In this document: positions 1-64,000 of the stretch, one piece after another
Layout: every line of letters starts with the position of its first letter
How positions within the stretch are numbered: the first letter of the stretch is position 1
Assembly: GCF_014138285.1 (NCBI RefSeq)
Contig: NZ_JACGXN010000003.1
Span: 372,001 to 436,000, forward strand
Origin: Phyllobacterium myrsinacearum
Lineage (GTDB): Bacteria > Pseudomonadota > Alphaproteobacteria > Rhizobiales > Rhizobiaceae
Direction of reading: 5' to 3'
Length of the DNA: 64,000 nucleotides
Program-made: the position numbers and the translations under genes
Notes under the pieces: model-generated
The model's database searches: none
Told to the model about the DNA's origin: nothing
Seen by the model: only the letters and a program-made list of their open reading frames with translations

Positions 1-692
1 TTAAGATTGGCGACGCTGTGTTCGGGCTCGCGCGCTTCAAGCAAAGCGGAGCACTCGGGCAGGCTGTGATCACCAAAGAAACTTTCTTGGCCAAGAAACC
101 TGATGCGGTTTCGTTTGAAGATGCTGCCTGCCTCGGAACTCCTGGAGCCACCGCTTGGAATGGCTTGGTCGACAAAGCGAAAGTGACCGCCGGCGAGCGT
201 GTCTTCATCAATGGCTGCACCGGTGCAGTAGGCGAAGCGGCGGTGCAGGTAGCGCGGATGTTAGGCGCGACGGTTTCGGGTAGTTGTAGTGCAGGCGCTA
301 TGGAACGCGCACGCGCCTTGGGCGCTCAAACTGTCTTTGACTACCGCACAACTGATCTTTCCACAGTTCAGGAGCGCTTTGATGTGGTCTATGACACCGC
401 TGCCGCGATGCCAAGGGCGTTGGGGTACAGACTTTTGCGTGAGAAGGGACGATTCTTAGACCTTGAGCCGACATTTGGGAAATTCATCCGCGCGATCTTC
501 AGTCAACGTCTAAAGGTTGTGGTATGCACGCCGACAGCTGAAATTCTTGATCGCATCGCGCAAGCAGCCACGAAGGAAAACTTTCGTCTTCCGATCGCCG
601 AGACCGTGCCTCTCGCTGAAGCGATCGCCCTCATCACTGCTCTCGAGAATGGTCGAAAACTTGCAGGAAAGGCCCTCGTTTCCATGGAATGA
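1..692 (+). CDS. MDR-family (zinc-less quinone-reductase-like) oxidoreductase, 5' truncated by window edge
   Basis: The reading frame is open from base 3 and the first residues read KIGDAVFGL. This is the usual interior 'GDxVFGL' turn of medium-chain dehydrogenases, so the N-terminus lies outside the window and the GTG at 18 is not the real start. The NAD(P)-binding loop is NGCTGAVGEAAVQVA, followed by a Rossmann fold. The C-terminus has the family pattern 'PLAEAIALITALENGRKLAGKALV'-like helix and strand. No structural-zinc cysteine cluster is visible, as in quinone oxidoreductase-like members. The expected reaction is NAD(P)H-dependent reduction of a quinone or enone in the cytosol; the substrate is unknown. 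Family assignment is firm, specificity is not. Confidence 0.85.
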   Translation, partial: KIGDAVFGLARFKQSGALGQAVITKETFLAKKPDAVSFEDAACLGTPGATAWNGLVDKAKVTAGERVFINGCTGAVGEAAVQVARMLGATVSGSCSAGAMERARALGAQTVFDYRTTDLSTVQERFDVVYDTAAAMPRALGYRLLREKGRFLDLEPTFGKFIRAIFSQRLKVVVCTPTAEILDRIAQAATKENFRLPIAETVPLAEAIALITALENGRKLAGKALVSME

Positions 693-783
693 GCGTGTCG
701 CATTTTGACAAGAACTGTTCTAAAATGCACCTTCGAGACGACAAACCGTGTCCTGCAGTCGCTGGAACAAATCGCAAAAGAGA

Positions 784-1060
784 ACCCCATGCGCGACCGT
801 CAACCGGCCACTACCAATGGCATCGGCGGGAGCACTACCGGAGCCAAGCCCATTGACATTGCGCGAACGTCGAATTCTGGAGTTTATTGCGGAGGACGTG
901 CAAAACAATACTATTAGCTGACCGGCTGATTCTCTCGGACCATACGGTGAAGGTCCATGTTCACAATCTGATCCGCAAGCTCAAGGTGCACAATCGGACT
1001 CAGGCGGCGGCTATCTACCGGAACTATCTTGAAGGTGTTGTCACGTTTTATTCAGCCTAA
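784..1060 (+). pseudogene. LuxR-type response regulator C-terminal HTH remnant, frameshifted
   Basis: One frame reads LTLRERRILEFIAEDVQNNTI, the canonical opening of a LuxR/FixJ HTH. It then hits TGA near 916. Skipping one base (the A before GCTGAC) gives ADRLILSDHTVKVHV followed by HNLIRKLKVHNRTQAAA, the recognition helix and tail of the same domain, ending at TAA 1058-1060. Upstream is only a linker-like stretch, and no receiver domain or convincing start is seen. This is therefore a 5'-truncated, single-base frameshifted DNA-binding domain. The 5' limit is approximate. Confidence 0.8.
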
Positions 1061-1372
1061 TCGGATCCATAGATTCTTCGTTAACTTCGCGAGGGCCGGT
1101 TGTCATGGCGAGCAGAAAGTATTTAGACCCAGAAATATCGCTGAGAAATCGACTACGATGGTGAACATCCAATACCACAGGCATATCATCTTGAGATGAT
1201 ATATTTATACTTTTAAAGAGTATTGCTTAGCAAATAGAAATTGCCAGCTACCGTAGCAATGAAAAATAGCCCACAATTTCTATGTATGTTTAAAGTAAAT
1301 TGTTCTTGCATTTTATACGCTGAAAGAGCGATGATATACATTCGATATATTAAGATATCCGAGGGGTGGGGT
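1061..1372. other. AT-rich intergenic region upstream of the tail-collar genes
   Basis: About 310 bases with no supported gene. It becomes clearly A+T-rich after 1140, with runs of TATATTTATAC type, and ends in a purine-rich ribosome-binding stretch (GAGGGGTGGGG) before the ATG at 1373. It presumably holds the promoter of the tail-collar cluster. I see no clear -35/-10 pair or operator. Confidence 0.5.
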
Positions 1373-1903
1373 ATGTCTGAAGTTTTTCTTGGCCAGATTA
1401 TGCTTGCGGGATTTCAATTTGCGCCGAAGGGCTTTGCTTTAAGTAATGGGCAACTGTTGGCCATCGCTCAGAACCAGGCGTTATTCTCTCTTTTGGGCAC
1501 TTTTTATGGGGGCAACGGGACGACGACGTTCGCCTTGCCCAATATGCAAAGCCGCACAGCGGTCGGATTCGGATCATCGGTCGATTCTTCCTGGCAACCG
1601 TCACCTTACTCGATTGGCGAAGCCAGCGGCACCGAGAATGTGACGCTGCTCCAACAACAATTGCCCGCACACACTCACGTGGCAACCGGGACGACCAGCA
1701 ACGGCACATTGCGCAATCCGAGCAATGCGCTCTACGGCACCAACAGTGCCAATATTTATGGCCCTTCCAACGGAGGCCAGGTTGTGCTGGCGAGTCAGAC
1801 TGTTACCCCTGCTGGTAATGGTCAGCCACACGCCAACATACAGCCCTACGACGTTATCAATTATTGCATTGCACTGTCGGGAATTTTTCCGTCTCGCAAT
1901 TAA
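1373..1903 (+). CDS. Tail-collar (microcystin-dependent protein family) protein 1
   Basis: A 176-residue protein starting MSEVFLGQIMLAGFQFAPKG. The N-terminal ~55 residues form a phage Tail Collar domain, with the family landmarks 'NGQLLAI..NQALFSLLG', 'YGGNGTTTFALPN' and '..R'. A glycine- and serine-rich variable middle follows, and the conserved end is PYDVINYCIALSGIFPSRN. An in-frame ATG at 1241 exists, but the start at 1373 is chosen because it has a strong RBS (GAGGGGTGGGG) and matches the length and first residues of the next two paralogues. These proteins resemble phage fibre tips, and their cellular role is poorly known. It is the first of three tandem copies. Confidence 0.88.
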   Translation: MSEVFLGQIMLAGFQFAPKGFALSNGQLLAIAQNQALFSLLGTFYGGNGTTTFALPNMQSRTAVGFGSSVDSSWQPSPYSIGEASGTENVTLLQQQLPAHTHVATGTTSNGTLRNPSNALYGTNSANIYGPSNGGQVVLASQTVTPAGNGQPHANIQPYDVINYCIALSGIFPSRN

Positions 1904-1939
1904 TGACCTCTAATCAACCCATCGTACGGAGGACCAACG

Positions 1940-2470
1940 ATGAGCGCTCCTTATGTCGGAGAAATCCGGCTGTTCGGCTTTTCCCGAGTGCCCAACGGGT
2001 GGCTGCCCTGCAATAACTCGCTGCAGCCCATCTCGGAGTACGAGACGTTGTTCACTTTGATTGGCACGACCTATGGCGGCGATGGACAGACGACGTTTGC
2101 AATGCCCAATCTTTGCGGACGCGTGCCGATCCATCAAGGCACCGGCCCGGGCCTGTCGACATATGTAATCGGCCAGTCCGCCGGCAGCGAGAATATCACG
2201 CTTTTACCCACGCAAATGCCGACGCACACGCATCCCTATCTTGCCACCCCCGGCCTCGCCAACACCGTATCGGTTGGACCGGCAGTCGAGCTCGGCGCAA
2301 TCGTCGGTGACACGATGTATGCGACCGATTTAAGCGGCGCCACTGGGATCCGAACTTCGCCGGCGTCGACCAGTATGAGCGGATCAACCGTCATGCATGA
2401 CAACACGATGCCGACCCTGACGGTGCAATATTGCATCGCCTATGCAGGCATCTTTCCCTCACAAAGCTGA
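1940..2470 (+). CDS. Tail-collar (microcystin-dependent protein family) protein 2
   Basis: A 176-residue paralogue of its neighbours with an N-terminal collar domain (MSAPYVGEIRLFGFSRVPNG, then YGGDGQTTFAMPNLCGR at about 47-63) and the shared C-terminal YCIAYAGIFPSQS. The middle is divergent and rich in threonine and glycine, as expected for a variable exposed tip. The RBS ACGGAGGA lies 7 bases before the ATG. The 36-base gap from the previous gene and 30-base gap to the next support one operon. No signal peptide or membrane segment is seen. Confidence 0.88.
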   Translation: MSAPYVGEIRLFGFSRVPNGWLPCNNSLQPISEYETLFTLIGTTYGGDGQTTFAMPNLCGRVPIHQGTGPGLSTYVIGQSAGSENITLLPTQMPTHTHPYLATPGLANTVSVGPAVELGAIVGDTMYATDLSGATGIRTSPASTSMSGSTVMHDNTMPTLTVQYCIAYAGIFPSQS

Positions 2471-2500
2471 CCGTGCCACACACATTAAAAGGACACTGCA

Positions 2501-3034
2501 ATGACAGAACCTTTCATCGGTGAGATCCAACTGTTCGGTTTCAACTTTGCTCCACGGGGCTGGGCAAGCTGCAATGGCGCGACACTCGGCATCCAACAGA
2601 ACAGCGCATTGTTCGCTCTGCTCGGCATCCAGTATGGCGGCAATGGCACGACCACATTCCAGCTGCCCAACTTTACCAATCGTGCGGGCTGCAACCAGGG
2701 CCAAGGCGCAGGTTTGACCCCGCGAACCATCGGCGAAACCTTCGGAGGCAACAGTGTAACGCTGACGCAACCGGAGATGCCGGCACACGCTCATTCCCTG
2801 ACCATTTACAATCAGAGCGAACCCGGCAAGCGAGCGCCCTCGCCCAGTTCGGGCAATGGTTTGAGTGTGCCGAATTCGAGCAGTCCGTTCCTGCCCAATG
2901 TGCAACCGAACACGCAGTTCGGACAAAATGTCATCGGCGTTGCAGGCAGCAGTCAACCGCATGAAAACCGTCAGCCTTATCTGGCAATCAACTTCAGCAT
3001 CGCCCTGAATGGCATATTTCCAGCCTTCAGTTGA
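2501..3034 (+). CDS. Tail-collar (microcystin-dependent protein family) protein 3
   Basis: A 177-residue third paralogue. The start MTEPFIGEIQLFGFNFAPRG is preceded by AAAGGA. The collar-domain block YGGNGTTTFQLPNFTNR lies near residues 46-62 and the end is INFSIALNGIFPAFS. Its stop TGA overlaps by one base the ATG of the following acetyltransferase gene, so translation is probably coupled. The three copies differ mainly between the collar block and the last 20 residues, consistent with old duplication followed by diversification of the tip. Confidence 0.88.
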   Translation: MTEPFIGEIQLFGFNFAPRGWASCNGATLGIQQNSALFALLGIQYGGNGTTTFQLPNFTNRAGCNQGQGAGLTPRTIGETFGGNSVTLTQPEMPAHAHSLTIYNQSEPGKRAPSPSSGNGLSVPNSSSPFLPNVQPNTQFGQNVIGVAGSSQPHENRQPYLAINFSIALNGIFPAFS

Positions 3035-3618
3035 TGGACAAGGATGCGACGGCTCAATTGCCGGACTTTCCCCTGCGCACGGGCGATGTCCTGCTCTCCA
3101 GCACCGCGGCTGCCCTGCGGCCCGCTAAGAGAAGTGATTTACCATTCCTGTGCCTGCTTTATCGCTCATTTCGCTTGGGTGAATTGGAACAGGCTCCTTG
3201 GTCTCTCCAGGAAAAACAGGCTTTTCTGGACCAGCAGTTCAGTCTGCAGCACCGCTATTACACCACTGTGTTTTCGCCAGCCGACTTCCTGATCATCGAG
3301 AAGGACGGCATGCGCATAGGCCGGCTTTATATCGATCTGAGTGCCGCCAAATGGCTTGTCATCGATATCGGATTGTTGCCTGAGTGGCGCGGTCGTGGAC
3401 TGGGATTTGCGATACTGAGGGACATTCAAGATGCGATGACCGCAACCGCAGGCCTTGGTATTGCCCTGCATGTTGATAATACAAATATGCGCGCGCAGAA
3501 GCTTTATCAGTCCTTGGGGTTTGAGGTCACGGAAGCCACCGAAACCCACACAGGAATGGAATGGTTACCTCAGAAAGCCTTGCGTAGAATGATGGACAGC
3601 ACTGCGAACATCAATTGA
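3034..3618 (+). CDS. GNAT-family N-acetyltransferase in the tail-collar operon
   Basis: About 194 residues starting MDKDATAQLPDF; a TTG one codon earlier is possible. The acetyl-CoA-binding motif A is visible as IGLLPEWRGRGLGFAILRDI (R/Q-x-x-G-x-G/A), with motif B at NTNMRAQKLYQSLGF. The start overlaps the stop of the third tail-collar gene, so it belongs to the same transcript. GNATs in such clusters are presumed to modify the collar proteins or a shared substrate, which is inference. Its last 8 bases overlap the end of the convergent DUF6916 gene. Confidence 0.85.
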   Translation: MDKDATAQLPDFPLRTGDVLLSSTAAALRPAKRSDLPFLCLLYRSFRLGELEQAPWSLQEKQAFLDQQFSLQHRYYTTVFSPADFLIIEKDGMRIGRLYIDLSAAKWLVIDIGLLPEWRGRGLGFAILRDIQDAMTATAGLGIALHVDNTNMRAQKLYQSLGFEVTEATETHTGMEWLPQKALRRMMDSTANIN

Positions 3619-3904
3619 AGATAGCCTGATAGATGATCCCGTCCTTATCTCTGGCGACGGGCACCAGAAAGATGTCCAGGCTTCCAAGCGCCATATTCTT
3701 CAACCTGTACATTTTTTGCGGCAACACAACTTGTGAAGTGCTACGAAAAAGCAGGGAGAACGGCGCTCTTCTTATTCCATTGAATCCAGTTTCAGGCAAA
3801 GGCCGCGCCTCGGTCAATGTAAAAGGAAGAGACCCTGTCCCCATATCGATCTCGAAACCTTCGCCGACACAGCGGGCGAAATGATCCAGCGTTACAATCT
3901 CCAT
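3611..3904 (-). CDS. DUF6916-like small protein
   Basis: A 97-residue protein, MEIVTLDHFARCVGEGFEI..., ending with the pattern LGSLDIFLVPVARDKDGIIY. The 'PFSLLFR....LPQKMYRL....LGSLDIFLVP' order matches the small family found beside tail-collar/microcystin-dependent genes in alphaproteobacteria (recognised by pattern, not by search). No signal peptide or membrane segment is seen. It converges with, and overlaps by 8 bases, the acetyltransferase gene. Function is unknown; a role as chaperone or cap for the collar proteins would fit the context. Confidence 0.7.
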   Translation of the reverse strand: MEIVTLDHFARCVGEGFEIDMGTGSLPFTLTEARPLPETGFNGIRRAPFSLLFRSTSQVVLPQKMYRLKNMALGSLDIFLVPVARDKDGIIYQAIFN

Positions 3905-4030
3905 CCCATCCCCAATTGTTTACTTGCGCCTTCACTGCAAAGGCTTGTTCTTTGTTTAGAACCGAACGCTATCAAGAGTTTGGGGAGAAGCAAACACTTC
4001 TCCCCAGGGCCTTTCACGTATCATGATACA

Positions 4031-7000
4031 TTAGAACTTCTTGCCCACGCGCAACCCGAATGCATGGTTCTGATTGTCTGCGCCGACGGTTGTTCGGTAG
4101 TCAAAGTTCGCGTTCCAATCGGTATCAAGTTGTGCATCGAGCGAAAGGCCGAGCGTGACATAGTCGCTGCCGCTGCTCTCTGTACTCAGGTCATAGGGAA
4201 GTCCCGCCGTATCAGCATAACCAAGCCTGATCTGACTCGATCCTTCAAAGTCATGTGTATATTCGGCGCGGGCACCGGGCTTCAACGCACCCCAGTCCAT
4301 CGGGATGGTATATTCTATGCGCAGACCGAGAATACCGGAGAGCGTATCAACGGTCTGGTCGCCATACTTCAGCGCATACGCGCCGCCGCTTTTTTCGGTA
4401 AAGCCGTTCAACCACGAGCGGGAGAAATCAAACCGTCCATAGGGCGATATCAGCCAGGCATCGGTGCGATGCTCATAGCTTGCCGTCACTGACCCGAATA
4501 TCTGCTGGCCGTCACGATCACCGGAGGCAAAATCTCCGGTCGAGGTGATGTAACGCTGGCTGCTGAAATCCAACCAGCTTCCACCGATCAAACCATCGAT
4601 GAAGATCGACTTGACCGGCGAATAGCTGGCGTAGACTGCAGCGCTATAGGCATGGGCGCGGCTTTCGGTGCCGTTGTCGCCAATATCGGATGCATCGCGG
4701 CCATAACCGAAACCAAAACCGGCAACGAACTTTTTCGAGAACCGGTAGTCCATACCCGCGCTCACACCGATCGTGGTGTAATCGAAATCCAGATCCCTAT
4801 CATTGCGATCACCGAAATTCACGAAGCCGCCCGTCCACACTGCCAGTCGGCCAAGGTTCAGGTCCGGCTGGTTCTGTTTCTGCTGCTTCTTGCGGTTCTC
4901 TTCGGCGAACGAATGCATGGAGAAATCAGGCGCACCATTCGACAGTCCGGGAACGGAATTTGATTCCATCAGCTTGCGGAACGGTTCGTCCATTTCATCC
5001 GGCTCATTGTCCTGCGTGTAGCCAAGTCTTATGGCCATGCTGTTGTTCCGCCGGTCGCCTTCATCATGCAGTTGCTCGAGGCGTGAGTTGAAGTTCTGAA
5101 TCTGGTTGGCAGCAAAGCGCTTGGCACTGTCTGCCTGCGCTGTAAGCAAACCGATTACCTCCGGATCCTTTGATGGATCCGGACGGGCCGTGACAACAAA
5201 GGTGATCGTTGCCGGGCTCGACGTGCCATACGGGTTGGCCAGCGTGTACTGCACCAGCAGATTGCCTGCATAGTTGGGATCCGACGCATAAACCATGTCA
5301 AAGGCAGGCTGGTTGGCATCGATACTCACCGAACCGGCCGACCTGTCAGAAATGTTGAAAATGCGCGCATTGGAGAAGGGCCCGCCCGTCGATCCCTGTG
5401 TCAGGTCAACATGCACTGTTTGTCCAGCCAGGACTTCCACCGTACGCGATGCCGCCATTGGTGCTGGCGGCAGACGCCGGACAGTGACCTCATAGGTCTT
5501 CGCCGTCGTGTTGTCCTGCGCCGTGACAACAACTGCGATGCGGGTCTGTCCGACCGGCAGCTGTATCGCGGTGCTGGATGAACCGGAACCAACGGTTTGG
5601 CCCTGAACGGTGATAGTTGCACTGGGTGCGGTGGCCGTTGGTGTCAGCGACATGGTCTCGGTGATATTGGGCACTTCGACCGTGTAACTGATGACAGAGG
5701 AGGAGAATCCGGGCTGCAGCGTCCCCGAACTTGGCGACAGAGCCGACAGGTCCGCAATCGCCACCGGCGCCGCCACATTGAATGTCACTGTTGCATTGGT
5801 TGCACCGCCCGGACCAGTTGCGGCAAAGACCAGACTATCGGTCCCGCTGAATGTGCTGTTGGGCGTATAGGTGGCACTTCCGCTCTCGCTCACCACAGCC
5901 GTGCCGTTGGATGGTGCTGTCACGAGAGAATAGGTCAACGGGCCTGCCCCTGTCGCCGTGACCGTAAAGGCCTTTGCCTGATTAAATGCAACGGCGAGGG
6001 TCTGCGGCTGAGCCACCGGTGGTGCCACATTGACCGTTATGGTCACAAGGGCCGGCGCTGACGTGCCGGTTGCATTGGTTGCGGTGTAAGTGAAGGAAGT
6101 CGTACCGGAGAAGCCTGTTGCGGGCGTGTAGGTAATGGAAGTGCCGCTGGCTGTAGCTGTACCCGACGACGGTGTCGTTGCAATCGCCACGGATGTTGCC
6201 GTGCCTGTAATGTTGAGCGCGATCGGATTGGCACCGCTGTTGAATGGCACTGTCGCGGCAACAGGATTTGCCACGGGTATGGCGTCAACAACGGTCACCG
6301 AATAGTTTTGCGTGACCGTGAATGGCCCGGTTCCTGTCGAACCATCGGTCGCGGTAATGGCAAAGTTGGTATTGCCTACCGCTGTGGGTGTCCCACTCAG
6401 GACGCCGCCCGTCGACAGAGACAGACCCGCTGGCAACGCGCCAGTCGTGACAGCATAGGTATAGGCTGCGGTACCACCCGATGTTGTGAATGTCTGGCTA
6501 TAGGCCGTACCGACAGTCGCGCCTGGCAAGACACCTGCAGCCGGTGTCAGAGCAAGCGTTGGTGCACCAATCGTTATCGTAACCGTGGCTGGTGCTGAAG
6601 TGCCGGATGCATTCGTCGCCGTATAGGTGAAACTATCGGTCCCGGCATGTCCGGCTGTCGGGGTATAGGTGATCGCCGTTCCCGAAGCTGTCGCAGTGCC
6701 AAAGGCCGGCGAACTGGTCACAGCAACTGAAGCTGCCGCGCCGCCGGTAATGTTTAGCGTGATCGGATTGGCACTCGAATTATAGGCAACTGTCGCAGAG
6801 ACCGCGTTCGCGACCGGGACTGCAACGACAACCGCCAATGAATACGTCTGGCTTGCCGTATATGGCCCCGGGGCTCCGCTGCTATCCGTTGCTATAACAG
6901 TGAAATTAACGTTGCCGATCGCTGTCGGCGTTCCGCTGATGACACCCGCCGCAGACAGGCTAAGACCGGTCGGCAAGGCACCGGTCGTCACAGCATAGCT

Positions 7001-10000
7001 ATAGGGAGCCGTACCCCCACTCGCCCCATTGAGCGTGGCCGAATAGGCCGCACCAACAACACCGCCCGCAAGTGTTGTCGGCGGCAAGGTGATGGTTGGT
7101 GCGTTGATGATCAGCGTATACGAACGGCTGCCAGTGGCTGGCCCCGTTCCGGTACTGCTATCGGTGGCCGTAATTGTGAAGTTCGCGCTAACTTGAGCCG
7201 TCGGCGTACCACTGAGCACGCCGGTTGCTGCATTCAGGGTGATGCCCGCTGGCAGACTGCCCGCTGTAACTGCAAACGTATAGGGAGTGATACCTGCACT
7301 CGCGCTGACTGTTTGCGAATAAGGAACGGCCACCGTTCCCGCAGCCAATGTTTCGGGGCTGACAATGACAGTCCCTGTATTGATTGCCCAGGTATAAACT
7401 TGGCTACCGGTAAAGCCGTTGGCATCGGTCGCGGTGATAGTGGTTGAAAATGTCCCGGACGATGTTGGTGTTCCCGTGAACTGACCTGCCGAGTTGAACG
7501 AAACCCCTATCGGCAAACTGCCCGCGGTCAAGGAGAAATTATAGGGTGCCGCACCACCCGTGGCTGACACAGTGGCAGCGTAGGGCGTACCGGTTGCACC
7601 ATTGGGCAGTGTCGCAGGCGCCACAACGATCGCCGGTGCATTGATAATCCAATTATAGACCTGCACGGCAGTAAAGCCGTTGGCATCAGTCGCGGTGACA
7701 GTGGTCGAGAATGACCCTGATGCCGTTGGTGTTCCTGTGAATTGACCCGCCGAATTGAAGCTAATCCCGCTCGGCAAACCGCCCGCGCTGAGAGAGAAGC
7801 TATAGGGCCCCGCACCGCCCGAGGCTGACAGGTTGGCAGTATAGGGCGTCCCTGCAGTGCCGTTGGACAGCGTCGCAGGTGTCACGACGATAGTTGGCGC
7901 ATCAATGACCCATGTATAGGCCCGCGTCCCGGTCTGCCCATTGGCGTCGGTCGCAGTGATTGTCGTTGAAAATGTTCCCGATACGGTTGGCGTTCCGGAG
8001 AATTCACCGGCCGCGTTGAACGAAACTCCACTTGGCAAACTGCCACTGGTCAACCCGAAGGTATAGGGTCCAACGCCACCGGAGACCGAGAGAGTGGCAG
8101 CGTAGGAGGTGCCGGCAGTGCCATTGGGCAGCGTTGCGGGTGCCACGACGATAGTCGGTGCTGATACCGTTAGCACATAGTTCTGGGTTCGAGCGAAGGG
8201 CGCGCCCGTGCCTGTCGAACTATCGGTTGCGCGAATGCTGATAGTATATAATCCAGGCACAGTCGGCGTACCCGATAACGTGCCCGTTGAGCTTAAGCTT
8301 ATCCCCGCAGGTAGAGCACCCGCCGAAAGGGCATAGGTGTAGGGTGCAGTACCTCCAGAAGCGACGAATGCTTGCGAATAGGCTTGGCCATAAGACAGTG
8401 CAAGCGTTCCAGCTGCCGGTGTCATGGACAGCGTCGGCACTGCCATCGTCAGCGAATAAGTTTGGCTGGCCGTTACAAATGCACTGTCGGTGGCCGTGAG
8501 TGTGAAATTGAACGTGCCCCCAGCAGTTGGTGTTCCTGAAATATTTCCACTTGATGAGATTGATACGCCCGCAGGCAATGAGCCAGATGTCACAGCATAT
8601 GTGTAAGGCGCAGTGCCGCCCGTCGCAGGATTGATGGAGGCGGAGTACGCCACGCCGACTTGGCCGTTGGTAAAGGTGGTGGCCGGCAAGACCAACGCAT
8701 CTGGATTGACAGACAACGAATAGTTTTGTGTGACGCTGAACGGACCGCTTCCGGTCGAGCTGTCGGTTGCCGTGACGGAGAAACTGAACGGACCAGCTGT
8801 TGTCGGCGTGCCACTGAGAACACCGCCTGACAGGGTAAGACCGGCGGGCAGAGCACCTGCAGTGACGGCATAGCTATAAGCGGCCGTGCCGCCAGATGCT
8901 GTGAAAGTCTGGCTATAGGCTGCACCGACAGTCGCAGCAGGCAACGCACCAGCCGCCGGAGCCAAAGCCAAGTTGGGCGGGCTGATGGTAATCGTAACCG
9001 TGGCCGGTGCCGAAGTGCCGGTAGCATTCGTCGCCGTATAGGTAAAACTGTCAGAACCGGCGCGCCCAGCTATCGGCGTATAGGTTATCGATGTTCCAGA
9101 TGCAGTGGCAGTACCATTTGTGCCTTGCGTACCAATAGCGACCGATGTCGCTACGCCGCCCGTGATGTTCAATGTGATCGGATTGGCACTCGAGTTGAAC
9201 GCGACCGTCGCTGAGACCGGATTCGCAACCGGTGCGGGCGGGTTGATCGTTAGAGTATAGTTTCGAGTGACAGTGAATGGCCCAGTTCCCGTTGAGCTGT
9301 CGGTTGCTCTGACTGAGAAACCAAACGAACCAGCTGTCGTTGGCGTGCCGCTGAGAGTACCATTTGACTGGTTCAGATTGAGACCGGCAGGCAAGGCCCC
9401 AGCCGTGAGGGCATAGGTATAGGGAGCGGTACCAGCGGATGGCGCAAATGTCTGTGTATAGGCAGTGCCGGCAGTTGCAGCGGGCAAGGCTCCAGACGCC
9501 GGGATCATGCCCAGCGTGGGCGGACTGATGGTGATCGTCACCGTGGCCGGAGCCGAGGTGCCGCCGGCATTCGTCGCGGTATAGGTGAAGCTATCTGGTC
9601 CGGCATATCCGGCTATTGGCGTGTAGGTTATCGACGTTCCCGAAGCGGTGGCTGTGCCATGCGCACCCTGACTGCCAACGGCCACCGAAGCCGCTGCACC
9701 GCCCGAAAGATTCAGGGTGATCGGATTGGCACCCGAATTGTAGGTAACGACAGCCGAGACCGCATTGGCAACCGGCGGCGCCACATTGGCTACAGTGACC
9801 GTGACAGTATCCACTTTGAAGAAGGGGCAGTTACAATCTGAACTGGTGCTGCTCTCCCTCGCTACGATATCGAACGCATAAGTTCCAGCTGCACTTGGTG
9901 TCCCTGTCAGACTGCCATTTGATGCAAGACTGATGCCGGGAGGCAATGTCCCGGTATTGACGTTGTAGGTATAAGGCGCAATGCCACCTGTGGTCGTAAA

Positions 10001-10699
10001 TGATGCCGTGCTCGGCTGCCCCACAGCCAAAGTCGGATTGAGTGGTGACGTTGTCAAAATCGGATTGGCGACCGTAGCGCCGTAGGATTTCTGAGCCGTT
10101 GCACCCACATTATCGGTCGCCTGAACGACCAGTGTATGCGCCCCTCGCTCCGTTGGCGTACCCGACAAGGTGCTGCCGCTGAGGTTTATTCCCGGCACAC
10201 CACCGGACACAAGCGAGAACGTATAGGGCGCAACCCCGCCACTGGCAGACAGAGTCTGGCTGAAGCTGACCCCAGCCCGCATGGAGCCAAGTGCGCCGGG
10301 CGAAATGGTCATTGTCGAAGCCGCGCCGATCGTAACGAAGACCTGGATCGGTTGGGCCGAAGCGCCAGCAAGTACAAAGCTATCAGACGTCGCAACGTCA
10401 GCGCCGCCGTTGTGCGAATACTCAATCAACCCCGAATTTATATTCAGAACAGTTATTGTTCCATGTGCCGGTTGCGTGAGGACTGAGGGGTTATTCAGGC
10501 CGAACGGATCGCACGTCACCGTGAGCTGTGTAGAGCCGCCATGAGCAACTGAGATGTTGTACGGTCCGCAATTCTGAGCTGAGGCCGGATTTGAAAATAG
10601 CAAGCTCACGCCAAAAAGCAGGAAAAAGCCCATGCAGATCGTAAGAAAGTTGTCCGGAACACGACTGATCCGGCCACCAAAAGCTGACATATTCCCCAT
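4031..10699 (-). CDS. Giant Ig-repeat autotransporter adhesin-like protein (2222 aa)
   Basis: Domains in order: an extended signal peptide (about 1-42, ending PASAQ); about 12 putative Ig (He_PIG-type) repeats, each with the LPAGLSLS..GxLSGTPT signature; about five interspersed cadherin/Big-like repeats opening PVANxVSATVxYNSxANPI; one cadherin-like beta-sandwich near 1690-1770 (LSALSPSSGTLQPGFSSSV); a stalk; and a C-terminal ~290-residue autotransporter beta-barrel ending in phenylalanine (RVGKKF). The expected location is the outer membrane with the repeat passenger displayed or released, most likely for adhesion. It is a single-gene unit with a long AT-rich upstream region. The RBS GGGGGGCGAG precedes the ATG; a second ATG three codons later is possible. 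The repeated DNA makes copy-number change or assembly error likely. No protease catalytic triad is evident. Confidence 0.9.
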   Translation of the reverse strand: MGNMSAFGGRISRVPDNFLTICMGFFLLFGVSLLFSNPASAQNCGPYNISVAHGGSTQLTVTCDPFGLNNPSVLTQPAHGTITVLNINSGLIEYSHNGGADVATSDSFVLAGASAQPIQVFVTIGAASTMTISPGALGSMRAGVSFSQTLSASGGVAPYTFSLVSGGVPGINLSGSTLSGTPTERGAHTLVVQATDNVGATAQKSYGATVANPILTTSPLNPTLAVGQPSTASFTTTGGIAPYTYNVNTGTLPPGISLASNGSLTGTPSAAGTYAFDIVARESSTSSDCNCPFFKVDTVTVTVANVAPPVANAVSAVVTYNSGANPITLNLSGGAAASVAVGSQGAHGTATASGTSITYTPIAGYAGPDSFTYTATNAGGTSAPATVTITISPPTLGMIPASGALPAATAGTAYTQTFAPSAGTAPYTYALTAGALPAGLNLNQSNGTLSGTPTTAGSFGFSVRATDSSTGTGPFTVTRNYTLTINPPAPVANPVSATVAFNSSANPITLNITGGVATSVAIGTQGTNGTATASGTSITYTPIAGRAGSDSFTYTATNATGTSAPATVTITISPPNLALAPAAGALPAATVGAAYSQTFTASGGTAAYSYAVTAGALPAGLTLSGGVLSGTPTTAGPFSFSVTATDSSTGSGPFSVTQNYSLSVNPDALVLPATTFTNGQVGVAYSASINPATGGTAPYTYAVTSGSLPAGVSISSSGNISGTPTAGGTFNFTLTATDSAFVTASQTYSLTMAVPTLSMTPAAGTLALSYGQAYSQAFVASGGTAPYTYALSAGALPAGISLSSTGTLSGTPTVPGLYTISIRATDSSTGTGAPFARTQNYVLTVSAPTIVVAPATLPNGTAGTSYAATLSVSGGVGPYTFGLTSGSLPSGVSFNAAGEFSGTPTVSGTFSTTITATDANGQTGTRAYTWVIDAPTIVVTPATLSNGTAGTPYTANLSASGGAGPYSFSLSAGGLPSGISFNSAGQFTGTPTASGSFSTTVTATDANGFTAVQVYNWIINAPAIVVAPATLPNGATGTPYAATVSATGGAAPYNFSLTAGSLPIGVSFNSAGQFTGTPTSSGTFSTTITATDANGFTGSQVYTWAINTGTVIVSPETLAAGTVAVPYSQTVSASAGITPYTFAVTAGSLPAGITLNAATGVLSGTPTAQVSANFTITATDSSTGTGPATGSRSYTLIINAPTITLPPTTLAGGVVGAAYSATLNGASGGTAPYSYAVTTGALPTGLSLSAAGVISGTPTAIGNVNFTVIATDSSGAPGPYTASQTYSLAVVVAVPVANAVSATVAYNSSANPITLNITGGAAASVAVTSSPAFGTATASGTAITYTPTAGHAGTDSFTYTATNASGTSAPATVTITIGAPTLALTPAAGVLPGATVGTAYSQTFTTSGGTAAYTYAVTTGALPAGLSLSTGGVLSGTPTAVGNTNFAITATDGSTGTGPFTVTQNYSVTVVDAIPVANPVAATVPFNSGANPIALNITGTATSVAIATTPSSGTATASGTSITYTPATGFSGTTSFTYTATNATGTSAPALVTITVNVAPPVAQPQTLAVAFNQAKAFTVTATGAGPLTYSLVTAPSNGTAVVSESGSATYTPNSTFSGTDSLVFAATGPGGATNATVTFNVAAPVAIADLSALSPSSGTLQPGFSSSVISYTVEVPNITETMSLTPTATAPSATITVQGQTVGSGSSSTAIQLPVGQTRIAVVVTAQDNTTAKTYEVTVRRLPPAPMAASRTVEVLAGQTVHVDLTQGSTGGPFSNARIFNISDRSAGSVSIDANQPAFDMVYASDPNYAGNLLVQYTLANPYGTSSPATITFVVTARPDPSKDPEVIGLLTAQADSAKRFAANQIQNFNSRLEQLHDEGDRRNNSMAIRLGYTQDNEPDEMDEPFRKLMESNSVPGLSNGAPDFSMHSFAEENRKKQQKQNQPDLNLGRLAVWTGGFVNFGDRNDRDLDFDYTTIGVSAGMDYRFSKKFVAGFGFGYGRDASDIGDNGTESRAHAYSAAVYASYSPVKSIFIDGLIGGSWLDFSSQRYITSTGDFASGDRDGQQIFGSVTASYEHRTDAWLISPYGRFDFSRSWLNGFTEKSGGAYALKYGDQTVDTLSGILGLRIEYTIPMDWGALKPGARAEYTHDFEGSSQIRLGYADTAGLPYDLSTESSGSDYVTLGLSLDAQLDTDWNANFDYRTTVGADNQNHAFGLRVGKKF

Positions 10700-11388
10700 C
10701 TCGCCCCCCGGCTGAGAATGTGATCGAGCATTAAGTAAGCTCCAATCGCCCCCATATATTAACGGAAAAATATCAAATACAACTGATATCTCAACGCCAA
10801 ATTATTGAATGACGTAAGAAAAAAATAAGTCAACATGCATGAGAAATAATAGTGAGTGTTTAGGCTTATAATGACAGATAATAATGCTTTGTGATAAAGG
10901 CGATACAGTATGATCATTAAAATCGTCATGATACAAGAATCACAGTAAACTCTGTAAAGTTAAAATAATTCAGAAAAGTTCAACTAGTTATATAAATGTT
11001 AGTAATCTAAATGTCACTTCGCGCTTAAGTATTGAGACTTTATAGGCAATTGCCTCGGCACTCGAAGCTTCGTTCAGCAAAATGCCGGCACTGCATCACG
11101 ACTGAATCCGCCCGCCGCCGCGCTATTCCCTATTATCCAAACACTGACGACCCAAGCCCCCGGGCAGCCCGATGCCTGATCCCGATTTGATCACGCCAGA
11201 CCGGTCATTTGCATGATACAATCGCCACGTTGAATGATGATGAGGTACCACAAGCACACAATACAGCATCATTGATCGCATATCCTTGGCCCCCTCCGAT
11301 TTTTCTGGAGCTCCGTTTCCCTTACGCATACCGGCAGGCATGAGAAAACCACTTAAAAACCGGAGGGATTTTTTGCACACGAAGTACA
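10700..11388. other. Long intergenic region between the autotransporter and RND pump genes
   Basis: From 10700 to about 11060 the sequence is strongly A+T-rich (for example AAAAAAATAAGTC and TATATAAATG), unlike the flanking genes. It probably carries the promoter for the leftward autotransporter. From 11060 to 11388 base composition returns to normal. An 88-codon open frame on the minus strand there has no recognisable homology and no clear RBS, so it is not called. A CCCTCCG/CGGAGGG inverted pair about 60 bases apart near 11291-11366 is too widely spaced to call a terminator. Confidence 0.5.
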
Positions 11389-14300
11389 CTAATGCGCGGC
11401 CATTGCCCTCTGTTGCGCCAGTTCTTTCGCCTCTTCGCGGTGGTCATCTTTAGTTGGCTTGATCCGGAACCACACTGCGTACAGAGATGGAAGGAAGAGC
11501 AGGATCATGACTGTGCCCGCAGCCGTTCCGCCAATCAACGTATAAGCCATCGATCCCCAGAACACTGAATGAGTTAGGGGTATGAAGGCGAGAATGGCAG
11601 CCAGCGCAGTCAGGATGACAGGGCGTGTCCGCTGCACCGTCGCTTCAATAACGGCGTGATAATCATCGAGACCGGCAGCTTGATTTTCCTTGATTTGCTC
11701 TGTCAAGATCAACGTGTTGCGCATGAGGATACCTGCCAATCCTATCAATCCGAGAATTGCGTTAAAGCCGAAAGGCTGATTGAAGATAAGCAACGTCGGG
11801 ACTACCCCGGCAAGTCCGAGTGGCGCAGTCAACATGACCATCGTCATCGTTGACAGGCTGCGAACCTGGAGGATGATGACGATCAACATCGCTGCAATCA
11901 TGGCCGGGAATATCTTGGCGAGTGCGATATTGGCCTTGAGGGATTCCTCGATGTTACCACCCATTTCGATGCGGTACCCGACAGGAAGTGATGCGATCAA
12001 TGGCTGGAGGGCCTTCATGACCTGCTGTGAGACCTCCGGGGGTTGTGTCGCCTCGTTGATGTCAGAGCGTACGGTAATTACCGGCGTGCGGTCGCGGCGT
12101 TTCAGGATCGGCTCCTCAAAGCGGATCTCCGAATGGCCGATCTGATCAAGGGGGACCTGATGGCCATCCCTGCTCATGAGCGAGAAATCGCCCAGCCTCG
12201 AAGGATCAAGCCGGTTATCACCAGCGCTACGCGCGACAACAGGAACATTGCGGATGTTGTCGCGCACTTGAGTAACTGGGATGCCGCTGAGCAGCAATTG
12301 CATCTGCTGGGCTGCCTCAGAGGGTGAGAGACCGATCAGATTGAGCCGATCCTGGTCCGGGACAAACCGCAGCACCGGAGTTCGGTTGCCCCAATCCCGG
12401 TTGGGCTGTCGGACATCTGGAACGCTTTTCATGATAGCAAGAGCCTGTTCGGAGATTTTGTAAAGTTCATCCGGATCCGGTCCCATGATCCGAAATTCGA
12501 CCGGAAACGGCGTGTAGGGGCCAAAGACAAGCTGTGTTACGCGCACGGATGCCTCAGGAACAAGTCCATCCGAAACGGCGGCTCGCAGGCGATGCTTCAA
12601 AACCTCGCGTGCGTGCGCATCGGGGGTGAGCACAACGATCTTGGCGAAGGCAGGGTCGGGCAATTCAGGTGCCATGGCAAAGAAGAATCGGGGCGCACCC
12701 TGCCCTACATAGCTGGTGACGATTTTTGCTTCCGGCTGAACTTGCAGCCAGCCCTCGACTTTCTCCACAGCGGCTGTCGTGGTTTCGATGCTTGTGCCTT
12801 CGGGCATGCGAACTTCGACCAGCACTTCAGGCCGATCCGATGTCGGAAAGAACTGCTGTTTTACGCCTCCCATCCCGACAACTGAGATAGCCATCGCGAT
12901 GCCAACCACTGCGCACGTCATGAATTTATGCCGAACCGCGAACTCGATGAGAGAGCGAAGGCGACGGTAATTCGGCGTGTCATAGATGGCGTGATGTCCA
13001 CCTTCAACCGGTTTGATATCAGGTAACATCTTAACGCCAAGGTAAGGGGTAAAGATGACTGCGACAAACCACGAAACGATCAGCGCAAAGCCCACGACCC
13101 AAAAGATGTTTCCGGCGTACTCACCGGCAGTCGATCTTGCGAAGCCCACGGGCATCAGCCCGATGATTGTGACGAGGGTGCCGGACAGCATCGGCGCTGC
13201 CGTATGGCTCCAGGCAAAAGCGGCCGCCTTGATGCGGTCCATGCCCTCCTCCATCTTCACCACCATCACCTCAATGGCAATGATAGCGTCGTCCACGAGA
13301 AGGCCAAGCGCAAGGATTAATGCGCCGAGCGTGATACGATCGAAGAACCGCCCGGTTTCCAGCATGATGAGGAAGACGACGGCAAGCGTCAGCGGCACGG
13401 CAAGCGCCACAACGATGCCGACGCGCCAGCCGAGGGCAACCAGGCTCACGAATAACACGACGCCAAGTGCCATAGCGAACTTGAGCATGAATTCGCCAAC
13501 CGCCTCTTCGATGTTGACGGCCTGGTCGCTGACCTTGGTAAGGGTCATGCCCAGCGGCAGAGTCTGCGCGATTGCGGCGGATCGCGCTTCAAGGGCCTTG
13601 CCGAGCTCAAGACCATTCCAGCCCTGTTGCATCACGGCACCCAGCATGATTGTAGGCTCGCCCTCATGGCGGATGATGTAGGTCGCCGGATCTTCATACC
13701 CGCGCCGTATATCCGCCAAGTCAGAAAGTTTTAGAGTGCGTCCAGCCGCGGCGATCGGGGTATCGGCAATTGCCTGCACGTTGTTATAGGCTCCATCGAA
13801 ACGGATGAAAACCTGTGGCCCACGCGTGTCGATCGAGCCTGCGGGTGTAACCGTGTTCTGTCTCTGCAATGCTGCGGCGATATCCTGCGCCGATATTCCA
13901 AGCGTCGCCAGCTTGGCGTAAGAGAACTCGACGAAGATCTGTTCGGGGCGTTCCCCGAGGATGTTGATTTTCTTCACACCCGGAACATGCAGGAGATCCT
14001 GACGGATGACCTCCGCCTGTCGCACGAGGTCGCGCATCGGCATCCCCTTCGCCTTCAGTGCATAAAGACCGAAGCTCACATCGGAATATTCATCGTTGAC
14101 GAAGGGACCAATGACGCCTGGAGGGAGATTTCGGGCTTCATCGCTAAGCTTCTTGCGAGCTTGATAAAATTCTTCTTCGACGGCGGCAGGCGGCATGCTA
14201 TCTTTCAAAGTCACGGTGAGGAAGGCGTAGCCAGGACGCGTTGTCGTTTCGACACGATCATACCAGCTGAGTTCCTGAATGCGCTTCTCAAGGGGCTCAG

Positions 14301-14496
14301 CGACAAGATCCTGCATTTCACGAGCAGTGGCACCTGGCCAAACTGAAGTGACCGTCAGGGTTTTGATGGTGAAGGAAGGATCCTCGGCGCGTCCCAGCTT
14401 GACGAAAGCGTATACGCCCGCAGCCGCCAACAGAACGATAAAGAATAAAGTAACGGCGCGTTCGCGAACCGCGAGGGCTGAGAGATTGAAGCTCAT
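11389..14496 (-). CDS. RND multidrug efflux inner-membrane permease (AcrB/HAE1 family)
   Basis: 1035 residues, the usual RND length. The first membrane helix lies at about 12-32. A large periplasmic loop includes 'GATAREMQDLVAEPLEKRIQ'. The TM4 proton-relay acid pair is visible in LALGLLVDDAIIAIEVM. A second periplasmic domain follows, then a helix bundle with 'GLIGLAGILMRNTLILTEQI'. It would use the proton gradient to extrude amphipathic compounds together with the adaptor encoded just upstream and an outer-membrane channel not present here. Its ATG overlaps the adaptor's TAA by one base. Control by the divergent TetR gene is expected. Confidence 0.93.
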   Translation of the reverse strand: MSFNLSALAVRERAVTLFFIVLLAAAGVYAFVKLGRAEDPSFTIKTLTVTSVWPGATAREMQDLVAEPLEKRIQELSWYDRVETTTRPGYAFLTVTLKDSMPPAAVEEEFYQARKKLSDEARNLPPGVIGPFVNDEYSDVSFGLYALKAKGMPMRDLVRQAEVIRQDLLHVPGVKKINILGERPEQIFVEFSYAKLATLGISAQDIAAALQRQNTVTPAGSIDTRGPQVFIRFDGAYNNVQAIADTPIAAAGRTLKLSDLADIRRGYEDPATYIIRHEGEPTIMLGAVMQQGWNGLELGKALEARSAAIAQTLPLGMTLTKVSDQAVNIEEAVGEFMLKFAMALGVVLFVSLVALGWRVGIVVALAVPLTLAVVFLIMLETGRFFDRITLGALILALGLLVDDAIIAIEVMVVKMEEGMDRIKAAAFAWSHTAAPMLSGTLVTIIGLMPVGFARSTAGEYAGNIFWVVGFALIVSWFVAVIFTPYLGVKMLPDIKPVEGGHHAIYDTPNYRRLRSLIEFAVRHKFMTCAVVGIAMAISVVGMGGVKQQFFPTSDRPEVLVEVRMPEGTSIETTTAAVEKVEGWLQVQPEAKIVTSYVGQGAPRFFFAMAPELPDPAFAKIVVLTPDAHAREVLKHRLRAAVSDGLVPEASVRVTQLVFGPYTPFPVEFRIMGPDPDELYKISEQALAIMKSVPDVRQPNRDWGNRTPVLRFVPDQDRLNLIGLSPSEAAQQMQLLLSGIPVTQVRDNIRNVPVVARSAGDNRLDPSRLGDFSLMSRDGHQVPLDQIGHSEIRFEEPILKRRDRTPVITVRSDINEATQPPEVSQQVMKALQPLIASLPVGYRIEMGGNIEESLKANIALAKIFPAMIAAMLIVIILQVRSLSTMTMVMLTAPLGLAGVVPTLLIFNQPFGFNAILGLIGLAGILMRNTLILTEQIKENQAAGLDDYHAVIEATVQRTRPVILTALAAILAFIPLTHSVFWGSMAYTLIGGTAAGTVMILLFLPSLYAVWFRIKPTKDDHREEAKELAQQRAMAAH

Positions 14497-15608
14497 TATT
14501 TTGTCACCTCTTGCTGCGAGGCAACTCTGACGACTGCGCCATTTTCCAGAAGATGTGCGCCCAGAGCGACCACCTTCTCACCAATGCCAATACCGGTGAT
14601 AAATGCCATTTCCTCGCTGATCTGTTTAATTTTGACTGGCGTGAACTTCACGGTGGAAGTGGCGCCGTCGACAACCCACACGCCTGTCCGGCTACCGTCG
14701 TCCAGGATGGCGCCTACTGGAACAGCCACCTCTGACTGCCTGTGCGCGTCCAGGATTTTAATCGTCACCGTCGAACCGAGCGGGGCAGAGGCGGCGGCGC
14801 CATCGAGAACGTAGCGCGCCTCGTAAGTACGGGTTTGCGGATCGGCTGCATCGGAGATCTGTCGCAAGCGGGCCTTTCCGCTGAGACCGTCGCCTCCGTA
14901 GACACTTGCGTGCGCTTCGGATCCTATATCGGGCCGCAAAGTCTCAGGTAGCCAGACAACGGCTTCACGCGGACCAGCCTGCGCGAGTTGAATGACCGTC
15001 TGACCCGCTGCCACGACTTGTCCGGGGTCTCCAAGCGTTGCGACGACTGTTCCATCCGAATCTGCAAGAAGAACCGTATAGGTGGCTGCATTTTCTGCGA
15101 CCTTGGTGTCAGCCTCAGCGGCGGCCAGCTGAGCCGAGGCCGTGTCGAGGGCCGCTTTCGCCTGTTCATATCGCTGTGGGGTGGCAGCCAATCCATTCTT
15201 CACCAGCGCCGCATAGCGTTTCTCATCTGCCTGTACCTGGATCAGAACGGCCTGCGCTGCGATGACCGTATTGCGCTTCGCTGTAAGCGCGAGTTGGAGA
15301 TCGGTTTCATCGATGCGCATCAGGACCTGGCCTTGTCTCACCTGCTGACCCACATCGACCATCCGCTGGACAATTTTGCCCGGAACCCGGAACCCGAGAT
15401 TGCTCTGTACACGCGAAGCGACATTTCCGGTAAACGACCGTTCGGCCGTTCCAGCCTTTTTCGCCTCGGCCACACTTACGAACGGAGCAACCGTCCTTGG
15501 ATCTGCGGTTTCGGCTTTCGGTTCAGCAGTTTCGGAAACCAGGTAAAAGCCGGCGGCGGCCGCCACTCCTAGGAGACCCACAAAAATCAGGGCGTATTTG
15601 CGTTTCAT
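14496..15608 (-). CDS. RND efflux periplasmic adaptor (membrane fusion protein)
   Basis: 370 residues with an N-terminal membrane anchor (about 5-24, LIFVGLLGVAAAAGFYLV). The lipoyl/barrel-sandwich halves are VASRVQSNLGFRVPGKIVQR... and ...AENAATYTVLLADSDGTVVA, separated by an alpha-helical hairpin rich in A, Q and E (about 105-175). A beta-barrel domain with 'VVWLPETLRPDIGSEA' completes the AcrA/HlyD layout. It joins the permease to an outer-membrane factor. It is the first gene of the two-gene pump operon and its stop overlaps the permease start, so translation is coupled. The start lies about 100 bases from the divergent tetR gene. Confidence 0.92.
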   Translation of the reverse strand: MKRKYALIFVGLLGVAAAAGFYLVSETAEPKAETADPRTVAPFVSVAEAKKAGTAERSFTGNVASRVQSNLGFRVPGKIVQRMVDVGQQVRQGQVLMRIDETDLQLALTAKRNTVIAAQAVLIQVQADEKRYAALVKNGLAATPQRYEQAKAALDTASAQLAAAEADTKVAENAATYTVLLADSDGTVVATLGDPGQVVAAGQTVIQLAQAGPREAVVWLPETLRPDIGSEAHASVYGGDGLSGKARLRQISDAADPQTRTYEARYVLDGAAASAPLGSTVTIKILDAHRQSEVAVPVGAILDDGSRTGVWVVDGATSTVKFTPVKIKQISEEMAFITGIGIGEKVVALGAHLLENGAVVRVASQQEVTK

Positions 15609-15642
15609 TTTACATTCTCTACTTGACGAGCGATCTGCACAA

Positions 15643-15666
15643 ATTAGATTGCGATCTAAATCTAAT
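15643..15666. promoter_or_regulatory. Palindromic operator between RND operon and tetR
   Basis: Perfect inverted repeat ATTAGATT-N8-AATCTAAT in the 98-base divergent intergenic region. A nested smaller one (TAGAT-TGCG-ATCTA, 15645-15658) and a further AATCTAAT half-site near 15688 are also present. The position between divergent pump and tetR genes is the standard layout for TetR autoregulation and pump repression. The site is seen; its use by the neighbouring TetR is inferred. Confidence 0.65.
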
Positions 15667-15706
15667 TATATTATAGATGTCAAATGAAATCTAATCGGAG
15701 ATTGAC

Positions 15707-16345
15707 ATGAGAGTGAGCCGCGCACAGGCCGATGAAAATCGGGAAACGGTAATCAATGTTGCGAGCCGTCTCTTTCGAGAGCATGGCTTCGATGGTATCG
15801 GCCTGAAGGATCTGATGAAGGGTGCTGGCCTAACGCAAGGCGGGTTCTATAAGCAGTTCTCGTCCAAGGACGACCTTGCCGCACTTGCGTCAAGGCGCGC
15901 GATGGAAAGCGCCACGCGGAGATGGTCGACTGCTGCAGCAACAAGCTCCAATCCCCTCGAAGCAGTGATGGAGTTCTACCTCTCCCTGGATCATCGTGGG
16001 GAAAAGGCAGACGGCTGCCCATTGGTGGCGTTGGGAGCCGACGCGGCGCGGCAAAGCGAAGAGGTCAGGCGTCCATTTGAGGACGGTATCCGCGCTCACT
16101 TTGAGGTGCTGGATGAGCTAATGAACGATGCCAAGAGCTCCAATCCCAGCGGCGAGGCAATGGCGATACTGTCTCTGATGGTGGGCGCCGTCACGCTATC
16201 CCGCATCATGCAGGACGAGAATTTGGCGCGAGGCATCCTCGACGCAGCCACTGACGAAGTCAGGCGCATTGCAAGCGGTGAAAATGGACGAACGAATGGA
16301 CCGGCGCGAGCACCGGACCAACCGGTGATTGAAGACTGTCTTTAA
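15707..16345 (+). CDS. TetR-family repressor, probable regulator of the RND pump
   Basis: 212 residues. The N-terminal HTH reads VINVASRLFREHGFDGIGLKD, with the recognition helix LTQGGFYKQFSSKDDLAA at about 43-60. The C-terminal ligand domain includes GCPLVALGADAARQ, as in the AcrR/NemR-type branch. The gene is divergent from the pump operon, with palindromes in the shared promoter. It is followed by a broken SDR gene that may once have been co-regulated. Confidence 0.9.
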   Translation: MRVSRAQADENRETVINVASRLFREHGFDGIGLKDLMKGAGLTQGGFYKQFSSKDDLAALASRRAMESATRRWSTAAATSSNPLEAVMEFYLSLDHRGEKADGCPLVALGADAARQSEEVRRPFEDGIRAHFEVLDELMNDAKSSNPSGEAMAILSLMVGAVTLSRIMQDENLARGILDAATDEVRRIASGENGRTNGPARAPDQPVIEDCL

Positions 16346-16436
16346 CCGTTCCTGTCTTTCCCAACACCAGATTACGGCCGGCAGGCCGACCGACATTTTC
16401 GAAATGCAATCCAGCATAAAGAAAGAAGTACTTTCG

Positions 16437-16729
16437 ATGAACAAGACCAATCTCGGCGTCGCCCTCGTGACGGGGGCATCCACCGGCATCGGGCAGGCAA
16501 CGGCCGCGGCCCTACAGAATGCGGGCTTTCGCGTGTTCGGAACCAGCCGTCGCCCAGACGAGCGACGGCGTTACCATGCTGACTTGCGACGTGGCCGACA
16601 ATGCATCCGTGGCGAAACTGGTGGATGACGTGCTGGCCGAGGCCGGGCGCATTGATCTGCTTGTCAATAATGCTGGCATGGGTCTGCTTGGTGGCGCGGA
16701 GGAATCCTCGAAACGGGATTTATGGAACT
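16437..16729 (+). pseudogene. Short-chain dehydrogenase (SDR) remnant, frameshifted and truncated
   Basis: The start MNKTNLGVALVTGASTGIGQ carries the SDR cofactor motif TGxxxGIG and has AAGAAGT upstream. After GTSRRP near 16550 the frame breaks. The next part, TMLTCDVADNASVAKLV... and IDLLVNNAGMGLLGG (the NNAG motif), is in another frame. Similarity stops at about 16711, at the sequence GGGATTTATGGAACT, so the catalytic Tyr-x-x-x-Lys part is missing. It is non-functional. It lies 91 bases after tetR on the same strand, so it may once have been a tetR-SDR operon. Confidence 0.85.
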
Positions 16730-17010
16730 TCTCTATTCGGCATGTTGAAGTCGAGCGCTCTCAAGCCCTCCAACTTCACCGGTATCAGATGGCATTCACG
16801 AGGCCGTCAATTTGCTTCTCGCCTTGTGGTGGTCTCCCATTCATAATGCCATCCTCGGGAAACACAGATGTGTTGAATCTAAAAAAGAACCGTACTTGCA
16901 TTCGGTTCCAGGTTAGGAAAATGGCAAGCTTGGGGGCCGTGTAATTTGCCCGTCTCACAAAACGCTATACTCCCCGACAATGGACGCTGCTGCTTCAGCG
17001 GCGTCTTAAT

Positions 17011-17223
17011 TCAAAATAACTTTCTGGCTTCGCCCGGCACATCCTCAAGGCCGATATCGCGGCGCATGTGATTTGACAGGTTGGAGACCTGGTTCGTTGT
17101 TTGGTGGCGCCTCCAGACGGCCAGGATCAGGGCGTACGTCGTCTTCCAGACGCCGAATTTTCGGCACAGTTCGTCAACCGTTTCCGCAAGGGTATCAACA
17201 ACAAAAGCTTGTGCTTTGGGCAT
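17011..17223 (-). CDS. DUF1127 (YjiS-like) small protein
   Basis: 70 residues. The C-terminal half, LAVWRRHQTTNQVSNLSNHMRRDIGLEDVP, has the DUF1127 hallmark 'L(S)xxMxRDIGL'. Such small basic proteins are common in Rhizobiales, where members have been tied to RNA metabolism and phosphate/carbon responses; the role of this one is unknown. The N-terminal 25 residues lack similarity I recognise. The upstream region holds a 14-bp palindrome and a very short possible leader frame. Confidence 0.75.
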   Translation of the reverse strand: MPKAQAFVVDTLAETVDELCRKFGVWKTTYALILAVWRRHQTTNQVSNLSNHMRRDIGLEDVPGEARKLF

Positions 17224-17367
17224 GGTGTTCTATCCGGTGCAATGACGCAGCCGGTCCTTTCGAAGGTCACTAGACGCGCAAATGCTGAACAATCAGCCGA
17301 TCACGTCAGGGTAATGGGGAAATGCCAAACGGCAGAACTTCGGGGCTTAGAGGCCTTGGTGGGGATG

Positions 17368-17442
17368 TTAGTTTGAGCGGGATGCGTATCGCATCGAAGC
17401 CACTTCACCCGAGAGGCACGTAAACACGATAATGGATGTCAT
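17368..17442 (-). CDS. Possible 24-residue leader peptide upstream of the DUF1127 gene
   Basis: A short frame MTSIIVFTCLSGEVASMRYA... ending in TAA, preceded by a good RBS (GAGGAGACGTAAA then ATG). It is on the same strand as, and 144 bases before, the DUF1127 gene. It has no homology I recognise. It is reported because the RBS and spacing are better than for most spurious frames; it may equally be chance. Confidence 0.25.
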   Translation of the reverse strand: MTSIIVFTCLSGEVASMRYASRSN

Positions 17443-17507
17443 TTTACGTCTCCTCTAATTTGAGTTCTTGTAACATCACGCTATATGACATTAGCTGATA
17501 AACAAAT

Positions 17508-17521
17508 ATGCAATATTGCAT
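17508..17521. promoter_or_regulatory. 14-bp perfect palindrome ATGCAATATTGCAT
   Basis: A perfect 14-base palindrome in an A+T-rich stretch upstream of the leftward leader/DUF1127 genes and downstream of the leftward methyltransferase region. It could be an operator for the DUF1127 transcript. No matching second copy was noticed in the window. Confidence 0.3.
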
Positions 17522-17584
17522 TATAGAAGAGACGCAGACGTTCGTTGCAGAACAGCAACACCCTTAATTGTGATCTTTGGCTGA

Positions 17585-17707
17585 TCACAGCTTCGGGCTG
17601 ATGGACTGACGGACGCCAGAACCGGTGCGTTCAAAGAGCCGAGTTCCAATGCGGGAATTTTTGCCTTCGCCTCGAAGCCGCCATTGCTGTGACAGCCTAA
17701 AGTTCAT
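17585..17707 (-). pseudogene. Possible LysR-type HTH remnant
   Basis: The segment SRIGTRLFERTGSGVR resembles the end of a LysR winged helix ('LExxIGxRLFxRTGxGVxLT'). The residues before it (MNFRLSQQWRLRGEGKN) keep only a loose match, and the frame ends soon after. If correct, this is a ~30-residue fragment of a lost regulator. It abuts the 3' end of the methyltransferase gene. Confidence 0.35.
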
Positions 17708-17748
17708 AGTCACGCCACGACGAACCATTCCCGCAAGTTCTGTGTGGG

Positions 17749-18375
17749 TCACGCCCGACTCGCCCGAACGCTCAGCCACCGATCATGGGGCTTTCCGACG
17801 CACCGACAGACCTCGCTGACGATCCAGCCGGCGTCTGTGAGTGCGGACCGCAGGGCAGACTCGCGCCAGTACGTCTCGACGTAGCGCCGGGGCGCTGCAG
17901 CACTGCCGTGTGTGGACACATTCTCGCCATCACCCTCTCTAACCGAGACGTGCAGTCGGCCACCGGTCCGGGTCGCCTCGGCAAACCGCCCAAGCACCGT
18001 GCCAAAATCCTCGCGCGCGACATGAATCAGGCAGGCACAGGCCCAGATCCCGTCGTACGGCGTGCCGGGACGCTGCGGGTCAGCCAAGTCTTCGTTCAGC
18101 GGGTCCAACAGGTCGGCCTCGAAGCCACTTTCGCGAAGCAGTTCGACGAAACCCTTTGAAATGTCGGTGCGCCGGACGCTAATTCCCCGCTTCTCAAGCT
18201 CAAGTGCATCTCGCCCGCCACCGCTTCCGATCTCAAGCACCCTGCCCGAGCCGCCCAGCCCGGTCACGAACGCATCGATCTCAGTCGCGACCCATTCGGG
18301 CATCGCGGCGGCCTCGGCGGCGTACTCCGCCGCGACCGTATCATAGGACCGCACGGTATCCAGGTTGGTGCTCAT
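17749..18375 (-). CDS. Class I SAM-dependent methyltransferase
   Basis: 208 residues with motif I VLEIGSGGGRDAL at about 46-58, motif II region VRRTDISKGFVELL, and a post-motif segment PYDGIWACACLIHV. The fold is the Methyltransf_25/UbiE-like Rossmann type. It should transfer a methyl group from S-adenosylmethionine to a small molecule or protein; the substrate is unknown. The gene reads G+C-rich compared with its neighbours and sits alone among broken genes, so recent acquisition is plausible. It appears intact, with start MSTNLDTVRSYD after AAGGAGGAGCGC. Confidence 0.87.
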   Translation of the reverse strand: MSTNLDTVRSYDTVAAEYAAEAAAMPEWVATEIDAFVTGLGGSGRVLEIGSGGGRDALELEKRGISVRRTDISKGFVELLRESGFEADLLDPLNEDLADPQRPGTPYDGIWACACLIHVAREDFGTVLGRFAEATRTGGRLHVSVREGDGENVSTHGSAAAPRRYVETYWRESALRSALTDAGWIVSEVCRCVGKPHDRWLSVRASRA

Positions 18376-18693
18376 CCCAGCGCTCCTCCTTCAAGACAAG
18401 AGACCTGATGAGCGACAGACCCATCAGCCCGTTGCGCCCTTCACACTTGGACAGTTGGTGACTTCACGGGCGATTTTCTTCCCAGCTTTAGCAGAAATGC
18501 TGTCAGAAACACCACCGACCGATTGCCAATATGACGGGCGGCAATGCGACCGCATTTTGGTATTGCAGAAGTCGGTCGCAGAGTGTCCATTTCTGCGGCT
18601 GATACTTACGATAGAAAACCCCTTGAAAATCAGCGCTTCCGGTACTGTCGCGGAACTTAGGAATTACGCGACGGTATGATGCCGAACCGTTGC
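18376..18693. other. Intergenic region without a recognised gene
   Basis: About 320 bases between the methyltransferase start and the end of the broken isoaspartyl-methyltransferase-like gene. Open frames of 77-104 codons run through on both strands, but none shows a recognisable motif or a good RBS. The region contains the promoter side of the leftward methyltransferase gene. Nothing else is called. Confidence 0.4.
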
Positions 18694-19577
18694 CTAAGCA
18701 TAGGCCAGGCACCAGCCGGGAGCGCGAACCCAACATCGCTCGGCCGGCACCTCATCAGTACGATACAGCCGGGTCACCCGCTTGTGCTCTCCGCTCTCGA
18801 ATGCCGCCGCGAGCGCTTTTTCCGATTCCTCATCGCGCATTCCTTCACAGGGGAAGATGGCCACCGGCGAAATCCACTGCGCGTGGTATTCCTCACCCCT
18901 ACGCGTCACAAGGAACACCGCCCCACGAAGGTGCATGTTGCTCCAGGTGCTGCTTGTAAATCCAAGATCGGTCGTAAGTGGCAGGATCAGCCTTCCACCA
19001 TTATTGAGCCGGTCGAGCCAGATATCCGCCGGCCGGGTCGCACCGGCGTTCACGTAGATCAATCGGCTGAATCGAAAGCTACGGAGCTGCCATCTCCCTG
19101 GACCACGGAAATGATCGGATAGGCCGCGAGATTTGCTCTCGCCCGCGCAGCAAGCTCCTGCTCGAACTCAATCGCCGTCACCCTGCCGGATGCGGCAACG
19201 AGGTTCGCCATGATCGCAGAGTAGTAGCCGGCACCAGCACCAACATGCACGATGTGCTCGCCTACTCGCAGGGCGGCCTGCGAAAGCAGGAAGGCATGAA
19301 GTGAAGGTTGTCCGTTGTTGATGTGGCGCTCAGGGACGATACCAACAACGTCATCCGTATAGAGGTAGACCGGATCGGCGGTCGGGGTCAGAACATAGGC
19401 TTTTCGCATTCGGAAGATCGGCCACGGACCGGGACCAAGGAAATCTTCTCGTGGTACTTCGGCAAAGGCTGCTTCAACACGTTCATCGACAACTTTCACA
19501 GCCGCCGTGATCTGCTTCGCATAAGCTCGCCGCACGATCTTCAATTCGTCAGGTGTCATCAGCAGAACCAGCTCCAT
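18694..19577 (-). pseudogene. Protein-L-isoaspartate O-methyltransferase-like gene split by a single-base deletion
   Basis: The upstream part, MELVLLMTPDELKIVRRAYA..., carries the PCMT-like SAM motif VHVGAGAGYYSAIMANLV and ends GDGSSVAFDSAD-stop. The downstream frame continues at once with IYVNAGATRPADIWLDRLNN and runs about 120 residues to CLAYA. Restoring one base at the GAT-TGATC junction (about 19060) joins the halves into one ~293-residue protein. The gene is broken unless the base is a sequencing error. The rest looks undamaged, so the lesion is recent or artefactual. Confidence 0.8.
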
Positions 19578-19844
19578 AGATTCCTGTCGCGAAAGTCCGA
19601 AACATGCGACAGATATGATCCAGGTCAATGTCGACCTGCAAGGTCCGCTCCAGGCGTCCTCGCCTCCCTGCCATGAACGGCCGAGATAAGATCGCAACCC
19701 GCCATCTGCATGCAGCTGGAAGAGTGGCAGTTATCGGCCGTTTCGGGTCCGAAAGCGGACAGGCTAATTTCGGCCCCGATGCTGACAGTCTACTTTCATT
19801 GCGTCCCCTGCGCAAAATCAGGCATCCTCGGTCCACTGTGAAGG
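19578..19844. other. Spacer between PCMT-like pseudogene and GNAT gene
   Basis: About 270 bases with no supported gene. The leftward frame extends upstream of the PCMT-like start without family similarity, so the region is treated as non-coding. No terminator or operator stands out. Confidence 0.35.
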
Positions 19845-20300
19845 TTAGATGGCCAGGTTCAGGATCGGGCGCGCCCATGTCACCTTCATCGTTGGCGGTT
19901 TAGTTCCAACGATCGTGGCACCCATCCTTTGATAGAAGCCGACCGAAGGTGGGTGGGAAACGATCTTAATTGAAGGAATCCCACGCCGCTTTGCCTCAGC
20001 CGCCATGTGTTGAAATAGCTTCGCACCTATTCCCGTTCCTTGAGCGTGATCCGCAACAAACATAAGGTCCAGTTCCGGTTCGTCGGCCAGCGTTAGGCTG
20101 TAGAAGCCAGCGATATCATCCTGAAGGTCAGCAACGTAGAAGACATCAATGTCTATCTGGGCGGGCGTGACGGCATAGCCGTCCAGAATGCTGGCGTAGT
20201 TGCCACCATAGGCACTCGATTGATGCATCAACTGGGTAAGCGCCTTTGCGTCACCGCGTTCGGCAGGCCTGATCTTGAACAACGTGCAACCCCTATCCAT
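19845..20300 (-). CDS. GNAT-family N-acetyltransferase
   Basis: 151 residues. The acetyl-CoA loop is FVADHAQGTGIGAKLFQHMA (Q/R-x-x-G-x-G), with motif B IKIVSHPPSVGFYQRMGA. The N-terminal strand FKIRPAERGDAKALTQLM is typical of small single-domain GNATs. The substrate is unknown. It lies between a broken methyltransferase and a broken AbiEii-like gene and appears intact. Confidence 0.88.
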   Translation of the reverse strand: MDRGCTLFKIRPAERGDAKALTQLMHQSSAYGGNYASILDGYAVTPAQIDIDVFYVADLQDDIAGFYSLTLADEPELDLMFVADHAQGTGIGAKLFQHMAAEAKRRGIPSIKIVSHPPSVGFYQRMGATIVGTKPPTMKVTWARPILNLAI

Positions 20301-20323
20301 AGCTGAGTGTCATATAACATCGA

Positions 20324-20959
20324 TCACCGACCCATGCTCCTCGCTCTTATAGCGTGCGGCATGAGGAATTCCGCTATGTCTGCCACGACTTTGGCAAGAT
20401 CCCCCGGATCGTGTGCCACATCCTCGATAAACGCTCGCCATTGATGTTGCTTTTGTTCGTCCGCTGCGAAGGCACGCGTCACCGCATCCGGCGGGTCTTC
20501 GGGAAATGCCGTCTGGCGCCTTTCGAAAGTAGCGAAAATAGCCCGAGCCAATCTATTGTCATCAAATGCGAACGTTCGGCTCAAAATCCAGATATCGTAA
20601 AAATCCTTCATGCGGGTATTAACGCGCCCCAGCGCTACCATTGCCTGGAATTTCTCGGCGATCACCGTTTCGCGAGCTTAGGCTCGCAGTCTGGGCGCAG
20701 GAAACTCCAGCATAGAAGGATAATCCAGCATTTCTGCACCAGGCTCCGTAGCGTCTCCAAACCCGATGTCAATGATCAGGCCGACGCGGGCACCACTGAT
20801 CGACGCTGTTGTCCGCAATCGCACGCCGCCATATTCAAGCTCTTCACGGATCCGGTCGATACCAATAATATTCCAACCGGCGCTCTTCAGTTTGGCAGAT
20901 GTTGCAGCGCCGAGCGCCCCGGAGACCCCGGTTACAACCACATTCTTATTTGTGTTCAT
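20324..20959 (-). pseudogene. Chimeric remnant: SDR N-terminus fused to AbiEii-like nucleotidyltransferase C-terminus with internal stop
   Basis: Reading leftward, MNTNKNVVVTGVSGALGAAT...IIGIDR is the cofactor-binding start of an SDR/epimerase. It runs in frame into GGVRLRTTASISGARVGLII and DIGFGDATEPG, which is the core of AbiEii/AbiGii-type nucleotidyltransferase toxins. After PAPRLRA comes TAA (20678-20680) where the family has an aromatic residue. The same frame then resumes ARETVIAEKFQAMVALGRVN and MKDFYDIWIL, the conserved AbiEii end. So there was a deletion fusion plus a nonsense change. No AbiEi antitoxin is nearby. Confidence 0.82.
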
Positions 20960-21083
20960 TGATTGTACCCGGCCGTCCAAAAGGCGCGTTTAGGAGAATT
21001 GTTGTCTTCAGTCATAGTTGGCGCTTCAGCGTATCGCAACATCAAGGTTGATGCCGGTAACATGCCAGAAACAAATATGTTGA

Positions 21084-21287
21084 AACGGACAGACGCTCGA
21101 TCTGACAGTTGAAAACGATGTTGCCGCGTCCCTATCGACCAAGTCGGTGCAAGGCCTGGGTATCGCTCTTGCCAATGTTGCCCATCGCGTCAAAGCCCAT
21201 TTTCCGGAAGGTGCGTCATTGGAGGCTGGTCGCCTCGGATCTGGTCGATTTCGCGCCACCCTTACTCTGCCCTTAAGGATCGGTTGA
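21084..21287 (+). pseudogene. Sensor histidine kinase C-terminal (HATPase) remnant
   Basis: The frame between stops at 21081 and 21285 reads GQTLDLTVENDV... and GLGIALANVAHRVKAHFPEG, then LEAGRLGSGRFRATLTLPL. This matches the last ~65 residues (G2 box and final strand) of LytS/YehU-type kinases, 'GxGLANVxxRLxxxFG..F.V.l.LPL'. No DHp or N-box is present upstream. It is a 3' fragment only. Confidence 0.7.
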
Positions 21288-21344
21288 CTTCAGGAATGAC
21301 CGTAATAAATTATTTAGCGTCGAGATCAGCGTCTCGCTCAAAGC

Positions 21345-21358
21345 GACATTTTAACTTT
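21345..21358. repeat. IS-end-like repeat GACATTTTAACTTT, copy 1
   Basis: Fourteen bases, preceded by AAGC, identical to those just after the stop of the ISNCY transposase remnant (24663-24676). Rhizobial ISNCY-type elements commonly have similar terminal sequences, so this may be a solo end or excision scar. That interpretation is inferred. Confidence 0.45.
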
Positions 21359-21384
21359 ACGCCTACAAAACAGATGTGGATATC

Positions 21385-21455
21385 GGGATTTATGGATCTC
21401 AGCGCGCCAACACTCCATTCATCAACGGACTGAATCAAAGGAGCCTTTCCGATTC
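21385..21455. repeat. Dispersed ~70-bp repeat, copy 1
   Basis: Opens GGGATTTATGGATCTCAGCG and continues with CCATTCATCA...TGAATCA..GGAGCC..TCCGA. It aligns over about 71 bases (roughly 53 identities by hand count) with 59220-59290. Both copies are in non-coding DNA between broken genes. A shorter core (GGGATTTATGGAACT) recurs at 16715-16729 and 55893-55907. Confidence 0.6.
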
Positions 21456-21507
21456 AATCTTTGAATCTTAGGATTCCACACTCTTCCGCAAATACCCCCG
21501 AAAGCCC

Positions 21508-21819
21508 TTACTCCGCGATCAGCAGTGCCTCTAGCATGCCATAAACTTCGTCCAAGCCGTGAGATATGCCGATCGCAATCGCGGCGGTGCGCGACCCGGC
21601 ATTTGCATAGCGCATCACTATGGTCATGCGGGTCCCGGTTCCACGCGCAACCAGACCGGTTATCATCGTGGCAGCCGAAGCTGTATCGCAATTGAAGTAT
21701 TCGACATGGGTCATATGGTGCGGGGCATCAACGGCCAGGATTGGCCCCGAGAAAAAGAACTCTTCCCATTCACAAAGAAAAGTCCCGCCCGGACGCAGGT
21801 CCATCTCGCAGCGTTTCAT
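21508..21819 (-). pseudogene. SRPBCC/AHSA1-domain protein, N-terminally truncated
   Basis: The frame MKRCEMDLRPGGTFLCEWEE... and ...TRMTIVMRYANAGSR...GISHGLDEVYGMLEALL corresponds to the second half of an AHSA1-type START domain. Family members are ~145-160 residues and begin with a ~45-residue strand/helix segment absent here. Genes of this type usually follow an ArsR repressor, and a broken one lies directly upstream. The apparent ATG at 21819 is probably an internal codon. Confidence 0.7.
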
Positions 21820-21828
21820 CGCACCCGT

Positions 21829-22157
21829 TTATTGGGGGATCAGCGCAACGCGCGCCAAACGCGGGCAGGTGGATGGGCGAAATCGCGCCTCCCACAGCGC
21901 GCGGTATCGCCCCAGCCAAAACGCCTCCACAGCGTCAGGTTTCAGGCTGCGAGGGCCGTGCCGTTAATACGGGTCTCGATCAGTCCTGCATCCTCCAGCA
22001 CCTTCAGGTGGCGGCTGATCGCCGTCTGGCTTATCGAAAAAGGTCGAACCAAGTCCTGCACCGTCGCCTCGCCCTCCGACAGCTGCGCGATGATGGCACG
22101 CCGGATAGGGTCGGCCAAGGCGGCGAAAGACTGATCGAGGATTGGATGCTCAGTTAC
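21829..22157 (-). pseudogene. ArsR-family repressor, frameshifted
   Basis: Leftward translation gives HPILDQSFAALADPIRRAII, then LVRPFSISQTAISRHLKVLE with DAGLIETRINGTA, a clear ArsR winged helix. The frame then stops. In the next frame RSLKPDAVEAFWLGRYRALW continues the family C-terminus to TAA at 21829. The break lies in ACGGCCCTCGCAGC near 21950. Where a start is expected (before TEHP) there is GTA rather than ATG. The gene has lost function. Confidence 0.78.
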
Positions 22158-22394
22158 ACTGAGCGGTCGCCGCGGCGCCCGGAGGTGCCATTGAGTGATT
22201 CTTGTAATAGGGGTTGCGACAAGATTTGTTTCAAATCATGCGCTAAGAATCGAAGTAAAGAACAAATAACAAACAAATCAACGCGTTCGTCTCGTGATCA
22301 GATCTAATTTCGTCCACCTTATATTAAATACTGTTTACGTAAGATATTGGTAAAATTAGTGAAATTTCTCAGCGTATAATTCATCGAATCATAC
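22158..22394. other. AT-rich spacer
   Basis: About 240 bases between the ArsR remnant and the end of the OmpA-like gene. The right part is A+T-rich. No gene, terminator hairpin or operator is recognised. Confidence 0.35.
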
Positions 22395-23294
22395 TCACAA
22401 ACGTGAATCTGACAGTTCCCTTTCGATATCCTTTCGAAGAATGACCTTTGCCTGATCAACCCGCCAGTCTGCCTTCTCGGGGGTCATTTCAACGATCTTG
22501 GTATTGGTCGAACTCGCATAATAATCTGCCGATCTCTTTGTATAGGTTACAGATGGAGAAGGATCACCGTATATGTATTCTATTACTTTGGTCTGATAAT
22601 TTACTGTTTCCCCGGTATAGGTGATGGCTCTGTTTAATACTGAATATATTACGCTATTGAGCGTATGATTTTGCGGTATGTAGCTATAATCATACTTTGG
22701 TTGAAATCCGGGCGTTGAGAAATGTTTACTGTTGGCGGATTTTATCGCATCTACACCCAACTTGAACCCAGATATTCTTTTCGAGTTTTCTCCGCCAATC
22801 TCTCTATGTTCCATTGTCGTCCTGCTGGCGCGAATAACGCGCTTAACCAATGTTGGATGTGCGCCAAAGTTGGGCCGAGAAATGGCTGGGGGCGTTGACC
22901 CCTTCCACGCGGCAACTTGAACAGCTCTGTGGAGAGGATCTTTGGAGTCTGCCATTGTCGTGAGGGTATCGACTTGGGGTGGAGACGTCTGATCAAGTCC
23001 GCTAGAGGCATACATCGTTCCTACCTTTGCATTGACGCCCTTTATCCATGCATTCAAGTAGTCGTAAACGGCGTTCGCACGCTTCATAGCTATGTTCTCG
23101 CCGACACTATTGATCCCTATTATTGACACGCTACCCCCGCCAACAAGAACCGGGACAATCCATCGATCCAGCGTTAGCATATGGCCCGTAGTGAGCGACG
23201 TAGCTCCCATCTCGAAGTTTGTAAGCCGCGCTTCGATTATTTCAGGCCGTGCCGCGTTATGAATGACGGATGCGGTAACATTATCAGTTTGCAT
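22395..23294 (-). CDS. OmpA-like domain protein downstream of hcp; possible Hcp-linked cargo
   Basis: 299 residues. The segment F27-EMGATSLTTGHMLTLDRWI and then VSIIGINSVGENIAMKRANA-VYDYL (about 55-80) follows the OmpA C-terminal pattern (strand, helix, 'I-x-G-x-x-S-x-x-G', then '..RA..V..YL'), although the peptidoglycan-binding aspartate is not obvious. The remaining ~220 residues match nothing I recognise and are rich in Y, K and S. No signal peptide is visible, so export by a classical route is unlikely. It lies 180 bases downstream of an hcp-like gene on the same strand, a place often held by T6SS cargo or effectors. Function is unassigned. Confidence 0.6.
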   Translation of the reverse strand: MQTDNVTASVIHNAARPEIIEARLTNFEMGATSLTTGHMLTLDRWIVPVLVGGGSVSIIGINSVGENIAMKRANAVYDYLNAWIKGVNAKVGTMYASSGLDQTSPPQVDTLTTMADSKDPLHRAVQVAAWKGSTPPAISRPNFGAHPTLVKRVIRASRTTMEHREIGGENSKRISGFKLGVDAIKSANSKHFSTPGFQPKYDYSYIPQNHTLNSVIYSVLNRAITYTGETVNYQTKVIEYIYGDPSPSVTYTKRSADYYASSTNTKIVEMTPEKADWRVDQAKVILRKDIERELSDSRL

Positions 23295-23474
23295 GCAGGC
23301 TCCCCTCCTTCCTTGTCTATTTTTGGCATTGAGTTACGCTCGAACGGCCCTCAAAGTGAAGAAGCACACCGGCTGGTGATGCCGTCAAAGGGCGGCATAG
23401 GCTAAGTTCATTTCCGTTATTTTTTGGATTTGTATCCCTGGCCTGAAGATGACATCAACCGCCTCGCTTGGTAG

Positions 23475-23951
23475 CTAGGCCGCACGCGTAGTTGCGAGAT
23501 CGTAAGATGCTATCGTCGGCGACTGCGGCTTCTGGTTTTCGTCATATGGCGTGTATTTCACTTCCATCTTGGTGAAATTCAAACGAATTTTCTCCATCGG
23601 ACGATCACCATTGGAATCAACCGAGTAGCTCGCGATGAGTGTGTTGGTTAGCTTGTACTCGATATAAGTCTGGCCGGGGTTTCCGGTTGTCACCAGGTGA
23701 ATGGTTGCCAGCTTGCCCGAATTGCCAGAAACGGCATCCTTAAACAACTTCACCGAAGAGGAATCACTGACCTTCGTCAAGACAACTTCGCTAATCGTGG
23801 GTTCCGAAGCTTCGCGGTTGGCTGCGGAGCCGGCGGACGTGCTCATTTTACGGCCTATATTCCAATGGATGGCTTCGATATCCATCCACTGTTTATGCTC
23901 CTCCTGAGTAGCATCTCCCTTGATCTCGCCAAGTTGTAGGTAGATCGGCAT
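23475..23951 (-). CDS. hcp: Type VI secretion tube protein Hcp (orphan)
   Basis: 158 residues starting MPIYLQLGEIKGDATQEEHK, with AAGGAG 7 bases before the ATG. A longer in-frame start at 24083 is rejected because the extra 44 residues are unlike the family. Hcp landmarks seen are an early 'W' strand segment (IEAIHWNIGRK), TISEVVLTKVSDSSSVKLFK and YIEYKLTNTLIASYSVDSNG, then the terminal strand KMEVKYTPYDENQ. Hcp forms hexameric rings in the T6SS tube and can carry small effectors. No vgrG, PAAR, tssB/C or tssM is in the window, so it depends on a T6SS encoded elsewhere or is itself an effector-delivery orphan. Confidence 0.85.
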   Translation of the reverse strand: MPIYLQLGEIKGDATQEEHKQWMDIEAIHWNIGRKMSTSAGSAANREASEPTISEVVLTKVSDSSSVKLFKDAVSGNSGKLATIHLVTTGNPGQTYIEYKLTNTLIASYSVDSNGDRPMEKIRLNFTKMEVKYTPYDENQKPQSPTIASYDLATTRAA

Positions 23952-24261
23952 TGTGGCTCCTTCATCTTTAAAGTGAATTATCGGTGCATTTTCAAATTGC
24001 ATCTGCAAAGCCGCCAAGAAATTCCCAGTCCGCAATACCCCCAGTTGCAATCGCCTTCGATTTTTGCATGTGCAGGTCTGCAAACAAACATCTCCCGTTG
24101 CACTAGTGCATATAGGAAATCTGGGGGCGCAAACATTTTGACCCGATCCCCGATGTGAGTTGCATCACCAATTGGCTCTGACGCACATTTTCCGGCGAAT
24201 GATTACTATGTTGCTGTGGTCAATCGCGCTTCAAGCAGATCGATTTTGGTGCGACCGTAGA
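23952..24261. other. Upstream region of hcp
   Basis: About 310 bases between hcp and the ISNCY remnant. It should carry the leftward hcp promoter, and AAGGAG is at its left edge. No recognisable gene is present. A short run near 24200-24260 may be residual IS sequence. Confidence 0.35.
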
Positions 24262-24664
24262 TTATCCGTGGTCTGGTGGGCAAATATATCGACACCTACG
24301 CCTTTGCCGATGGACGGTTAGAGATGGCTGGAAAGGCGCAACCTTACCCTACACAGTGTTCGACAAGGGTCAGCGTGTCACCCATGCGGCCGTGACCGAG
24401 AACAAGCGGCTTGGTGAAGTATTGTCGTTGATCAAGTCCCATCAGGACCCGCTACCTGCACCCAAGGTGAAGACCAACAGCGAGGTCATCGCCTATCAAA
24501 AACGCGCACGCAAACCGTCACGACACAACAGCTGGGTCGAGGAACGAAGGGAGCGGAGACTACAGGGGCAGGCCGCTACAAATCTATTCACTGTGGCCGG
24601 GCAGAGCTGCGATATGGAAGTCTCCGCCCTGCGCGTGGATGAGCCTCGGCATCTGTCAGGATGA
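24262..24664 (+). pseudogene. ISNCY-family transposase C-terminal remnant, frameshifted
   Basis: GLVGKYIDTYAFADGRLEMA is the typical C-terminal-domain opening of ISNCY (IS1202-like) transposases. A one-base insertion near 24340 (GCAACCTTACCC) breaks the frame. PYTVFDKGQRVTHAAVTENK then continues with RLGEVLSLIKSHQ and a basic tail to 24664. The catalytic DDE core is missing. The sequence after the stop carries an IS-end-like motif repeated at 21345. Confidence 0.75.
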
Positions 24665-24676
24665 CATTTTAACTTT
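24663..24676. repeat. IS-end-like repeat GACATTTTAACTTT, copy 2
   Basis: Overlaps the stop codon region of the ISNCY remnant and is identical over 14 bases to 21345-21358. A related AGCGACATTTCTAA lies at about 24688. Together these look like the right end of the element. Confidence 0.45.
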
Positions 24677-24730
24677 GCACAACAAGCGACATTTCTAATT
24701 GGCGGCCACACTTCCTGAATCTGAAAAAAC

Positions 24731-24761
24731 CTCGGCAAGCGTAAGCCAGCCGAGACTTTTT
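24731..24761 (+). terminator. Possible intrinsic terminator
   Basis: CTCGGC and GCCGAG (24731-24736 and 24749-24754) form a stem closed by a 12-base loop with a possible inner GGC/GCC pairing. ACTTTTT follows. It is reasonably placed after the ISNCY remnant. Stem length is modest, so this is tentative. The following ~210 bases up to the tetR gene hold nothing I recognise. Confidence 0.4.
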
Positions 24762-24978
24762 GCTGAAGACGCGGGAGAGACGCGGCTTTCAAGAAAAACG
24801 GACAGGCGCGGGCTCGATGCCCGCGATCTGCGCAAGGGCGGGGGCTGATACAATTAATCCACTGTTATAGCGGGATTGATCATTCATCTGTCTTGGCTTT
24901 CAGATCGGCGATTGGTTCAGTTGCCGAAATGACGGGTATTCGCGCCAGCCGACGGCAGACCATCTTGCCTTTACTGAA

Positions 24979-25659
24979 TCATCCCGACGGACGAGACAGA
25001 AGCCCCCCCAATACCGTCTGCGTGATCGTTTTTGCAGCCATGTCATAGTCCTCTGCCGTTAGTTCGCTGACATTGAGCGCATCGCAGGCCAATGCCTCGA
25101 ATTCGGCATAGAATTGCGTCACCGACCACAACAGAATGAACAGGTGGCGCGCATCGATTTTCTCGATCTTTCCAACCGCCGCCCATGCATCGATTACCCT
25201 CGCCTTCTCGGATGTGACGGTTCGCATGTGGTCACGGGCCTTGATCGAGAGATGTCCTGCCCCCTGCAATATCTCGTTTGCGAAAAGGCGCGTCTCCGCG
25301 GCATTCTCCCTGGCATTGTCCAGCTTTGCGCGCACATAGGCCTCGATCGCATCGCTGGGCTCACGATCGGCAGAAATATGCCGGAACGCATCATCCCAAC
25401 TATGGATCAGGTGATCGATTGCCGCGTTGTAGATCTCCTCTTTTGACGAGAAATAGTAATAGACATTGCCCTTTGGCAGCCCTGAGGCTTTGGCGATTTC
25501 TACGATGCGCGCACCATCAAGGCCCTTGCGCGAGAATATCTCGACAGCCGCTGTCAGGATCTTGAGCACATTACGTGCTCTGATCGGCTCATCCGACGCG
25601 GCTTGCACGGTGAGCCCTTTTTCAGCGGAGGCATGAGGTTCGCGAAGTTCTTCTGCCAT
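24979..25659 (-). CDS. RutR-like TetR-family regulator
   Basis: 226 residues. The HTH is ILTAAVEIFSRKGLDGARIV with recognition helix LPKGNVYYYFSSKEEIYNAA. The C-terminal domain, with LFANEILQGAG, IDAWAAVGKIEKIDARHLFI and LLWSVTQFYAEF, closely follows that of E. coli RutR, the uracil/thymine-sensing regulator. It is divergent from an operon for nucleoside-type uptake and base metabolism. A RutR-type box lies in the shared promoter. Inference: it senses a pyrimidine or related base and represses the operon and itself. A start later in the 226 residues is possible, since the first ~28 residues are outside the family core. Confidence 0.85.
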   Translation of the reverse strand: MAEELREPHASAEKGLTVQAASDEPIRARNVLKILTAAVEIFSRKGLDGARIVEIAKASGLPKGNVYYYFSSKEEIYNAAIDHLIHSWDDAFRHISADREPSDAIEAYVRAKLDNARENAAETRLFANEILQGAGHLSIKARDHMRTVTSEKARVIDAWAAVGKIEKIDARHLFILLWSVTQFYAEFEALACDALNVSELTAEDYDMAAKTITQTVLGGLLSRPSG

Positions 25660-25786
25660 TGGTATCCCGTTATTTTCTACAAGGTTTTGTCTGAATAACC
25701 GCCCACGTCAACACTCCTTTCCCTTCAGAGGTACGTCAGTCCCATTGAGTGGTCCGTAAAGAATCATGGTGCCAATAAAAAAGAAG

Positions 25787-25802
25787 TTGACAATTTGGTC
25801 AA
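25787..25802. promoter_or_regulatory. RutR-type box TTGACAATTTGGTCAA
   Basis: Matches the known E. coli RutR consensus TTGACCA-NN-TGGTCAA at 13 of its 14 specified positions. It lies in the divergent region, 128 bases before the tetR start and 78 before the UNG-like start. Combined with a RutR-like regulator gene beside it, this strongly suggests direct regulation. Confidence 0.75.
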
Positions 25803-25818
25803 GTTTTTTCATGAAAAG

Positions 25819-25834
25819 CTGACAAAATTGTCAG
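25819..25834. promoter_or_regulatory. Second palindromic box CTGACAA-AA-TTGTCAG
   Basis: A perfect 7-bp inverted repeat with a 2-base spacer, 16 bases long. It has the same length and layout as the RutR-type box 32 bases upstream and similar half-sites (TGACAA). The centre-to-centre distance of 32 bases is about three helical turns, which would allow cooperative binding. It is 46 bases before the ATG of the UNG-like gene. Confidence 0.65.
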
Positions 25835-25879
25835 GTTCTTGGAGAGACCGCCAAAATCGACCATCTGGGGGAACTGCGA

Positions 25880-26731
25880 ATGCCAATATTGTTAAAGGCC
25901 GCCATGGAGGAATTTCTGTCAGATTGGTCCGCCGATCTGAACGCACCGTGGCGTTCGCTGATCGGGTGTGCGGTGCCAGACATTGACGGGATCGCATCCG
26001 AACTCGAGCTTGAAGTCTGGGAGCCGATCTTTCCGGTTCGTCGCGGCAAGCATTTTCCGGGCATGCCTGCAGGTGCACATTGCCTAAGGGCATTCGACGG
26101 CATCGCACCGGAGGAGGTCACCTGTGTCATTCTGGGCCAGGATCCTTATCCTGAACCGGCGTTTGCCACCGGACGTGCCTTTGAAGCCGGGAACCTCGCG
26201 GGATGGCACGAGCTCGACAAGATGTTCTCCAAGAGTATTCGGGCATATATGCAGATGATCGTGGCAGCGCGCACCGGCGACCTGTCTTATGCCCGCAGCT
26301 TCGACGACTGGCCGAAGACACTTGCTGCCATGCAAAGCGGTACAGTCGACATTCAGCATCCGTCCGATATCGCAGATTACTGGGTCTCCAAAGGCGTCCT
26401 GCTTCTGAATGCCTCGCTGACGCTCACCCGCTTCAGGGTAGATATGGATGAACATCAGACCAAAGGCCATCTCCGGCTCTGGCGACCGCTGATCGTGGAA
26501 ACCTTGCATGCGCTTGCCTTACGGGGAAAGCCACTGGTGTTCATTGGGTTCGGTGGCGCCGCCGCGGACACGCTCGCCGAAGTCGGCGTTGACGAGTCTG
26601 CCAGCGGGCATCTTCGCTGCGTTCTGCGTGATCATCCCGCACGCGCTGAAGCCGTCCTTTCCAAACCCAATCCATTCATTCTTTGCAACGATTATCTGGA
26701 GGAGATGGGCTCTCGTCCCATCGCATGGTAA
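25880..26731 (+). CDS. Uracil-DNA-glycosylase-fold protein (family 1-like, altered motif)
   Basis: 283 residues. Family-1 UDG features in order: CVILGQDPYPEPAFATGRAF (motif GQDPY at 86-90, catalytic Asp88 retained, but Pro91 replaces the usual His); VLLLNASLTLTR at 173-184 (UNG 'LLLNxxLTVR'); and RDHPARAEA with His252, then NPFILCNDYLEEMGSRPIAW, matching 'HPSPLSA...HFxxxNxyLxxxGxxPIDW'. It is longer than Ung (~225 aa), with an N-terminal extension and an insert at about 112-165. RBS GGGGGAAC precedes the ATG. It is the first gene of an uptake/catabolic operon, an unusual place for DNA repair. It may act on a modified base or nucleoside rather than genomic uracil (inference). Confidence 0.8.
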   Translation: MPILLKAAMEEFLSDWSADLNAPWRSLIGCAVPDIDGIASELELEVWEPIFPVRRGKHFPGMPAGAHCLRAFDGIAPEEVTCVILGQDPYPEPAFATGRAFEAGNLAGWHELDKMFSKSIRAYMQMIVAARTGDLSYARSFDDWPKTLAAMQSGTVDIQHPSDIADYWVSKGVLLLNASLTLTRFRVDMDEHQTKGHLRLWRPLIVETLHALALRGKPLVFIGFGGAAADTLAEVGVDESASGHLRCVLRDHPARAEAVLSKPNPFILCNDYLEEMGSRPIAW

Positions 26732-26733
26732 CC

Positions 26734-28365
26734 ATGGCGGCAACGAAAATATTCGATTTCATCGTCATCGGCGCCGGTTCGGCAGGCTGCGTTCTGGCAA
26801 ACCGCTTATCGGCCGATCCCGCCAACAAGGTGCTTTTGCTCGAGGCCGGCGGCCGCGACCTCAACCCGCTGTTCCGGTTGCCCATGCTGATGGGCAAGCT
26901 GTTCCATTCGGGCATTTATAACTGGCACTACCACACAGAGCCCGAGCCGCATCTGAATGGACGCTCTCTTTATTGGCCTCGCGGCAAGGTGCTCGGCGGC
27001 ACATCCACCATCAATGGTATGATCTATGTTCGTGGAAACCGGCACGACTACGACCGCTGGGCGCAGATGGGCGCCACGGGATGGTCCTACGACGAGGTGT
27101 TACCGGCGTTCCTCCGTTCAGAGGGCCATGTCCAACGCAACGGCGCCTACCACAATACCGCAGGGGAACTGACCGTCTGCCGGGCACGCGGCTGGAACAG
27201 CCTTCTCGATGTCTTCAGCGAGGCAGGCGGACAGGCGGGATATCCTCTCAATGACGATTTCAATGGTGAAGAGCAGGAAGGTTTCGGTCGCTATGACTTC
27301 ACCATAGCCAAGGGCAAACGCTGCTCGGCAGCCCATGCCTTCCTGCGTCCGGCAAAGAAACGCCCGAATCTGACGATCATCACTCGCGCCCATACAAGGC
27401 GCGTTCTTATCGAGAATGGCCGAGCTATCGGCGTCGAGTTCAGTCAAAAAGGCAACATTTCGATAGTCTATGCAGACCGTGAGGTGATCCTGTCAGCTGG
27501 TGTTGTCAATTCGCCGCAGATTCTCATGCTTTCGGGGATCGGTGCTGCCGACGAACTCGCACAGCACGATATCCCCATCGTCCAGGACCTTCCCGGTGTG
27601 GGCAAAAACCTTCAGGATCATGTCGATTGCGTCATGTCCTATGAATGCAGGGAGCCGGTCACACTCTATTCGGACCTGCGCGCAGACAAGCTTACGTGGT
27701 CGATGATCCAAGGCATGCTGTTCGGAAAAGGGATCGCTACGACTTTCCCCTATGAAGCCGGAGCCTTCGTCAAATCGCGCCAGGACCTGGTTGCGCCCGA
27801 CATCCAGCTCCATTTCATGCCGGCGCTCGAAAAAACAGCGAACCTGCATTTTCCAAACCCGTTCAAGAAAGAGCGTGTGGAGGCCAATCATGGCTTTTCA
27901 TTGCGTGTCGGGCCGGTCAATCCAGAGAGCCGCGGCGAGATCAGGCTGCGCTCCGCTGATCCGATGGACAGGCCGTGCATCACCGCGAACTATCTGCAAA
28001 CAGAATTTGATATTCGAACGATGATCAACGCGATCCGTATGACGCGGGACATTATCAAGCAGACAACTTTCGACAAGTATCGCGGCAAGGAGCTTGCTCC
28101 TGGTCCCGCCGTTGAAAGCGACGCGGAAATGATCAAGTGGCTGCGTGCCAATGCCATGACGACGTTCCACCCGGTCGGTACCTGCAAAATGGGCAATGAC
28201 CAAATGGCGGTCGTCGACTCTCGATTGAAAGTTCACGGCATAAAGGGCCTGCGCGTCGCGGACGCCTCGATCATGCCAATCATTTCAAGCGGCAACACGA
28301 ATGCCCCGGCGATCATGATCGGGGAGCGGGCCGCTGAATTCATTCTCAAGGAGCCAACCATATGA
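26734..28365 (+). CDS. GMC-family FAD oxidoreductase (choline-dehydrogenase-like)
   Basis: 543 residues from MAATKIFDFIVIG; an ATG three codons earlier at 26725 is also possible. FAD-binding VIGAGSAGCVLANRLS is followed by the GMC signature 1 region RGKVLGGTSTINGMIYVRGN and signature 2 GVVNSPQILMLSGIG. The active-site histidine is in TTFHPVGTCKMG and the C-terminal SSGNTNAPAIMIGERAAE. It should oxidise an alcohol group with FAD, in cytosol or at the membrane. The start lies 2 bases after the stop of the UNG-like gene, and its stop overlaps the next start (ATGA). A nucleoside or sugar alcohol is a plausible substrate given the operon. Confidence 0.9.
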   Translation: MAATKIFDFIVIGAGSAGCVLANRLSADPANKVLLLEAGGRDLNPLFRLPMLMGKLFHSGIYNWHYHTEPEPHLNGRSLYWPRGKVLGGTSTINGMIYVRGNRHDYDRWAQMGATGWSYDEVLPAFLRSEGHVQRNGAYHNTAGELTVCRARGWNSLLDVFSEAGGQAGYPLNDDFNGEEQEGFGRYDFTIAKGKRCSAAHAFLRPAKKRPNLTIITRAHTRRVLIENGRAIGVEFSQKGNISIVYADREVILSAGVVNSPQILMLSGIGAADELAQHDIPIVQDLPGVGKNLQDHVDCVMSYECREPVTLYSDLRADKLTWSMIQGMLFGKGIATTFPYEAGAFVKSRQDLVAPDIQLHFMPALEKTANLHFPNPFKKERVEANHGFSLRVGPVNPESRGEIRLRSADPMDRPCITANYLQTEFDIRTMINAIRMTRDIIKQTTFDKYRGKELAPGPAVESDAEMIKWLRANAMTTFHPVGTCKMGNDQMAVVDSRLKVHGIKGLRVADASIMPIISSGNTNAPAIMIGERAAEFILKEPTI

Positions 28366-28682
28366 TCGTCGAACATCGCACCTATACATTCCGCCCGGGG
28401 ACAGTCGACGGCTGGCTGAAAAAATACGAGACCGAGGGCCTGCCGATCCAGAAACGGCACCTCAACACATTCCTCGGCCTTTACGTCAGCGAGATCGGTC
28501 ACCTGCACAGGACGGTTCTGATGTGGCGCTATGACAGTCTTGCCGACCGGGAGGCAAGACGGGCAGCCATGTATGCTGACCCGGATTGGCAGGCATTCAT
28601 CTCCGGCGTCTGGTCTCTCGACGCCATTCAGAGTCAGGACGTGATGATTATGAATCCGGCACCATTTTCTCCCGGCGCCTGA
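28362..28682 (+). CDS. NIPSNAP-family protein
   Basis: 106 residues beginning IVEHRTYTFRPGTVDGWLKK, the standard NIPSNAP opening ('E.RtY.l.pG....w...'). It contains the internal W-x-Y-x-S-x-A-x-R-x-x-R segment MWRYDSLADREARRAAMYAD. These are ferredoxin-like dimeric alpha/beta barrel proteins, often next to oxidoreductases. Their function is usually unknown. It overlaps the GMC gene by 4 bases, so the two are co-translated and may act together. Confidence 0.85.
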   Translation: MIVEHRTYTFRPGTVDGWLKKYETEGLPIQKRHLNTFLGLYVSEIGHLHRTVLMWRYDSLADREARRAAMYADPDWQAFISGVWSLDAIQSQDVMIMNPAPFSPGA

Positions 28683-28705
28683 GACGGGCAGTGTCTGAAG
28701 CGAGA

Positions 28706-28727
28706 GGGGTCCAAAATCCTGGACCCC
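28706..28727 (+). other. Intercistronic stem-loop GGGGTCCA-N6-TGGACCCC
   Basis: A perfect 8-bp stem with a 6-base loop in the 124-base gap between the NIPSNAP and binding-protein genes. No T-run follows, so it is more likely an mRNA-stabilising or processing hairpin, or a weak terminator, than a full intrinsic terminator. The gap could also hold a second promoter for the transporter. Confidence 0.45.
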
Positions 28728-28806
28728 GATGACGACCGGGCGGCGAATAAAGCAGCCCCAATAACAAGTTGCTGACATACAACCTCCAGAGCAAGGAAAT
28801 GGGAAC

Positions 28807-29877
28807 ATGAACAACAAGACTTCAAATGAAATGAATATGTTGCATAGGCCGGTCGGTCGCCGCACACTCCTCAAGGCCTCGGCCGGATTGGCCGCTATTA
28901 CAATTGCAGGTGGCCGGCTGACAAATGTTGCGCGTGCTGCGGGCGGCCTCGTCGCGCTGGTTCACACGCAGGCAGCGGGTGATGCTGGCCCGGTAGACTC
29001 AATGATCGCCAAGCTCACACAGCTTTCCAAGGAGTTGGGTTTTCAATATCGCGCGGTATACGCTCAAGACCCCGCGACCTATGAGACCATTTTCCGCACT
29101 CTCGGCGATGCTGGCGCGGCAGTGATCGTTTCGACCTTCAACGAGGTCGCAGAACCCTTCAAAGCGCTCGCCCCTTCCTACCCCGATACCAAGTGGATTC
29201 AACTTTTCGCTGATCCTTTCGAGCCGGCGATCCCCAATATCGTGACGGTGTCCTATGATTACTATCTCGGCTGTTATCTCTCCGGCATATTTGCTGCGCG
29301 TGTAAGCAAGTCGGGTAAGCTTGGCTTCATCGGAGGCGTATCTATTCCGCCAATCAATGCCGACTACAATGCATTCAAGTCCGGCGCCTTGTCCGTTCGC
29401 CCGGATGCATCGGTCAAAATCGCCTTTGCCGGCTCTTTCCAGGACCCGGCAAAGGGGCAGGAAATCGCAACCCAGATGTATTCGAGTGGCATCGACTTTA
29501 TCCAGACTGATGCAGCAGCGACCGACTTCGGTATCATTGCCGCAGCAAAAGAGGCGGAAGGCCGCTTGGTGAGCGTACTCGATCCTGCCCAATTCCCCCA
29601 AGGTCCCAAATCCGTAATTTCAATCGTCGGTCTCGACTTCGGAACCTCGCTCTATAATGAAGTAAAGAAGGCGTTTGGCAGTGGATTTGCCGGCGGGACC
29701 CATGAGCATACCGGTTTGGGAACAGGCGTTATTGAATTCATCCCGTCGCCACTCTTCGCTGAACAGGGGCCGGCTGATATTGTGGCCAAGGCAAAGGAAG
29801 CAGCGCCCGAGATTGCGGCAGCACGAGCAGCGATCCTCAATGGATCACTGAAGGTTCCGTTCAATACGAAGCTTTGA
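28807..29877 (+). CDS. BMP-family ABC transporter substrate-binding protein (nucleoside/purine type)
   Basis: 356 residues. The export signal contains a twin-arginine-like GRRTLLK (17-23), a hydrophobic stretch, then a cleavage region near ARAAGG. The mature fold shows the Bmp (PnrA-like) pattern: SKSGKLGFIGGVSIPPINAD, YNAFKSGAL and DPAKGQEIATQMYSSGIDFI. BMP proteins bind nucleosides or purine-related compounds in the periplasm. The ATPase and two permeases follow directly, giving a complete importer. Tat use is inferred from the motif alone. Confidence 0.9.
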   Translation: MNNKTSNEMNMLHRPVGRRTLLKASAGLAAITIAGGRLTNVARAAGGLVALVHTQAAGDAGPVDSMIAKLTQLSKELGFQYRAVYAQDPATYETIFRTLGDAGAAVIVSTFNEVAEPFKALAPSYPDTKWIQLFADPFEPAIPNIVTVSYDYYLGCYLSGIFAARVSKSGKLGFIGGVSIPPINADYNAFKSGALSVRPDASVKIAFAGSFQDPAKGQEIATQMYSSGIDFIQTDAAATDFGIIAAAKEAEGRLVSVLDPAQFPQGPKSVISIVGLDFGTSLYNEVKKAFGSGFAGGTHEHTGLGTGVIEFIPSPLFAEQGPADIVAKAKEAAPEIAAARAAILNGSLKVPFNTKL

Positions 29878-29899
29878 CCCGCGACTGGATCATGCCCCG

Positions 29900-31459
29900 A
29901 TGACAAAAGTCAGCCTACCCATATTCGAATGCCGCGATGTGACCGTTCGCTACGGCCATATCCTCGCGCTCTCCAATGTCGGAGCCGTTTTCGAACGTGG
30001 TGTGATCCACGCCGTGGTCGGCCAGAATGGCGCAGGCAAGACGACGTTTGCCCGCGTCCTGGCTGGTCTCGTCCGCCCTGCATCGGGCCAGATCAAGATC
30101 GACGGCCGCCCGCTTGCGGGTGGCAATGTCAAAGACGCCCGGCGTTCGGGTGTTGAACTCGTCCACCAGAGCTTCGCGCTGCCCCCTTCTTTCACAGTCG
30201 CCGAAGCAATGCAGTTCGGCGCGCAAGGCGGAAGATTCTTTACAAAGGCAAATCTTGAAAAGCGCTGGCAGCCCCACCTTGACGCGCTCGACGTGAAGGT
30301 GAGCGCGAGGCAGCGTATCCGCGACCTGCCGGTCGAGACCCAACAAGGGGTTGAAATCGCCAGAGCCCTTGTCTCGGATGCAAAACTGCTCATCTTGGAT
30401 GAACCCACGGCAGTCCTGGCTCCCGAAGGCGTTGAAAAGCTCTTCGACCGAGTTCGGCGCCTCAAGGAGCGCGGCGTGACCGTCATCCTTATCCTGCACA
30501 AAATACGGGAAGTTCTGGCAATTGCGGACACGGTCACGGTTCTGCGTGGCGGAAAGCTCGTTGATGGGCCGCTGCCCTGCAACGGGATTGACGCAAACAG
30601 GCTGGCAGAGCTGATCATTGGTCCAGCAGTTGCCCGCAACCTCAAACCGGAAGACAAGGCAGCTTTGACCGGAGCAGCAGTTATCTCGCATGCCGAACAG
30701 CATGCAGACATCCACGCTGCCCCCGTCCTCAAGATGCGCGCTGTTTCCACACGCGCCGATCCAGAAGGCCCCGCGCTCGACGGGATCACCCTCGACATTC
30801 GTCCAGGCGAAATTATCGGCGTCGCAGGCGTTGAGGGCAATGGGCAGAAAACACTTGTGCGCGCAATCTCAGCACTGACCGATGTCGTCAATGGCGAGAT
30901 TTCCATTGATGGCACAAATGTGACCCGCGCCCCACTCGCCGCACGACGGGCGAGCGGACTGCGCATTATTCCCTTCGAGCGGAATGTTGAAGGACTTAGC
31001 ATGACCAGTTCCCTTTGGGAAAATTGGTCCGCACGTAATCTTCTTCAGATACCACTCTTGTCCACCATCAGTCCCTCCGCCATCCGCAGGCAATGCGATA
31101 CCGCCCTCAAGCAATGGGATGTCCGCTATTCCGACGTCAGTCAGCGTGCGGGTTCCTTATCGGGCGGAAACGCCCAGAAGGTAATCCTGTCGCGCGAGAT
31201 GGATGAAGACGCACGTCTTATTCTTGCGGCGCAGCCAACACGTGGTCTGGATATCTGCGCAACATCTTTCGTATGGGAGTCGATGCGAAACGCCCGCGCG
31301 CGCGGGTGTGGTTTATTGTTCATCTCATCGGATCTCGACGAAATCCTCGACATTTCGGACCGTATCATTGTCATGTTGTCCGGGCGCATCGTCGCCGAAT
31401 TCCGCCCCCCTTATGACCTTGCCGCAGTCGGCGCAGCCATGACTGGAATGCTTAGATGA
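29900..31459 (+). CDS. ABC transporter ATPase, duplicated-domain, BMP/nucleoside type
   Basis: 519 residues with two ABC domains. Domain 1 has Walker A GQNGAGKTT (41-49), Q-loop LVHQSFALPPSFTVAE and Walker B LLILDEPTAVL. Domain 2 has the degenerate P-loop GVEGNGQKT, signature LSGGNAQKVILSREM and a Walker-B-like LILAAQPTRGLDI, as is normal for this sub-family, where only one site hydrolyses ATP well. It energises the importer formed with the two permeases. Its stop overlaps the first permease start by 4 bases. Confidence 0.93.
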   Translation: MTKVSLPIFECRDVTVRYGHILALSNVGAVFERGVIHAVVGQNGAGKTTFARVLAGLVRPASGQIKIDGRPLAGGNVKDARRSGVELVHQSFALPPSFTVAEAMQFGAQGGRFFTKANLEKRWQPHLDALDVKVSARQRIRDLPVETQQGVEIARALVSDAKLLILDEPTAVLAPEGVEKLFDRVRRLKERGVTVILILHKIREVLAIADTVTVLRGGKLVDGPLPCNGIDANRLAELIIGPAVARNLKPEDKAALTGAAVISHAEQHADIHAAPVLKMRAVSTRADPEGPALDGITLDIRPGEIIGVAGVEGNGQKTLVRAISALTDVVNGEISIDGTNVTRAPLAARRASGLRIIPFERNVEGLSMTSSLWENWSARNLLQIPLLSTISPSAIRRQCDTALKQWDVRYSDVSQRAGSLSGGNAQKVILSREMDEDARLILAAQPTRGLDICATSFVWESMRNARARGCGLLFISSDLDEILDISDRIIVMLSGRIVAEFRPPYDLAAVGAAMTGMLR

Positions 31460-32502
31460 TTGACCGCTTCGTCTCCGTTTTCCGTGCGCTGATCTTCATT
31501 GTGCTTGGCCTGGCGCTTTGCGGTGTGATCTTTCAGGCTGCAGGCTATTCAGCCCCCCTGATGTTCCAATCCATCGCCGATGGCGCATTTCTTAGACCCG
31601 GCGCACTGCAGCAGGTGCTTCGCTGGGGACTTCCGCTGTTTATAACGGCCGTTGGCGTAGCCGTCTCCTTTCGAGCCGGCTATTTCAATATCGGTGCCCA
31701 AGGCCAGTTCTACATGGGAGCCATCGCGGCCGCCTTCATGGCGGAATGGCTCAATGGTGCACCCGCACCTGTCCTTATCACCGCTTGCTTTCTTGCCGGG
31801 ATGACAGGTGGGGCACTCTGGGCGCTTTGGCCTGGACTGCTGCGATTGAAATCTGGCACCGATGAAGTGATTACCACACTGATGGGCAACTTCATTGCAG
31901 GCCTCGTTCTGCTCTATGTCACCGCTGGGCCCCTCAAAGATCCCTCGGGAACCGGACAGCAGGCGTCAAGCCGGCCACTTGCGAGTGTCTATCGGATCAG
32001 TAACTCGCTCGGTCTGTCTCCAACAATCATTATCATCGCCGTTATCGTTGGTCTTGCGATGTGGTTTCTGGTCAATCGAACTTCCTTTGGCATACTTTCT
32101 GGCCTCGCCGGCCGCAACGCGACAATGGTCGAGTGGCAAGGCGCGCGGACCTGGCACATAGGGCTGGCAAGCTTTCTCCTCAGCGGCGCGCTTGCCGGCC
32201 TTGCGGGAACTATGGAATTCATGGGGCCAAATGGACGGCTGACCGGCGGTTTTCTGCCCGGCCACGGGTTCACTGCGATCCTGATCGCGCTCGTTGCCAA
32301 CTTCTCAGTTGTCGGTACGGCATTTGTGGCGCTGTTTTTTGGCGGGCTTGCGTCCGCCGCCCTCTACCTGCCCATCATGGCTGGCCTGCCCTCCTCGGCA
32401 ATCGACATCATCAATGCAGCCATCGCTCTCTTCATCACCGCAAAATCCAGTACCGTCGACCGGATAGCGAAACTCGGAGGACGGATATGGAAGACTTCGT
32501 AA
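31456..32502 (+). CDS. ABC transporter permease 1, BMP/nucleoside type
   Basis: 348 residues, hydrophobic, with about eight membrane segments. It carries the family block FRAGYFNIGAQGQFYMGAIA and, near the end, GHGFTAILIALVANFSVVG. It matches the BPD_transp_2 permeases of nucleoside/BMP importers. The end overlaps the next permease by 16 bases. Confidence 0.92.
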   Translation: MIDRFVSVFRALIFIVLGLALCGVIFQAAGYSAPLMFQSIADGAFLRPGALQQVLRWGLPLFITAVGVAVSFRAGYFNIGAQGQFYMGAIAAAFMAEWLNGAPAPVLITACFLAGMTGGALWALWPGLLRLKSGTDEVITTLMGNFIAGLVLLYVTAGPLKDPSGTGQQASSRPLASVYRISNSLGLSPTIIIIAVIVGLAMWFLVNRTSFGILSGLAGRNATMVEWQGARTWHIGLASFLLSGALAGLAGTMEFMGPNGRLTGGFLPGHGFTAILIALVANFSVVGTAFVALFFGGLASAALYLPIMAGLPSSAIDIINAAIALFITAKSSTVDRIAKLGGRIWKTS

Positions 32503-33380
32503 TCGCCATCCTGCGCTCAGGCACTCCGCTGATTTACGTGACACTTGCCGGTGTCATTGCTCAGCGAGCAGGTATCTGGCATCTCGGCCTTGAAGGTCTG
32601 ATGATTGCCGGAGCTTGCGCGACTGTTCTCGGCATTGTGCTCATGCAATCAATCTGGCTCGCACTTCTCGGCGCCATTATGGTCTGCGTTCTCGGATCTA
32701 TTCTGTTCTGGTTCGTGGTCGAAAAACTCAAGGCCAACCAAATTATCGCAGGCCTCGGGCTGACGGGACTGGGGCTTGGCGGTACTGCCCTCGCCGTCCA
32801 GTCGATATTCGGGACGCAGGCGGCTGTAAGCGCGCCATTCGGTCTGCCGCGCATCGGCTCTGCCTTTGGATCATTCGGGTCCTTATCGATCCTCGTCTTG
32901 ATCATGCCGATAATCGTTTTGGCAATGTGGTTTATGTTGCGACGAACCCGTTTTGGACTGCGCCTGGCTGCCGCTGGCGAGCACCCTTTTGCCGCGCGCA
33001 GTGTCGGCATCAATCCGGCCCTAATGCGCCTCGTTGCATTGATAATCAGCGGCGTGCTTTGTGCATTGGCTGGCGCAGAGCTTGCGGCGGGCAGCCTTCA
33101 GATCTTTGCCCAAAACATGACAGCCGGACGAGGGTTCATGGGGTTTGCCGCTGTCATATTTGGCGCTGGACATCCCATCGGCGCGGCTTTGGCAGCCCTG
33201 TTCTTTGCCATTGTTGGCGCACTTGGCATCAGGGCGCAGCTAACCTTCGGCGATCGCGTACCGCATGACCTGCTGCTCGCCTTGCCTTACCTGGCTACCG
33301 TTCTCGGCATCTGGCTCAGCACGCACCTGCGCGGGGGCACCAAAGCTGCCAGTGGCTTCGGTGAACTGCGCGACCAATAG
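32487..33380 (+). CDS. ABC transporter permease 2, BMP/nucleoside type
   Basis: 297 residues. The ATG at 32487 follows GGAGGACGGAT and overlaps the previous gene by 16 bases. The same frame is open far upstream, but that part is a shadow of permease 1. Typical block: AQRAGIWHLGLEGLMIAGAC; late block MTAGRGFMGFAAVIFGAGHP. It pairs with permease 1 to form the membrane channel. The C-terminus ends in a short hydrophilic tail. Confidence 0.92.
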   Translation: MEDFVIAILRSGTPLIYVTLAGVIAQRAGIWHLGLEGLMIAGACATVLGIVLMQSIWLALLGAIMVCVLGSILFWFVVEKLKANQIIAGLGLTGLGLGGTALAVQSIFGTQAAVSAPFGLPRIGSAFGSFGSLSILVLIMPIIVLAMWFMLRRTRFGLRLAAAGEHPFAARSVGINPALMRLVALIISGVLCALAGAELAAGSLQIFAQNMTAGRGFMGFAAVIFGAGHPIGAALAALFFAIVGALGIRAQLTFGDRVPHDLLLALPYLATVLGIWLSTHLRGGTKAASGFGELRDQ

Positions 33381-33437
33381 ACACCGGCCCAGCGTCGCTC
33401 CACATCGGAGCCGACGCGGCGGCACGACGAATAGGAC

Positions 33438-34955
33438 ATGCCCATGCCCCAGACGCTGATCAAGAATGCCACCCTCTTGACGATGTGTGCTCAGAACGGA
33501 AGCAAGCCGTTCGAAGGCGACATTCTGATCGAGAAGGGTCGCATCGCTGCCATCGGCCAAAACCTCGTGGCCAATCCGAAGGCGACCGTTATGGAGGGCC
33601 GCAACCGCCTCGTGATGCCAGGCCTCATCAATGCCCATACCCATTCGAGCGAAACTTTCTTCCGTGGCCGATATGAAGGCATGCCATTGGAAATCTGGTT
33701 ACTCTACGCCTACCCATTATTGATGGGTCCAGTCATTGATGACAGATTACTTTACCTGCGCAGTCTTCTTCTTGCCATGGAATCACTCCGCAATGGCGTC
33801 ACAACGATTTGCGACGACTTCTTCGATCCACCTGCACATGATCTCTCACGGCTAGCGACTGTTTTTAGGGCCTATGAGGATGCGGGCATCCGCGCCAATA
33901 TATCGAGCGCGGCAATGAATGTGCATACTCTGGATGCCTTGCCCTACGCTCGGAAGGTTATGCCACTCCATCTCCAGGAAAAGCTTGATTTCGGGCCACC
34001 GATGTCGGCCGATGCCTACATGGATTATTGCCGTTCCGTCTTTGCGTCACTGCACGGCAGGGCCGGTCGGCTCAACTTCATGATCGCACCGTCGGCGCCG
34101 CAACGCTGCACCCCGGAATTGCTGCAGGCTTGCCATGCACTCGCTGTTGACATGGGCGTGCCGCTGCATACCCATGTCCTGGAAACCAAGACACAGGCCG
34201 TGACTGGCCATGAAATGTACGGCAAGAGTCTGATTGCCTACATGCACGATCTGGGCGTTCTGTCCCGCAACACCACCATCGCCCATTCCGTCTGGGTGAG
34301 CGAGAAAGACATTGCAATGATGGCAGAAGCGGGATGCTCAATTGCCCACAACGCCATCTCCAACCAGAAACTCGGAGCTGGGATTGCTCCCGTTCGCCGT
34401 CTGATGAATGCCGACATAACCATTGGTCTTGGGACCGATGGTGTTTCGTCAAATGACACTGCTCGCATCTTTGACGTCATGCGGGTGGCCGGGTTGATCC
34501 ATAGTGTTTCAGGCCCGGATCATGATCAGTGGATTCGTGCCGACGATATCCTCACCATGGCAACGATCGGCGGGGCACGCAGTGCCATGCTCGAGAATGT
34601 CACCGGTTCGCTCGAAGTCGGCAAGGCCGCTGATCTGCTGATCCTTGATTTAACGACCCTCTATTTCACCCCGCTCAACGATATCGTCAAGCATCTCGTC
34701 TACGCAGAGAATGGTTCTTCCATCGAAACGGTGATGATAGCGGGGCAGATCGTTGTTCATGATGGCCGCCTGCAAACAATCGACGAAGCCGCGATACTGG
34801 CCGAGATCCGTGAGCTTCTCCCGACGCACCTCGCCGCGCATGCCGAACTGGAAGCCCGGAACGCAGCGTTCCACTCCACCATGGCCGAAATCCATCGGCG
34901 CGCCACGTCCACAGACATTGGCATGAACCGCTATGCCGGAGATCCCGGCACGTGA
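33438..34955 (+). CDS. Amidohydrolase of the SsnA/TrzA (guanine/cytosine-deaminase-like) group
   Basis: 505 residues. Metal ligands in amidohydrolase order: H67 and H69 in GLINAHTHSSETFF; a histidine in PLHTHVLETKTQ; a histidine in NTTIAHSVWVS; and an aspartate in IGLGTDGVSSND. The 'GTDG..SND' form and preceding NAISNQKLGAG match aminohydrolases acting on heterocyclic bases (SsnA/TrzA, 8-oxoguanine deaminase). It is cytosolic and hydrolytic, releasing ammonia from a base or triazine-like ring. It is the last gene of the RutR-box operon, 57 bases after permease 2, so the imported compound is likely an aminated base or nucleoside. Confidence 0.9.
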   Translation: MPMPQTLIKNATLLTMCAQNGSKPFEGDILIEKGRIAAIGQNLVANPKATVMEGRNRLVMPGLINAHTHSSETFFRGRYEGMPLEIWLLYAYPLLMGPVIDDRLLYLRSLLLAMESLRNGVTTICDDFFDPPAHDLSRLATVFRAYEDAGIRANISSAAMNVHTLDALPYARKVMPLHLQEKLDFGPPMSADAYMDYCRSVFASLHGRAGRLNFMIAPSAPQRCTPELLQACHALAVDMGVPLHTHVLETKTQAVTGHEMYGKSLIAYMHDLGVLSRNTTIAHSVWVSEKDIAMMAEAGCSIAHNAISNQKLGAGIAPVRRLMNADITIGLGTDGVSSNDTARIFDVMRVAGLIHSVSGPDHDQWIRADDILTMATIGGARSAMLENVTGSLEVGKAADLLILDLTTLYFTPLNDIVKHLVYAENGSSIETVMIAGQIVVHDGRLQTIDEAAILAEIRELLPTHLAAHAELEARNAAFHSTMAEIHRRATSTDIGMNRYAGDPGT

Positions 34956-34997
34956 ATCTGCGTAGCAGGTGCCATCATTCGGTCAGCGGCAGTTCAT

Positions 34998-35264
34998 TCA
35001 AAAAGCAGTGAAGGCAGGTAATGGATGGCGCCGGTCAGGGTAGTAGAGATGATATCCTGAGAATGCTTGGCACCAGTCATCGAGCACGCGAACAACCACG
35101 CCTTCCAAGATCGACGATTGCGCGACGTCCTCCCAAATCAATGCCAGGCCGTGTCCCTCGATCGCTGCCCGGATAACCAGCGATTCATCGCTGAAGTCGA
35201 ACTGGCCATCAACCTGCAAGTTAATCTCTTGACCCTGTTTTTCCAACTCCCGGATGTATGCGTG
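34998..35264 (-). pseudogene. LysR substrate-binding domain, 3' fragment
   Basis: Leftward frame [20 protein letters not shown], then [20 protein letters not shown] with VRVLDDWCQAFSGYHLYYPD, ending FTAF-stop. This is the last ~85 residues of a LysR-type regulator. The N-terminal DNA-binding domain is absent, and the upstream side joins an alcohol-dehydrogenase fragment at about 35265. Confidence 0.78.
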
Positions 35265-35386
35265 ATTTTGACCAGGACCTTTCCCTTCCCTGGCGGTTCC
35301 ACGTCTAGCTCGAGGATTTCCAAAGGCTTTCCTGATGCAAGGGCGACGGTAGCGCGTGACCGCTTTCTTTTATCGACGCGGACCAT
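35265..35386 (-). pseudogene. Zinc alcohol dehydrogenase N-terminal fragment
   Basis: The frame [20 protein letters not shown] followed by [14 protein letters not shown] matches the first strands of class III alcohol/S-hydroxymethylglutathione dehydrogenases. It stops where the zinc-binding 'GICHTD' should begin, at the junction with the LysR fragment. Its 5' end overlaps in another frame the C-terminus of the MocC-like gene. Confidence 0.65.
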
Positions 35387-36201
35387 AGGTCACGCACCAT
35401 CTCCCGCAACAACTGAGCCTCTGCCCACCTGTCCGTGGTATCGTTGCCGTCCCTCCCCGTGATAGCATAAGGCTTGGGCCCTAGTTCGCAGGTGAAGACC
35501 AAATCAGCGTCTGTGGCGGAACGAGACCGCCAGCGAGTGAAGCCGTACTCCCACCATCCCATGAAAAGATCGACCCATGGACGATGATGTGAAAAGGTGA
35601 TTTCGATCTGAACCTGTTCGCGCGACGCCACCCGCCCGTGAAAGCTATGCGCGTTGTCCAATATTCGACGGATCGATGTGTGGTTCGCCTCTTGCACCGG
35701 CACGGCAAATTCCCGACCAACGAGAAAATGTGAAAGGTCGGCCAGGAGCGGTAGATCCGGCCGGTGATCGAGGAGATCTAGCGTGAAATGGAGATCGGTG
35801 GTCATTCGATCCCTGTGGGTCTCGATGAACACCGGTACACCAGCCTTATTGGCAAGGTCCATCCATCCGTCAAGAAATGGCAGACAGTCCTCTACGCGTC
35901 GCGGCCGGATGTCGGGTTGCAAGTTGATATGCGTGACGGGAAACTCTCTTGCCAGTTCAAGCGTCGGGATCAGGTCATCAACGCTGGTGGGAAAGCAAAC
36001 GCCTTCTATGCGCAGACCGGTACCGGCGATCGCATCGTTCAATCGTGCCACATCTTCACGGTTGGTGTAATGCGCGCTCACCCCGTCAAATCCCCCGTGC
36101 ACAATCATGGCGATAATCTCCTCGAGACTATGCTCATGCCCGTCGGTGTGGCGGCGCTCCATGGCCCAGAGCGATTGAAACACAAGGAGTTTCTGCATCA
36201 C
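35305..36201 (-). CDS. mocC: MocC-like sugar-phosphate isomerase/epimerase-family protein
   Basis: 298 residues, AP-endonuclease-2-like TIM barrel: [35 protein letters not shown] and [20 protein letters not shown], with acidic/His metal ligands (E in FIETHRD; D and H in [10 protein letters not shown]). It is related to inositol-pathway enzymes (IolE/IolI type) and, by neighbourhood, to MocC of rhizopine catabolism. The last ~20 residues (after VRDLWSAS) are read through an alcohol-dehydrogenase fragment, so the native C-terminus may have been replaced by a fusion. Its ATG overlaps the MocF-like stop. Confidence 0.75.
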
Positions 36202-37403
36202 GCAGCCCGCACATTTTTTAACAGCGATTTTAGGTTTACAGCCGGATCCGCCAATAGATCGGGGTCAGGGCTGATACCGGCGGCAATTAGCATTTCCGCA
36301 AGCTTGATGTCCTTCGCAACGCTATTTCCTGTCCCGAGACCAGCGGCAGCTATTAGCCGACCTTCATCGAGATAAAACTCCATCTCTCCATTCGAAAGCG
36401 GCCGGACTACACTTGCGTGACCGGGCTGCGACAATCCGGCGACCTGTAAGCCGAGATCATACTGATCAGACCAGAACCACGGGATAGTCGTGAAGTTAAC
36501 CGTCGTGCCCGCCATGTTGCGGGCAGCCGTTTCCGCTTGGGCACGAGCATTGCGCCAGCATTCAAAACGGACATGGCTGCCATTAGCTTGTAGCACCGCG
36601 GCGCAGTCGCCAGCGGCATAGATGTGAGGATCGGATGTGCGTAAGCCTGCATCTGTCAGGACGCCGTTGCCGGTTGCCAGTCCTGCTGCTTCCGCCAAGC
36701 TGATTTCCGGAACGACACCAATCGCCGACACCGTGACGTCGGCTGGTACCGCAGTTCCGTCGGACAGTATCACCGCGCCGACTGTGATCGCCGCAATACC
36801 CTGTCCGAGATAAAAGCTGACACCTTCTTCCACATGGCGGGCATGAAGCTTGGCCGCAAAACGGGCAGGAACAGCGCGCCCGAGCGGTCGGGGTGCAGCC
36901 TCGATAACACTGACAGCCACGCCCTTTCCCCGCAGTACCGCTGCGAGCTCCATACCGATCAACCCGCCGCCGACGATGGCGAAACGCGCGCCATGATTGG
37001 CAAGAGAGAAGATCGCGCGCGCGTCGGAGTACGTCCTGAAGTCCAGCACATATTCGGCGCCTGTGCATGTCAGCCGCCTGGGACTGGCTCCCGTGGCAAG
37101 AAGCAATGCATCGTACTTCACAGCATTGCCGTCATCGAGGGTCAGTAATTTCGAGTGAACGTCAAGCTTCGCTGCGGATGTGCCTTGATAATAGGCGATG
37201 CGTGCGGCTCTCAGCGCGTCTTTCGTGCAGATTGATTTTAACTGCACGCCCTCGCTCGCCGGCTTTGACAACGGCGGCCGTTCATAGGGAAGATGTGGTT
37301 CGGCTCCGATCAAGGTGACGGTCTCCGAATAGCCGGCTTCACGTAAAGCGAATGCCGCCCGGGTACCACACTCACCTGCACCAACGATGACTATCCCGTC
37401 CAT
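36198..37403 (-). CDS. mocF: MocF-like NAD(P)H:ferredoxin reductase
   Basis: 401 residues. The FAD site is GIVIVGAGECGTRAAFALRE near the N-terminus, NAD site FAIVGGGLIGMELAAVLRGK near the middle, and second FAD motif DPHIYAAGDCA. This is the Rieske-dioxygenase-type ferredoxin reductase family with a C-terminal reductase domain (IPWFWSDQYDLGLQVAGLSQ). It passes electrons from NAD(P)H to the MocE-like Rieske ferredoxin. It follows a hairpin terminator after the binding-protein gene and overlaps the mocC-like start by 4 bases. Confidence 0.85.
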   Translation of the reverse strand: MDGIVIVGAGECGTRAAFALREAGYSETVTLIGAEPHLPYERPPLSKPASEGVQLKSICTKDALRAARIAYYQGTSAAKLDVHSKLLTLDDGNAVKYDALLLATGASPRRLTCTGAEYVLDFRTYSDARAIFSLANHGARFAIVGGGLIGMELAAVLRGKGVAVSVIEAAPRPLGRAVPARFAAKLHARHVEEGVSFYLGQGIAAITVGAVILSDGTAVPADVTVSAIGVVPEISLAEAAGLATGNGVLTDAGLRTSDPHIYAAGDCAAVLQANGSHVRFECWRNARAQAETAARNMAGTTVNFTTIPWFWSDQYDLGLQVAGLSQPGHASVVRPLSNGEMEFYLDEGRLIAAAGLGTGNSVAKDIKLAEMLIAAGISPDPDLLADPAVNLKSLLKNVRAA

Positions 37404-37423
37404 ATAAGCTCCAGCTTTAAAAA

Positions 37424-37453
37424 GACAGGCACATCACACGTGATGTGCCTGTC
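37424..37453 (-). terminator. Intrinsic terminator inside the moc operon
   Basis: A perfect 13-bp stem (GACAGGCACATCA / TGATGTGCCTGTC) with a 4-base loop. Read leftward it is followed by TTTTTAAAGC. It lies 8 bases after the binding-protein stop and 20 bases before the reductase start. It should reduce transcription into mocF-mocC and so favour binding-protein output. Confidence 0.8.
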
Positions 37454-37461
37454 AGGGAGGA

Positions 37462-38406
37462 TCAGTTCCGCTTTGCGTAGTCTGCCATGTTCTTGGGTGT
37501 TACAGGCTCGAACGGTACCATGACCTGTTTCTCGACTGGCTTTCCACGGATCAGGGCAACAGCCGTGTCGAGCGCGGTCGCCGACTGGGCTTTCGCGTTC
37601 TGGAAAACAGTGGCATCCAGATCGCCAGCGGCCATCGCAGCGAGGGCATCCTGTGTTGCGTCGATACCGACAACGACCACACTGTCCATTGACACACCTG
37701 CTGACTTCAGCGCCTGAACGGCACCAAGTGCCATTTCGTCATTATTGGCGAAGACAGCATCGATCGGGCGGCCGGCAGTGATCCAGTTGGTCATCATGTC
37801 CATGGCGTTGGTGCGCGTCCAAGCCGCTGATTGCTCGTCAGCGATTTTCGCACCTTTACAGTCGCCAGCCGCCAACGCGTCCTTAAATGACGATGTGCGG
37901 TCGCGGGATGCCTGGTGTGCAAGATCTCCCATCAGAATGTAGACCTGTGCATCGTCTACCTTACCCTTGGCCTTGAGCGCGTCGCACGCGGCGGTGGCGG
38001 CCTGTTTCCCGGCATCGGTTTCGCGTGAGCCGACATAGGCCTGCTTTTCAGGCAGCTTGCCAATATTGCCGGGCTCAAGATTTAGATAAACGAGAGGGAT
38101 GTCGGCCTTTTGCGCCGCTTGGCTGATTGCATCCGCCGCGGAAGCATCCGCCAAAGTCAGAATGATGGCATCGACTCCGCCGGCAATGAAGTTGTTGACT
38201 TGGTTCATCTGCCTGGAAATATCTGTCTGGGCATCCTCGAACTGGATGGCAATGCCGTTGACCTCAGACGCCCTTGCTTGAAGTCCTTCCCGCAAAAGCG
38301 TTTGAAAATTGTTGTCGAAGCTCTGCATGGAAACGCCAATCGTCCCGGCTGAAGCAGTTCCGGCCATCAAGGCGGCCATGAGGGCCCCCATATAAATGAG
38401 TTTCAT
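37462..38406 (-). CDS. mocB: MocB-like periplasmic sugar/rhizopine-binding protein
   Basis: 314 residues from MKLIYMGALMAALMAGTASA, a clear signal peptide cut after ASA. The RBS GGGAGG decides this start over an upstream in-frame ATG. It is a ribose/inositol-type binding protein (Peripla_BP_4): IGVSMQSFDNNFQTLLREGL, AIILTLADASAADAISQAA and VFANNDEMALGAVQALKSAG. No permease or ATPase gene is beside it, as in described rhizopine loci where MocB is the lone transport component. The ligand is inferred to be an inositol derivative such as 3-O-methyl-scyllo-inosamine. Confidence 0.82.
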   Translation of the reverse strand: MKLIYMGALMAALMAGTASAGTIGVSMQSFDNNFQTLLREGLQARASEVNGIAIQFEDAQTDISRQMNQVNNFIAGGVDAIILTLADASAADAISQAAQKADIPLVYLNLEPGNIGKLPEKQAYVGSRETDAGKQAATAACDALKAKGKVDDAQVYILMGDLAHQASRDRTSSFKDALAAGDCKGAKIADEQSAAWTRTNAMDMMTNWITAGRPIDAVFANNDEMALGAVQALKSAGVSMDSVVVVGIDATQDALAAMAAGDLDATVFQNAKAQSATALDTAVALIRGKPVEKQVMVPFEPVTPKNMADYAKRN

Positions 38407-38486
38407 TTTTTCCTCCCGATTGAGTGCCGGATCACTCGAACACACCCGGAAGTCCAGCTGGACCTATTTCGTCGTCATCGAGGGCT

Positions 38487-38798
38487 CTAGCCGATAGCCA
38501 CGCGAACCTCCCCGTCGACAACCTCCACTTGATACGTTTTGAGATTTTCGCAGGCTGGAAGCCGTAGGGCTTCACCCGTACGGTAGTCGAAGACGCCGGA
38601 ATGCTTGGGACACTCCACCTCATAATCCATCACCAACCCATCAGCGAGATGGATCGCTTCGTGCGTGCAAAGACCGGCGGTGCAATACACGCTGTCGTCC
38701 GGCGCACGATAAAGCGCATAGGTGCGGCCTTCATGATCGAAGCGCTTGGCGCCTTCCTGTTCAATTTCAGCGAGCTGGCAGGCAGTGACCCAGGTCAT
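38487..38798 (-). CDS. mocE: MocE-like Rieske [2Fe-2S] ferredoxin
   Basis: 103 residues with cluster ligands C44-x-H46 (GLCTHEAIHL) and C63-x2-H66 (VECPKHSGVFDY), the single-domain Rieske ferredoxin pattern. It carries electrons from the reductase (36198-37403) to the oxygenase encoded just upstream (38795-39829). Its ATG overlaps the oxygenase stop by 4 bases. This gene order (oxygenase, ferredoxin) matches mocD-mocE. Confidence 0.88.
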   Translation of the reverse strand: MTWVTACQLAEIEQEGAKRFDHEGRTYALYRAPDDSVYCTAGLCTHEAIHLADGLVMDYEVECPKHSGVFDYRTGEALRLPACENLKTYQVEVVDGEVRVAIG

Positions 38799-39829
38799 TC
38801 GGCAGCCTCCCTTGCTTCGCCATCCTTTTTGCGAGCGGCCAGCTTTTCCTTGCGCTTACGATAGCGTGCCTGCATCTGCGCATCGCCTTCGGCAGACCCG
38901 TCGTGCCAGGTGCCGAACCATTTATCGAGCGGGACAAGCGCATCGCCGTAGTTCACCTCGAAATATTTGTGGTGGAGGTAATGCGCATAGGCGTGGCTAT
39001 CGATCGTCTTCTCTTCCCCGATCTCCACCTTGTCGAAACCGACGTGGCCGGGAATGGCACCAAAGCCTGCATAGTGCAGCTGGTAGAGCATGATGATCGG
39101 ATTGGATGGCAGGATCAGGTGATAGAAAGCCGTCCCGAAATAGAGCAGGTGTTCGACCGGGTGCATCGACAGCGACGACCAAGGTGAAGGGTTAACTGAG
39201 TTGTGGTGGACGGAATGGACCCACCTGTAGAGCAAACGGGTATGGATCAACCTGTGAACACAGAAGAAATGAAACTCGTGAATGATTGGGACCACGAGAG
39301 CGACGATCGCCAGCGTCCATGGACTATCCGTAAAGGTAAGCCAGGGGGCATAGCCATTGGCATAAGCCCATAGCATGCCGACCTCGATAGCTGTCCAGAC
39401 TGTCACGCCCGACAAGAAGGTGCGCAGGATATTATCGACATTCTGGCGCTCGAACCAGAAGGCCTTGCTCTTGTTTTCCGCGGGAAACTTGCCGTTGTAT
39501 TTGAACCGGTTAGCCTGCCGTTTAAGGGCATAAAGGTGCATCTCGAAGGCACCGTAGAACAGCAGGACACACACCGCGTTGACCGCGTATAGCCATGCGG
39601 CCCAACCGATACTTAGAGTTTGCATCGTTTCCGTGGAGGGAATAACCCACGCCCAATAGGCCACCGCCGATGCCGCGAAGATGACGTTCCAGGGAAAGAA
39701 GTAATGTGGCACCCACTTCAGGATGGCCTTTGCCCGCATCGGGAAGACAAAAAGCGGCGCATACTCGACGGGCTTATGCGGAGCCCAGTCACCCCGCTTG
39801 TTGCGTGTCCCATGCTTCAGATCGTCCAT
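38795..39829 (-). CDS. mocD: MocD-like membrane di-iron oxygenase (fatty-acid-hydroxylase superfamily)
   Basis: 344 residues from MDDLKHGTRNKRGDW, with AGGAG 7 bases upstream; longer starts lack an RBS. There are several membrane segments at about 35-95 and 140-190. The histidine boxes of the superfamily are HEFHFFCVHRLIH, WVHSVHHNSVNPSPW and HAYAHYLHHKYFEVNY, which ligate two irons. The C-terminus is a charged K/R/E tail. In the rhizopine model MocD with MocE/MocF removes the methyl group of 3-O-methyl-scyllo-inosamine. That is inferred here from family and neighbours. Confidence 0.85.
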   Translation of the reverse strand: MDDLKHGTRNKRGDWAPHKPVEYAPLFVFPMRAKAILKWVPHYFFPWNVIFAASAVAYWAWVIPSTETMQTLSIGWAAWLYAVNAVCVLLFYGAFEMHLYALKRQANRFKYNGKFPAENKSKAFWFERQNVDNILRTFLSGVTVWTAIEVGMLWAYANGYAPWLTFTDSPWTLAIVALVVPIIHEFHFFCVHRLIHTRLLYRWVHSVHHNSVNPSPWSSLSMHPVEHLLYFGTAFYHLILPSNPIIMLYQLHYAGFGAIPGHVGFDKVEIGEEKTIDSHAYAHYLHHKYFEVNYGDALVPLDKWFGTWHDGSAEGDAQMQARYRKRKEKLAARKKDGEAREAAE

Positions 39830-39968
39830 TGCGCGCTCCTGTATGAGGTCTAAGGGACCTCGCAAATCCCGTGGTTCATGGGAGAGCGCAATCACGTCGG
39901 TTAACGAAGCGAAGGCCCTCCTCCTGAAGCAACGGTAGCAGGCAGCTGCCGAAGGTTCGAAGGGTTCG

Positions 39969-39986
39969 TTGATCTGATTAGATCAA
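39969..39986. promoter_or_regulatory. Candidate LacI-type operator TTGATCT-GATT-AGATCAA
   Basis: A perfect 7-bp inverted repeat with a 4-base spacer, 140 bases before the mocD-like start and overlapping the stop codon of the LacI-type gene. The size and symmetry suit a dimeric LacI-family regulator, and the position suits control of the mocD promoter. Regulation is inferred. Confidence 0.5.
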
Positions 39987-40987
39987 AGGTTCTCAGCCGT
40001 AATAGTAATAAAGCGGATTGGCTGCTGGTCAGGGTCGACGGTTGTCAGGCCGATGCGCCGCAGCATCAGGTCAAGTACGCGCCGAGCCTGAGCTTCTGGG
40101 GCTTGGTCTAGGACGACATCCATGATGCCGTCGGCAAGAGCCTTGCGCGTATAGTCGGTGAGTTCATGTCCGACAAAGAGAATCTCTTTGCCTCTTTCCT
40201 GACGGCTCATCACGTCGATGACGGCCGCGTTCGCCCCTCCCGCATTGTAAAGGCCTATGAGGTCCGGGAATTTTGAAAGTCCCATGTGCAATGTTTCGAC
40301 GCTGAACAATTCCTCGTCGCGAGTGAACCCAAGCCATTTGAATGCAATCGGGCCCGGATGATCCCGAAAGTACTCGGAGAAGCCGCGAATTCTGTCTTGA
40401 TGAACCTGATATATTGGGTGACATAGTGCGATGACGGACCCTTGCGCCCTCGTCATCCTGGAGATGAAATGCGCGGCAGATCGTCCAGCGGCGTAGTTGT
40501 CGATCCCGACAAACTCAGCTTCGTCTTGCGACGCTCTCGTGACTATATGGACAACAGGAATGCCTTGATCAATCACCTTCTTTACCGCAACGTCAATCAG
40601 CGGACTGTTTGGAACGGCGAGAATAAGACCCGCACGCGGCGCGTCAGGAAGGGCGATATAGCGAGCGATTTCTTGCGCATTGCTTTCCTCGGCAAATCGG
40701 CGATGGACAACCACGATCGGGTCGAGAGTCGCTGCAATTCTTTCGAACGCTTTGGAAAGGCGACTATAGAACGTCGTTTCAGGTCTAACCATGATGACGT
40801 CAATGCGGAGCATAGCTCTGTGGATCTCTGGCAGGACGCGCGGATAGTTTAACTGTCTGGCAGCCAAGACGACCTTTGCAACGAGCTCCTGCCGAACTCC
40901 TCCTCGTCCATTCAAGACCCGCTCGACCGTCGCCGTCCCTACGCCGGCGAGTTTCGCAACATCATGGTAGCTTGGTTTGCTCAACAT
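39983..40987 (-). CDS. LacI-family regulator of the moc-like operon
   Basis: 334 residues from MLSKPSYHDVAKLAGVGTAT, which begins the LacI HTH directly; a TTG 14 codons earlier is less likely. The HTH is followed by the hinge VERVLNGRGGVRQELVAKVV. The ligand domain is of periplasmic-binding type (APRAGLILAVPNSPLIDVAV, AEFVGIDNYAAGRSAAHFIS, EILFVGHELTDYTRKALADG), consistent with sensing an inositol-like sugar. It lies in the same direction as, and 150 bases before, the mocD-like gene. Described moc loci use a GntR/MocR-type protein, so regulator replacement is implied. Confidence 0.87.
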   Translation of the reverse strand: MLSKPSYHDVAKLAGVGTATVERVLNGRGGVRQELVAKVVLAARQLNYPRVLPEIHRAMLRIDVIMVRPETTFYSRLSKAFERIAATLDPIVVVHRRFAEESNAQEIARYIALPDAPRAGLILAVPNSPLIDVAVKKVIDQGIPVVHIVTRASQDEAEFVGIDNYAAGRSAAHFISRMTRAQGSVIALCHPIYQVHQDRIRGFSEYFRDHPGPIAFKWLGFTRDEELFSVETLHMGLSKFPDLIGLYNAGGANAAVIDVMSRQERGKEILFVGHELTDYTRKALADGIMDVVLDQAPEAQARRVLDLMLRRIGLTTVDPDQQPIRFITITAENL

Positions 40988-41146
40988 CGTCCTCCGCCAG
41001 TCCGGTTTCCCATTGATGGGATCGTCCAATCACTCTCAATCTGTCAGATCGGGCATCATCGATGCTACCATGTCCGCAAGCGCATATAACTGAAAAGGTA
41101 ACCGGCGCGATGACCAAATCCCGTTAAGTTGACATTTCGCTGCGTT

Positions 41147-41281
41147 AAAGACAGGAACCGCATCGAGCGCATGTTCAACAGGCTCAAGCAATTCCGCCGG
41201 GTCGCAACACGCTTCGAGAAAACCGCCCGCAACTACCGCGCAGTTGTCACTCTCACGGCTATCGTCATATGGCTAAGGTAA
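41147..41281 (+). pseudogene. IS5-family transposase C-terminal fragment
   Basis: KDRNRIERMFNRLKQFRRVA and TRFEKTARNYRAVVTLTAIV, ending IWLR-TAA, is the terminal 'RNxIERMFxxLKxFRRVATRYEK' block of IS5-type transposases, including the last catalytic glutamate. Nothing upstream matches the rest of the element. The 3' end abuts a TetR fragment on the other strand. Confidence 0.8.
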
Positions 41282-41590
41282 ATGTCCACACCGCCTGGAA
41301 TTCCTTGAGTGCCATCGCGGTCTCGGAGAGGATTTCGTCGGACAGGCCCCTTCGCCGATTGCTCGCGCCATGGCAAGGGCACCAACCAGTGCGCTGAGTG
41401 CCAAGCAGGCGCGACGTCGATCACCAGCGGTGTCCGTACCCGGCGTCAACCCGGCCAGAAGCTCGAGGTACTGCTCGACCTGATGTCCGTAGGCCGAGCG
41501 GGTTCGATCATCTGCGCGCGAAATGTCCTCGGCCAACCCGGCCACCGCGCATCCGGCCTCCGGGTGGGCACGGTGGGCTGGACTGGCAGA
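41276..41590 (-). pseudogene. TetR-family regulator C-terminal fragment, frameshifted
   Basis: Leftward HPEAGCAVAGLAEDISRADD continues with ALVGALAMARAIGEG, a TetR ligand-domain pattern. A frameshift near 41355 then moves the family end (SDEILSETAMALKEFQAVWT) into another frame. The DNA-binding half is missing; it would lie where the ABC ATPase gene now ends. It is a remnant only. Confidence 0.65.
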
Positions 41591-41594
41591 TGGG

Positions 41595-42671
41595 TCAGTC
41601 TGGTCGCGTCGGTAGACGCTGTTCCGTCTTCACATCAAAAAGGTGTAGTCTGTCGAGGTCTGGCGTCATCACAAGCTTATCGCCCGCATGAAGGTCTAAC
41701 CGTTCTCTTACAGTCGCTACAAGTTGATCTGTTCCCAGCATGGTAGTCACTTGAGTCTCGGCGCCAGTCGGCTCGATTAGGACAACCTCCGCTGTGACTG
41801 TACCGTGTCCAATTGTGATGTGCTCCGGGCGAATGCCATAGATGATTTCCATCCCTTGTGTTACGCATGCTCCATGCGGCAACGGCAATTCGCCTCCGCC
41901 GTCGGCGATGAATACAAGCGGCTCGGTAGTACTAACCTTACCACGAATGAGATTCATGCCCGGAGAACCGATGAAACCCGCTACGAACAGGTTCGCCGGA
42001 CGGTCATACAGGTCAAGCGGCGAGCCAATCTGTTCTACGTATCCGTCTTTCATAACAACAATTCGATCTGCCATCGTCATGGCTTCGATTTGGTCATGAG
42101 TCACGTAAATCGTCGTTGTCTTGAGCCGCTGATGCAATTGTTTTATTTCCGAACGCATCTGAACGCGCAGTTTCGCATCCAGGTTCGACAATGGTTCGTC
42201 AAACAGGAAGACTTGCGGATTTCTGACAATTGCACGGCCCATCGCCACACGTTGGCGCTGCCCGCCCGAAAGGTTTCGAGGATAACGGTCAAGAAGATGT
42301 TCAAGACCGAGTATCTGGGCAGCATCACGAACCCGCTGTTTTGTCTGCTCTTTCGGTGCTTTCGCCAGTTTCAACGAAAAACCCATATTCGCCTCCACTG
42401 TCAGATGCGGATAAAGCGCGTAGGACTGGAAGACCATTGCGATATCGCGCTCTTTGGGCGCAACGTTGTTCACGACCTTGCTGCCGATGGAAATCTTGCC
42501 ATCGGAAATTTCCTCAAGCCCCGCGATCATGCGCAACAAGGTTGACTTACCACAGCCGGAAGGACCAACGAGGATCACGAATTCGCCGTCCTCGATATCA
42601 ATATCCACTCCGTGCAAAACTTCGAAGTGCCCGTAACTTTTGCGGGCATTGGCCACACTTACTGACGCCAT
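41595..42671 (-). CDS. ABC transporter ATPase, MsmK/UgpC type (CUT1 sugar importer)
   Basis: 358 residues. Walker [10 protein letters not shown] (36-44), Q-loop [20 protein letters not shown], signature [20 protein letters not shown] and Walker [17 protein letters not shown]. The C-terminal regulatory TOBE domain contains YGIRPEHI. It energises the importer made by the binding protein and two permeases encoded upstream (44994-48021). It is the last gene of the leftward operon, and the two carbohydrate-enzyme genes lie between it and the permeases. Confidence 0.93.
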
Positions 42672-42733
42672 ATTTTTTCTCCGGCTCTGTGTTCGTATAT
42701 GCCGCCTCCGCTTGCCAGATGGAGGCAGGATTT

Positions 42734-44032
42734 TTATCTTGTTGCTGTGGCAGTTGCATAGGGAGCCAATGCCGCGTCGATCGCAGCGAGGCAGAGTTCT
42801 CGTGCCTTGGGAACGATCCGCTTTAATACGACGTCCGGGTATAATCGCCCCAAATGTTGGCTGATCAGGGTTTCCGGAATATCGTCATCAAGCCGGTTAA
42901 ACAATCTGTCGACTGCATCAGATGCCCGCGGGTCAGGCCAGTAATAGCGAATGCGATCGCTGTAGCTGAAATGCCTCTGGAGCCGTTCTTCCTCGGCATT
43001 TCCGTTATAGTGGCCTGACCAGTACTGTGGCTGCTCGACCATGATCGTTTCCATCCTCGCAATCAGACCCGTGTCTCTCGGTTTACCGGCGACCACATCA
43101 GCGATCGCGTCCAGACCATATAACGCTTCACGCAATGCAAAAGTCAGCCCGGGCCCAACCTTCAAAATGGCAAAGCCACCATCAACAAGAGCGGACAGCG
43201 CTTCAGTTGGTTGATAGTCCGTTGAATGCGCTTCAAAAAGCATACCCGGCATTTCGTCCAACGCGGCAATGAGATTCTTGGCCCGATCAGGCCTGTACAA
43301 AGCAATATTGGCATTGCCGAATTCCACGCCGGGCTGAACCACGATGCCTATAACGCGTTCCATCGCGGAAGCCACACCCGCCTTGGCAAATGACGTCTGA
43401 TGAACTGCTAGCGTTTTCAACGCCGCCTCCGCCTTTGTAAGCTCCAGTTCTTCCAGCACATGGGTCGCGCCCCCCGGAGGCGGAACCTCCGTCCCAATGA
43501 TGTAGACCGGAGGCCGCAAGCCAGAACGAAGCGCTGCTTCTTCAGCAATTTTAGCAAGGCGGGCAGCGCGGGAGGCGGTCAATTCGTCTGCCAGCGCTAG
43601 TGGCTCGGCTGCACATCCCATTGAGGTATCGAGATGAATTTTCTCGAACCCGGCCTCAACGTAGGCCGCGACCATAGCCTCTGCACGTATCATCGCTTCT
43701 TCAGCCGGAAGCTTCTTCCATGGATTAGGACCGAGATGGTCTCCTCCAAGAATGATGCGTTCTACCGGAAAGCCGGTCTTGGCTGCGATGCTGTGGATGA
43801 ATCGCCGAAAGTCGGCTGGTTTCATGCCGGTATAGCCACCTTCTTGATTAACCTGATTGCAGGTGGCTTCGATGAGAACCGCTCGGCCTTCCACAACAGC
43901 ACGCCTCAATGTAGCTTCAATAACCAGGGGATGAGCCGAGCAAACGGACATGATACCACGGGGGAGAGGCAAATTTCTTGCACCGAAAAGCTTTCGAAGT
44001 GCGATCTGACGGTTCTCATCAATTGACGTCAT
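42734..44032 (-). CDS. GatZ/KbaZ-family D-tagatose-bisphosphate aldolase 'non-catalytic' subunit
   Basis: 432 residues. Family blocks: [76 protein letters not shown] and [13 protein letters not shown]. Members accompany the class II aldolase GatY/KbaY in galactitol and N-acetylgalactosamine breakdown, but no catalytic partner gene is in this cluster. It may work with an aldolase encoded elsewhere or have its own activity. Its start overlaps the SIS-protein stop by 4 bases. Confidence 0.9.
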
Positions 44033-44982
44033 GCGAGTTTCACAACCTTGGTCAGGTGACGCGGTGAAACGGTATCGATCTGGCGGGCTTGTGCCGCACG
44101 TTCACCCAGGATCTGCAGCGCTGGAAGAACAACGAGACCGGCAAGCGAGAGATCAACATCTACTGCGAGTTCAACGTCGCCCGGTCCACCGATGCCGATA
44201 ACGATCGCCCCCTTCTCTCGCAGCTCATCGACTAGCTTTGCTTCGGCTTCTTCTTGATCGGAGCTATAAAGCATCACTACAGCAGTATTGTTGTCGACCA
44301 AGCTTATTGGGCCATGGCGGTACTCAAGCGGATGGAAGGCCTGCGTCATGATTTGGCTCATTTCCATGAGCTTGAGCGCACCTTCCAAAGCGATGCCAAA
44401 CAGGGGACCGCCGCCGAGAAACACGAAATGGGAACGCCCCGCAATGACCTCGGGAAGTATCGCATCGAGAGCGCCCACAAGTCGGCCAGCATGATCGACA
44501 GTCGAAGAGGGTATCTCCTGTCCAATCATTTGCAGACCCAGGAGAACCATTAGACTTGCCGAAACCGTCATCACGATACCTTCGTCCGGGTGGGTCTCGG
44601 CCGCGATCAATCGATCACAGTTTTTTGCCAGCGAACTTGCGGGCTCAACGGTTATGGCTGTTACGAAAGCACCAGACGCACGGCTTGCTCTAGCCGCTGC
44701 TACTGTTTCTGTCGTTTCACCGCTGCGGGAGAGCGCAACGACATGCGTATTGCGCCAGTCCGGCCAAAAAGCATGCGGCCGATTTTGCCATTCGGCACCC
44801 GGGACGGCAATTGCCTTGTGTCCGGCCATATTCGAATAAGCCGCAAGAGAGAGTGCGAGATTGAAGGATGTGCCGCATCCTACAAAAACCAGTAGTTCTG
44901 CCCTATCGGTTGCTGAATTCGAGCCGATTGCTTGTTCCCAGTACGGGAATTGTTCAAAAATAACCTTTTCGGTCGTGTTCAT
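44029..44982 (-). CDS. SIS-domain sugar isomerase/deaminase (AgaS/GlmS-like)
   Basis: 317 residues with two SIS domains. The first has VFVGCGTSFNLALSLAAYSN and VALSRSGETTETVAAARASR; the second has FVFLGGGPLFGIALEGALKL and QAFHPLEYRHGPISLVDNNT. The layout matches AgaS (galactosamine-6-phosphate deaminase/isomerase) and other 2-amino-2-deoxy-sugar-phosphate isomerases. It is cytosolic. Next to a GatZ-like protein and an amino-sugar-type kinase, conversion of galactosamine-6-phosphate to tagatose-6-phosphate is the favoured role. Confidence 0.85.
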   Translation of the reverse strand: MNTTEKVIFEQFPYWEQAIGSNSATDRAELLVFVGCGTSFNLALSLAAYSNMAGHKAIAVPGAEWQNRPHAFWPDWRNTHVVALSRSGETTETVAAARASRASGAFVTAITVEPASSLAKNCDRLIAAETHPDEGIVMTVSASLMVLLGLQMIGQEIPSSTVDHAGRLVGALDAILPEVIAGRSHFVFLGGGPLFGIALEGALKLMEMSQIMTQAFHPLEYRHGPISLVDNNTAVVMLYSSDQEEAEAKLVDELREKGAIVIGIGGPGDVELAVDVDLSLAGLVVLPALQILGERAAQARQIDTVSPRHLTKVVKLA

Positions 44983-44993
44983 GTGGTCTCCGA

Positions 44994-45851
44994 TTACTTG
45001 ACAGAACCAGCCAGCAGTCCGCTGACGAGATAACGGTTGAGGAAAATGACGACGAGTGCGGGAATAATGATCGCGATCGAGCCGCTTGCCGTGATGAGGC
45101 CGTAATCAATGAAGTTCTTGGTAACGAACTCCGGGATCAAAACCGTCAGAGGCTTCGTCGCCTGCGGGGAAAAGATAAGCGGCACGAGGTACTGTCCCCA
45201 TGCACCGAGGAATGTCAGGATCGCCGCGGCGGTCAGTCCAGGTCCAGCCAGCGGAAGCACAATGTTGAAGAAGATATAAAGGCGGCCGGCTCCATCAAGT
45301 TGCGCTGCTTCCTCCAGTGCAATCGGAAGAGCTTCGAACACACTTCTAAGCAGCCACAGCGACAACGGCAGGAAGGCCGAAACATAAATTAGTGCAACGC
45401 CGACATAAGTATCAACGAGGTGTAGCTTGATCATGATCTGGTAAAGCGGGATTAAGACAGCATAAGCCGGTATGGCCAATGTCGCGACAACAGCAATGAA
45501 GAGCGCTTTACGTCCCGGAAACTGGAGCCTGGTAAAAGCGTAAGCGCCAAGGGCCGAGACAGCGACGCAAAGGAATGTGGCAGCAATTGATGTCACGATA
45601 CTGTTCACCAGTGCCGCACGAAACTGCTTGAAAACCTCCACTCCACCAATCCGTGCGATGTCGATGCCGAGCAGCCGTGAGTAGTGATCCAATGTGAAAT
45701 GCTGAGGAAAGAAGTGTATCGGCCGAACCGAGAAGTCGTCTGTCGGCGTGACCGAGCTGGCGATGGTCCAGTAGATTGGTCCGAGCGACCAGATCAGCAG
45801 GACGGCAACGCCGGTCCAAATCAAAATTCTATAGGGAATGGTAGGTTTCAT
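44994..45851 (-). CDS. CUT1 sugar ABC permease, MalG type
   Basis: 285 residues with six membrane segments. The EAA loop is EEAAQLDGAGRLYIFFNIVL-PLAGP at about 186-210, contacting the ATPase. The N-terminal anchor is ILIWTGVAVLLIWSLGPIYW. Its start overlaps the stop of the partner permease by one base. Confidence 0.93.
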   Translation of the reverse strand: MKPTIPYRILIWTGVAVLLIWSLGPIYWTIASSVTPTDDFSVRPIHFFPQHFTLDHYSRLLGIDIARIGGVEVFKQFRAALVNSIVTSIAATFLCVAVSALGAYAFTRLQFPGRKALFIAVVATLAIPAYAVLIPLYQIMIKLHLVDTYVGVALIYVSAFLPLSLWLLRSVFEALPIALEEAAQLDGAGRLYIFFNIVLPLAGPGLTAAAILTFLGAWGQYLVPLIFSPQATKPLTVLIPEFVTKNFIDYGLITASGSIAIIIPALVVIFLNRYLVSGLLAGSVK

Positions 45852-46768
45852 CAGTCAAACCGTGTGTTGCGATAAACGCGAAGGACATAGACGAGTGAAA
45901 TGAGCAGAGACACGAGGGTGATCACCACCGAGAGCGCCATGCCATATGAGAAACGAAGGTTCTGGAACGTCTCAAGGTAAATCTGAACGAGCACCGGCCG
46001 TGTCTCGAGACTGGCGCCCGCTAGTACCCAAGCCTCGTCGAAAAGATTGAAAGCGTTCACCGTTGCGTTCGTCATGGCTACGGCAATTGCGCTGCGAATA
46101 AGCGGCAGAGTGACCAGACCGAACATTTGAACGCGCGTGGCCCCATCAATTCGCGCAGCCTCATAAAGATGCGCGGGTATGCTTTGCATCGCCGCCAGAA
46201 CAATGACGATTGTCAAAGGCATCATGCGCCAGACGTGAACCACCGTGACTGCAATGATGGCGCTTGTACGGTCGTTGAACCAGACGTGGTTTTCAAACGG
46301 GAGCCCGATTGCAACGAGTATCCCATTCAGCAAACCCGCACCGGGCTGATAAATCCAAAGCCAGATAACCGAATTGACAACACCAGGAAGAGCCCAGGGC
46401 AGGATTACAGCGGCAAGTACCCACTGCCTTCCGACCTTGATCTGATTGATGAGCGTCGCCGCGAGTATGCCGAACACTGTTTCCGCAACGACTGCCAGCA
46501 GGACATACATCAGTGTATTGGTCCAGGTCGCACCGAGCTGTCCGTCGGACAGCATGCGGCTGTAGTTCTCCAGCCCGACGAATGGTGCGCCGGCCTGCAT
46601 GGGGTTGACCCTGTGAAGACTGTCCCACACGGTTCTTCCCATTGGATAGAAGACCAGGGCGGCCATGGTTATTATAATCGGCGATACCAGCAGCAAACCA
46701 AGCGTGGCGTCGGCATTGAGGCCGACTCCACGTTTTCTCGCAGGACCATTGGTCGCAAATACGGTCAT
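45851..46768 (-). CDS. CUT1 sugar ABC permease, MalF type
   Basis: 305 residues with six membrane segments. The EAA loop is LYEAARIDGATRVQMFGLVTL-P. The N-terminal ~20 residues are hydrophilic, then LGLLLVSPIIITMAALVFYP is the first helix. It forms the channel with the MalG-type partner and overlaps the binding-protein stop by 4 bases. Confidence 0.93.
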   Translation of the reverse strand: MTVFATNGPARKRGVGLNADATLGLLLVSPIIITMAALVFYPMGRTVWDSLHRVNPMQAGAPFVGLENYSRMLSDGQLGATWTNTLMYVLLAVVAETVFGILAATLINQIKVGRQWVLAAVILPWALPGVVNSVIWLWIYQPGAGLLNGILVAIGLPFENHVWFNDRTSAIIAVTVVHVWRMMPLTIVIVLAAMQSIPAHLYEAARIDGATRVQMFGLVTLPLIRSAIAVAMTNATVNAFNLFDEAWVLAGASLETRPVLVQIYLETFQNLRFSYGMALSVVITLVSLLISLVYVLRVYRNTRFD

Positions 46769-48021
46769 TGCGACATCGCCTGCTTGGCTGCATCAGCGAT
46801 TGCCTGCATGGCTTGGTCCACAGTCATCTGCCCTTTGGCAGCGCTGTTGATAGCTGTATTAACGCCGCTGGAAAACTGCGGATACCAAGGTGGTGTGCCC
46901 TGCAGAAAGAGTGGCTCAACCGTCTTGGATTGTGCAACAAGCGCATCGCCACTGTTCAGCTTTCCGGACTCGTTGAGCTCAGACAGCGCCGAGGTACGTG
47001 TCGGCAGAGCCCCGTTCACCGCGTTTTTCTTCTGGTAGTCTTTGCTCGTGAACCATTTGACGAAGGCGATTGCCGCTTCCTTGTTTTGCGAAACATTAGG
47101 AATAGCCAGCGCTTCAGGAAGACCAAAACTGCGGGTTTGCCCACTCACGGTAGGAACAAGAATAGCTTCGACCAGTCCGGCCACTTTCGATTGCTTAGGG
47201 TCATTCATCTGACCCAAACGGCCAGGCTCGCCAGAGATCATGATACTTGTGATGCCCTGCGAGAACATGCTTTCGTTGATCTGGCTATCCTTGAGGCCCG
47301 TAGACGCCGGATCAACCAGGCCTTCCTTAAGAAGCATCAGTTCGAAGGCGAGAGCCTTGTAGCCAGCGGAATCCGGTGACAGAAAGAGAGGATTGAAGTC
47401 CTTGTCAAAAAGTTCGCCTCCGAACGCTTTGGTCAGCAGATACCAGCTTGTCGATGCCCCTTCCGTTGCTGAAAGCGGCAAACCGATCGGATATTTAGCA
47501 ATGCCTTTTTCCTTGATTTTCTTTGCCGCGGCGACAAGATCGTCAAGTTTTTTCGGCATTTCCGCAACACCCGCATCAGCGAAATGCTTCTTGTTTACCA
47601 GCATGACGCGGAAGTCGTTGGTGTAAGGAACACCCAGCAGTTTTCCATCAACGGTGAAAATCTTCGCGACACCGATGTCCTTCATGGTATCGGCGTCAAT
47701 CGCATCATTCAGTGGTAGGAACCAGCCAGCAGCGCTAAATTGGCCGGTCCATGACCAATCGAGTTCAGTAACGTCGGCCGGAGCAGTCCCGGCCACCAAG
47801 GCAGTCACCAGTTTGGGACGGATGTCATCCCAGGAAAGCGTTTGCAGATCGACGTGAATACCAGTTTCCGCTTCGAAATCGGCGGCGATATTCGGCCCCT
47901 GCGGCGACGGCATCAATACCGTAATCGATTGACCTGCGAGCGGTTTGGGGTCTTTTGCGGCAGCAGGCAAGGCAATTGCCAGGGCCACTGAAGCGAGCAA
48001 TGGCAAGATAAACTTATGCAT
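46765..48021 (-). CDS. Extracellular sugar-binding protein of the CUT1 importer
   Basis: 418 residues. Signal peptide MHKFILPLLASVALAIALPA, cut near AAA-KD. Family-1 solute-binding features: ITVLMPSPQGPNIAADFEAE, DVTELDWSWTGQFSAAGWFL and KEAAIAFVKWFTSKDYQKKN. It captures an oligosaccharide or glycoside in the periplasm. The nearby GH4 enzyme suggests an alpha-galactoside-type ligand (inference). RBS AAGGATGGGAAC precedes the ATG. Confidence 0.92.
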   Translation of the reverse strand: MHKFILPLLASVALAIALPAAAKDPKPLAGQSITVLMPSPQGPNIAADFEAETGIHVDLQTLSWDDIRPKLVTALVAGTAPADVTELDWSWTGQFSAAGWFLPLNDAIDADTMKDIGVAKIFTVDGKLLGVPYTNDFRVMLVNKKHFADAGVAEMPKKLDDLVAAAKKIKEKGIAKYPIGLPLSATEGASTSWYLLTKAFGGELFDKDFNPLFLSPDSAGYKALAFELMLLKEGLVDPASTGLKDSQINESMFSQGITSIMISGEPGRLGQMNDPKQSKVAGLVEAILVPTVSGQTRSFGLPEALAIPNVSQNKEAAIAFVKWFTSKDYQKKNAVNGALPTRTSALSELNESGKLNSGDALVAQSKTVEPLFLQGTPPWYPQFSSGVNTAINSAAKGQMTVDQAMQAIADAAKQAMSQ

Positions 48022-48048
48022 GTTCCCATCCTTTATTGTTTTTGATGC

Positions 48049-49014
48049 TCAGTTTTTATCCAGATGCGCAGCAGCGTTGTCAGCACTGGCCGCGACTTGT
48101 CCGAACCAGCCCTCGTCCAAAGGCCAGCCGAGAAGTTTGGCAGCAACCAGAAGGGCGCCACCGATTGGAGGAAGCTTGGGCGAGGCCGGAGTTTTCCCGA
48201 TTTTGCGCTTGAGCGCTTCCAGCAGAATCCGGCTCAAAAAAGTGCCGCCCGCATAGGTCCATAATGCGTCCGGACCGCAATGCCCGGCAATCGCGCGATA
48301 ATGCTTGGCAAGTTCATCTGCGGCCAACTCGATCAATTTGATCGCGCCTTCATCGCCGCCTTCAGCTGCCTGATCCACGAGAACCGAAATCGCCGCAATA
48401 TCGGCCCGTTGGTTCGACAAGGAACTGACCCAGCGCCCGAGGCCATTCATGGGATCGGCGGCGTCAATGCCAAGGTGAACGAGTAGTGTATCTGCCAGGG
48501 TCGTCGCGGGGGCGCGCCCGTCCAGACTTTGGCTGACCAGGTTTAACGCCCTTTGACCAATCCAGTGGCTGCTGCCCTCGTCACCAATCACGTCACCCCA
48601 CCCTCCCGTGCGGGCATATTGACCTTTCTCATTGCGGGCCCATGCCATTGAGCCCGTGCCAGAAAGAATGAGTATTCCCGGTTGTCCGGCGAAAGCGCCA
48701 AGGTGCGCAGCATCGACGTCATTGAGGACTTGCTGGCGAATGTTTGGGAATAGGCTCTCTATCGCGCTGCGCTGCAGCTCTGAGAAATGTGTGACCTCGC
48801 CATAAGCCGGAAGAGCTGCAGCTATTGCCGCCAATCCTGCCTCGTCGCGAAAGGGCAGCAGTTGCTGCTCTAACTCACGATGCCAATCCGGATTGTCCAT
48901 GGGATTAACCCCGCGACCGCGCGAAGTCCGCACGATCTTTCCACTCTTGTCCGCAAGGGCCACCAACACTTTGCTTCCGCCCCCGTCGATTCCAAGGATG
49001 AGTTCGTCACTCAC
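48049..49014 (-). CDS. BadF/BadG-type sugar kinase (N-acetylhexosamine-kinase-like)
   Basis: 321 residues from the GTG start VSDELILGIDGGGSKVLVAL, which overlaps the regulator's stop (GTGA). The frame stays open upstream, but the phosphate-1 motif DGGGSK should sit near the N-terminus. Further ASKHA motifs are AGQPGILILSGTGSMAWARN (phosphate 2), GGWGDVIGDEGSSHWIGQRA and the adenosine motif ALWTYAGGTFLSR. It should phosphorylate an amino sugar such as GlcNAc, GalNAc or galactosamine with ATP. It sits between the regulator and the importer genes. Confidence 0.88.
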   Translation of the reverse strand: MSDELILGIDGGGSKVLVALADKSGKIVRTSRGRGVNPMDNPDWHRELEQQLLPFRDEAGLAAIAAALPAYGEVTHFSELQRSAIESLFPNIRQQVLNDVDAAHLGAFAGQPGILILSGTGSMAWARNEKGQYARTGGWGDVIGDEGSSHWIGQRALNLVSQSLDGRAPATTLADTLLVHLGIDAADPMNGLGRWVSSLSNQRADIAAISVLVDQAAEGGDEGAIKLIELAADELAKHYRAIAGHCGPDALWTYAGGTFLSRILLEALKRKIGKTPASPKLPPIGGALLVAAKLLGWPLDEGWFGQVAASADNAAAHLDKN

Positions 49015-49805
49015 TCTTTTGTCCCCAGGTCGGCAATTGTGACATCGACGCCCAAGCCGGCAAGCTCTCCACGCCACTGGTCCGAGAGCCCGGAATCGGT
49101 AATTACTTTTGCAGCATTCAACGGGGCCACCTTGTAGGTCGCCATCGTTCCAAACTTTGAGGAGTCGGCGAGAACGAAACGATTGGCCGATCGAGTGAGC
49201 ATACGCCGGTTGAGGCTCGCCTCAGCACTGTCGACGCTGTAAATCGTGCCGTCCGGGCTAACAGCGCTTACACCGAGAAAAAGCTGGTCGAACCATATTG
49301 TTTCCAGCATTGCCTCAGCTTGCGGCCCGACTATGGATGCGTTTTCGCTTCGAAGCTGTCCGCCGAGCAAAACCACTTCCAAATTCGGAACGTTCAGGAA
49401 TTCCTGCGCAACCGTCAAGCCATTGGTGAATATCCTGAGCGGCATTGGATTAATGCGAATGAGGCGCGCCAGCTGGAGCACGGTTGTTCCTGCATCGAGA
49501 AAGATTGCGCTGCGAGGATGAAGCAGATCATAGGCTACGGTAGCAATCGCCCGTTTAGCCGATAGATGGCGTTTTTCCCGTTCCTGAAACGCGACTTCTA
49601 CCGATGAACCATCGGCAATACGCGCGCCACCATGGACTCGATCGATTGCGCCTTCCTGTTCAAGAATCTGCAAGTCTCTTCGCACAGTGGCCAGCGATGC
49701 GCCGAGAGCATCGGCAAGGGCCTGGATCGTGGAAAAGCCGTTTGCGTAAAGGTGGCTGCGAATAGCGTCGAGACGATCCACCTTGACTCCTGATGCCTGA
49801 GACAA
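49011..49805 (-). CDS. DeoR/GlpR-family repressor of the sugar cassette
   Basis: 264 residues. The DeoR HTH is RLDAIRSHLYANGFSTIQAL-ADALG then SLATVRRDLQILEQEGAIDR-VHGGA. The C-terminal sugar-phosphate-sensing domain has the conserved IFLDAGTTVLQLARLI, LRIFTNGLTVAQEFLN and EVVLLGGQLRSENASIVG. It resembles AgaR/GlpR and is the first gene of the leftward operon, so it likely autoregulates through sites in the A+T-rich region upstream. Confidence 0.92.
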   Translation of the reverse strand: MSQASGVKVDRLDAIRSHLYANGFSTIQALADALGASLATVRRDLQILEQEGAIDRVHGGARIADGSSVEVAFQEREKRHLSAKRAIATVAYDLLHPRSAIFLDAGTTVLQLARLIRINPMPLRIFTNGLTVAQEFLNVPNLEVVLLGGQLRSENASIVGPQAEAMLETIWFDQLFLGVSAVSPDGTIYSVDSAEASLNRRMLTRSANRFVLADSSKFGTMATYKVAPLNAAKVITDSGLSDQWRGELAGLGVDVTIADLGTKE

Positions 49806-49874
49806 CCCGCGCTCCCCATTGTTTTATGTCCAATATCAATCATATATGCATCTCAAAAAATCATAGTCAATCAT

Positions 49875-49892
49875 TTTTATGACGTTTTATGA
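49875..49892. promoter_or_regulatory. Tandem TTTTATGA repeats upstream of deoR-type gene
   Basis: TTTTATGA occurs at 49875-49882 and again at 49885-49892, exactly 10 bases apart, in an A+T-rich region 70-90 bases before the regulator start. DeoR-family proteins often bind tandem A+T-rich repeats phased by a helical turn. Candidate operator only. Confidence 0.4.
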
Positions 49893-49918
49893 TCTTTTTG
49901 ATTTCGCATAAATAGAAA

Positions 49919-49947
49919 ATACGCGCCGTTGGTGTAACGACGCGTAT
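49919..49947 (-). terminator. Intrinsic terminator after the GH4 gene
   Basis: ATACGCG-C-CGTT and AACG-A-CGCGTAT form a stem of 11 pairs with one internal mismatch and a short loop. Read leftward it is followed by TTTTCTATTT. It lies about 40 bases past the GH4 stop and before the deoR promoter, separating the two transcripts. Confidence 0.75.
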
Positions 49948-49989
49948 CTTGGAAATGCACTTCGGTTTGTGGCTACGAAGACGACCGTC

Positions 49990-51306
49990 TCAGTGATATT
50001 CGGGTAGAAGATCGCCATGTTGTTCGATCAAATCATCAACGAGACTCCATATTTGGTCGGGCGACAGTTCCGCAGAGGTATGGGGATCGAGAAGTGCAGC
50101 CTGGTAAATGCGCTCACGGTTCTTTGTCAAAGCGGCTTCAACTGTCAGCTGCTGAACTGAAACACTCAAATTCATCACCGCAGACAGCTGCAAAGGTATT
50201 CGCCCGATACGGATGGGCTGGATCCCGTTTCTGTCGACATGGCAGGGCACTTCGACGATACACTCATCAGGCAGATTCTCGATCAAACCATTGTTGGGAA
50301 CGTTCCCGTAAATCAACGCGGAATCGCCGGTTACTGCCGCGTGGATAATGCCAGCAGCATATTCGTTGCTGCGACACACCTCGATTGGCCTGTCGCCTTC
50401 AAGCTCTTTGCGCAACGCATGCCACTCACTTATCTGGTCTTCGCAACGGCGTATGTATTCATCCAAAGGAATGTTCAGTTGATTGATAAGATCAGTCCTA
50501 CCCTCCTTGATGTACCAAGAAGTGTACTCAGAGAAGTGTTCGCTGGACTCCGTTACAAAATGCCCAAGCCGTTTAAGGACATCAAACCGCACACGGTCGT
50601 CTGGGGGAACGCGGCCTTCGGCAGACAGCGCCTTCAATCTTGGGTAAAGGTCTTCCCCCCGCCCGTCACTGTGTACTTTCTCGTATTTCAAAAAGAACGC
50701 CACATGATTGATGCCGGCCGAAACGTAGTTCACATCGGCTATATTCTCGCCGAGGAGACTCGCAAGGTGACCGGCGGTATGCTGCACACTGTGGCACAAT
50801 CCGACGGTCTGGATTTCCGGGGCCAACTGGCTGATCGCCCAGCAATTGATAGCCATCGGATTGACATACTGCATAAGAATAGCCTGCGGACAGACCTCCT
50901 GTATATCGCGGCATATCGCTTCAAGAACAGGTATCGTCCGCAACCCGCGAAAAATACCACCGATTCCCAGTGTGTCGGCAATGGTTTGCCTCAAGCCGTA
51001 TTTTTTCGGAATCTCAAAATCGGTCACTGTGGCCGGCTTATAGCCACCGACCTGCATCATCAGGATCACGAAGTCCGAACCTTGTAGTGCTTCACGCCGA
51101 TTGAGCGTTGCTTCGACCCTGACATTTTCAAGCTGGAGCGACTCGCATATCCGCCGGGCCACAATCTCGGAAGTCTTCAGTCGCTCGGGGTCGATGTCGA
51201 ACAAACTTATAAAATAGTCACCGCCGCTCCGGGAAGACAAGACATCTCCCAGAATGTTCTGTGCAAAAACGGTACTGCCAGCGCCTACCAGACAAATCTT
51301 TGGCAT
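49990..51306 (-). CDS. Glycoside hydrolase family 4 (MelA-like alpha-galactosidase)
   Basis: 438 residues. NAD-binding start ICLVGAGSTVFAQNILGD. GH4 metal-site cysteine and histidine in VGLCHSVQHTAGHLA (MelA has the same CHSVQ). Other conserved blocks are MQYVNPMAINCWAISQ and YVSAGINHVAFFLKYE. It uses NAD+ and a divalent metal to cleave alpha-glycosides by a redox mechanism in the cytosol. RBS AAAGGAG precedes the ATG. It is divergent from an araC-type gene, which probably activates it, and it supplies hexose or amino-hexose to the cassette downstream. Confidence 0.9.
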   Translation of the reverse strand: MPKICLVGAGSTVFAQNILGDVLSSRSGGDYFISLFDIDPERLKTSEIVARRICESLQLENVRVEATLNRREALQGSDFVILMMQVGGYKPATVTDFEIPKKYGLRQTIADTLGIGGIFRGLRTIPVLEAICRDIQEVCPQAILMQYVNPMAINCWAISQLAPEIQTVGLCHSVQHTAGHLASLLGENIADVNYVSAGINHVAFFLKYEKVHSDGRGEDLYPRLKALSAEGRVPPDDRVRFDVLKRLGHFVTESSEHFSEYTSWYIKEGRTDLINQLNIPLDEYIRRCEDQISEWHALRKELEGDRPIEVCRSNEYAAGIIHAAVTGDSALIYGNVPNNGLIENLPDECIVEVPCHVDRNGIQPIRIGRIPLQLSAVMNLSVSVQQLTVEAALTKNRERIYQAALLDPHTSAELSPDQIWSLVDDLIEQHGDLLPEYH

Positions 51307-51401
51307 TGCAATCTCCTTTCAGATCGTGCTTCTTCATGACTCTTCTAATCGAGAATTTCTTCCTGAAATCTCATTATTTATTCCGGGATTCGAGCGCGAA
51401 G

Positions 51402-52271
51402 ATGAAACATCTGCAAGAGCGCCAGGGTTGGGCCGTCTCACGAGGAGAATTCCTGATTGAGCGCCACACGGCAGATACTATGGCCACCGCACACTGGCAT
51501 GATCATATTGAACTGAATCTGCTGCTGGACGGCCAGATGACGTATCTCTTCAACGGGAGACAAGAACAAGTCCAAGCTGGACGGCTTGTTTTATTCTGGG
51601 CCGCTATCCCTCACCAGACGATTGCGGTCAGCGCAAATGCTCCTCTTGTTTGCATATATATTCCACTAGTCGATTTCCTTACCCTGCCCATCGACAAGGA
51701 TGCGCGGCAAGCAATTATGCAGGGAGGGTTTTTGGCGGAAGGCCATTGGGTAGCCGGCGATGCTGAAGCTTTGCCGCGATGGGAAACCGAATGGCGCTTG
51801 GGTAGCACTGCGCGCCAAAGACTGATTTTGGATGAAATCGGGATACGGATCAGGCGTTTAATCCTGGATAATTTGGAGGTTGAAAAATCTCCTGCATATG
51901 CGCCTGCATCGACACTGACCAGCCACGCGGTTCGGCACGTGGAACTTCTCACAGATCTCATTAATTCGCGATACTCAGATCCGGTAAATGTACCCGATCT
52001 TGCCAAACTCGCGGGCATACATGCAAGCACAGCCAACAAGGCGTTCGGTGACGTTCTTGGTATATCTGTCAACGAGTATCTCACGCGCTATCGACTTGCC
52101 AGAGCAATGCAACGGCTCACCGATACTGAAGATCCGGTTTTGCAAATCGCCTTCGACTGTGGTTTTGGTTCAAGCAGCCGGTTCTACGACCTTTTCAAAG
52201 ACCGAACTGGCACAACGCCGCGCCACTTCCGAGAATCAATGATTATTCGTACGCCGCCAGCGTTGGGATAG
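51402..52271 (+). CDS. AraC-family regulator beside GH4
   Basis: About 289 residues from MKHLQERQGWAVSRGEFLIE; an in-frame ATG at 51336 is an alternative and neither has a strong RBS. An N-terminal cupin sensing domain (THWHDH-like: ATAHWHDHIELNLLLDG) is followed by two AraC HTHs (VPDLAKLAGIHASTANKAFG and DPVLQIAFDCGFGSSSRFYD-LFKDRTGTTPRHFR). This is the MelR-like layout. It is divergent from the MelA-like GH4 gene with a ~95-base shared promoter, so activation of GH4 by an alpha-galactoside is likely. Confidence 0.87.
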   Translation: MKHLQERQGWAVSRGEFLIERHTADTMATAHWHDHIELNLLLDGQMTYLFNGRQEQVQAGRLVLFWAAIPHQTIAVSANAPLVCIYIPLVDFLTLPIDKDARQAIMQGGFLAEGHWVAGDAEALPRWETEWRLGSTARQRLILDEIGIRIRRLILDNLEVEKSPAYAPASTLTSHAVRHVELLTDLINSRYSDPVNVPDLAKLAGIHASTANKAFGDVLGISVNEYLTRYRLARAMQRLTDTEDPVLQIAFDCGFGSSSRFYDLFKDRTGTTPRHFRESMIIRTPPALG

Positions 52272-52376
52272 GGTTCCTTGGCACTGTAACCTTAACTTGG
52301 TAGTCGACGTAGTTCGATCTTTGCGTAATTTTTCATGCCATTTTCATGGGTGTTATTTCATGCCACATGCTGGTGG

Positions 52377-52616
52377 CGACTTGGCGTAGTTCTCTATGAT
52401 CAGCAAAGTGCGGCAAAATCTCGAAAGGATCTGGAGCAGGCTCGGGCATTAATCGGCGTGCTGGCCATTCAACGTCCAGACGATCTGAAAGATTTGTGGC
52501 AGGAGCTTTGTGAGCGAGGAGCTTCCTGGCGCGACAAGGCTACCGCCAGTCTAGCTCAAATGCCAAATGAAATAGCCTTGGCGTTGGGGAAAGATAACGT
52601 CGATACTTCAATTTGA
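52377..52616 (+). pseudogene. C-terminal remnant of a GSU2403-like nucleotidyltransferase-fold protein
   Basis: The frame YDQQSAAKSRKDLEQARALI, then GVLAIQRPDDLKDLWQELCE with RGASWRDKATASLAQMP, resembles the conserved end of this family ('...K..KDLAQA..LI..L....PddL...W.e...RGp.WR'). Without the N-terminal nucleotidyltransferase domain it is a fragment. It sits alone between the AraC gene and a leftward tetR gene. Confidence 0.5.
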
Positions 52617-52688
52617 CATGTAAATTAAAGACTGCCTTTTCATTTCCGGCACGAACTGACCCACTGGGGATGCGGACGAAAACTTGAT

Positions 52689-53282
52689 CTAGACGCTCGG
52701 GTGATCAGAAGAACGCCTGAACGCTTCCAGTAGCTCGTCAAGTCCGCTTTCAAAATCATCCAGCATTGCTCCCTGTGGGGGCCGCCCTATGCTTGCATCC
52801 TGGGTAGCGACAGCGAGAGCGGCACCATGAGTGTAGTCAACAAGGATATGCGTCCAACGTAACGAGCGCTGTGAGGAGTGATTGCGTTCGCTCAAGTAGC
52901 TCATCAACTCACGGGTTATCCTCTTGGCATGATCAGGAAAAACGGCTGGTTGGGCAAAGATCGCCAAGGTCAGAGCGGGGTAGAGCACTACCTTGGTGTA
53001 GTAGGCTGTGAGGAGACTGCGGGCGCGTGCATGTGCATCACCCGTTTCAGGTGCGGCGACGTCCGCATATACCCACTCCGCTAGTGACTTGATCAGCCCA
53101 TCCCGATCCTTGAAGTGGTGATAGATCGTCATCGGATTGATGCCCACACGTGCTGCCAATGCGCGCATGCTCAAGCCGTCGAGGCCGTCGACTTTGAGGA
53201 TGCTCAAAGCCTCGGAAAGAATGCTCTCCGGCAAAACGGTCTTTCCGCCGGCCGGTGGCCGACCTCGCCCCCTTGGTGTCAT
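52689..53282 (-). CDS. TetR-family repressor in a two-gene operon
   Basis: 197 residues. The basic N-terminal tail (PRGRGRPPAGGK) is followed by the HTH ILSEALSILKVDGLDGLSMR with recognition helix GINPMTIYHHFKDRDGLIKS. The C-terminal domain is of the TetR class C type (LTAYYTKVVLYPALTLAIFA). Its ATG overlaps the stop of the DHFR-family gene. It most likely represses this operon through the palindrome at 53830. Confidence 0.9.
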   Translation of the reverse strand: MTPRGRGRPPAGGKTVLPESILSEALSILKVDGLDGLSMRALAARVGINPMTIYHHFKDRDGLIKSLAEWVYADVAAPETGDAHARARSLLTAYYTKVVLYPALTLAIFAQPAVFPDHAKRITRELMSYLSERNHSSQRSLRWTHILVDYTHGAALAVATQDASIGRPPQGAMLDDFESGLDELLEAFRRSSDHPSV

Positions 53283-53827
53283 ATCATGACTTCATAATGA
53301 GATTGGACCAATCCGGAAGGGAAAGACCTTGTGCCCTTGTGCGCAAGCGCCACATCACGCTGACCTTTGCCAAAAAGAGGCCGGCCACAACCGAGCAAGA
53401 TCGGCACCCTCGTGATCACCATATCGCGGATCATGTCGAGCGCGAGGAAAGATTGAATGATGCGTCCTCCATCCACATAGGCGTGTCGTGCGCCCTCGGA
53501 TTGAAGCATCGCCATCGCTTGTTCAGGTGACTCTGCCGAAAAGCGTACTTTTCCTTTCAGCTCGGAAGGCACTGCCTGTCGTGCAAGCTGCGCCGACAAA
53601 ACGAGGACCGGGCGGGTATAGAACCAGTCTCCCATGCCTCGGACCGCCTCATAAGTGCCTCGCCCCATTACGATAACGTCGATATCGCTTATGAAATCAT
53701 CATAGCCATGATCTTCGCCAGTTTGGTCGTGCTTTAGCAACCAATCGATGTCGCCACTTTCGCGGGCGATAAACCCATCAAGGCTTGTTGCGATAAATAC
53801 GTGTCCGGTGACCATCTTCGTCTCCAT
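53279..53827 (-). CDS. Dihydrofolate-reductase-family (RibD C-terminal-domain) protein
   Basis: 182 residues. HVFIATSLDGFIARESGDID is the family opening, with VIVMGRGTYEAVRGMGDWFY and ARHAYVDGGRIIQSFLALDM near the C-terminus. This is the YwjB/YyaP-like branch of NADPH-dependent reductases; the physiological substrate is unknown. It is the first gene of the operon with the tetR gene and has a palindromic operator directly in front. Confidence 0.88.
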   Translation of the reverse strand: METKMVTGHVFIATSLDGFIARESGDIDWLLKHDQTGEDHGYDDFISDIDVIVMGRGTYEAVRGMGDWFYTRPVLVLSAQLARQAVPSELKGKVRFSAESPEQAMAMLQSEGARHAYVDGGRIIQSFLALDMIRDMVITRVPILLGCGRPLFGKGQRDVALAHKGTRSFPSGLVQSHYEVMI

Positions 53828-53829
53828 AA

Positions 53830-53844
53830 TTATACATCGTATAA
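53830..53844. promoter_or_regulatory. Palindromic operator TTATAC-ATC-GTATAA
   Basis: A perfect 6-bp inverted repeat with a 3-base spacer, directly upstream of the leftward DHFR-family/tetR operon. It would overlap the ribosome-binding or early transcribed region. Likely target of the co-transcribed TetR (inference). Confidence 0.55.
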
Positions 53845-54044
53845 ATATGGATCTCTAACGAATGTCAATGCGCTCGACGGTCCGCTCTTGCCCGTACCGC
53901 TCAGAAAGCTGACCGTCTGTTCACGGCCCCAAAGCGGTCAAGCGGTAGCTTCCGCGCCACGCACCTTTGAGGTTCAGAGCACGGACGAAGAACAGAAGCA
54001 GGCCGGCGGGTTATCGATCCGCCAGCCCACTCTCACCATCATCA

Positions 54045-55013
54045 TCAGTGCGTTGAAATAGTTTCGCTAAAGTTGGCCAGGTCGCGATTGAAGCGCTCCG
54101 CTTCCTCCAGAAACGGAGCATGTCCGGAATCGGCATAGATCTGCGAGCGAACTGCCGGGTTGAGTGCCCTCGCCCGCTCAAGGCTCGGGCGCGCCATAAC
54201 CAAGGCATCCTTTTCGCCGTAAAGCATCAGCACTGGAGCCTTGACCTTGGGCAACCCTTCCGCCGCAAAGACCGTCATGGAAGGCACCGTTCGAGTCATG
54301 GTCCATGATGCCATAGCCGCATTGGATAACAGCCGCTCGAAGAGCGCTCGATCCGGCTGCGTTGCAAAACACAGCGCCAGAAAGTCACGCATTGCGTCGA
54401 GGTGGACCTTCAGGTCGTCCGAGGCAAGACCTTCATAGACTTCGGGATGCGGCTTTAAAAGCTCGGCTTTCAGTTCGATGACGCCGCCCACATAAACCAC
54501 CCCTCCGATCCCGTGATCGCCGTAAGCTGCAAGATAGTTGGAAACGACTACTGCGCCCAACGACCAACCGACAAGAACCGGATTTTTCGCCTTCGTCTCC
54601 TCAAGCACGGCGCGCAGATCATCAGCCCAGCGGCGTCCGTCGACATAGGCCTGCGCATCCTGTGGCTTGCCCGAAAGTCCATGGCCGCGAAGATCGAATG
54701 TGATCAGGCGATAACGCAAAAGGTCGGGGCTGTTCAACTGGCTCTCCCAGTCGAGATGGCTCCCGAGTAATCCGTGAATGAAGACAATGGGACGCCCGGA
54801 TGGATTACCCGCTTCCCGAACCGCGATGTCGACACCATCCGGCGACTTCACAATATAGTCCTTCTGCCCCGCCATCGCGACCGAGGACATAATCATCATC
54901 AGGACCAACCATAACGCGCACGTCATCAAGGCGAGGCTGGTACGCCTGGCGGCTGGTCCTGCCGGTAGCTCTTCACTTTGCATCATCAACATCCGATTAT
55001 TCACAACACTCAT
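54045..55013 (-). CDS. Exported alpha/beta hydrolase
   Basis: 322 residues. The N-terminal ~48 residues contain a hydrophobic segment (LALMTCALWLVLMMIMSSVA, then MAGQK), suggesting a signal peptide or anchor. Catalytic landmarks: oxyanion HGLLGSHLDWE, nucleophile Ser in VGWSLGAVVVS, acid in LYGEKDALV, and His in DSGHAPFLEEAE. It is an esterase/lipase-like hydrolase, probably periplasmic. It is divergent from a tetR gene with repeated operator-like sequences between them. Confidence 0.88.
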   Translation of the reverse strand: MSVVNNRMLMMQSEELPAGPAARRTSLALMTCALWLVLMMIMSSVAMAGQKDYIVKSPDGVDIAVREAGNPSGRPIVFIHGLLGSHLDWESQLNSPDLLRYRLITFDLRGHGLSGKPQDAQAYVDGRRWADDLRAVLEETKAKNPVLVGWSLGAVVVSNYLAAYGDHGIGGVVYVGGVIELKAELLKPHPEVYEGLASDDLKVHLDAMRDFLALCFATQPDRALFERLLSNAAMASWTMTRTVPSMTVFAAEGLPKVKAPVLMLYGEKDALVMARPSLERARALNPAVRSQIYADSGHAPFLEEAERFNRDLANFSETISTH

Positions 55014-55020
55014 CCTTATG

Positions 55021-55083
55021 TTTAGTGATCGCTACAAGATAAATGCTTGCTTTATGCTGTCAAGTTGTCTTTAGTGATCGCTA
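55021..55083. promoter_or_regulatory. Direct repeat TTTAGTGATCGCTA, probable TetR operators
   Basis: The 14-base sequence occurs at 55021-55034 and again at 55070-55083. Each is itself nearly palindromic (AGTGATCGCT). The second copy touches the ATG of the tetR gene and the first lies 8 bases before the hydrolase start on the other strand. Binding would block both divergent promoters. Confidence 0.7.
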
Positions 55084-55682
55084 TGGATAAGCTCGTGAAG
55101 AAACGGCGGGGCGGGCCGCGGACCTTCGATAGGGACCACGCGGTCGATACCGCCATGCGCCTGTTCTGGCGCCATGGTTATGAGGGTGTCTCGTTGAACG
55201 ATCTGACGGCGGCGATCGGCATCGCGCCGCCGAGCCTCTATGCGGCGTTCGGCAGCAAGGCTGGTCTCTACCGTGAGGCGCTCGATCGATATTCCGGTCT
55301 GCCGAAAGCATTGAACAATCTCGGTCAGACCACCAGTCTTTACGAAGCCGTAGAAGCCCTCCTCGATAGCGCCATCAATGCCGTCACAGAGCCTGGCAAT
55401 GAACGCGGCTGCATGATTTCGAGTGGCATGATCCAATGCGGCGGCGACCACGCCGAACTTGCCCGGGAACTGGCGCAACGCCGAGGTTTGATGCGGGACA
55501 CAATTACGCTCAAACTCGAACCGTGGCTGGATCAGGATGGCGCCGCGTCCCTGTCCCGTTACCTCGTCACCATCCTGCAAGGTCTTTCAGTCCAGGCACG
55601 CGACGGCGCCTCCCGGGAAGAGCTTAAGCAGATCGCCAGTGAAGTCGTGGCCGGCATCAGGGCCAGGAGCCTCATTGATTAA
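55083..55682 (+). CDS. TetR-family repressor of the hydrolase gene
   Basis: 199 residues from MDKLVKKRRGGPRTFDRDHA. A longer in-frame start at 55047 would run through the operator repeat and is disfavoured. The HTH is VDTAMRLFWRHGYEGVSLND with recognition helix GIAPPSLYAAFGSKAGLYRE; the C-terminal part includes RGCMISSGMIQCGGDHAELA (TetR_C_16/AcrR type). It is divergent from the alpha/beta hydrolase gene, and repeated sites in the 69-base gap support mutual regulation. Confidence 0.9.
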   Translation: MDKLVKKRRGGPRTFDRDHAVDTAMRLFWRHGYEGVSLNDLTAAIGIAPPSLYAAFGSKAGLYREALDRYSGLPKALNNLGQTTSLYEAVEALLDSAINAVTEPGNERGCMISSGMIQCGGDHAELARELAQRRGLMRDTITLKLEPWLDQDGAASLSRYLVTILQGLSVQARDGASREELKQIASEVVAGIRARSLID

Positions 55683-55683
55683 A

Positions 55684-56022
55684 AAACACCCCCTTTAGGG
55701 AGCTTGGCATAGACGGGGCTATTCAAATCAAGAAGCTGACGCAAGGACCTCGATCCTCTCCGTCGGAGCGTCGTCTTAACGGGCACATGACTGCCAGCAA
55801 TGTAAACCGCCATGATCACAATTGAACAGCAATCTGTTTGCGGCACAACCGGTCCATGTGAAGACTTCACCAGACCAAAATTCACGCAAGGGGATTTATG
55901 GAACTCGGCCTTTCGCTTTCCCGCCATCAAGCTTAATGCGCCACGTGGTGTGCATAGACACGGGGCCATTTGTCTGGTTCCTTGCGAAAGCCAATAGCAT
56001 AGCGGAAACCAAGGGAGTGGCC
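55684..56022. other. Intergenic region with a dispersed-repeat core
   Basis: About 340 bases. It contains GGGATTTATGGAACT at 55893-55907, the core of the dispersed repeat seen at 16715, 21385 and (variant) 59220. An open frame from 55822 runs in phase into the next gene but has no family similarity before the signal peptide, so it is treated as non-coding. Confidence 0.45.
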
Positions 56023-56520
56023 TTGAGAAGCGTAATGTATTGCTTTTTCACCTTTGTTGTCTTTGCCGCGCCGCCTGCTTTTGCGCAGGACGTAAAGCCG
56101 GCCCTGAAGATTGAGGCACGACTGTTTCACAGCCGGACAGGTTTCTTCTCCGAAGACGTGCTGGCGCCAGACGCGCCAGGCCTTGGCAACGTAATTATCG
56201 GCGAGAATGCATCGTCTTCGGCCATTGTGATCGTACGCATCAATACCACACCTGCTCTTCCAACAAATACCAAGCTGCGGCTGGTGGCGAAGGAAACGTC
56301 GACCAACAAAACAACCGCCAACGCGCGGGTCAAGTTGCGCAAATTACTGGACAGTACCGTGACCGTACCTTCCACCGCTGCCGACAACACACCGGTCTAT
56401 ATCGGTTTCTGGCTATCCGACGTTGGATGCATGCAGGTAGCTCTCAAAGCAAACCTCACGACAGCCGGCGCCGTTTCCGCAACGGCTTCGGCCACACTTG
56501 ATTTTCTCTGTTATGAATAG
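56023..56520 (+). CDS. Secreted hypothetical protein
   Basis: About 165 residues. Start chosen at TTG 56023 because AAGGGAG lies 6-7 bases upstream; ATG at 56035 is the alternative. The signal peptide VMYCFFTFVVFAAPPAFA is cut before QDVKPA. The mature part is beta-rich with many T, A and V (SSSAIVIVRINTTPALPTNT, AVSATASATLDFLCYE) and two cysteines near the end that could pair. No recognised family; it looks like a small periplasmic or surface beta-sandwich. No operon partners. Confidence 0.6.
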   Translation: MRSVMYCFFTFVVFAAPPAFAQDVKPALKIEARLFHSRTGFFSEDVLAPDAPGLGNVIIGENASSSAIVIVRINTTPALPTNTKLRLVAKETSTNKTTANARVKLRKLLDSTVTVPSTAADNTPVYIGFWLSDVGCMQVALKANLTTAGAVSATASATLDFLCYE

Positions 56521-56705
56521 CCCAAGCTGGGCGAAAAGATCTTCGCGCAGGTGATCGGCGGATCGGCTCTGAAAAAGCCGTGACAATTCCGTTTCGGGCG
56601 GCGCTCGCCGACCGGGCTGCTCGCATCATTTCAAGATAAATGCGTGCTATTCCCCAAACTGCACCCTGCCTCTTTACTTTCTAGGACCGTCATCACGTTT
56701 TGGAT

Positions 56706-57818
56706 CTAGGCGGTGGCATAGCTCTTGTTTGCCCCATTCTGTATCATGGCCATGGCAAGGGGTGGCAGAAGGACGCTCCAGACAGCTAGCCAGGTGATCG
56801 AGATCAAAGCCCCCTTCCCCCTGTCACGTACGCGATCATTGAGAAGGTCACCAAGGGTCATAACCAGGACCGGCAATCCAAGCGGCACAAAGATAGCGAT
56901 CAGTGTAGCACCAAGGGGCGTGAGCAGCCGTTGAGAGGCCGCCGCTCCCGCCAATTCTCCATGGATATGGTGAACCCAATAAGCAAAATAGATGATAGCG
57001 CCGGCTGCGGCGCACACCAGTGGGACGAGGAAGAAAACATTGTCGAATACATTAACCTGAAAGAAATGGGTGCCGAGACCGATCAGAAAGAGCAGTATCG
57101 GCAGCATTAAAAAGATAATAGCGACGACAACAGGTGATCGCTCATGCTGCGGTAACGGCTTGTGGCGTTGGCGGGGAGCCTCGTCGAAGTCGAAGTGTCG
57201 AGCTGGCAGTAGAACCAGTATTGCAAGCAATAGGCAGACCGGAAAACTCCAGATGACAGATAAACCGCTTTGATCGAAGACGAACAACATGGCCGCGCCC
57301 ATTGGGGCAAGGGCTGATATCAATATTGTCGTCGACATCAGCGTAAGGGCGCAGGCGAAGTCGATTTTGCCCGGCCGCCCACTTACCAGCAATATCGCGA
57401 TCGCAAGAGGGAAAACAGCCCGAACTGTTCCGACTGCCACTCCGAACAGAAACAGAAACACGAGTGATCCCCACGCCCACGGCACCGCCAGAAAACCGAC
57501 AGTAACAACGCCGCAGACGAGAGTGGACGAAATCAGTGCAGCCCAGCCATTGCGCGCCGCTATGATAAACGCCACGAAGGCGCCAACAACCCATCCGACA
57601 GTCGACCCGAGATAGAAGACAGCTACAGTTTGCGGCGTGCTCGCAGCATTTTGCGCAATCAGAGGAAAGACTGACATCAGACCTTGCACGCCTGCAGCTG
57701 CAAAAAGCGAAGAAAAAAACAACGCCCAATAGCGATAGGTGCTGAGAAAATCGGCCAGCGTGTAGTTGGGTTTGGTTGAAGCGGCGAAGGTGTCGTTCAT
57801 TGGAGCCAATTGATCCAC
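56706..57818 (-). CDS. MFS-like multi-pass membrane protein
   Basis: 370 residues with about ten hydrophobic helices (for example YWALFFSSLFAAAGVQGLMS, VFLFLFGVAVGTVRAVFPLA and FFLVPLVCAAAGAIIYFAYW) and a hydrophilic central loop (FDFDEAPRQRHKPLPQHERS) like that between the halves of MFS carriers. It is slightly short for MFS (usually ~400) and lacks the loop 2-3 GxxxDRxGRR motif, so assignment is tentative. Substrate unknown. It is transcribed away from the next gene. Confidence 0.6.
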   Translation of the reverse strand: MDQLAPMNDTFAASTKPNYTLADFLSTYRYWALFFSSLFAAAGVQGLMSVFPLIAQNAASTPQTVAVFYLGSTVGWVVGAFVAFIIAARNGWAALISSTLVCGVVTVGFLAVPWAWGSLVFLFLFGVAVGTVRAVFPLAIAILLVSGRPGKIDFACALTLMSTTILISALAPMGAAMLFVFDQSGLSVIWSFPVCLLLAILVLLPARHFDFDEAPRQRHKPLPQHERSPVVVAIIFLMLPILLFLIGLGTHFFQVNVFDNVFFLVPLVCAAAGAIIYFAYWVHHIHGELAGAAASQRLLTPLGATLIAIFVPLGLPVLVMTLGDLLNDRVRDRGKGALISITWLAVWSVLLPPLAMAMIQNGANKSYATA

Positions 57819-58086
57819 TATTTCAACTGCGATTGACCATACCTACCGGGGATGGAGCGAAGATTTGAATAAGCTACGCAAGGAGTTGGCGGGTCAATGT
57901 GAAATTGCAAAGATCTGCAATTCGTTATGGAAACCACCACTCACAATCTGGGGCAGACGCTCCACAGTTCCTTATACTTCTTCCAGAAGTTAATGTTGCA
58001 AAGCTTCCACCATATTATACCGTCAAGTCTTCGCACGCCGTTTGAAGCTTCGATAGCGTCATCTACTATCAAATGTGAGAGATTCC

Positions 58087-59187
58087 ATGTCGCCGCCTTC
58101 TCTTGTCCTTCCCAATCGCCAGCTCTCTTTGGCGCCATATGTGATCTCTACACCGAACGCCTATTTCTGGGCGACCCCCATTATCCTGGCAATCACCGTG
58201 TTCCTGTTCATCTGGGAAGCACCGGGGGTGATCCGTGATTTCCAGATCAGCCAAAATCCTTTGACGCTCGAAAACGGTGAAGTGCAGAACGGGCATTGCA
58301 CGACGCGCAGAGCCATCTTCACAGACTGCGAGGCTCGTCTTGTGTATGCTTACAAAGGACAGAACTACGATACCTCGGTCGAAATTATGTTCATCGATTT
58401 TCACACCGGCGATTATGAGACGGGCCTGGTGATCTCTGCCGACCATCCGGAGCTGGCGACGATGAGCCTCGGTCTGGATATGCTCTGGAACCGGATCGTG
58501 ACGCTCAGCGTGTTTGTCGTTCTACTTGGTGGCATGAGCTTGGCAATGATGTTTTTCGGCCTGCGCATTTGGCGTGTCAATCGCCAGCTGCGCCAGCCAG
58601 CCAAGTTGCAGCCTGTCCCCGTAGAAATCACGGCATTTGATCGCAGACGCAGCGTCCTTTCAATCACGTACAATGACAAGATTGCCAATGATAAGACCGG
58701 CCGATCGGCGTACACGCGGATGAAGGACGGACAGGAGCCTCTGATTGTCGGACAGGTCAATGGCAAGGCCGTTGGACTGGCTGTCAGGCACGGCAATACC
58801 GCACTACCCGTGCTTCTGGACAATAGCCTGCAGCGCATCAATCTGACCGAAGACGAGCGTGCAGCAGCTCTTGCACCATTCGCCTATCAGTATGAGGGCG
58901 ATCAGAATATCCCGCTTCTGGTCGACGAACCGAAAAAGACGGTCTCGATCTGGAAGCGTCTCCGAAGCTTTTTCGGCGTGTTGCTTTTAATCGTCGTGGG
59001 CGTATTTGGCTTCTGGCTCTGGTATGTAACGTATTCTACGACCCAGTTTCAGTCGCCTGGCATGGACATCAACAACCTCATGCCCGCGCCGCTGAACAAG
59101 TGGGGTTGTGAGCAGCTGAAGAAGCGCTTCGGTCAGGATCGCGCTCCGTTTGGCTGCGTTGCTGGTGATTACACGAGCTGGAAATGA
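58087..59187 (+). CDS. Hypothetical membrane protein with three predicted membrane segments
   Basis: 366 residues from MSPPSLVLPNRQLS; an ATG four codons earlier is possible. Membrane segments lie near 25-45 (WATPIILAITVFLFIWEA), 140-165 (LSVFVVLLGGMSLAMMFFGL) and 295-315 (FFGVLLLIVVGVFGFWLWYV). The loop after the first has CTTRRAIFTDCEARLVYAYK with paired cysteines. The second loop (~130 residues) is soluble and presumably on the opposite face. The end has two more cysteines (WGCEQLKKRFGQDRAPFGC). I do not recognise the family, and no neighbour indicates function. Confidence 0.65.
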   Translation: MSPPSLVLPNRQLSLAPYVISTPNAYFWATPIILAITVFLFIWEAPGVIRDFQISQNPLTLENGEVQNGHCTTRRAIFTDCEARLVYAYKGQNYDTSVEIMFIDFHTGDYETGLVISADHPELATMSLGLDMLWNRIVTLSVFVVLLGGMSLAMMFFGLRIWRVNRQLRQPAKLQPVPVEITAFDRRRSVLSITYNDKIANDKTGRSAYTRMKDGQEPLIVGQVNGKAVGLAVRHGNTALPVLLDNSLQRINLTEDERAAALAPFAYQYEGDQNIPLLVDEPKKTVSIWKRLRSFFGVLLLIVVGVFGFWLWYVTYSTTQFQSPGMDINNLMPAPLNKWGCEQLKKRFGQDRAPFGCVAGDYTSWK

Positions 59188-59219
59188 GAATTACGTGCCT
59201 ATGCTGAAAGTTACGCAAC

Positions 59220-59290
59220 GGGCTTTATGGAGCTGCGCGCGACCAACCCGCCATTCATCATCAAATTGAATCAGTCGAGCCAATCCGAAC
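59220..59290. repeat. Dispersed ~70-bp repeat, copy 2
   Basis: Begins GGGCTTTATGGAGCTGCGCG, 33 bases after the stop of the membrane-protein gene, and continues CCATTCATCA...TGAATCA..CGAGCC..TCCGA. About 75% identical by hand count to 21385-21455. It runs directly into the WGR-domain remnant. Confidence 0.6.
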
Positions 59291-59522
59291 CGAATATGGC
59301 CCGATATAATTCGTTGTCGCTGCAGCCCACTTTGTTTGTAGAGATCGCTTTGGTGCGCACGTGGGGCCGGATCGGAACAATGGGATAACAAAAGTCGTCC
59401 ATATTCTCGGACACTACTGATGCTGCACTATCCTTGAAAGGCTGGCGTGTCAAAAGCGGCGCGAAATCACGAGACCGCGCCTGTGGTACGCAAGCGTAGT
59501 CCAACTGGACAATAAACGCTGA
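59281..59522 (+). pseudogene. WGR-domain protein remnant with stop and frameshift
   Basis: MARYNSLSLQPTLFVEIALV then RTWGRIGTMG matches the WGR domain ('.l.iQptLFg..slvR.WGRIGt.G'). TAA follows at once, then QKSSIFSDTTDAALSLK in the same frame. After a frameshift ACQKRREITR completes the typical 'LA..KRRrGY' end. The gene is short, broken twice, and has no partner domain. Confidence 0.72.
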
Positions 59523-59637
59523 CAAAAACACATAAACATGAGTAATTTTCTCTTGTTTTTACACCTGGACGTAGCTAAACGACCGAGGAGAACTACCGGC
59601 TCAACAGTCAGCGTTGACGAGAAAGAGGGCATCAGCA

Positions 59638-60660
59638 ATGAGAAAGTTACTAGCGTTCGCGGGTCTTTGCGCTCTGTCTATCTCACCAACCTGCTCCGCA
59701 TCCGCGGCTGCCACGGCCTATCCGCTGACTGTCGAAAACTGCGGAGTAAAGGTAACGTTCGCAGAGGCACCTGAGCGCGCTGTTGGTCTGGGCCAGGGCA
59801 GCGCTGAAATCATGTTGATGCTCGGCCTGGAAGACAAAATGGTGGGAACCGCCTTCTGGCCGAACAAACCCCTTCCACAGCTCGCGGAGGCTTATGCAAA
59901 GGTCAAGCTGCTTTCCATCGAGTTTCCAACGTTCGAGTCCGTGCTTGCACAGCAGCCCGACTTCGTGGCGGCTGCCCTCCCGAGTCTCATGGGGCCATCG
60001 AGTAAAGTCGCAAAACGTGAAGATTTCGAGAAGCTTGGCATCCCGGCCTATCTGTCACCGAGCGCTTGTGTTGCTGAAGGCGTTGCCAAGGACAAGTTCG
60101 GCTATGGCAATCGCGCCCAGCTCTGGAATATGACGACACTCTACCAGGAGATCGCAGAACTTTCTCAGATCTTCGATGTGAGCGGCCGCGGACAGGCGCT
60201 AATCGAGGACCTGAAGGAGCGCGAGGCTGCCCTGCGCGCCGGCGTGCCAAAGGATGGCAAGAAGCTCTCCTTCGTATTCTGGTTCTCAAGTCCCTCGCCT
60301 GCTGCGGACGCCTACCTTGCTGGAAAGAACACTCCGTCCGGCTTTATTGCCGATGTGCTTGGAGGAACGAACGCGATCACATCCGAGGCAGATTCTCCGG
60401 CACTTGGTTGGGAAAGTATCATTGCTACGAACCCTGACGTCATCGTCGTTGCCAAAGTCGACCGTAATCGCTGGGAGCTCGACAAGGCAGAAGCAAAGAT
60501 CAAGTTTCTGAAAAGCGACTCTGCCGCGAGCCAGATGCCAGCTGTCAAAAACAATGCCATCGTAATCATGGAGGGTCAGGCCATGAACCCGACAATCCAG
60601 ACAATATTTGGCGCAGAACGTATTGCCGAGCAGCTTAAAGCGCTTGGTCTGCGCCAGTGA
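59638..60660 (+). CDS. ABC transporter substrate-binding protein, iron-siderophore/vitamin B12 type
   Basis: 340 residues from MRKLLAFAGLCALSISPTCS, a signal peptide cut near ASAAA. Periplas_BP_2 fold: ERAVGLGQGSAEIMLMLGLE, FPTFESVLAQQPDFVAAALP, and ADSPALGWESIIATNPDVIV near the C-terminus. It binds an Fe(III) chelate or related metal complex in the periplasm. Its stop overlaps the permease GTG start (GTGA), giving a three-gene importer. No TonB receptor is in the window. Confidence 0.9.
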   Translation: MRKLLAFAGLCALSISPTCSASAAATAYPLTVENCGVKVTFAEAPERAVGLGQGSAEIMLMLGLEDKMVGTAFWPNKPLPQLAEAYAKVKLLSIEFPTFESVLAQQPDFVAAALPSLMGPSSKVAKREDFEKLGIPAYLSPSACVAEGVAKDKFGYGNRAQLWNMTTLYQEIAELSQIFDVSGRGQALIEDLKEREAALRAGVPKDGKKLSFVFWFSSPSPAADAYLAGKNTPSGFIADVLGGTNAITSEADSPALGWESIIATNPDVIVVAKVDRNRWELDKAEAKIKFLKSDSAASQMPAVKNNAIVIMEGQAMNPTIQTIFGAERIAEQLKALGLRQ

Positions 60661-61715
60661 GCGTTACCGCAGTCAAAGGTGGCAGCGTGCGGCTTTACAG
60701 CCGTTTCGCTGTGCTAATCGCCATCTTGGTCGCTTCTGCTGTTGGCATATCGCTGATCGTCGGTGTCAGCGTCGGGATTGGTGACATGCCGATCCCGCTC
60801 AGCTCGACTTACGCCGCCATTACCAACCGGCTGGGTTGGACGAATGTCGACGTGAACCGGATCCACGAAACGATCATTTGGGATTACCGCCTCAGCCGTG
60901 CTCTGGTCGCTGTCTTCTGCGGGGCAGGCTTGGCGCTCTCGGGCGCCATCCTGCAATCTTTGCTCCGTAATCCGCTGGCGGAGCCCTACGTTCTCGGCAT
61001 CTCCGCCGGTGCCTCGACTGGGACCGTCGCCGTGATCATCCTGGGCCTCGGTGCCGGGTCGATCTCACTTTCTGCGGGTGCATTCATTGGCGCTTTTGCC
61101 GCCTTTTTCTTCGTGGCCCTGCTGTCCAATGGCGCGCGAGGCGGTGCGGACCAGACCATTCTCGCAGGGGTCGCCGCCTCGCAACTGTTCAATGCCGCCA
61201 CATCTTACATCGTCACCACATCAGGAAATGCACAGCAGGCGCGTGACGTGATGTTCTGGCTGCTGGGCAGCTTTGGGGCGGTCCGATGGCCAGAATTTGC
61301 GCTCGTCTCCGTCGTTGTGGGCATCGGGCTGATCGTGTGCCTCTTCTATGCTCGCGTGCTGGATGCGTTTGTATTCGGTGACGAAGCCGCCGCATCACTT
61401 GGTGTTAATGTGAGCCGTGCACGACTTTTGCTGTTCGGCGTCACAGCTGTCATGACGGCTACGATCGTCAGCATGGTCGGAACGATCGGGTTCGTCGGGC
61501 TGGTGGTTCCGCATGCGGCGCGCTTTGTCGTCGGTCCCTTGCATATGCGACTGATGCCTGCCTGCGCGATCGTCGGCGCCATTTTCATGGTCGCCGCAGA
61601 CATAGCCTCACGGGTTCTTATCCCTCAGCAGGTTCTTCCCATCGGCGTCGTAACTGCGCTGGTCGGCGTGCCGTTCTTTGCAATTATCCTTTACCGGTTC
61701 CGGCGTGCGTCATGA
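60657..61715 (+). CDS. FecCD-family iron-chelate ABC permease
   Basis: 352 residues with about ten membrane segments. GTG start in the GTGA overlap. FecCD motifs: DYRLSRALVAVFCGAGLALS-GAILQ, RNPLAEPYVLGISAGAS and FVGLVVPHAARFVVGPLHMR. It forms a homodimeric channel for siderophore or cobalamin uptake. Its stop overlaps the ATPase start by 4 bases. Confidence 0.93.
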   Translation: MSVTAVKGGSVRLYSRFAVLIAILVASAVGISLIVGVSVGIGDMPIPLSSTYAAITNRLGWTNVDVNRIHETIIWDYRLSRALVAVFCGAGLALSGAILQSLLRNPLAEPYVLGISAGASTGTVAVIILGLGAGSISLSAGAFIGAFAAFFFVALLSNGARGGADQTILAGVAASQLFNAATSYIVTTSGNAQQARDVMFWLLGSFGAVRWPEFALVSVVVGIGLIVCLFYARVLDAFVFGDEAAASLGVNVSRARLLLFGVTAVMTATIVSMVGTIGFVGLVVPHAARFVVGPLHMRLMPACAIVGAIFMVAADIASRVLIPQQVLPIGVVTALVGVPFFAIILYRFRRAS

Positions 61716-62473
61716 GTATCAAAGCTGACAATCTCGTCTGGAAGATCGACTCGAAGACCATCATAGATGGCTTGTCCTTCACTGCCCAGCAGGGAAAAAT
61801 GATTGGCTTGCTGGGACCAAACGGCTCCGGCAAGACGTCGTTGTTGCGACTGCTTGCTGGTCTGAAAAAGCCGACATCCGGGCGGATCACGCTCGATGGA
61901 AAGAACATCGCTCAGATCGGACGACGGTCGATGGCTCAGCGCGTAGCCTTCATCGAGCAGCACGCAACCACAAATGCCAGCCTGAAGGTCATTGACGTAG
62001 TCAAGCTCGGCCGCTTTCCGCACCGTTCCATGTTTTCCGGCTGGTCGACTGCGGACGATGCAGCCGTAACATATGCTCTCGAGCGGACCGAGATGACAGC
62101 GAAGCGAAATGACCACTGGCAAAGTCTTTCCGGTGGCGAAAAGCAGCGGACCCACCTTGCGCGCGCATTGGCGCAATCGCCTGCGGAACTAATCCTCGAT
62201 GAGCCGACCAACCATCTCGACATTCATCACCAGATCAATCTGCTGCGGTTTGTTTCTGCGTTGCCGATCACGAGTATTATTGCGCTCCACGACCTCAATC
62301 ACGCGGCGATGTTCTGCGACGAGTTGATCGTTATGCAATCAGGTAGAATCGTAGCGTCAGGATCGCCGGAGGACGTCATCACACAGGCATTGCTGCGCGA
62401 GGTGTTCTCGGTCGATGCCAGGGTTGAAAGCTCGCCATATCATTCAAACCCACATATCCATTTCGTGCGGTAG
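61712..62473 (+). CDS. ABC transporter ATPase, FecE/BtuD type
   Basis: 253 residues. Walker A GPNGSGKT (35-42), Q-loop VAFIEQHATTNASLKVIDVV, signature SLSGGEKQRTHLARALAQSP, Walker B LILDEPTNHLD and H-loop SIIALHDLNHA. It completes the three-gene importer. An IS3 remnant begins about 60 bases downstream, so an original distal gene may have been lost. Confidence 0.94.
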   Translation: MSIKADNLVWKIDSKTIIDGLSFTAQQGKMIGLLGPNGSGKTSLLRLLAGLKKPTSGRITLDGKNIAQIGRRSMAQRVAFIEQHATTNASLKVIDVVKLGRFPHRSMFSGWSTADDAAVTYALERTEMTAKRNDHWQSLSGGEKQRTHLARALAQSPAELILDEPTNHLDIHHQINLLRFVSALPITSIIALHDLNHAAMFCDELIVMQSGRIVASGSPEDVITQALLREVFSVDARVESSPYHSNPHIHFVR

Positions 62474-62533
62474 ATGACCAATTGCCTGGTTTGCGGAGGA
62501 AGGCAGTTCTACGGGAACATTTGTTATTCCAAA

Positions 62534-62736
62534 GCTGGCCGCCGGGGCAACTGTCACGACAATGCTGTCGCGGAGAGCTTTTTCAATCTGTTGAAACGAG
62601 AACGCATTCGCCGCATAACATACAGAACACGAGACGAAACATGGCAGGACGTGTTCGACTGTATCGAGATGTTTTATAACCCGCAGCGCAAACATGTTAG
62701 AAACGGTATGCTGTCACCCGGCACACTTTGAACAAA
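62534..62736 (+). pseudogene. IS3-family transposase OrfB C-terminal fragment
   Basis: RGNCHDNAVAESFFNLLKRE is the DDE-domain end around the catalytic Glu of IS3 OrfB. It is followed by WQDVFDCIEMFYNPQRKHVR and NGMLSP. A frameshift in CACCCGGCACAC moves the final AHFEQSIS into another frame. Nothing upstream of about 62530 matches the family. The fragment joins the PPOX remnant near 62737. Confidence 0.82.
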
Positions 62737-62983
62737 GCATCAGTGTAAATGGTCGTGCACCCAAACTCGCTGTTGTCGTCGTAGTGGACGAGGTCTTCAT
62801 GCACTGTGCAAAGGCATTTCGGCGTTTCATTTATGGAACCCGGATCATTTTCAGGATCGCACAGAGATGCCATCACTTGTAAAGATCATTCTGGATGAAA
62901 CGCCTGGCGCGCCGAGCGATGAGGACGAGATGCACAAAATAGATGACGATCTGGAAAGTGAATACACGAGGACACTTTACTAA
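62737..62983 (+). pseudogene. PPOX-type FMN-dependent flavoprotein (MSMEG_1061-like) C-terminal fragment
   Basis: VNGRAPKLAVVVVVDEVFMH with CAKAFRR matches the 'RVNGRA...VeEvFfHCAKa..RS' region of this pyridoxamine-phosphate-oxidase-like family. A frameshift near 62830 follows. WNPDHFQDRTEMPSLVKIIL then continues to LESEYTRTLY-TAA at 62983. The FMN-binding N-terminal half is missing, replaced by the IS3 fragment. Confidence 0.75.
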
Positions 62984-63053
62984 CTGCATGAGCCGAGCCA
63001 CATGACATTTCTGCTGCCACCTGTTAACCGTTCAGCGACAATAGGAGCAGTCA

Positions 63054-63818
63054 GTGAAAATAGCAGTCATCGCAGACATCCATGGAAACGTCATGGCGCT
63101 CGACGCAGTTCTGAATGATCTAGAGCTGCGTGGTGGAGCAGACCTCATCGTCAATCTCGGCGACTGCGTTTCCGGTCCTCTCTGGCCGCGTGAAACCTTT
63201 GAACGTCTCGAGGAGATTGCCGCACCCACCGTGCGTGGTAATCATGATCGCCGCGTTGCCGAGGACGGGACAGACGAAATGTGGCCGTCTGATCGATACG
63301 CTCGTGAACGACTGACACCTGCCCAACGAGACAAGCTAGCGACCCTTCCCCTACAGTTGGAAATTGCGCCGTCAGTGCTCGCCTTCCACGCCAGGCCCGA
63401 TCATGACGAGCGCTATCTTGCAGATGCCATCGTTGATGGTCATCTCGTACCAGCAGCGTTGGAAGCAATTGAGAAAAGGCTCCACAAGCTTGATCCTGCC
63501 TTCCGGTTGCTGCTGTGCGGTCACAGCCATCGCCCCGAGCTGTTGCGTCTTCCAGACGGCCGGGTGATTTTCAATCCCGGAAGCGTCGGTGAGCCCGCAT
63601 ACTTCGACGACACCGAACCAATGCATGTTTCGCAACAGGGCTCGCCCCATGCACGCTATGGCAGGGTCGAGATCGACGGCGATGGCGCCATAAATTTCGA
63701 ATTTTTTGCCGTTACTTATGACTGGGAGTCCGCAGCTCAACAGGCCGAACGAGCAGGCCAACCCAGTTGGGCCCATGCACTTCGCACGGGATTTATGCCG
63801 AAAACGCAAGGTGTTTAA
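63054..63818 (+). CDS. Metallophosphoesterase (YfcE/MJ0936-like)
   Basis: 254 residues from GTG, with AGGAG upstream. Calcineurin-like metal motifs: D-x-H in AVIADIHGNVMALDAVL (8-10), GD in LIVNLGDCVSG, GNHD in TVRGNHDRRVAED, and the C-terminal LLCGHSHRPEL (GHSH) plus NPGSVGEP. It needs two divalent metals. The substrate is a phosphodiester or phosphomonoester of unknown kind. It is probably a single-gene transcript. Confidence 0.9.
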   Translation: MKIAVIADIHGNVMALDAVLNDLELRGGADLIVNLGDCVSGPLWPRETFERLEEIAAPTVRGNHDRRVAEDGTDEMWPSDRYARERLTPAQRDKLATLPLQLEIAPSVLAFHARPDHDERYLADAIVDGHLVPAALEAIEKRLHKLDPAFRLLLCGHSHRPELLRLPDGRVIFNPGSVGEPAYFDDTEPMHVSQQGSPHARYGRVEIDGDGAINFEFFAVTYDWESAAQQAERAGQPSWAHALRTGFMPKTQGV

Positions 63819-63840
63819 CAAACTCGGGGCTATCCAGTTT

Positions 63841-64000
63841 ATGGTGCGACGTATGACACGCTATTGTTTGGGGTTGGCAGTATTGACAATTCTTTTCCCT
63901 TATATGAGTTACGCCGGCGATGCGCCGGAAGAGCTTTCCGGTCAGTACGACAACCTCGCCGTCTCGGTGGTTGGCGAACAGGTGACGGGCGCCTTTCGGG
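63841..64000 (+). CDS. Secreted protein, 3' truncated by window edge
   Basis: Open frame from ATG 63841 (or 63853) to the window end. The first ~25 residues, RYCLGLAVLTILFPYMSYAG, form a signal peptide. The visible mature start is DAPEELSGQYDNLAVSVVGE. The gene continues beyond the window and no domain can be named. Confidence 0.6.
   Translation, partial: MVRRMTRYCLGLAVLTILFPYMSYAGDAPEELSGQYDNLAVSVVGEQVTGAFR

What the first reader, a model, noticed from the sequence alone, without database searches (positions are those of the whole stretch)
24979..34955. RutR-box operon: UDG-fold protein + GMC oxidoreductase + NIPSNAP + BMP importer + base deaminase, candidate new base/nucleoside pathway
Seen: a RutR-like TetR gene divergent from seven genes that overlap or are closely spaced (UNG-like, GMC, NIPSNAP, BMP binding protein, ATPase, two permeases), with an SsnA/TrzA-like amidohydrolase 57 bases later. 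Known: RutR senses uracil/thymine, BMP importers take up nucleosides, and SsnA/TrzA enzymes deaminate heterocyclic bases. Inference: the operon imports a (modified) nucleoside, oxidises its sugar or side chain with the GMC enzyme, cleaves or binds the base with the UDG-fold protein, and deaminates it. This does not match the Rut or reductive pyrimidine routes.
Basis: partly seen in the sequence, partly recalled or inferred. Interest (0 to 1): 0.78.

Follow-up and report, generated by a model that had tools for sequence, protein, structure and literature searches.

The report
Pyrimidine-nucleoside operon with uracil-glycosylase relative
Soil and plant-associated bacteria carry a gene set that appears to import and break down building blocks of RNA or DNA, and it includes a relative of a DNA-repair enzyme that seems to have lost its grip on DNA, which would make it an unexpected metabolic enzyme if tests confirm it.

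Summary
The operon is real. TetR/UDG/GMC/NIPSNAP/BMP/ATPase/two permeases recur together in Hyphomicrobiales and on Sinorhizobium meliloti megaplasmids. Exact TGAC-N6-GTCA boxes occur in 45 of 46 regulator-to-operon gaps (two or more in 42); shuffles average 0.1. The regulator keeps four of five RutR uracil contacts. Relatives add RihA-like hydrolase, thymidine phosphorylase, VOC and amidohydrolase genes in varying sets, so the theme is pyrimidine nucleosides.

The parts
24979..25659 (-). RutR-family TetR regulator (TetR_C_3); predicted uracil-type sensor
   Evidence: Pfam TetR_C_3 119.9 bits; RutR equivalog 146.5 bits against cut-off 368; RutR uracil contacts W77, Y97, W167 kept in 46 of 46 rows and Q171 in 44 of 46, Q179 in none
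25788..25801 (.). operator box 1 TGACAATTTGGTCA
   Evidence: exact TGAC-N6-GTCA at least once in 45 of 46 intergenic regions, shuffles mean 0.1
25820..25833 (.). operator box 2 TGACAAAATTGTCA, 32 bases from box 1
   Evidence: two or more exact boxes in 42 of 46 regions, counted from the listing
25880..26731 (+). UDG-fold protein, predicted small-molecule uracil N-glycosidase
26734..28365 (+). GMC oxidoreductase, choline-dehydrogenase-like
   Evidence: NCBIfam PRK02106 subfamily 687 bits against cut-off 605; nearest PDB 9lq0, 8b7s
28362..28682 (+). NIPSNAP protein, role unknown
   Evidence: Pfam NIPSNAP 101.3 bits
28807..29877 (+). BMP/PnrA-type binding protein; RR leader by eye
   Evidence: Pfam Bmp 135 bits; nearest PDB BmpA 9q1u, then 6pi5; the S. 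meliloti counterpart is annotated with a twin-arginine signal
29900..31459 (+). ABC importer double ATPase
   Evidence: Pfam ABC_tran, two stretches
31456..32502 (+). ABC importer permease 1
   Evidence: Pfam BPD_transp_2 116.9 bits
32487..33380 (+). ABC importer permease 2
   Evidence: Pfam BPD_transp_2 105.9 bits
33438..34955 (+). TRZ/ATZ-type amidohydrolase, predicted deaminase
   Evidence: Pfam Amidohydro_1 187.1 bits; HxH, H..E and GTDG motifs in 29 of 29, HS[VI]W in 27 of 29

Best explanation
A uracil-responsive operon for uptake and breakdown of pyrimidine nucleosides, most likely with an unusual or oxidised sugar. Steps: (1) the BMP importer brings in a uracil- or cytosine-type nucleoside [inferred from family and linked genes]; (2) the amidohydrolase, where present, deaminates the cytosine-type compound [inferred]; (3) the GMC enzyme oxidises an alcohol, probably on the sugar [inferred]; (4) the UDG-fold protein, which kept the uracil pocket and catalytic Asp/His but lost the DNA wedge, hydrolyses the N-glycosidic bond of the small molecule and frees uracil [residues and fold shown, reaction inferred]; in relatives a RihA-like hydrolase with an altered ribose site or a thymidine phosphorylase works beside it [genes shown, roles inferred]; (5) uracil lifts repression by the RutR paralogue at two boxes [residues and boxes shown, response inferred] and enters the reductive pathway encoded elsewhere in the genome [genes shown]. 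NIPSNAP and VOC roles are open, perhaps on the sugar product.
For: Core gene set conserved; double operator; uracil contacts of the regulator; linked hydrolase nearest RihA and linked DeoA a thymidine phosphorylase; tail tally of 43 loci; UNG fold; catalytic residues kept, wedge lost, new invariant R121, R184, H197; acidic pI against basic family-1 UNG controls; operon UDGs form one group apart from UNG, 99/99 support; linked hydrolase lost D8, D15, D242 equivalents in 14 of 15; a second hydrolase of this type sits with another BMP importer, SDR, aldonate-dehydratase-like and sugar-lactonase-like genes; own RutR and PreA cluster.
Against: No assay, ligand or expression data. 24 of 43 loci, the window's included, have neither hydrolase nor phosphorylase in the operon, but thymidine phosphorylase exists elsewhere in 14 of 15 genomes tested and a hydrolase match in 16 of 18 (three of these have one in the operon too), so UDG is not shown to be the only glycosidase. 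S119, equivalent to a phosphate-contacting Ser of UNG (recalled), is kept in 44 of 44, which could mean residual nucleic-acid or nucleotide binding. A low pI does not exclude DNA binding. Three of the aspartates lost from the linked hydrolase may simply make it inactive. The sugar-oxidation step rests on family and context only. The UDG, GMC and NIPSNAP genes can be absent (G113).
Confidence: 0.5

Rival explanations
1. The UDG-fold protein is a real DNA repair enzyme, co-regulated to remove bases that get into DNA when the operon imports an analogue or unbalances dUTP pools; GMC and NIPSNAP do the catabolism.
For: All five UNG catalytic and pocket residues kept in 44 of 44, S119 too; the fold is UNG; no other match to this UDG model in the window's genome, so it might even supply UNG activity there.
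Against: Wedge dipeptide lost in 44 of 44 and acidic make-up against basic controls; 6 of the 20 family genomes with a full-length operon UDG also show a family-1 UNG match (G106, G163, G175, G178, G234, G236); it is the first gene of a catabolic operon.
Confidence: 0.2
2. One reading: a nucleoside with a modified base is imported, GMC oxidises the base side chain (for example 5-hydroxymethyl), the UDG-fold protein frees the oxidised base and the amidohydrolase deaminates it.
For: GMC enzymes include a 5-(hydroxymethyl)furfural oxidase (6f97); oxidised pyrimidines are good leaving groups for TDG (recalled).
Against: Tyr90, the residue that bars C5 substituents in UNG (recalled), is invariant in 44 of 44; linked RihA- and DeoA-type enzymes handle ordinary pyrimidines; the altered ribose site in the linked hydrolase points to the sugar.
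Confidence: 0.12
3. The UDG-fold protein and the altered hydrolase are non-catalytic uracil or nucleoside binders (carrier, sensor or ligand-protecting proteins), or act on a uracil conjugate that is not a nucleoside.
For: The linked hydrolase lost presumed metal ligands in 14 of 15; the loci L101, L102 and L113 have none of the four tail genes.
Against: Catalytic Asp and His of the UDG fold are invariant, which a mere binder would not need; DeoA or canonical RihA-like genes sit in some of the same operons.
Confidence: 0.12

Closest known systems
[quoted passage not shown]
   Same: Fold, GQDPY, LLLN Asn, catalytic His
   Different: No HPSP(L/Y) wedge, acidic, longer (278-283 aa in 22 rows), new invariant Arg/His, encoded in a nucleoside operon
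Rut pathway and RutR
   Same: RutR-family regulator and RutR-like palindromes
   Different: No rut enzymes among the operon proteins; usually two boxes; below the RutR equivalog cut-off; the genome has a second, closer RutR
BMP/PnrA nucleoside ABC importers
   Same: Binding protein, fused ATPase, two permeases
   Different: Own subfamily; the NCBIfam B6-transporter cut-offs are missed by all four proteins; ligand unknown
RihA-type pyrimidine nucleoside hydrolases (in relatives, not in the window)
   Same: Fold family; D10, D14, E166, N168, H241 equivalents kept
   Different: D8, D15, D242 equivalents replaced by L, Q, G in 14 of 15
2'-O-methyluridine hydrolase RK9NH and its cluster (PMC6278475, parts 1-2 of 5 read)
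   Same: Hydrolase for a sugar-modified pyrimidine nucleoside next to another nucleoside gene
   Different: Fragment resembles an actinobacterium and carries an aldolase; no UDG-fold, GMC or NIPSNAP gene mentioned in the parts read

Membership tests
Family 1 UNG | UNG fold | tested here: met
Family 1 UNG | GQDPY, LLLN Asn, HP catalytic His | tested here: met
   44 of 44
Family 1 UNG | HPSP(L/Y) DNA-intercalating wedge | tested here: not met
   two-residue deletion and Ser to Ala in 44 of 44; HPSP in 29 of 29 UNG rows
Family 1 UNG | NCBIfam UNG cut-offs | tested here: not met
   best 70.9 bits against cut-off 162
Family 1 UNG | uracil excision from DNA | not testable with these tools
   needs an assay
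BdiUng-like UDG class | sequence relationship to BdiUng | not tested
   its paper was not held and I had no sequence of it
RutR (TIGR03613 equivalog) | score over cut-off | tested here: not met
   146.5 against 368
RutR | uracil contacts W77, Y97, W167, Q171, Q179 | tested here: inconclusive
   W77, Y97, W167 in 46 of 46, Q171 in 44 of 46, Q179 in none (residues from passages of PMC10891134)
RutR | palindromic box at its own promoter | tested here: met
   exact TGAC-N6-GTCA in 45 of 46 regions; that this fits the E. coli consensus TTGACCA-NN-TGGTCAA is recalled
BMP/PnrA importer | Pfam Bmp over cut-off with ABC ATPase and two permeases | tested here: met
BMP/PnrA importer | nucleoside ligand | not testable with these tools
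   needs a binding assay
Choline dehydrogenase BetA (TIGR01810 equivalog) | score over cut-off | tested here: not met
   606.7 against 732.1; the broader PRK02106 subfamily is met
TRZ/ATZ/SsnA amidohydrolases | Pfam Amidohydro_1 and metal/catalytic motifs | tested here: met
   none of the 25 NCBIfam rows shown reaches its cut-off
Canonical nucleoside hydrolase (relatives) | DxDPGxDD and LHDP aspartates | tested here: not met
   14 of 15 altered, L098 canonical

The most novel reading that the evidence does not exclude
A UDG-superfamily enzyme has left DNA repair and become a nucleosidase. GMC oxidation turns the 5'-CH2OH of a pyrimidine nucleoside into a carboxylate, which takes the place of the 5'-phosphate that UNG needs next to its uracil (recalled), held by the invariant S117/S119/R121 loop; D88 and H252 then release uracil, leaving a sugar acid. 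The altered hydrolase in relatives handles the same oxidised sugar.
Probability: 0.15. Interest if true: 0.88.

Novelty: new variant of a known kind. Interest (0 to 1): 0.72.

Why it matters
If right, it would be a nucleosidase built on the uracil-DNA glycosylase fold; I know of none described, and searches listed none in the library held (85 matched 434 papers, of which 12 were listed). It would open a catabolic route for pyrimidine nucleosides in rhizobia, including S. meliloti strains that carry it on symbiosis-type megaplasmids, and it gives named genes, a predicted inducer (uracil) and a uracil-auxotroph selection with which to test it. It also warns that 'uracil-DNA glycosylase' annotations of this clade may be wrong.

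Tried and rejected
C5-modified base as the substrate: weakened by invariant Tyr90. UDG as the only N-glycosidase of these genomes: rejected, because DeoA or hydrolase matches occur elsewhere in nearly all tested; G296 and G439 have no hydrolase match but have DeoA, G820 has a hydrolase match but no DeoA. Vitamin B6 importer (NCBIfam names): cut-offs missed by all four proteins. MTA/SAH deaminase for the amidohydrolase: equivalog cut-off missed; its ribose-binding Glu looks absent in the alignment (residue role recalled). Distant UDG relatives: Variovorax L104 is next to an amidohydrolase, Azospirillum L105 near GMC, GDPD and amidohydrolase genes, and L092 next to an amidohydrolase gene and a GDPD-like one named by eye; suggestive but too divergent to use; two others (L106, L107) lack such neighbours in their annotation. 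I first took PDB 5x3g for BdiUng; it is Nitratifractor salsuginis UNG. Literature: no paper on this gene set among those listed by searches (52, 84 and 85 matched 206, 184 and 434 papers and listed 15, 12 and 12). The paper on BdiUng was not held.

Counts: the tally of 43 loci leaves out L092 (no operon), L014 (broken second copy in the genome of L008), L093 (same place as L010), L081 (contig end), L103 (same operon as L108, broken frames) and L132 (no UDG); it adds the window, L108, L113, L114; tail genes were counted only if over 45% identical to the query. L100's stretch ends about 200 bases after its phosphorylase gene, so a further gene there is not excluded. The 46 regions and 46 rows still include L014 and L093; the region of L113 lies between TetR and BMP. 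One search uses 44 operon UDGs, 29 UNG rows and 3 relatives (L105, L107, L115 dropped as fragments). One search uses 15 hydrolases (that of L108 not included). Control UNG start codons were chosen by script. The shuffles keep base content only.
Full report
What is there. The window 24979-34955 holds a divergent RutR-family TetR gene and eight genes on the plus strand: a UDG-fold protein, a GMC oxidoreductase, a NIPSNAP protein, a BMP/PnrA-type importer (binding protein, double ATPase, two permeases) and a TRZ/ATZ-type amidohydrolase. Gaps between the plus-strand genes run from -16 to 124 bases.

Conservation. A scan of genome contigs gave 13 loci in Hyphomicrobiales, all with the nine genes in the same order. 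A profile of the UDG found full-length relatives (over 350 bits) in 20 of 247 family genomes and 11 of 297 order genomes, own genome included in both. In the class sample 2 of 385 and in the phylum sample 4 of 398 genomes matched at 1e-12; besides the own genome only G820 (class) and G1133 (family) carry the operon, the other two being weak partial matches. None of the three other genomes of the window's genus in the sample matched, so the operon is patchy. In the plasmid collection 46 records matched, 34 of them Sinorhizobium or Ensifer; I fetched two S. meliloti records, and both carry the operon with VOC, hydrolase and amidohydrolase (frames in the first are broken). In the reverse direction, this type of BMP protein occurs in 7 of 199 order genomes, all with the UDG, and in 16 of 188 family genomes, of which 15 have the UDG.

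The exception helps. G113 (locus L132) keeps TetR, importer, VOC, the altered hydrolase and the amidohydrolase, and adds a canonical-motif RihA-like hydrolase and a thymidine phosphorylase, with two boxes 34 bases apart. A search of that stretch at E up to 10 found only short chance-level pieces of UDG, GMC or NIPSNAP (best GMC E 0.074). So UDG-GMC-NIPSNAP behaves as a module that other glycosidases may replace.

Tail genes name the theme. After permease 2, 43 loci show: amidohydrolase only 18, hydrolase only 6, VOC+hydrolase+amidohydrolase 5, hydrolase+amidohydrolase 4, VOC+amidohydrolase 3, VOC+thymidine phosphorylase 3, all four 1, none 3. The hydrolase scores best with RihA, pyrimidine-specific, though under its cut-off (276.8 against 433); the phosphorylase passes the PRK05820 thymidine phosphorylase cut-off (517.9 against 269) and misses that of TIGR02643 (521 against 570.7).

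Regulation. Exact TGAC-N6-GTCA occurs in 45 of 46 regulator-to-operon gaps, two or more times in 42, mostly 32-34 bases apart; base-shuffled gaps average 0.1 of 46, at most 1. The exception is G820, with two one-mismatch boxes. In the window these are the only two exact sites in 64 kb. The RutR residues that hold uracil are W77, Y97, W167, Q171 and Q179 (passages of PMC10891134); the first three are invariant in 46 of 46 operon regulators, Q171 is kept in 44, and Q179 is replaced by L, V, I or M in all 46 (a three-row alignment puts A there). The window's genome has just two TetR_C_3 proteins; the other is a closer RutR (52% against 35% identity to the E. coli segment) with all five contacts. 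It lies beside PreA and, by eye from sequence starts without a family scan, a dihydropyrimidinase-like and a Zn-hydrolase-like gene.

A second altered glycosidase. In 14 of 15 operon-linked hydrolases the D8, D15 and D242 equivalents are L, Q and G, while D10, D14, E166, N168 and H241 equivalents stay. In canonical enzymes D10, D15 and D242 bind the calcium that holds the ribose diol (recalled). In the family sample 14 of 247 genomes have a hydrolase at E 1e-125; 12 have it in the operon, G113 in the variant operon, and G201 has one with canonical motifs elsewhere. A second altered copy in G121 sits with a different BMP importer, an SDR, an aldonate-dehydratase-like and a fuconolactonase-like gene, the last two under their NCBIfam cut-offs, which links this hydrolase type to sugar-acid breakdown.

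Mechanism. I therefore favour import of a pyrimidine nucleoside, oxidation of its sugar by GMC, release of uracil by the UDG-fold protein (helped or replaced by the altered hydrolase, RihA or DeoA types), deamination by the amidohydrolase where cytosine is involved, and uracil as both inducer and product for the reductive pathway. Shown: gene set, boxes, residues, fold, linked genes. Inferred: ligand, order of steps, every reaction. NIPSNAP and VOC remain open.

What speaks against it. No assay exists. In 24 of 43 loci, the window's included, the operon has neither hydrolase nor phosphorylase, which would make UDG the glycosidase there; yet thymidine phosphorylase is encoded elsewhere in 14 of 15 genomes tested and hydrolase matches occur in 16 of 18 (the window genome's copy is split over two frames). 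S119 is shared with UNG. The altered hydrolase could be inactive. A DNA-protecting role is not excluded.

Literature. Searches listed no paper on this gene set. PMC5343134 (passages) treats RutR as a regulator of pyrimidine catabolism with taxon-specific motif changes. PMC7093131 (passages) reports nucleoside binding by a BMP protein, a purine nucleoside in that case. PMC6278475 (parts 1-2 of 5) describes hydrolysis of 2'-O-methyluridine by soil metagenomic RK9NH and a uracil-auxotroph selection. PMC8307549 (two passages) reviews UNG-like families.

Noticed in passing
L132 (G113) 5600-16500: Variant operon with the same regulator and importer but without UDG, GMC and NIPSNAP; carries VOC, altered hydrolase, amidohydrolase, canonical-motif RihA-like hydrolase and thymidine phosphorylase.
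   Followed up: yes
L134 (G121) 575-10026: Separate BMP-importer cluster with two nucleoside hydrolases (one of the altered type), SDR, aldonate-dehydratase-like and sugar-lactonase-like genes: possible oxidative route for a nucleoside sugar.
   Followed up: partly
L104 9995-10858, L105 10001-19732, L092 5954-10746: Distant UDG-fold relatives in stretches with amidohydrolase genes, two of them also with glycerophosphodiesterase-type genes and one with a GMC oxidoreductase gene.
   Followed up: partly
L131 10157-11091 (window genome C1:1381157-1382091): RihA-like hydrolase of the window's own genome lies in two different frames, so it may be broken or mis-sequenced.
   Followed up: no
window 4031-10699: 2222-aa autotransporter with many Ig-like and cadherin-like repeats.
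   Followed up: no
window 41595-51306: Sugar cluster on the minus strand: ABC importer ATPase and binding protein, GatZ/KbaZ-like, SIS domain, BadF-type ATPase and GH4 genes.
   Followed up: no
window 35305-37403: Ferredoxin-reductase-like gene (36198-37403) and a weak xylose-isomerase-type TIM-barrel ORF (35305-36201) next to the operon's end, on the other strand.
   Followed up: no
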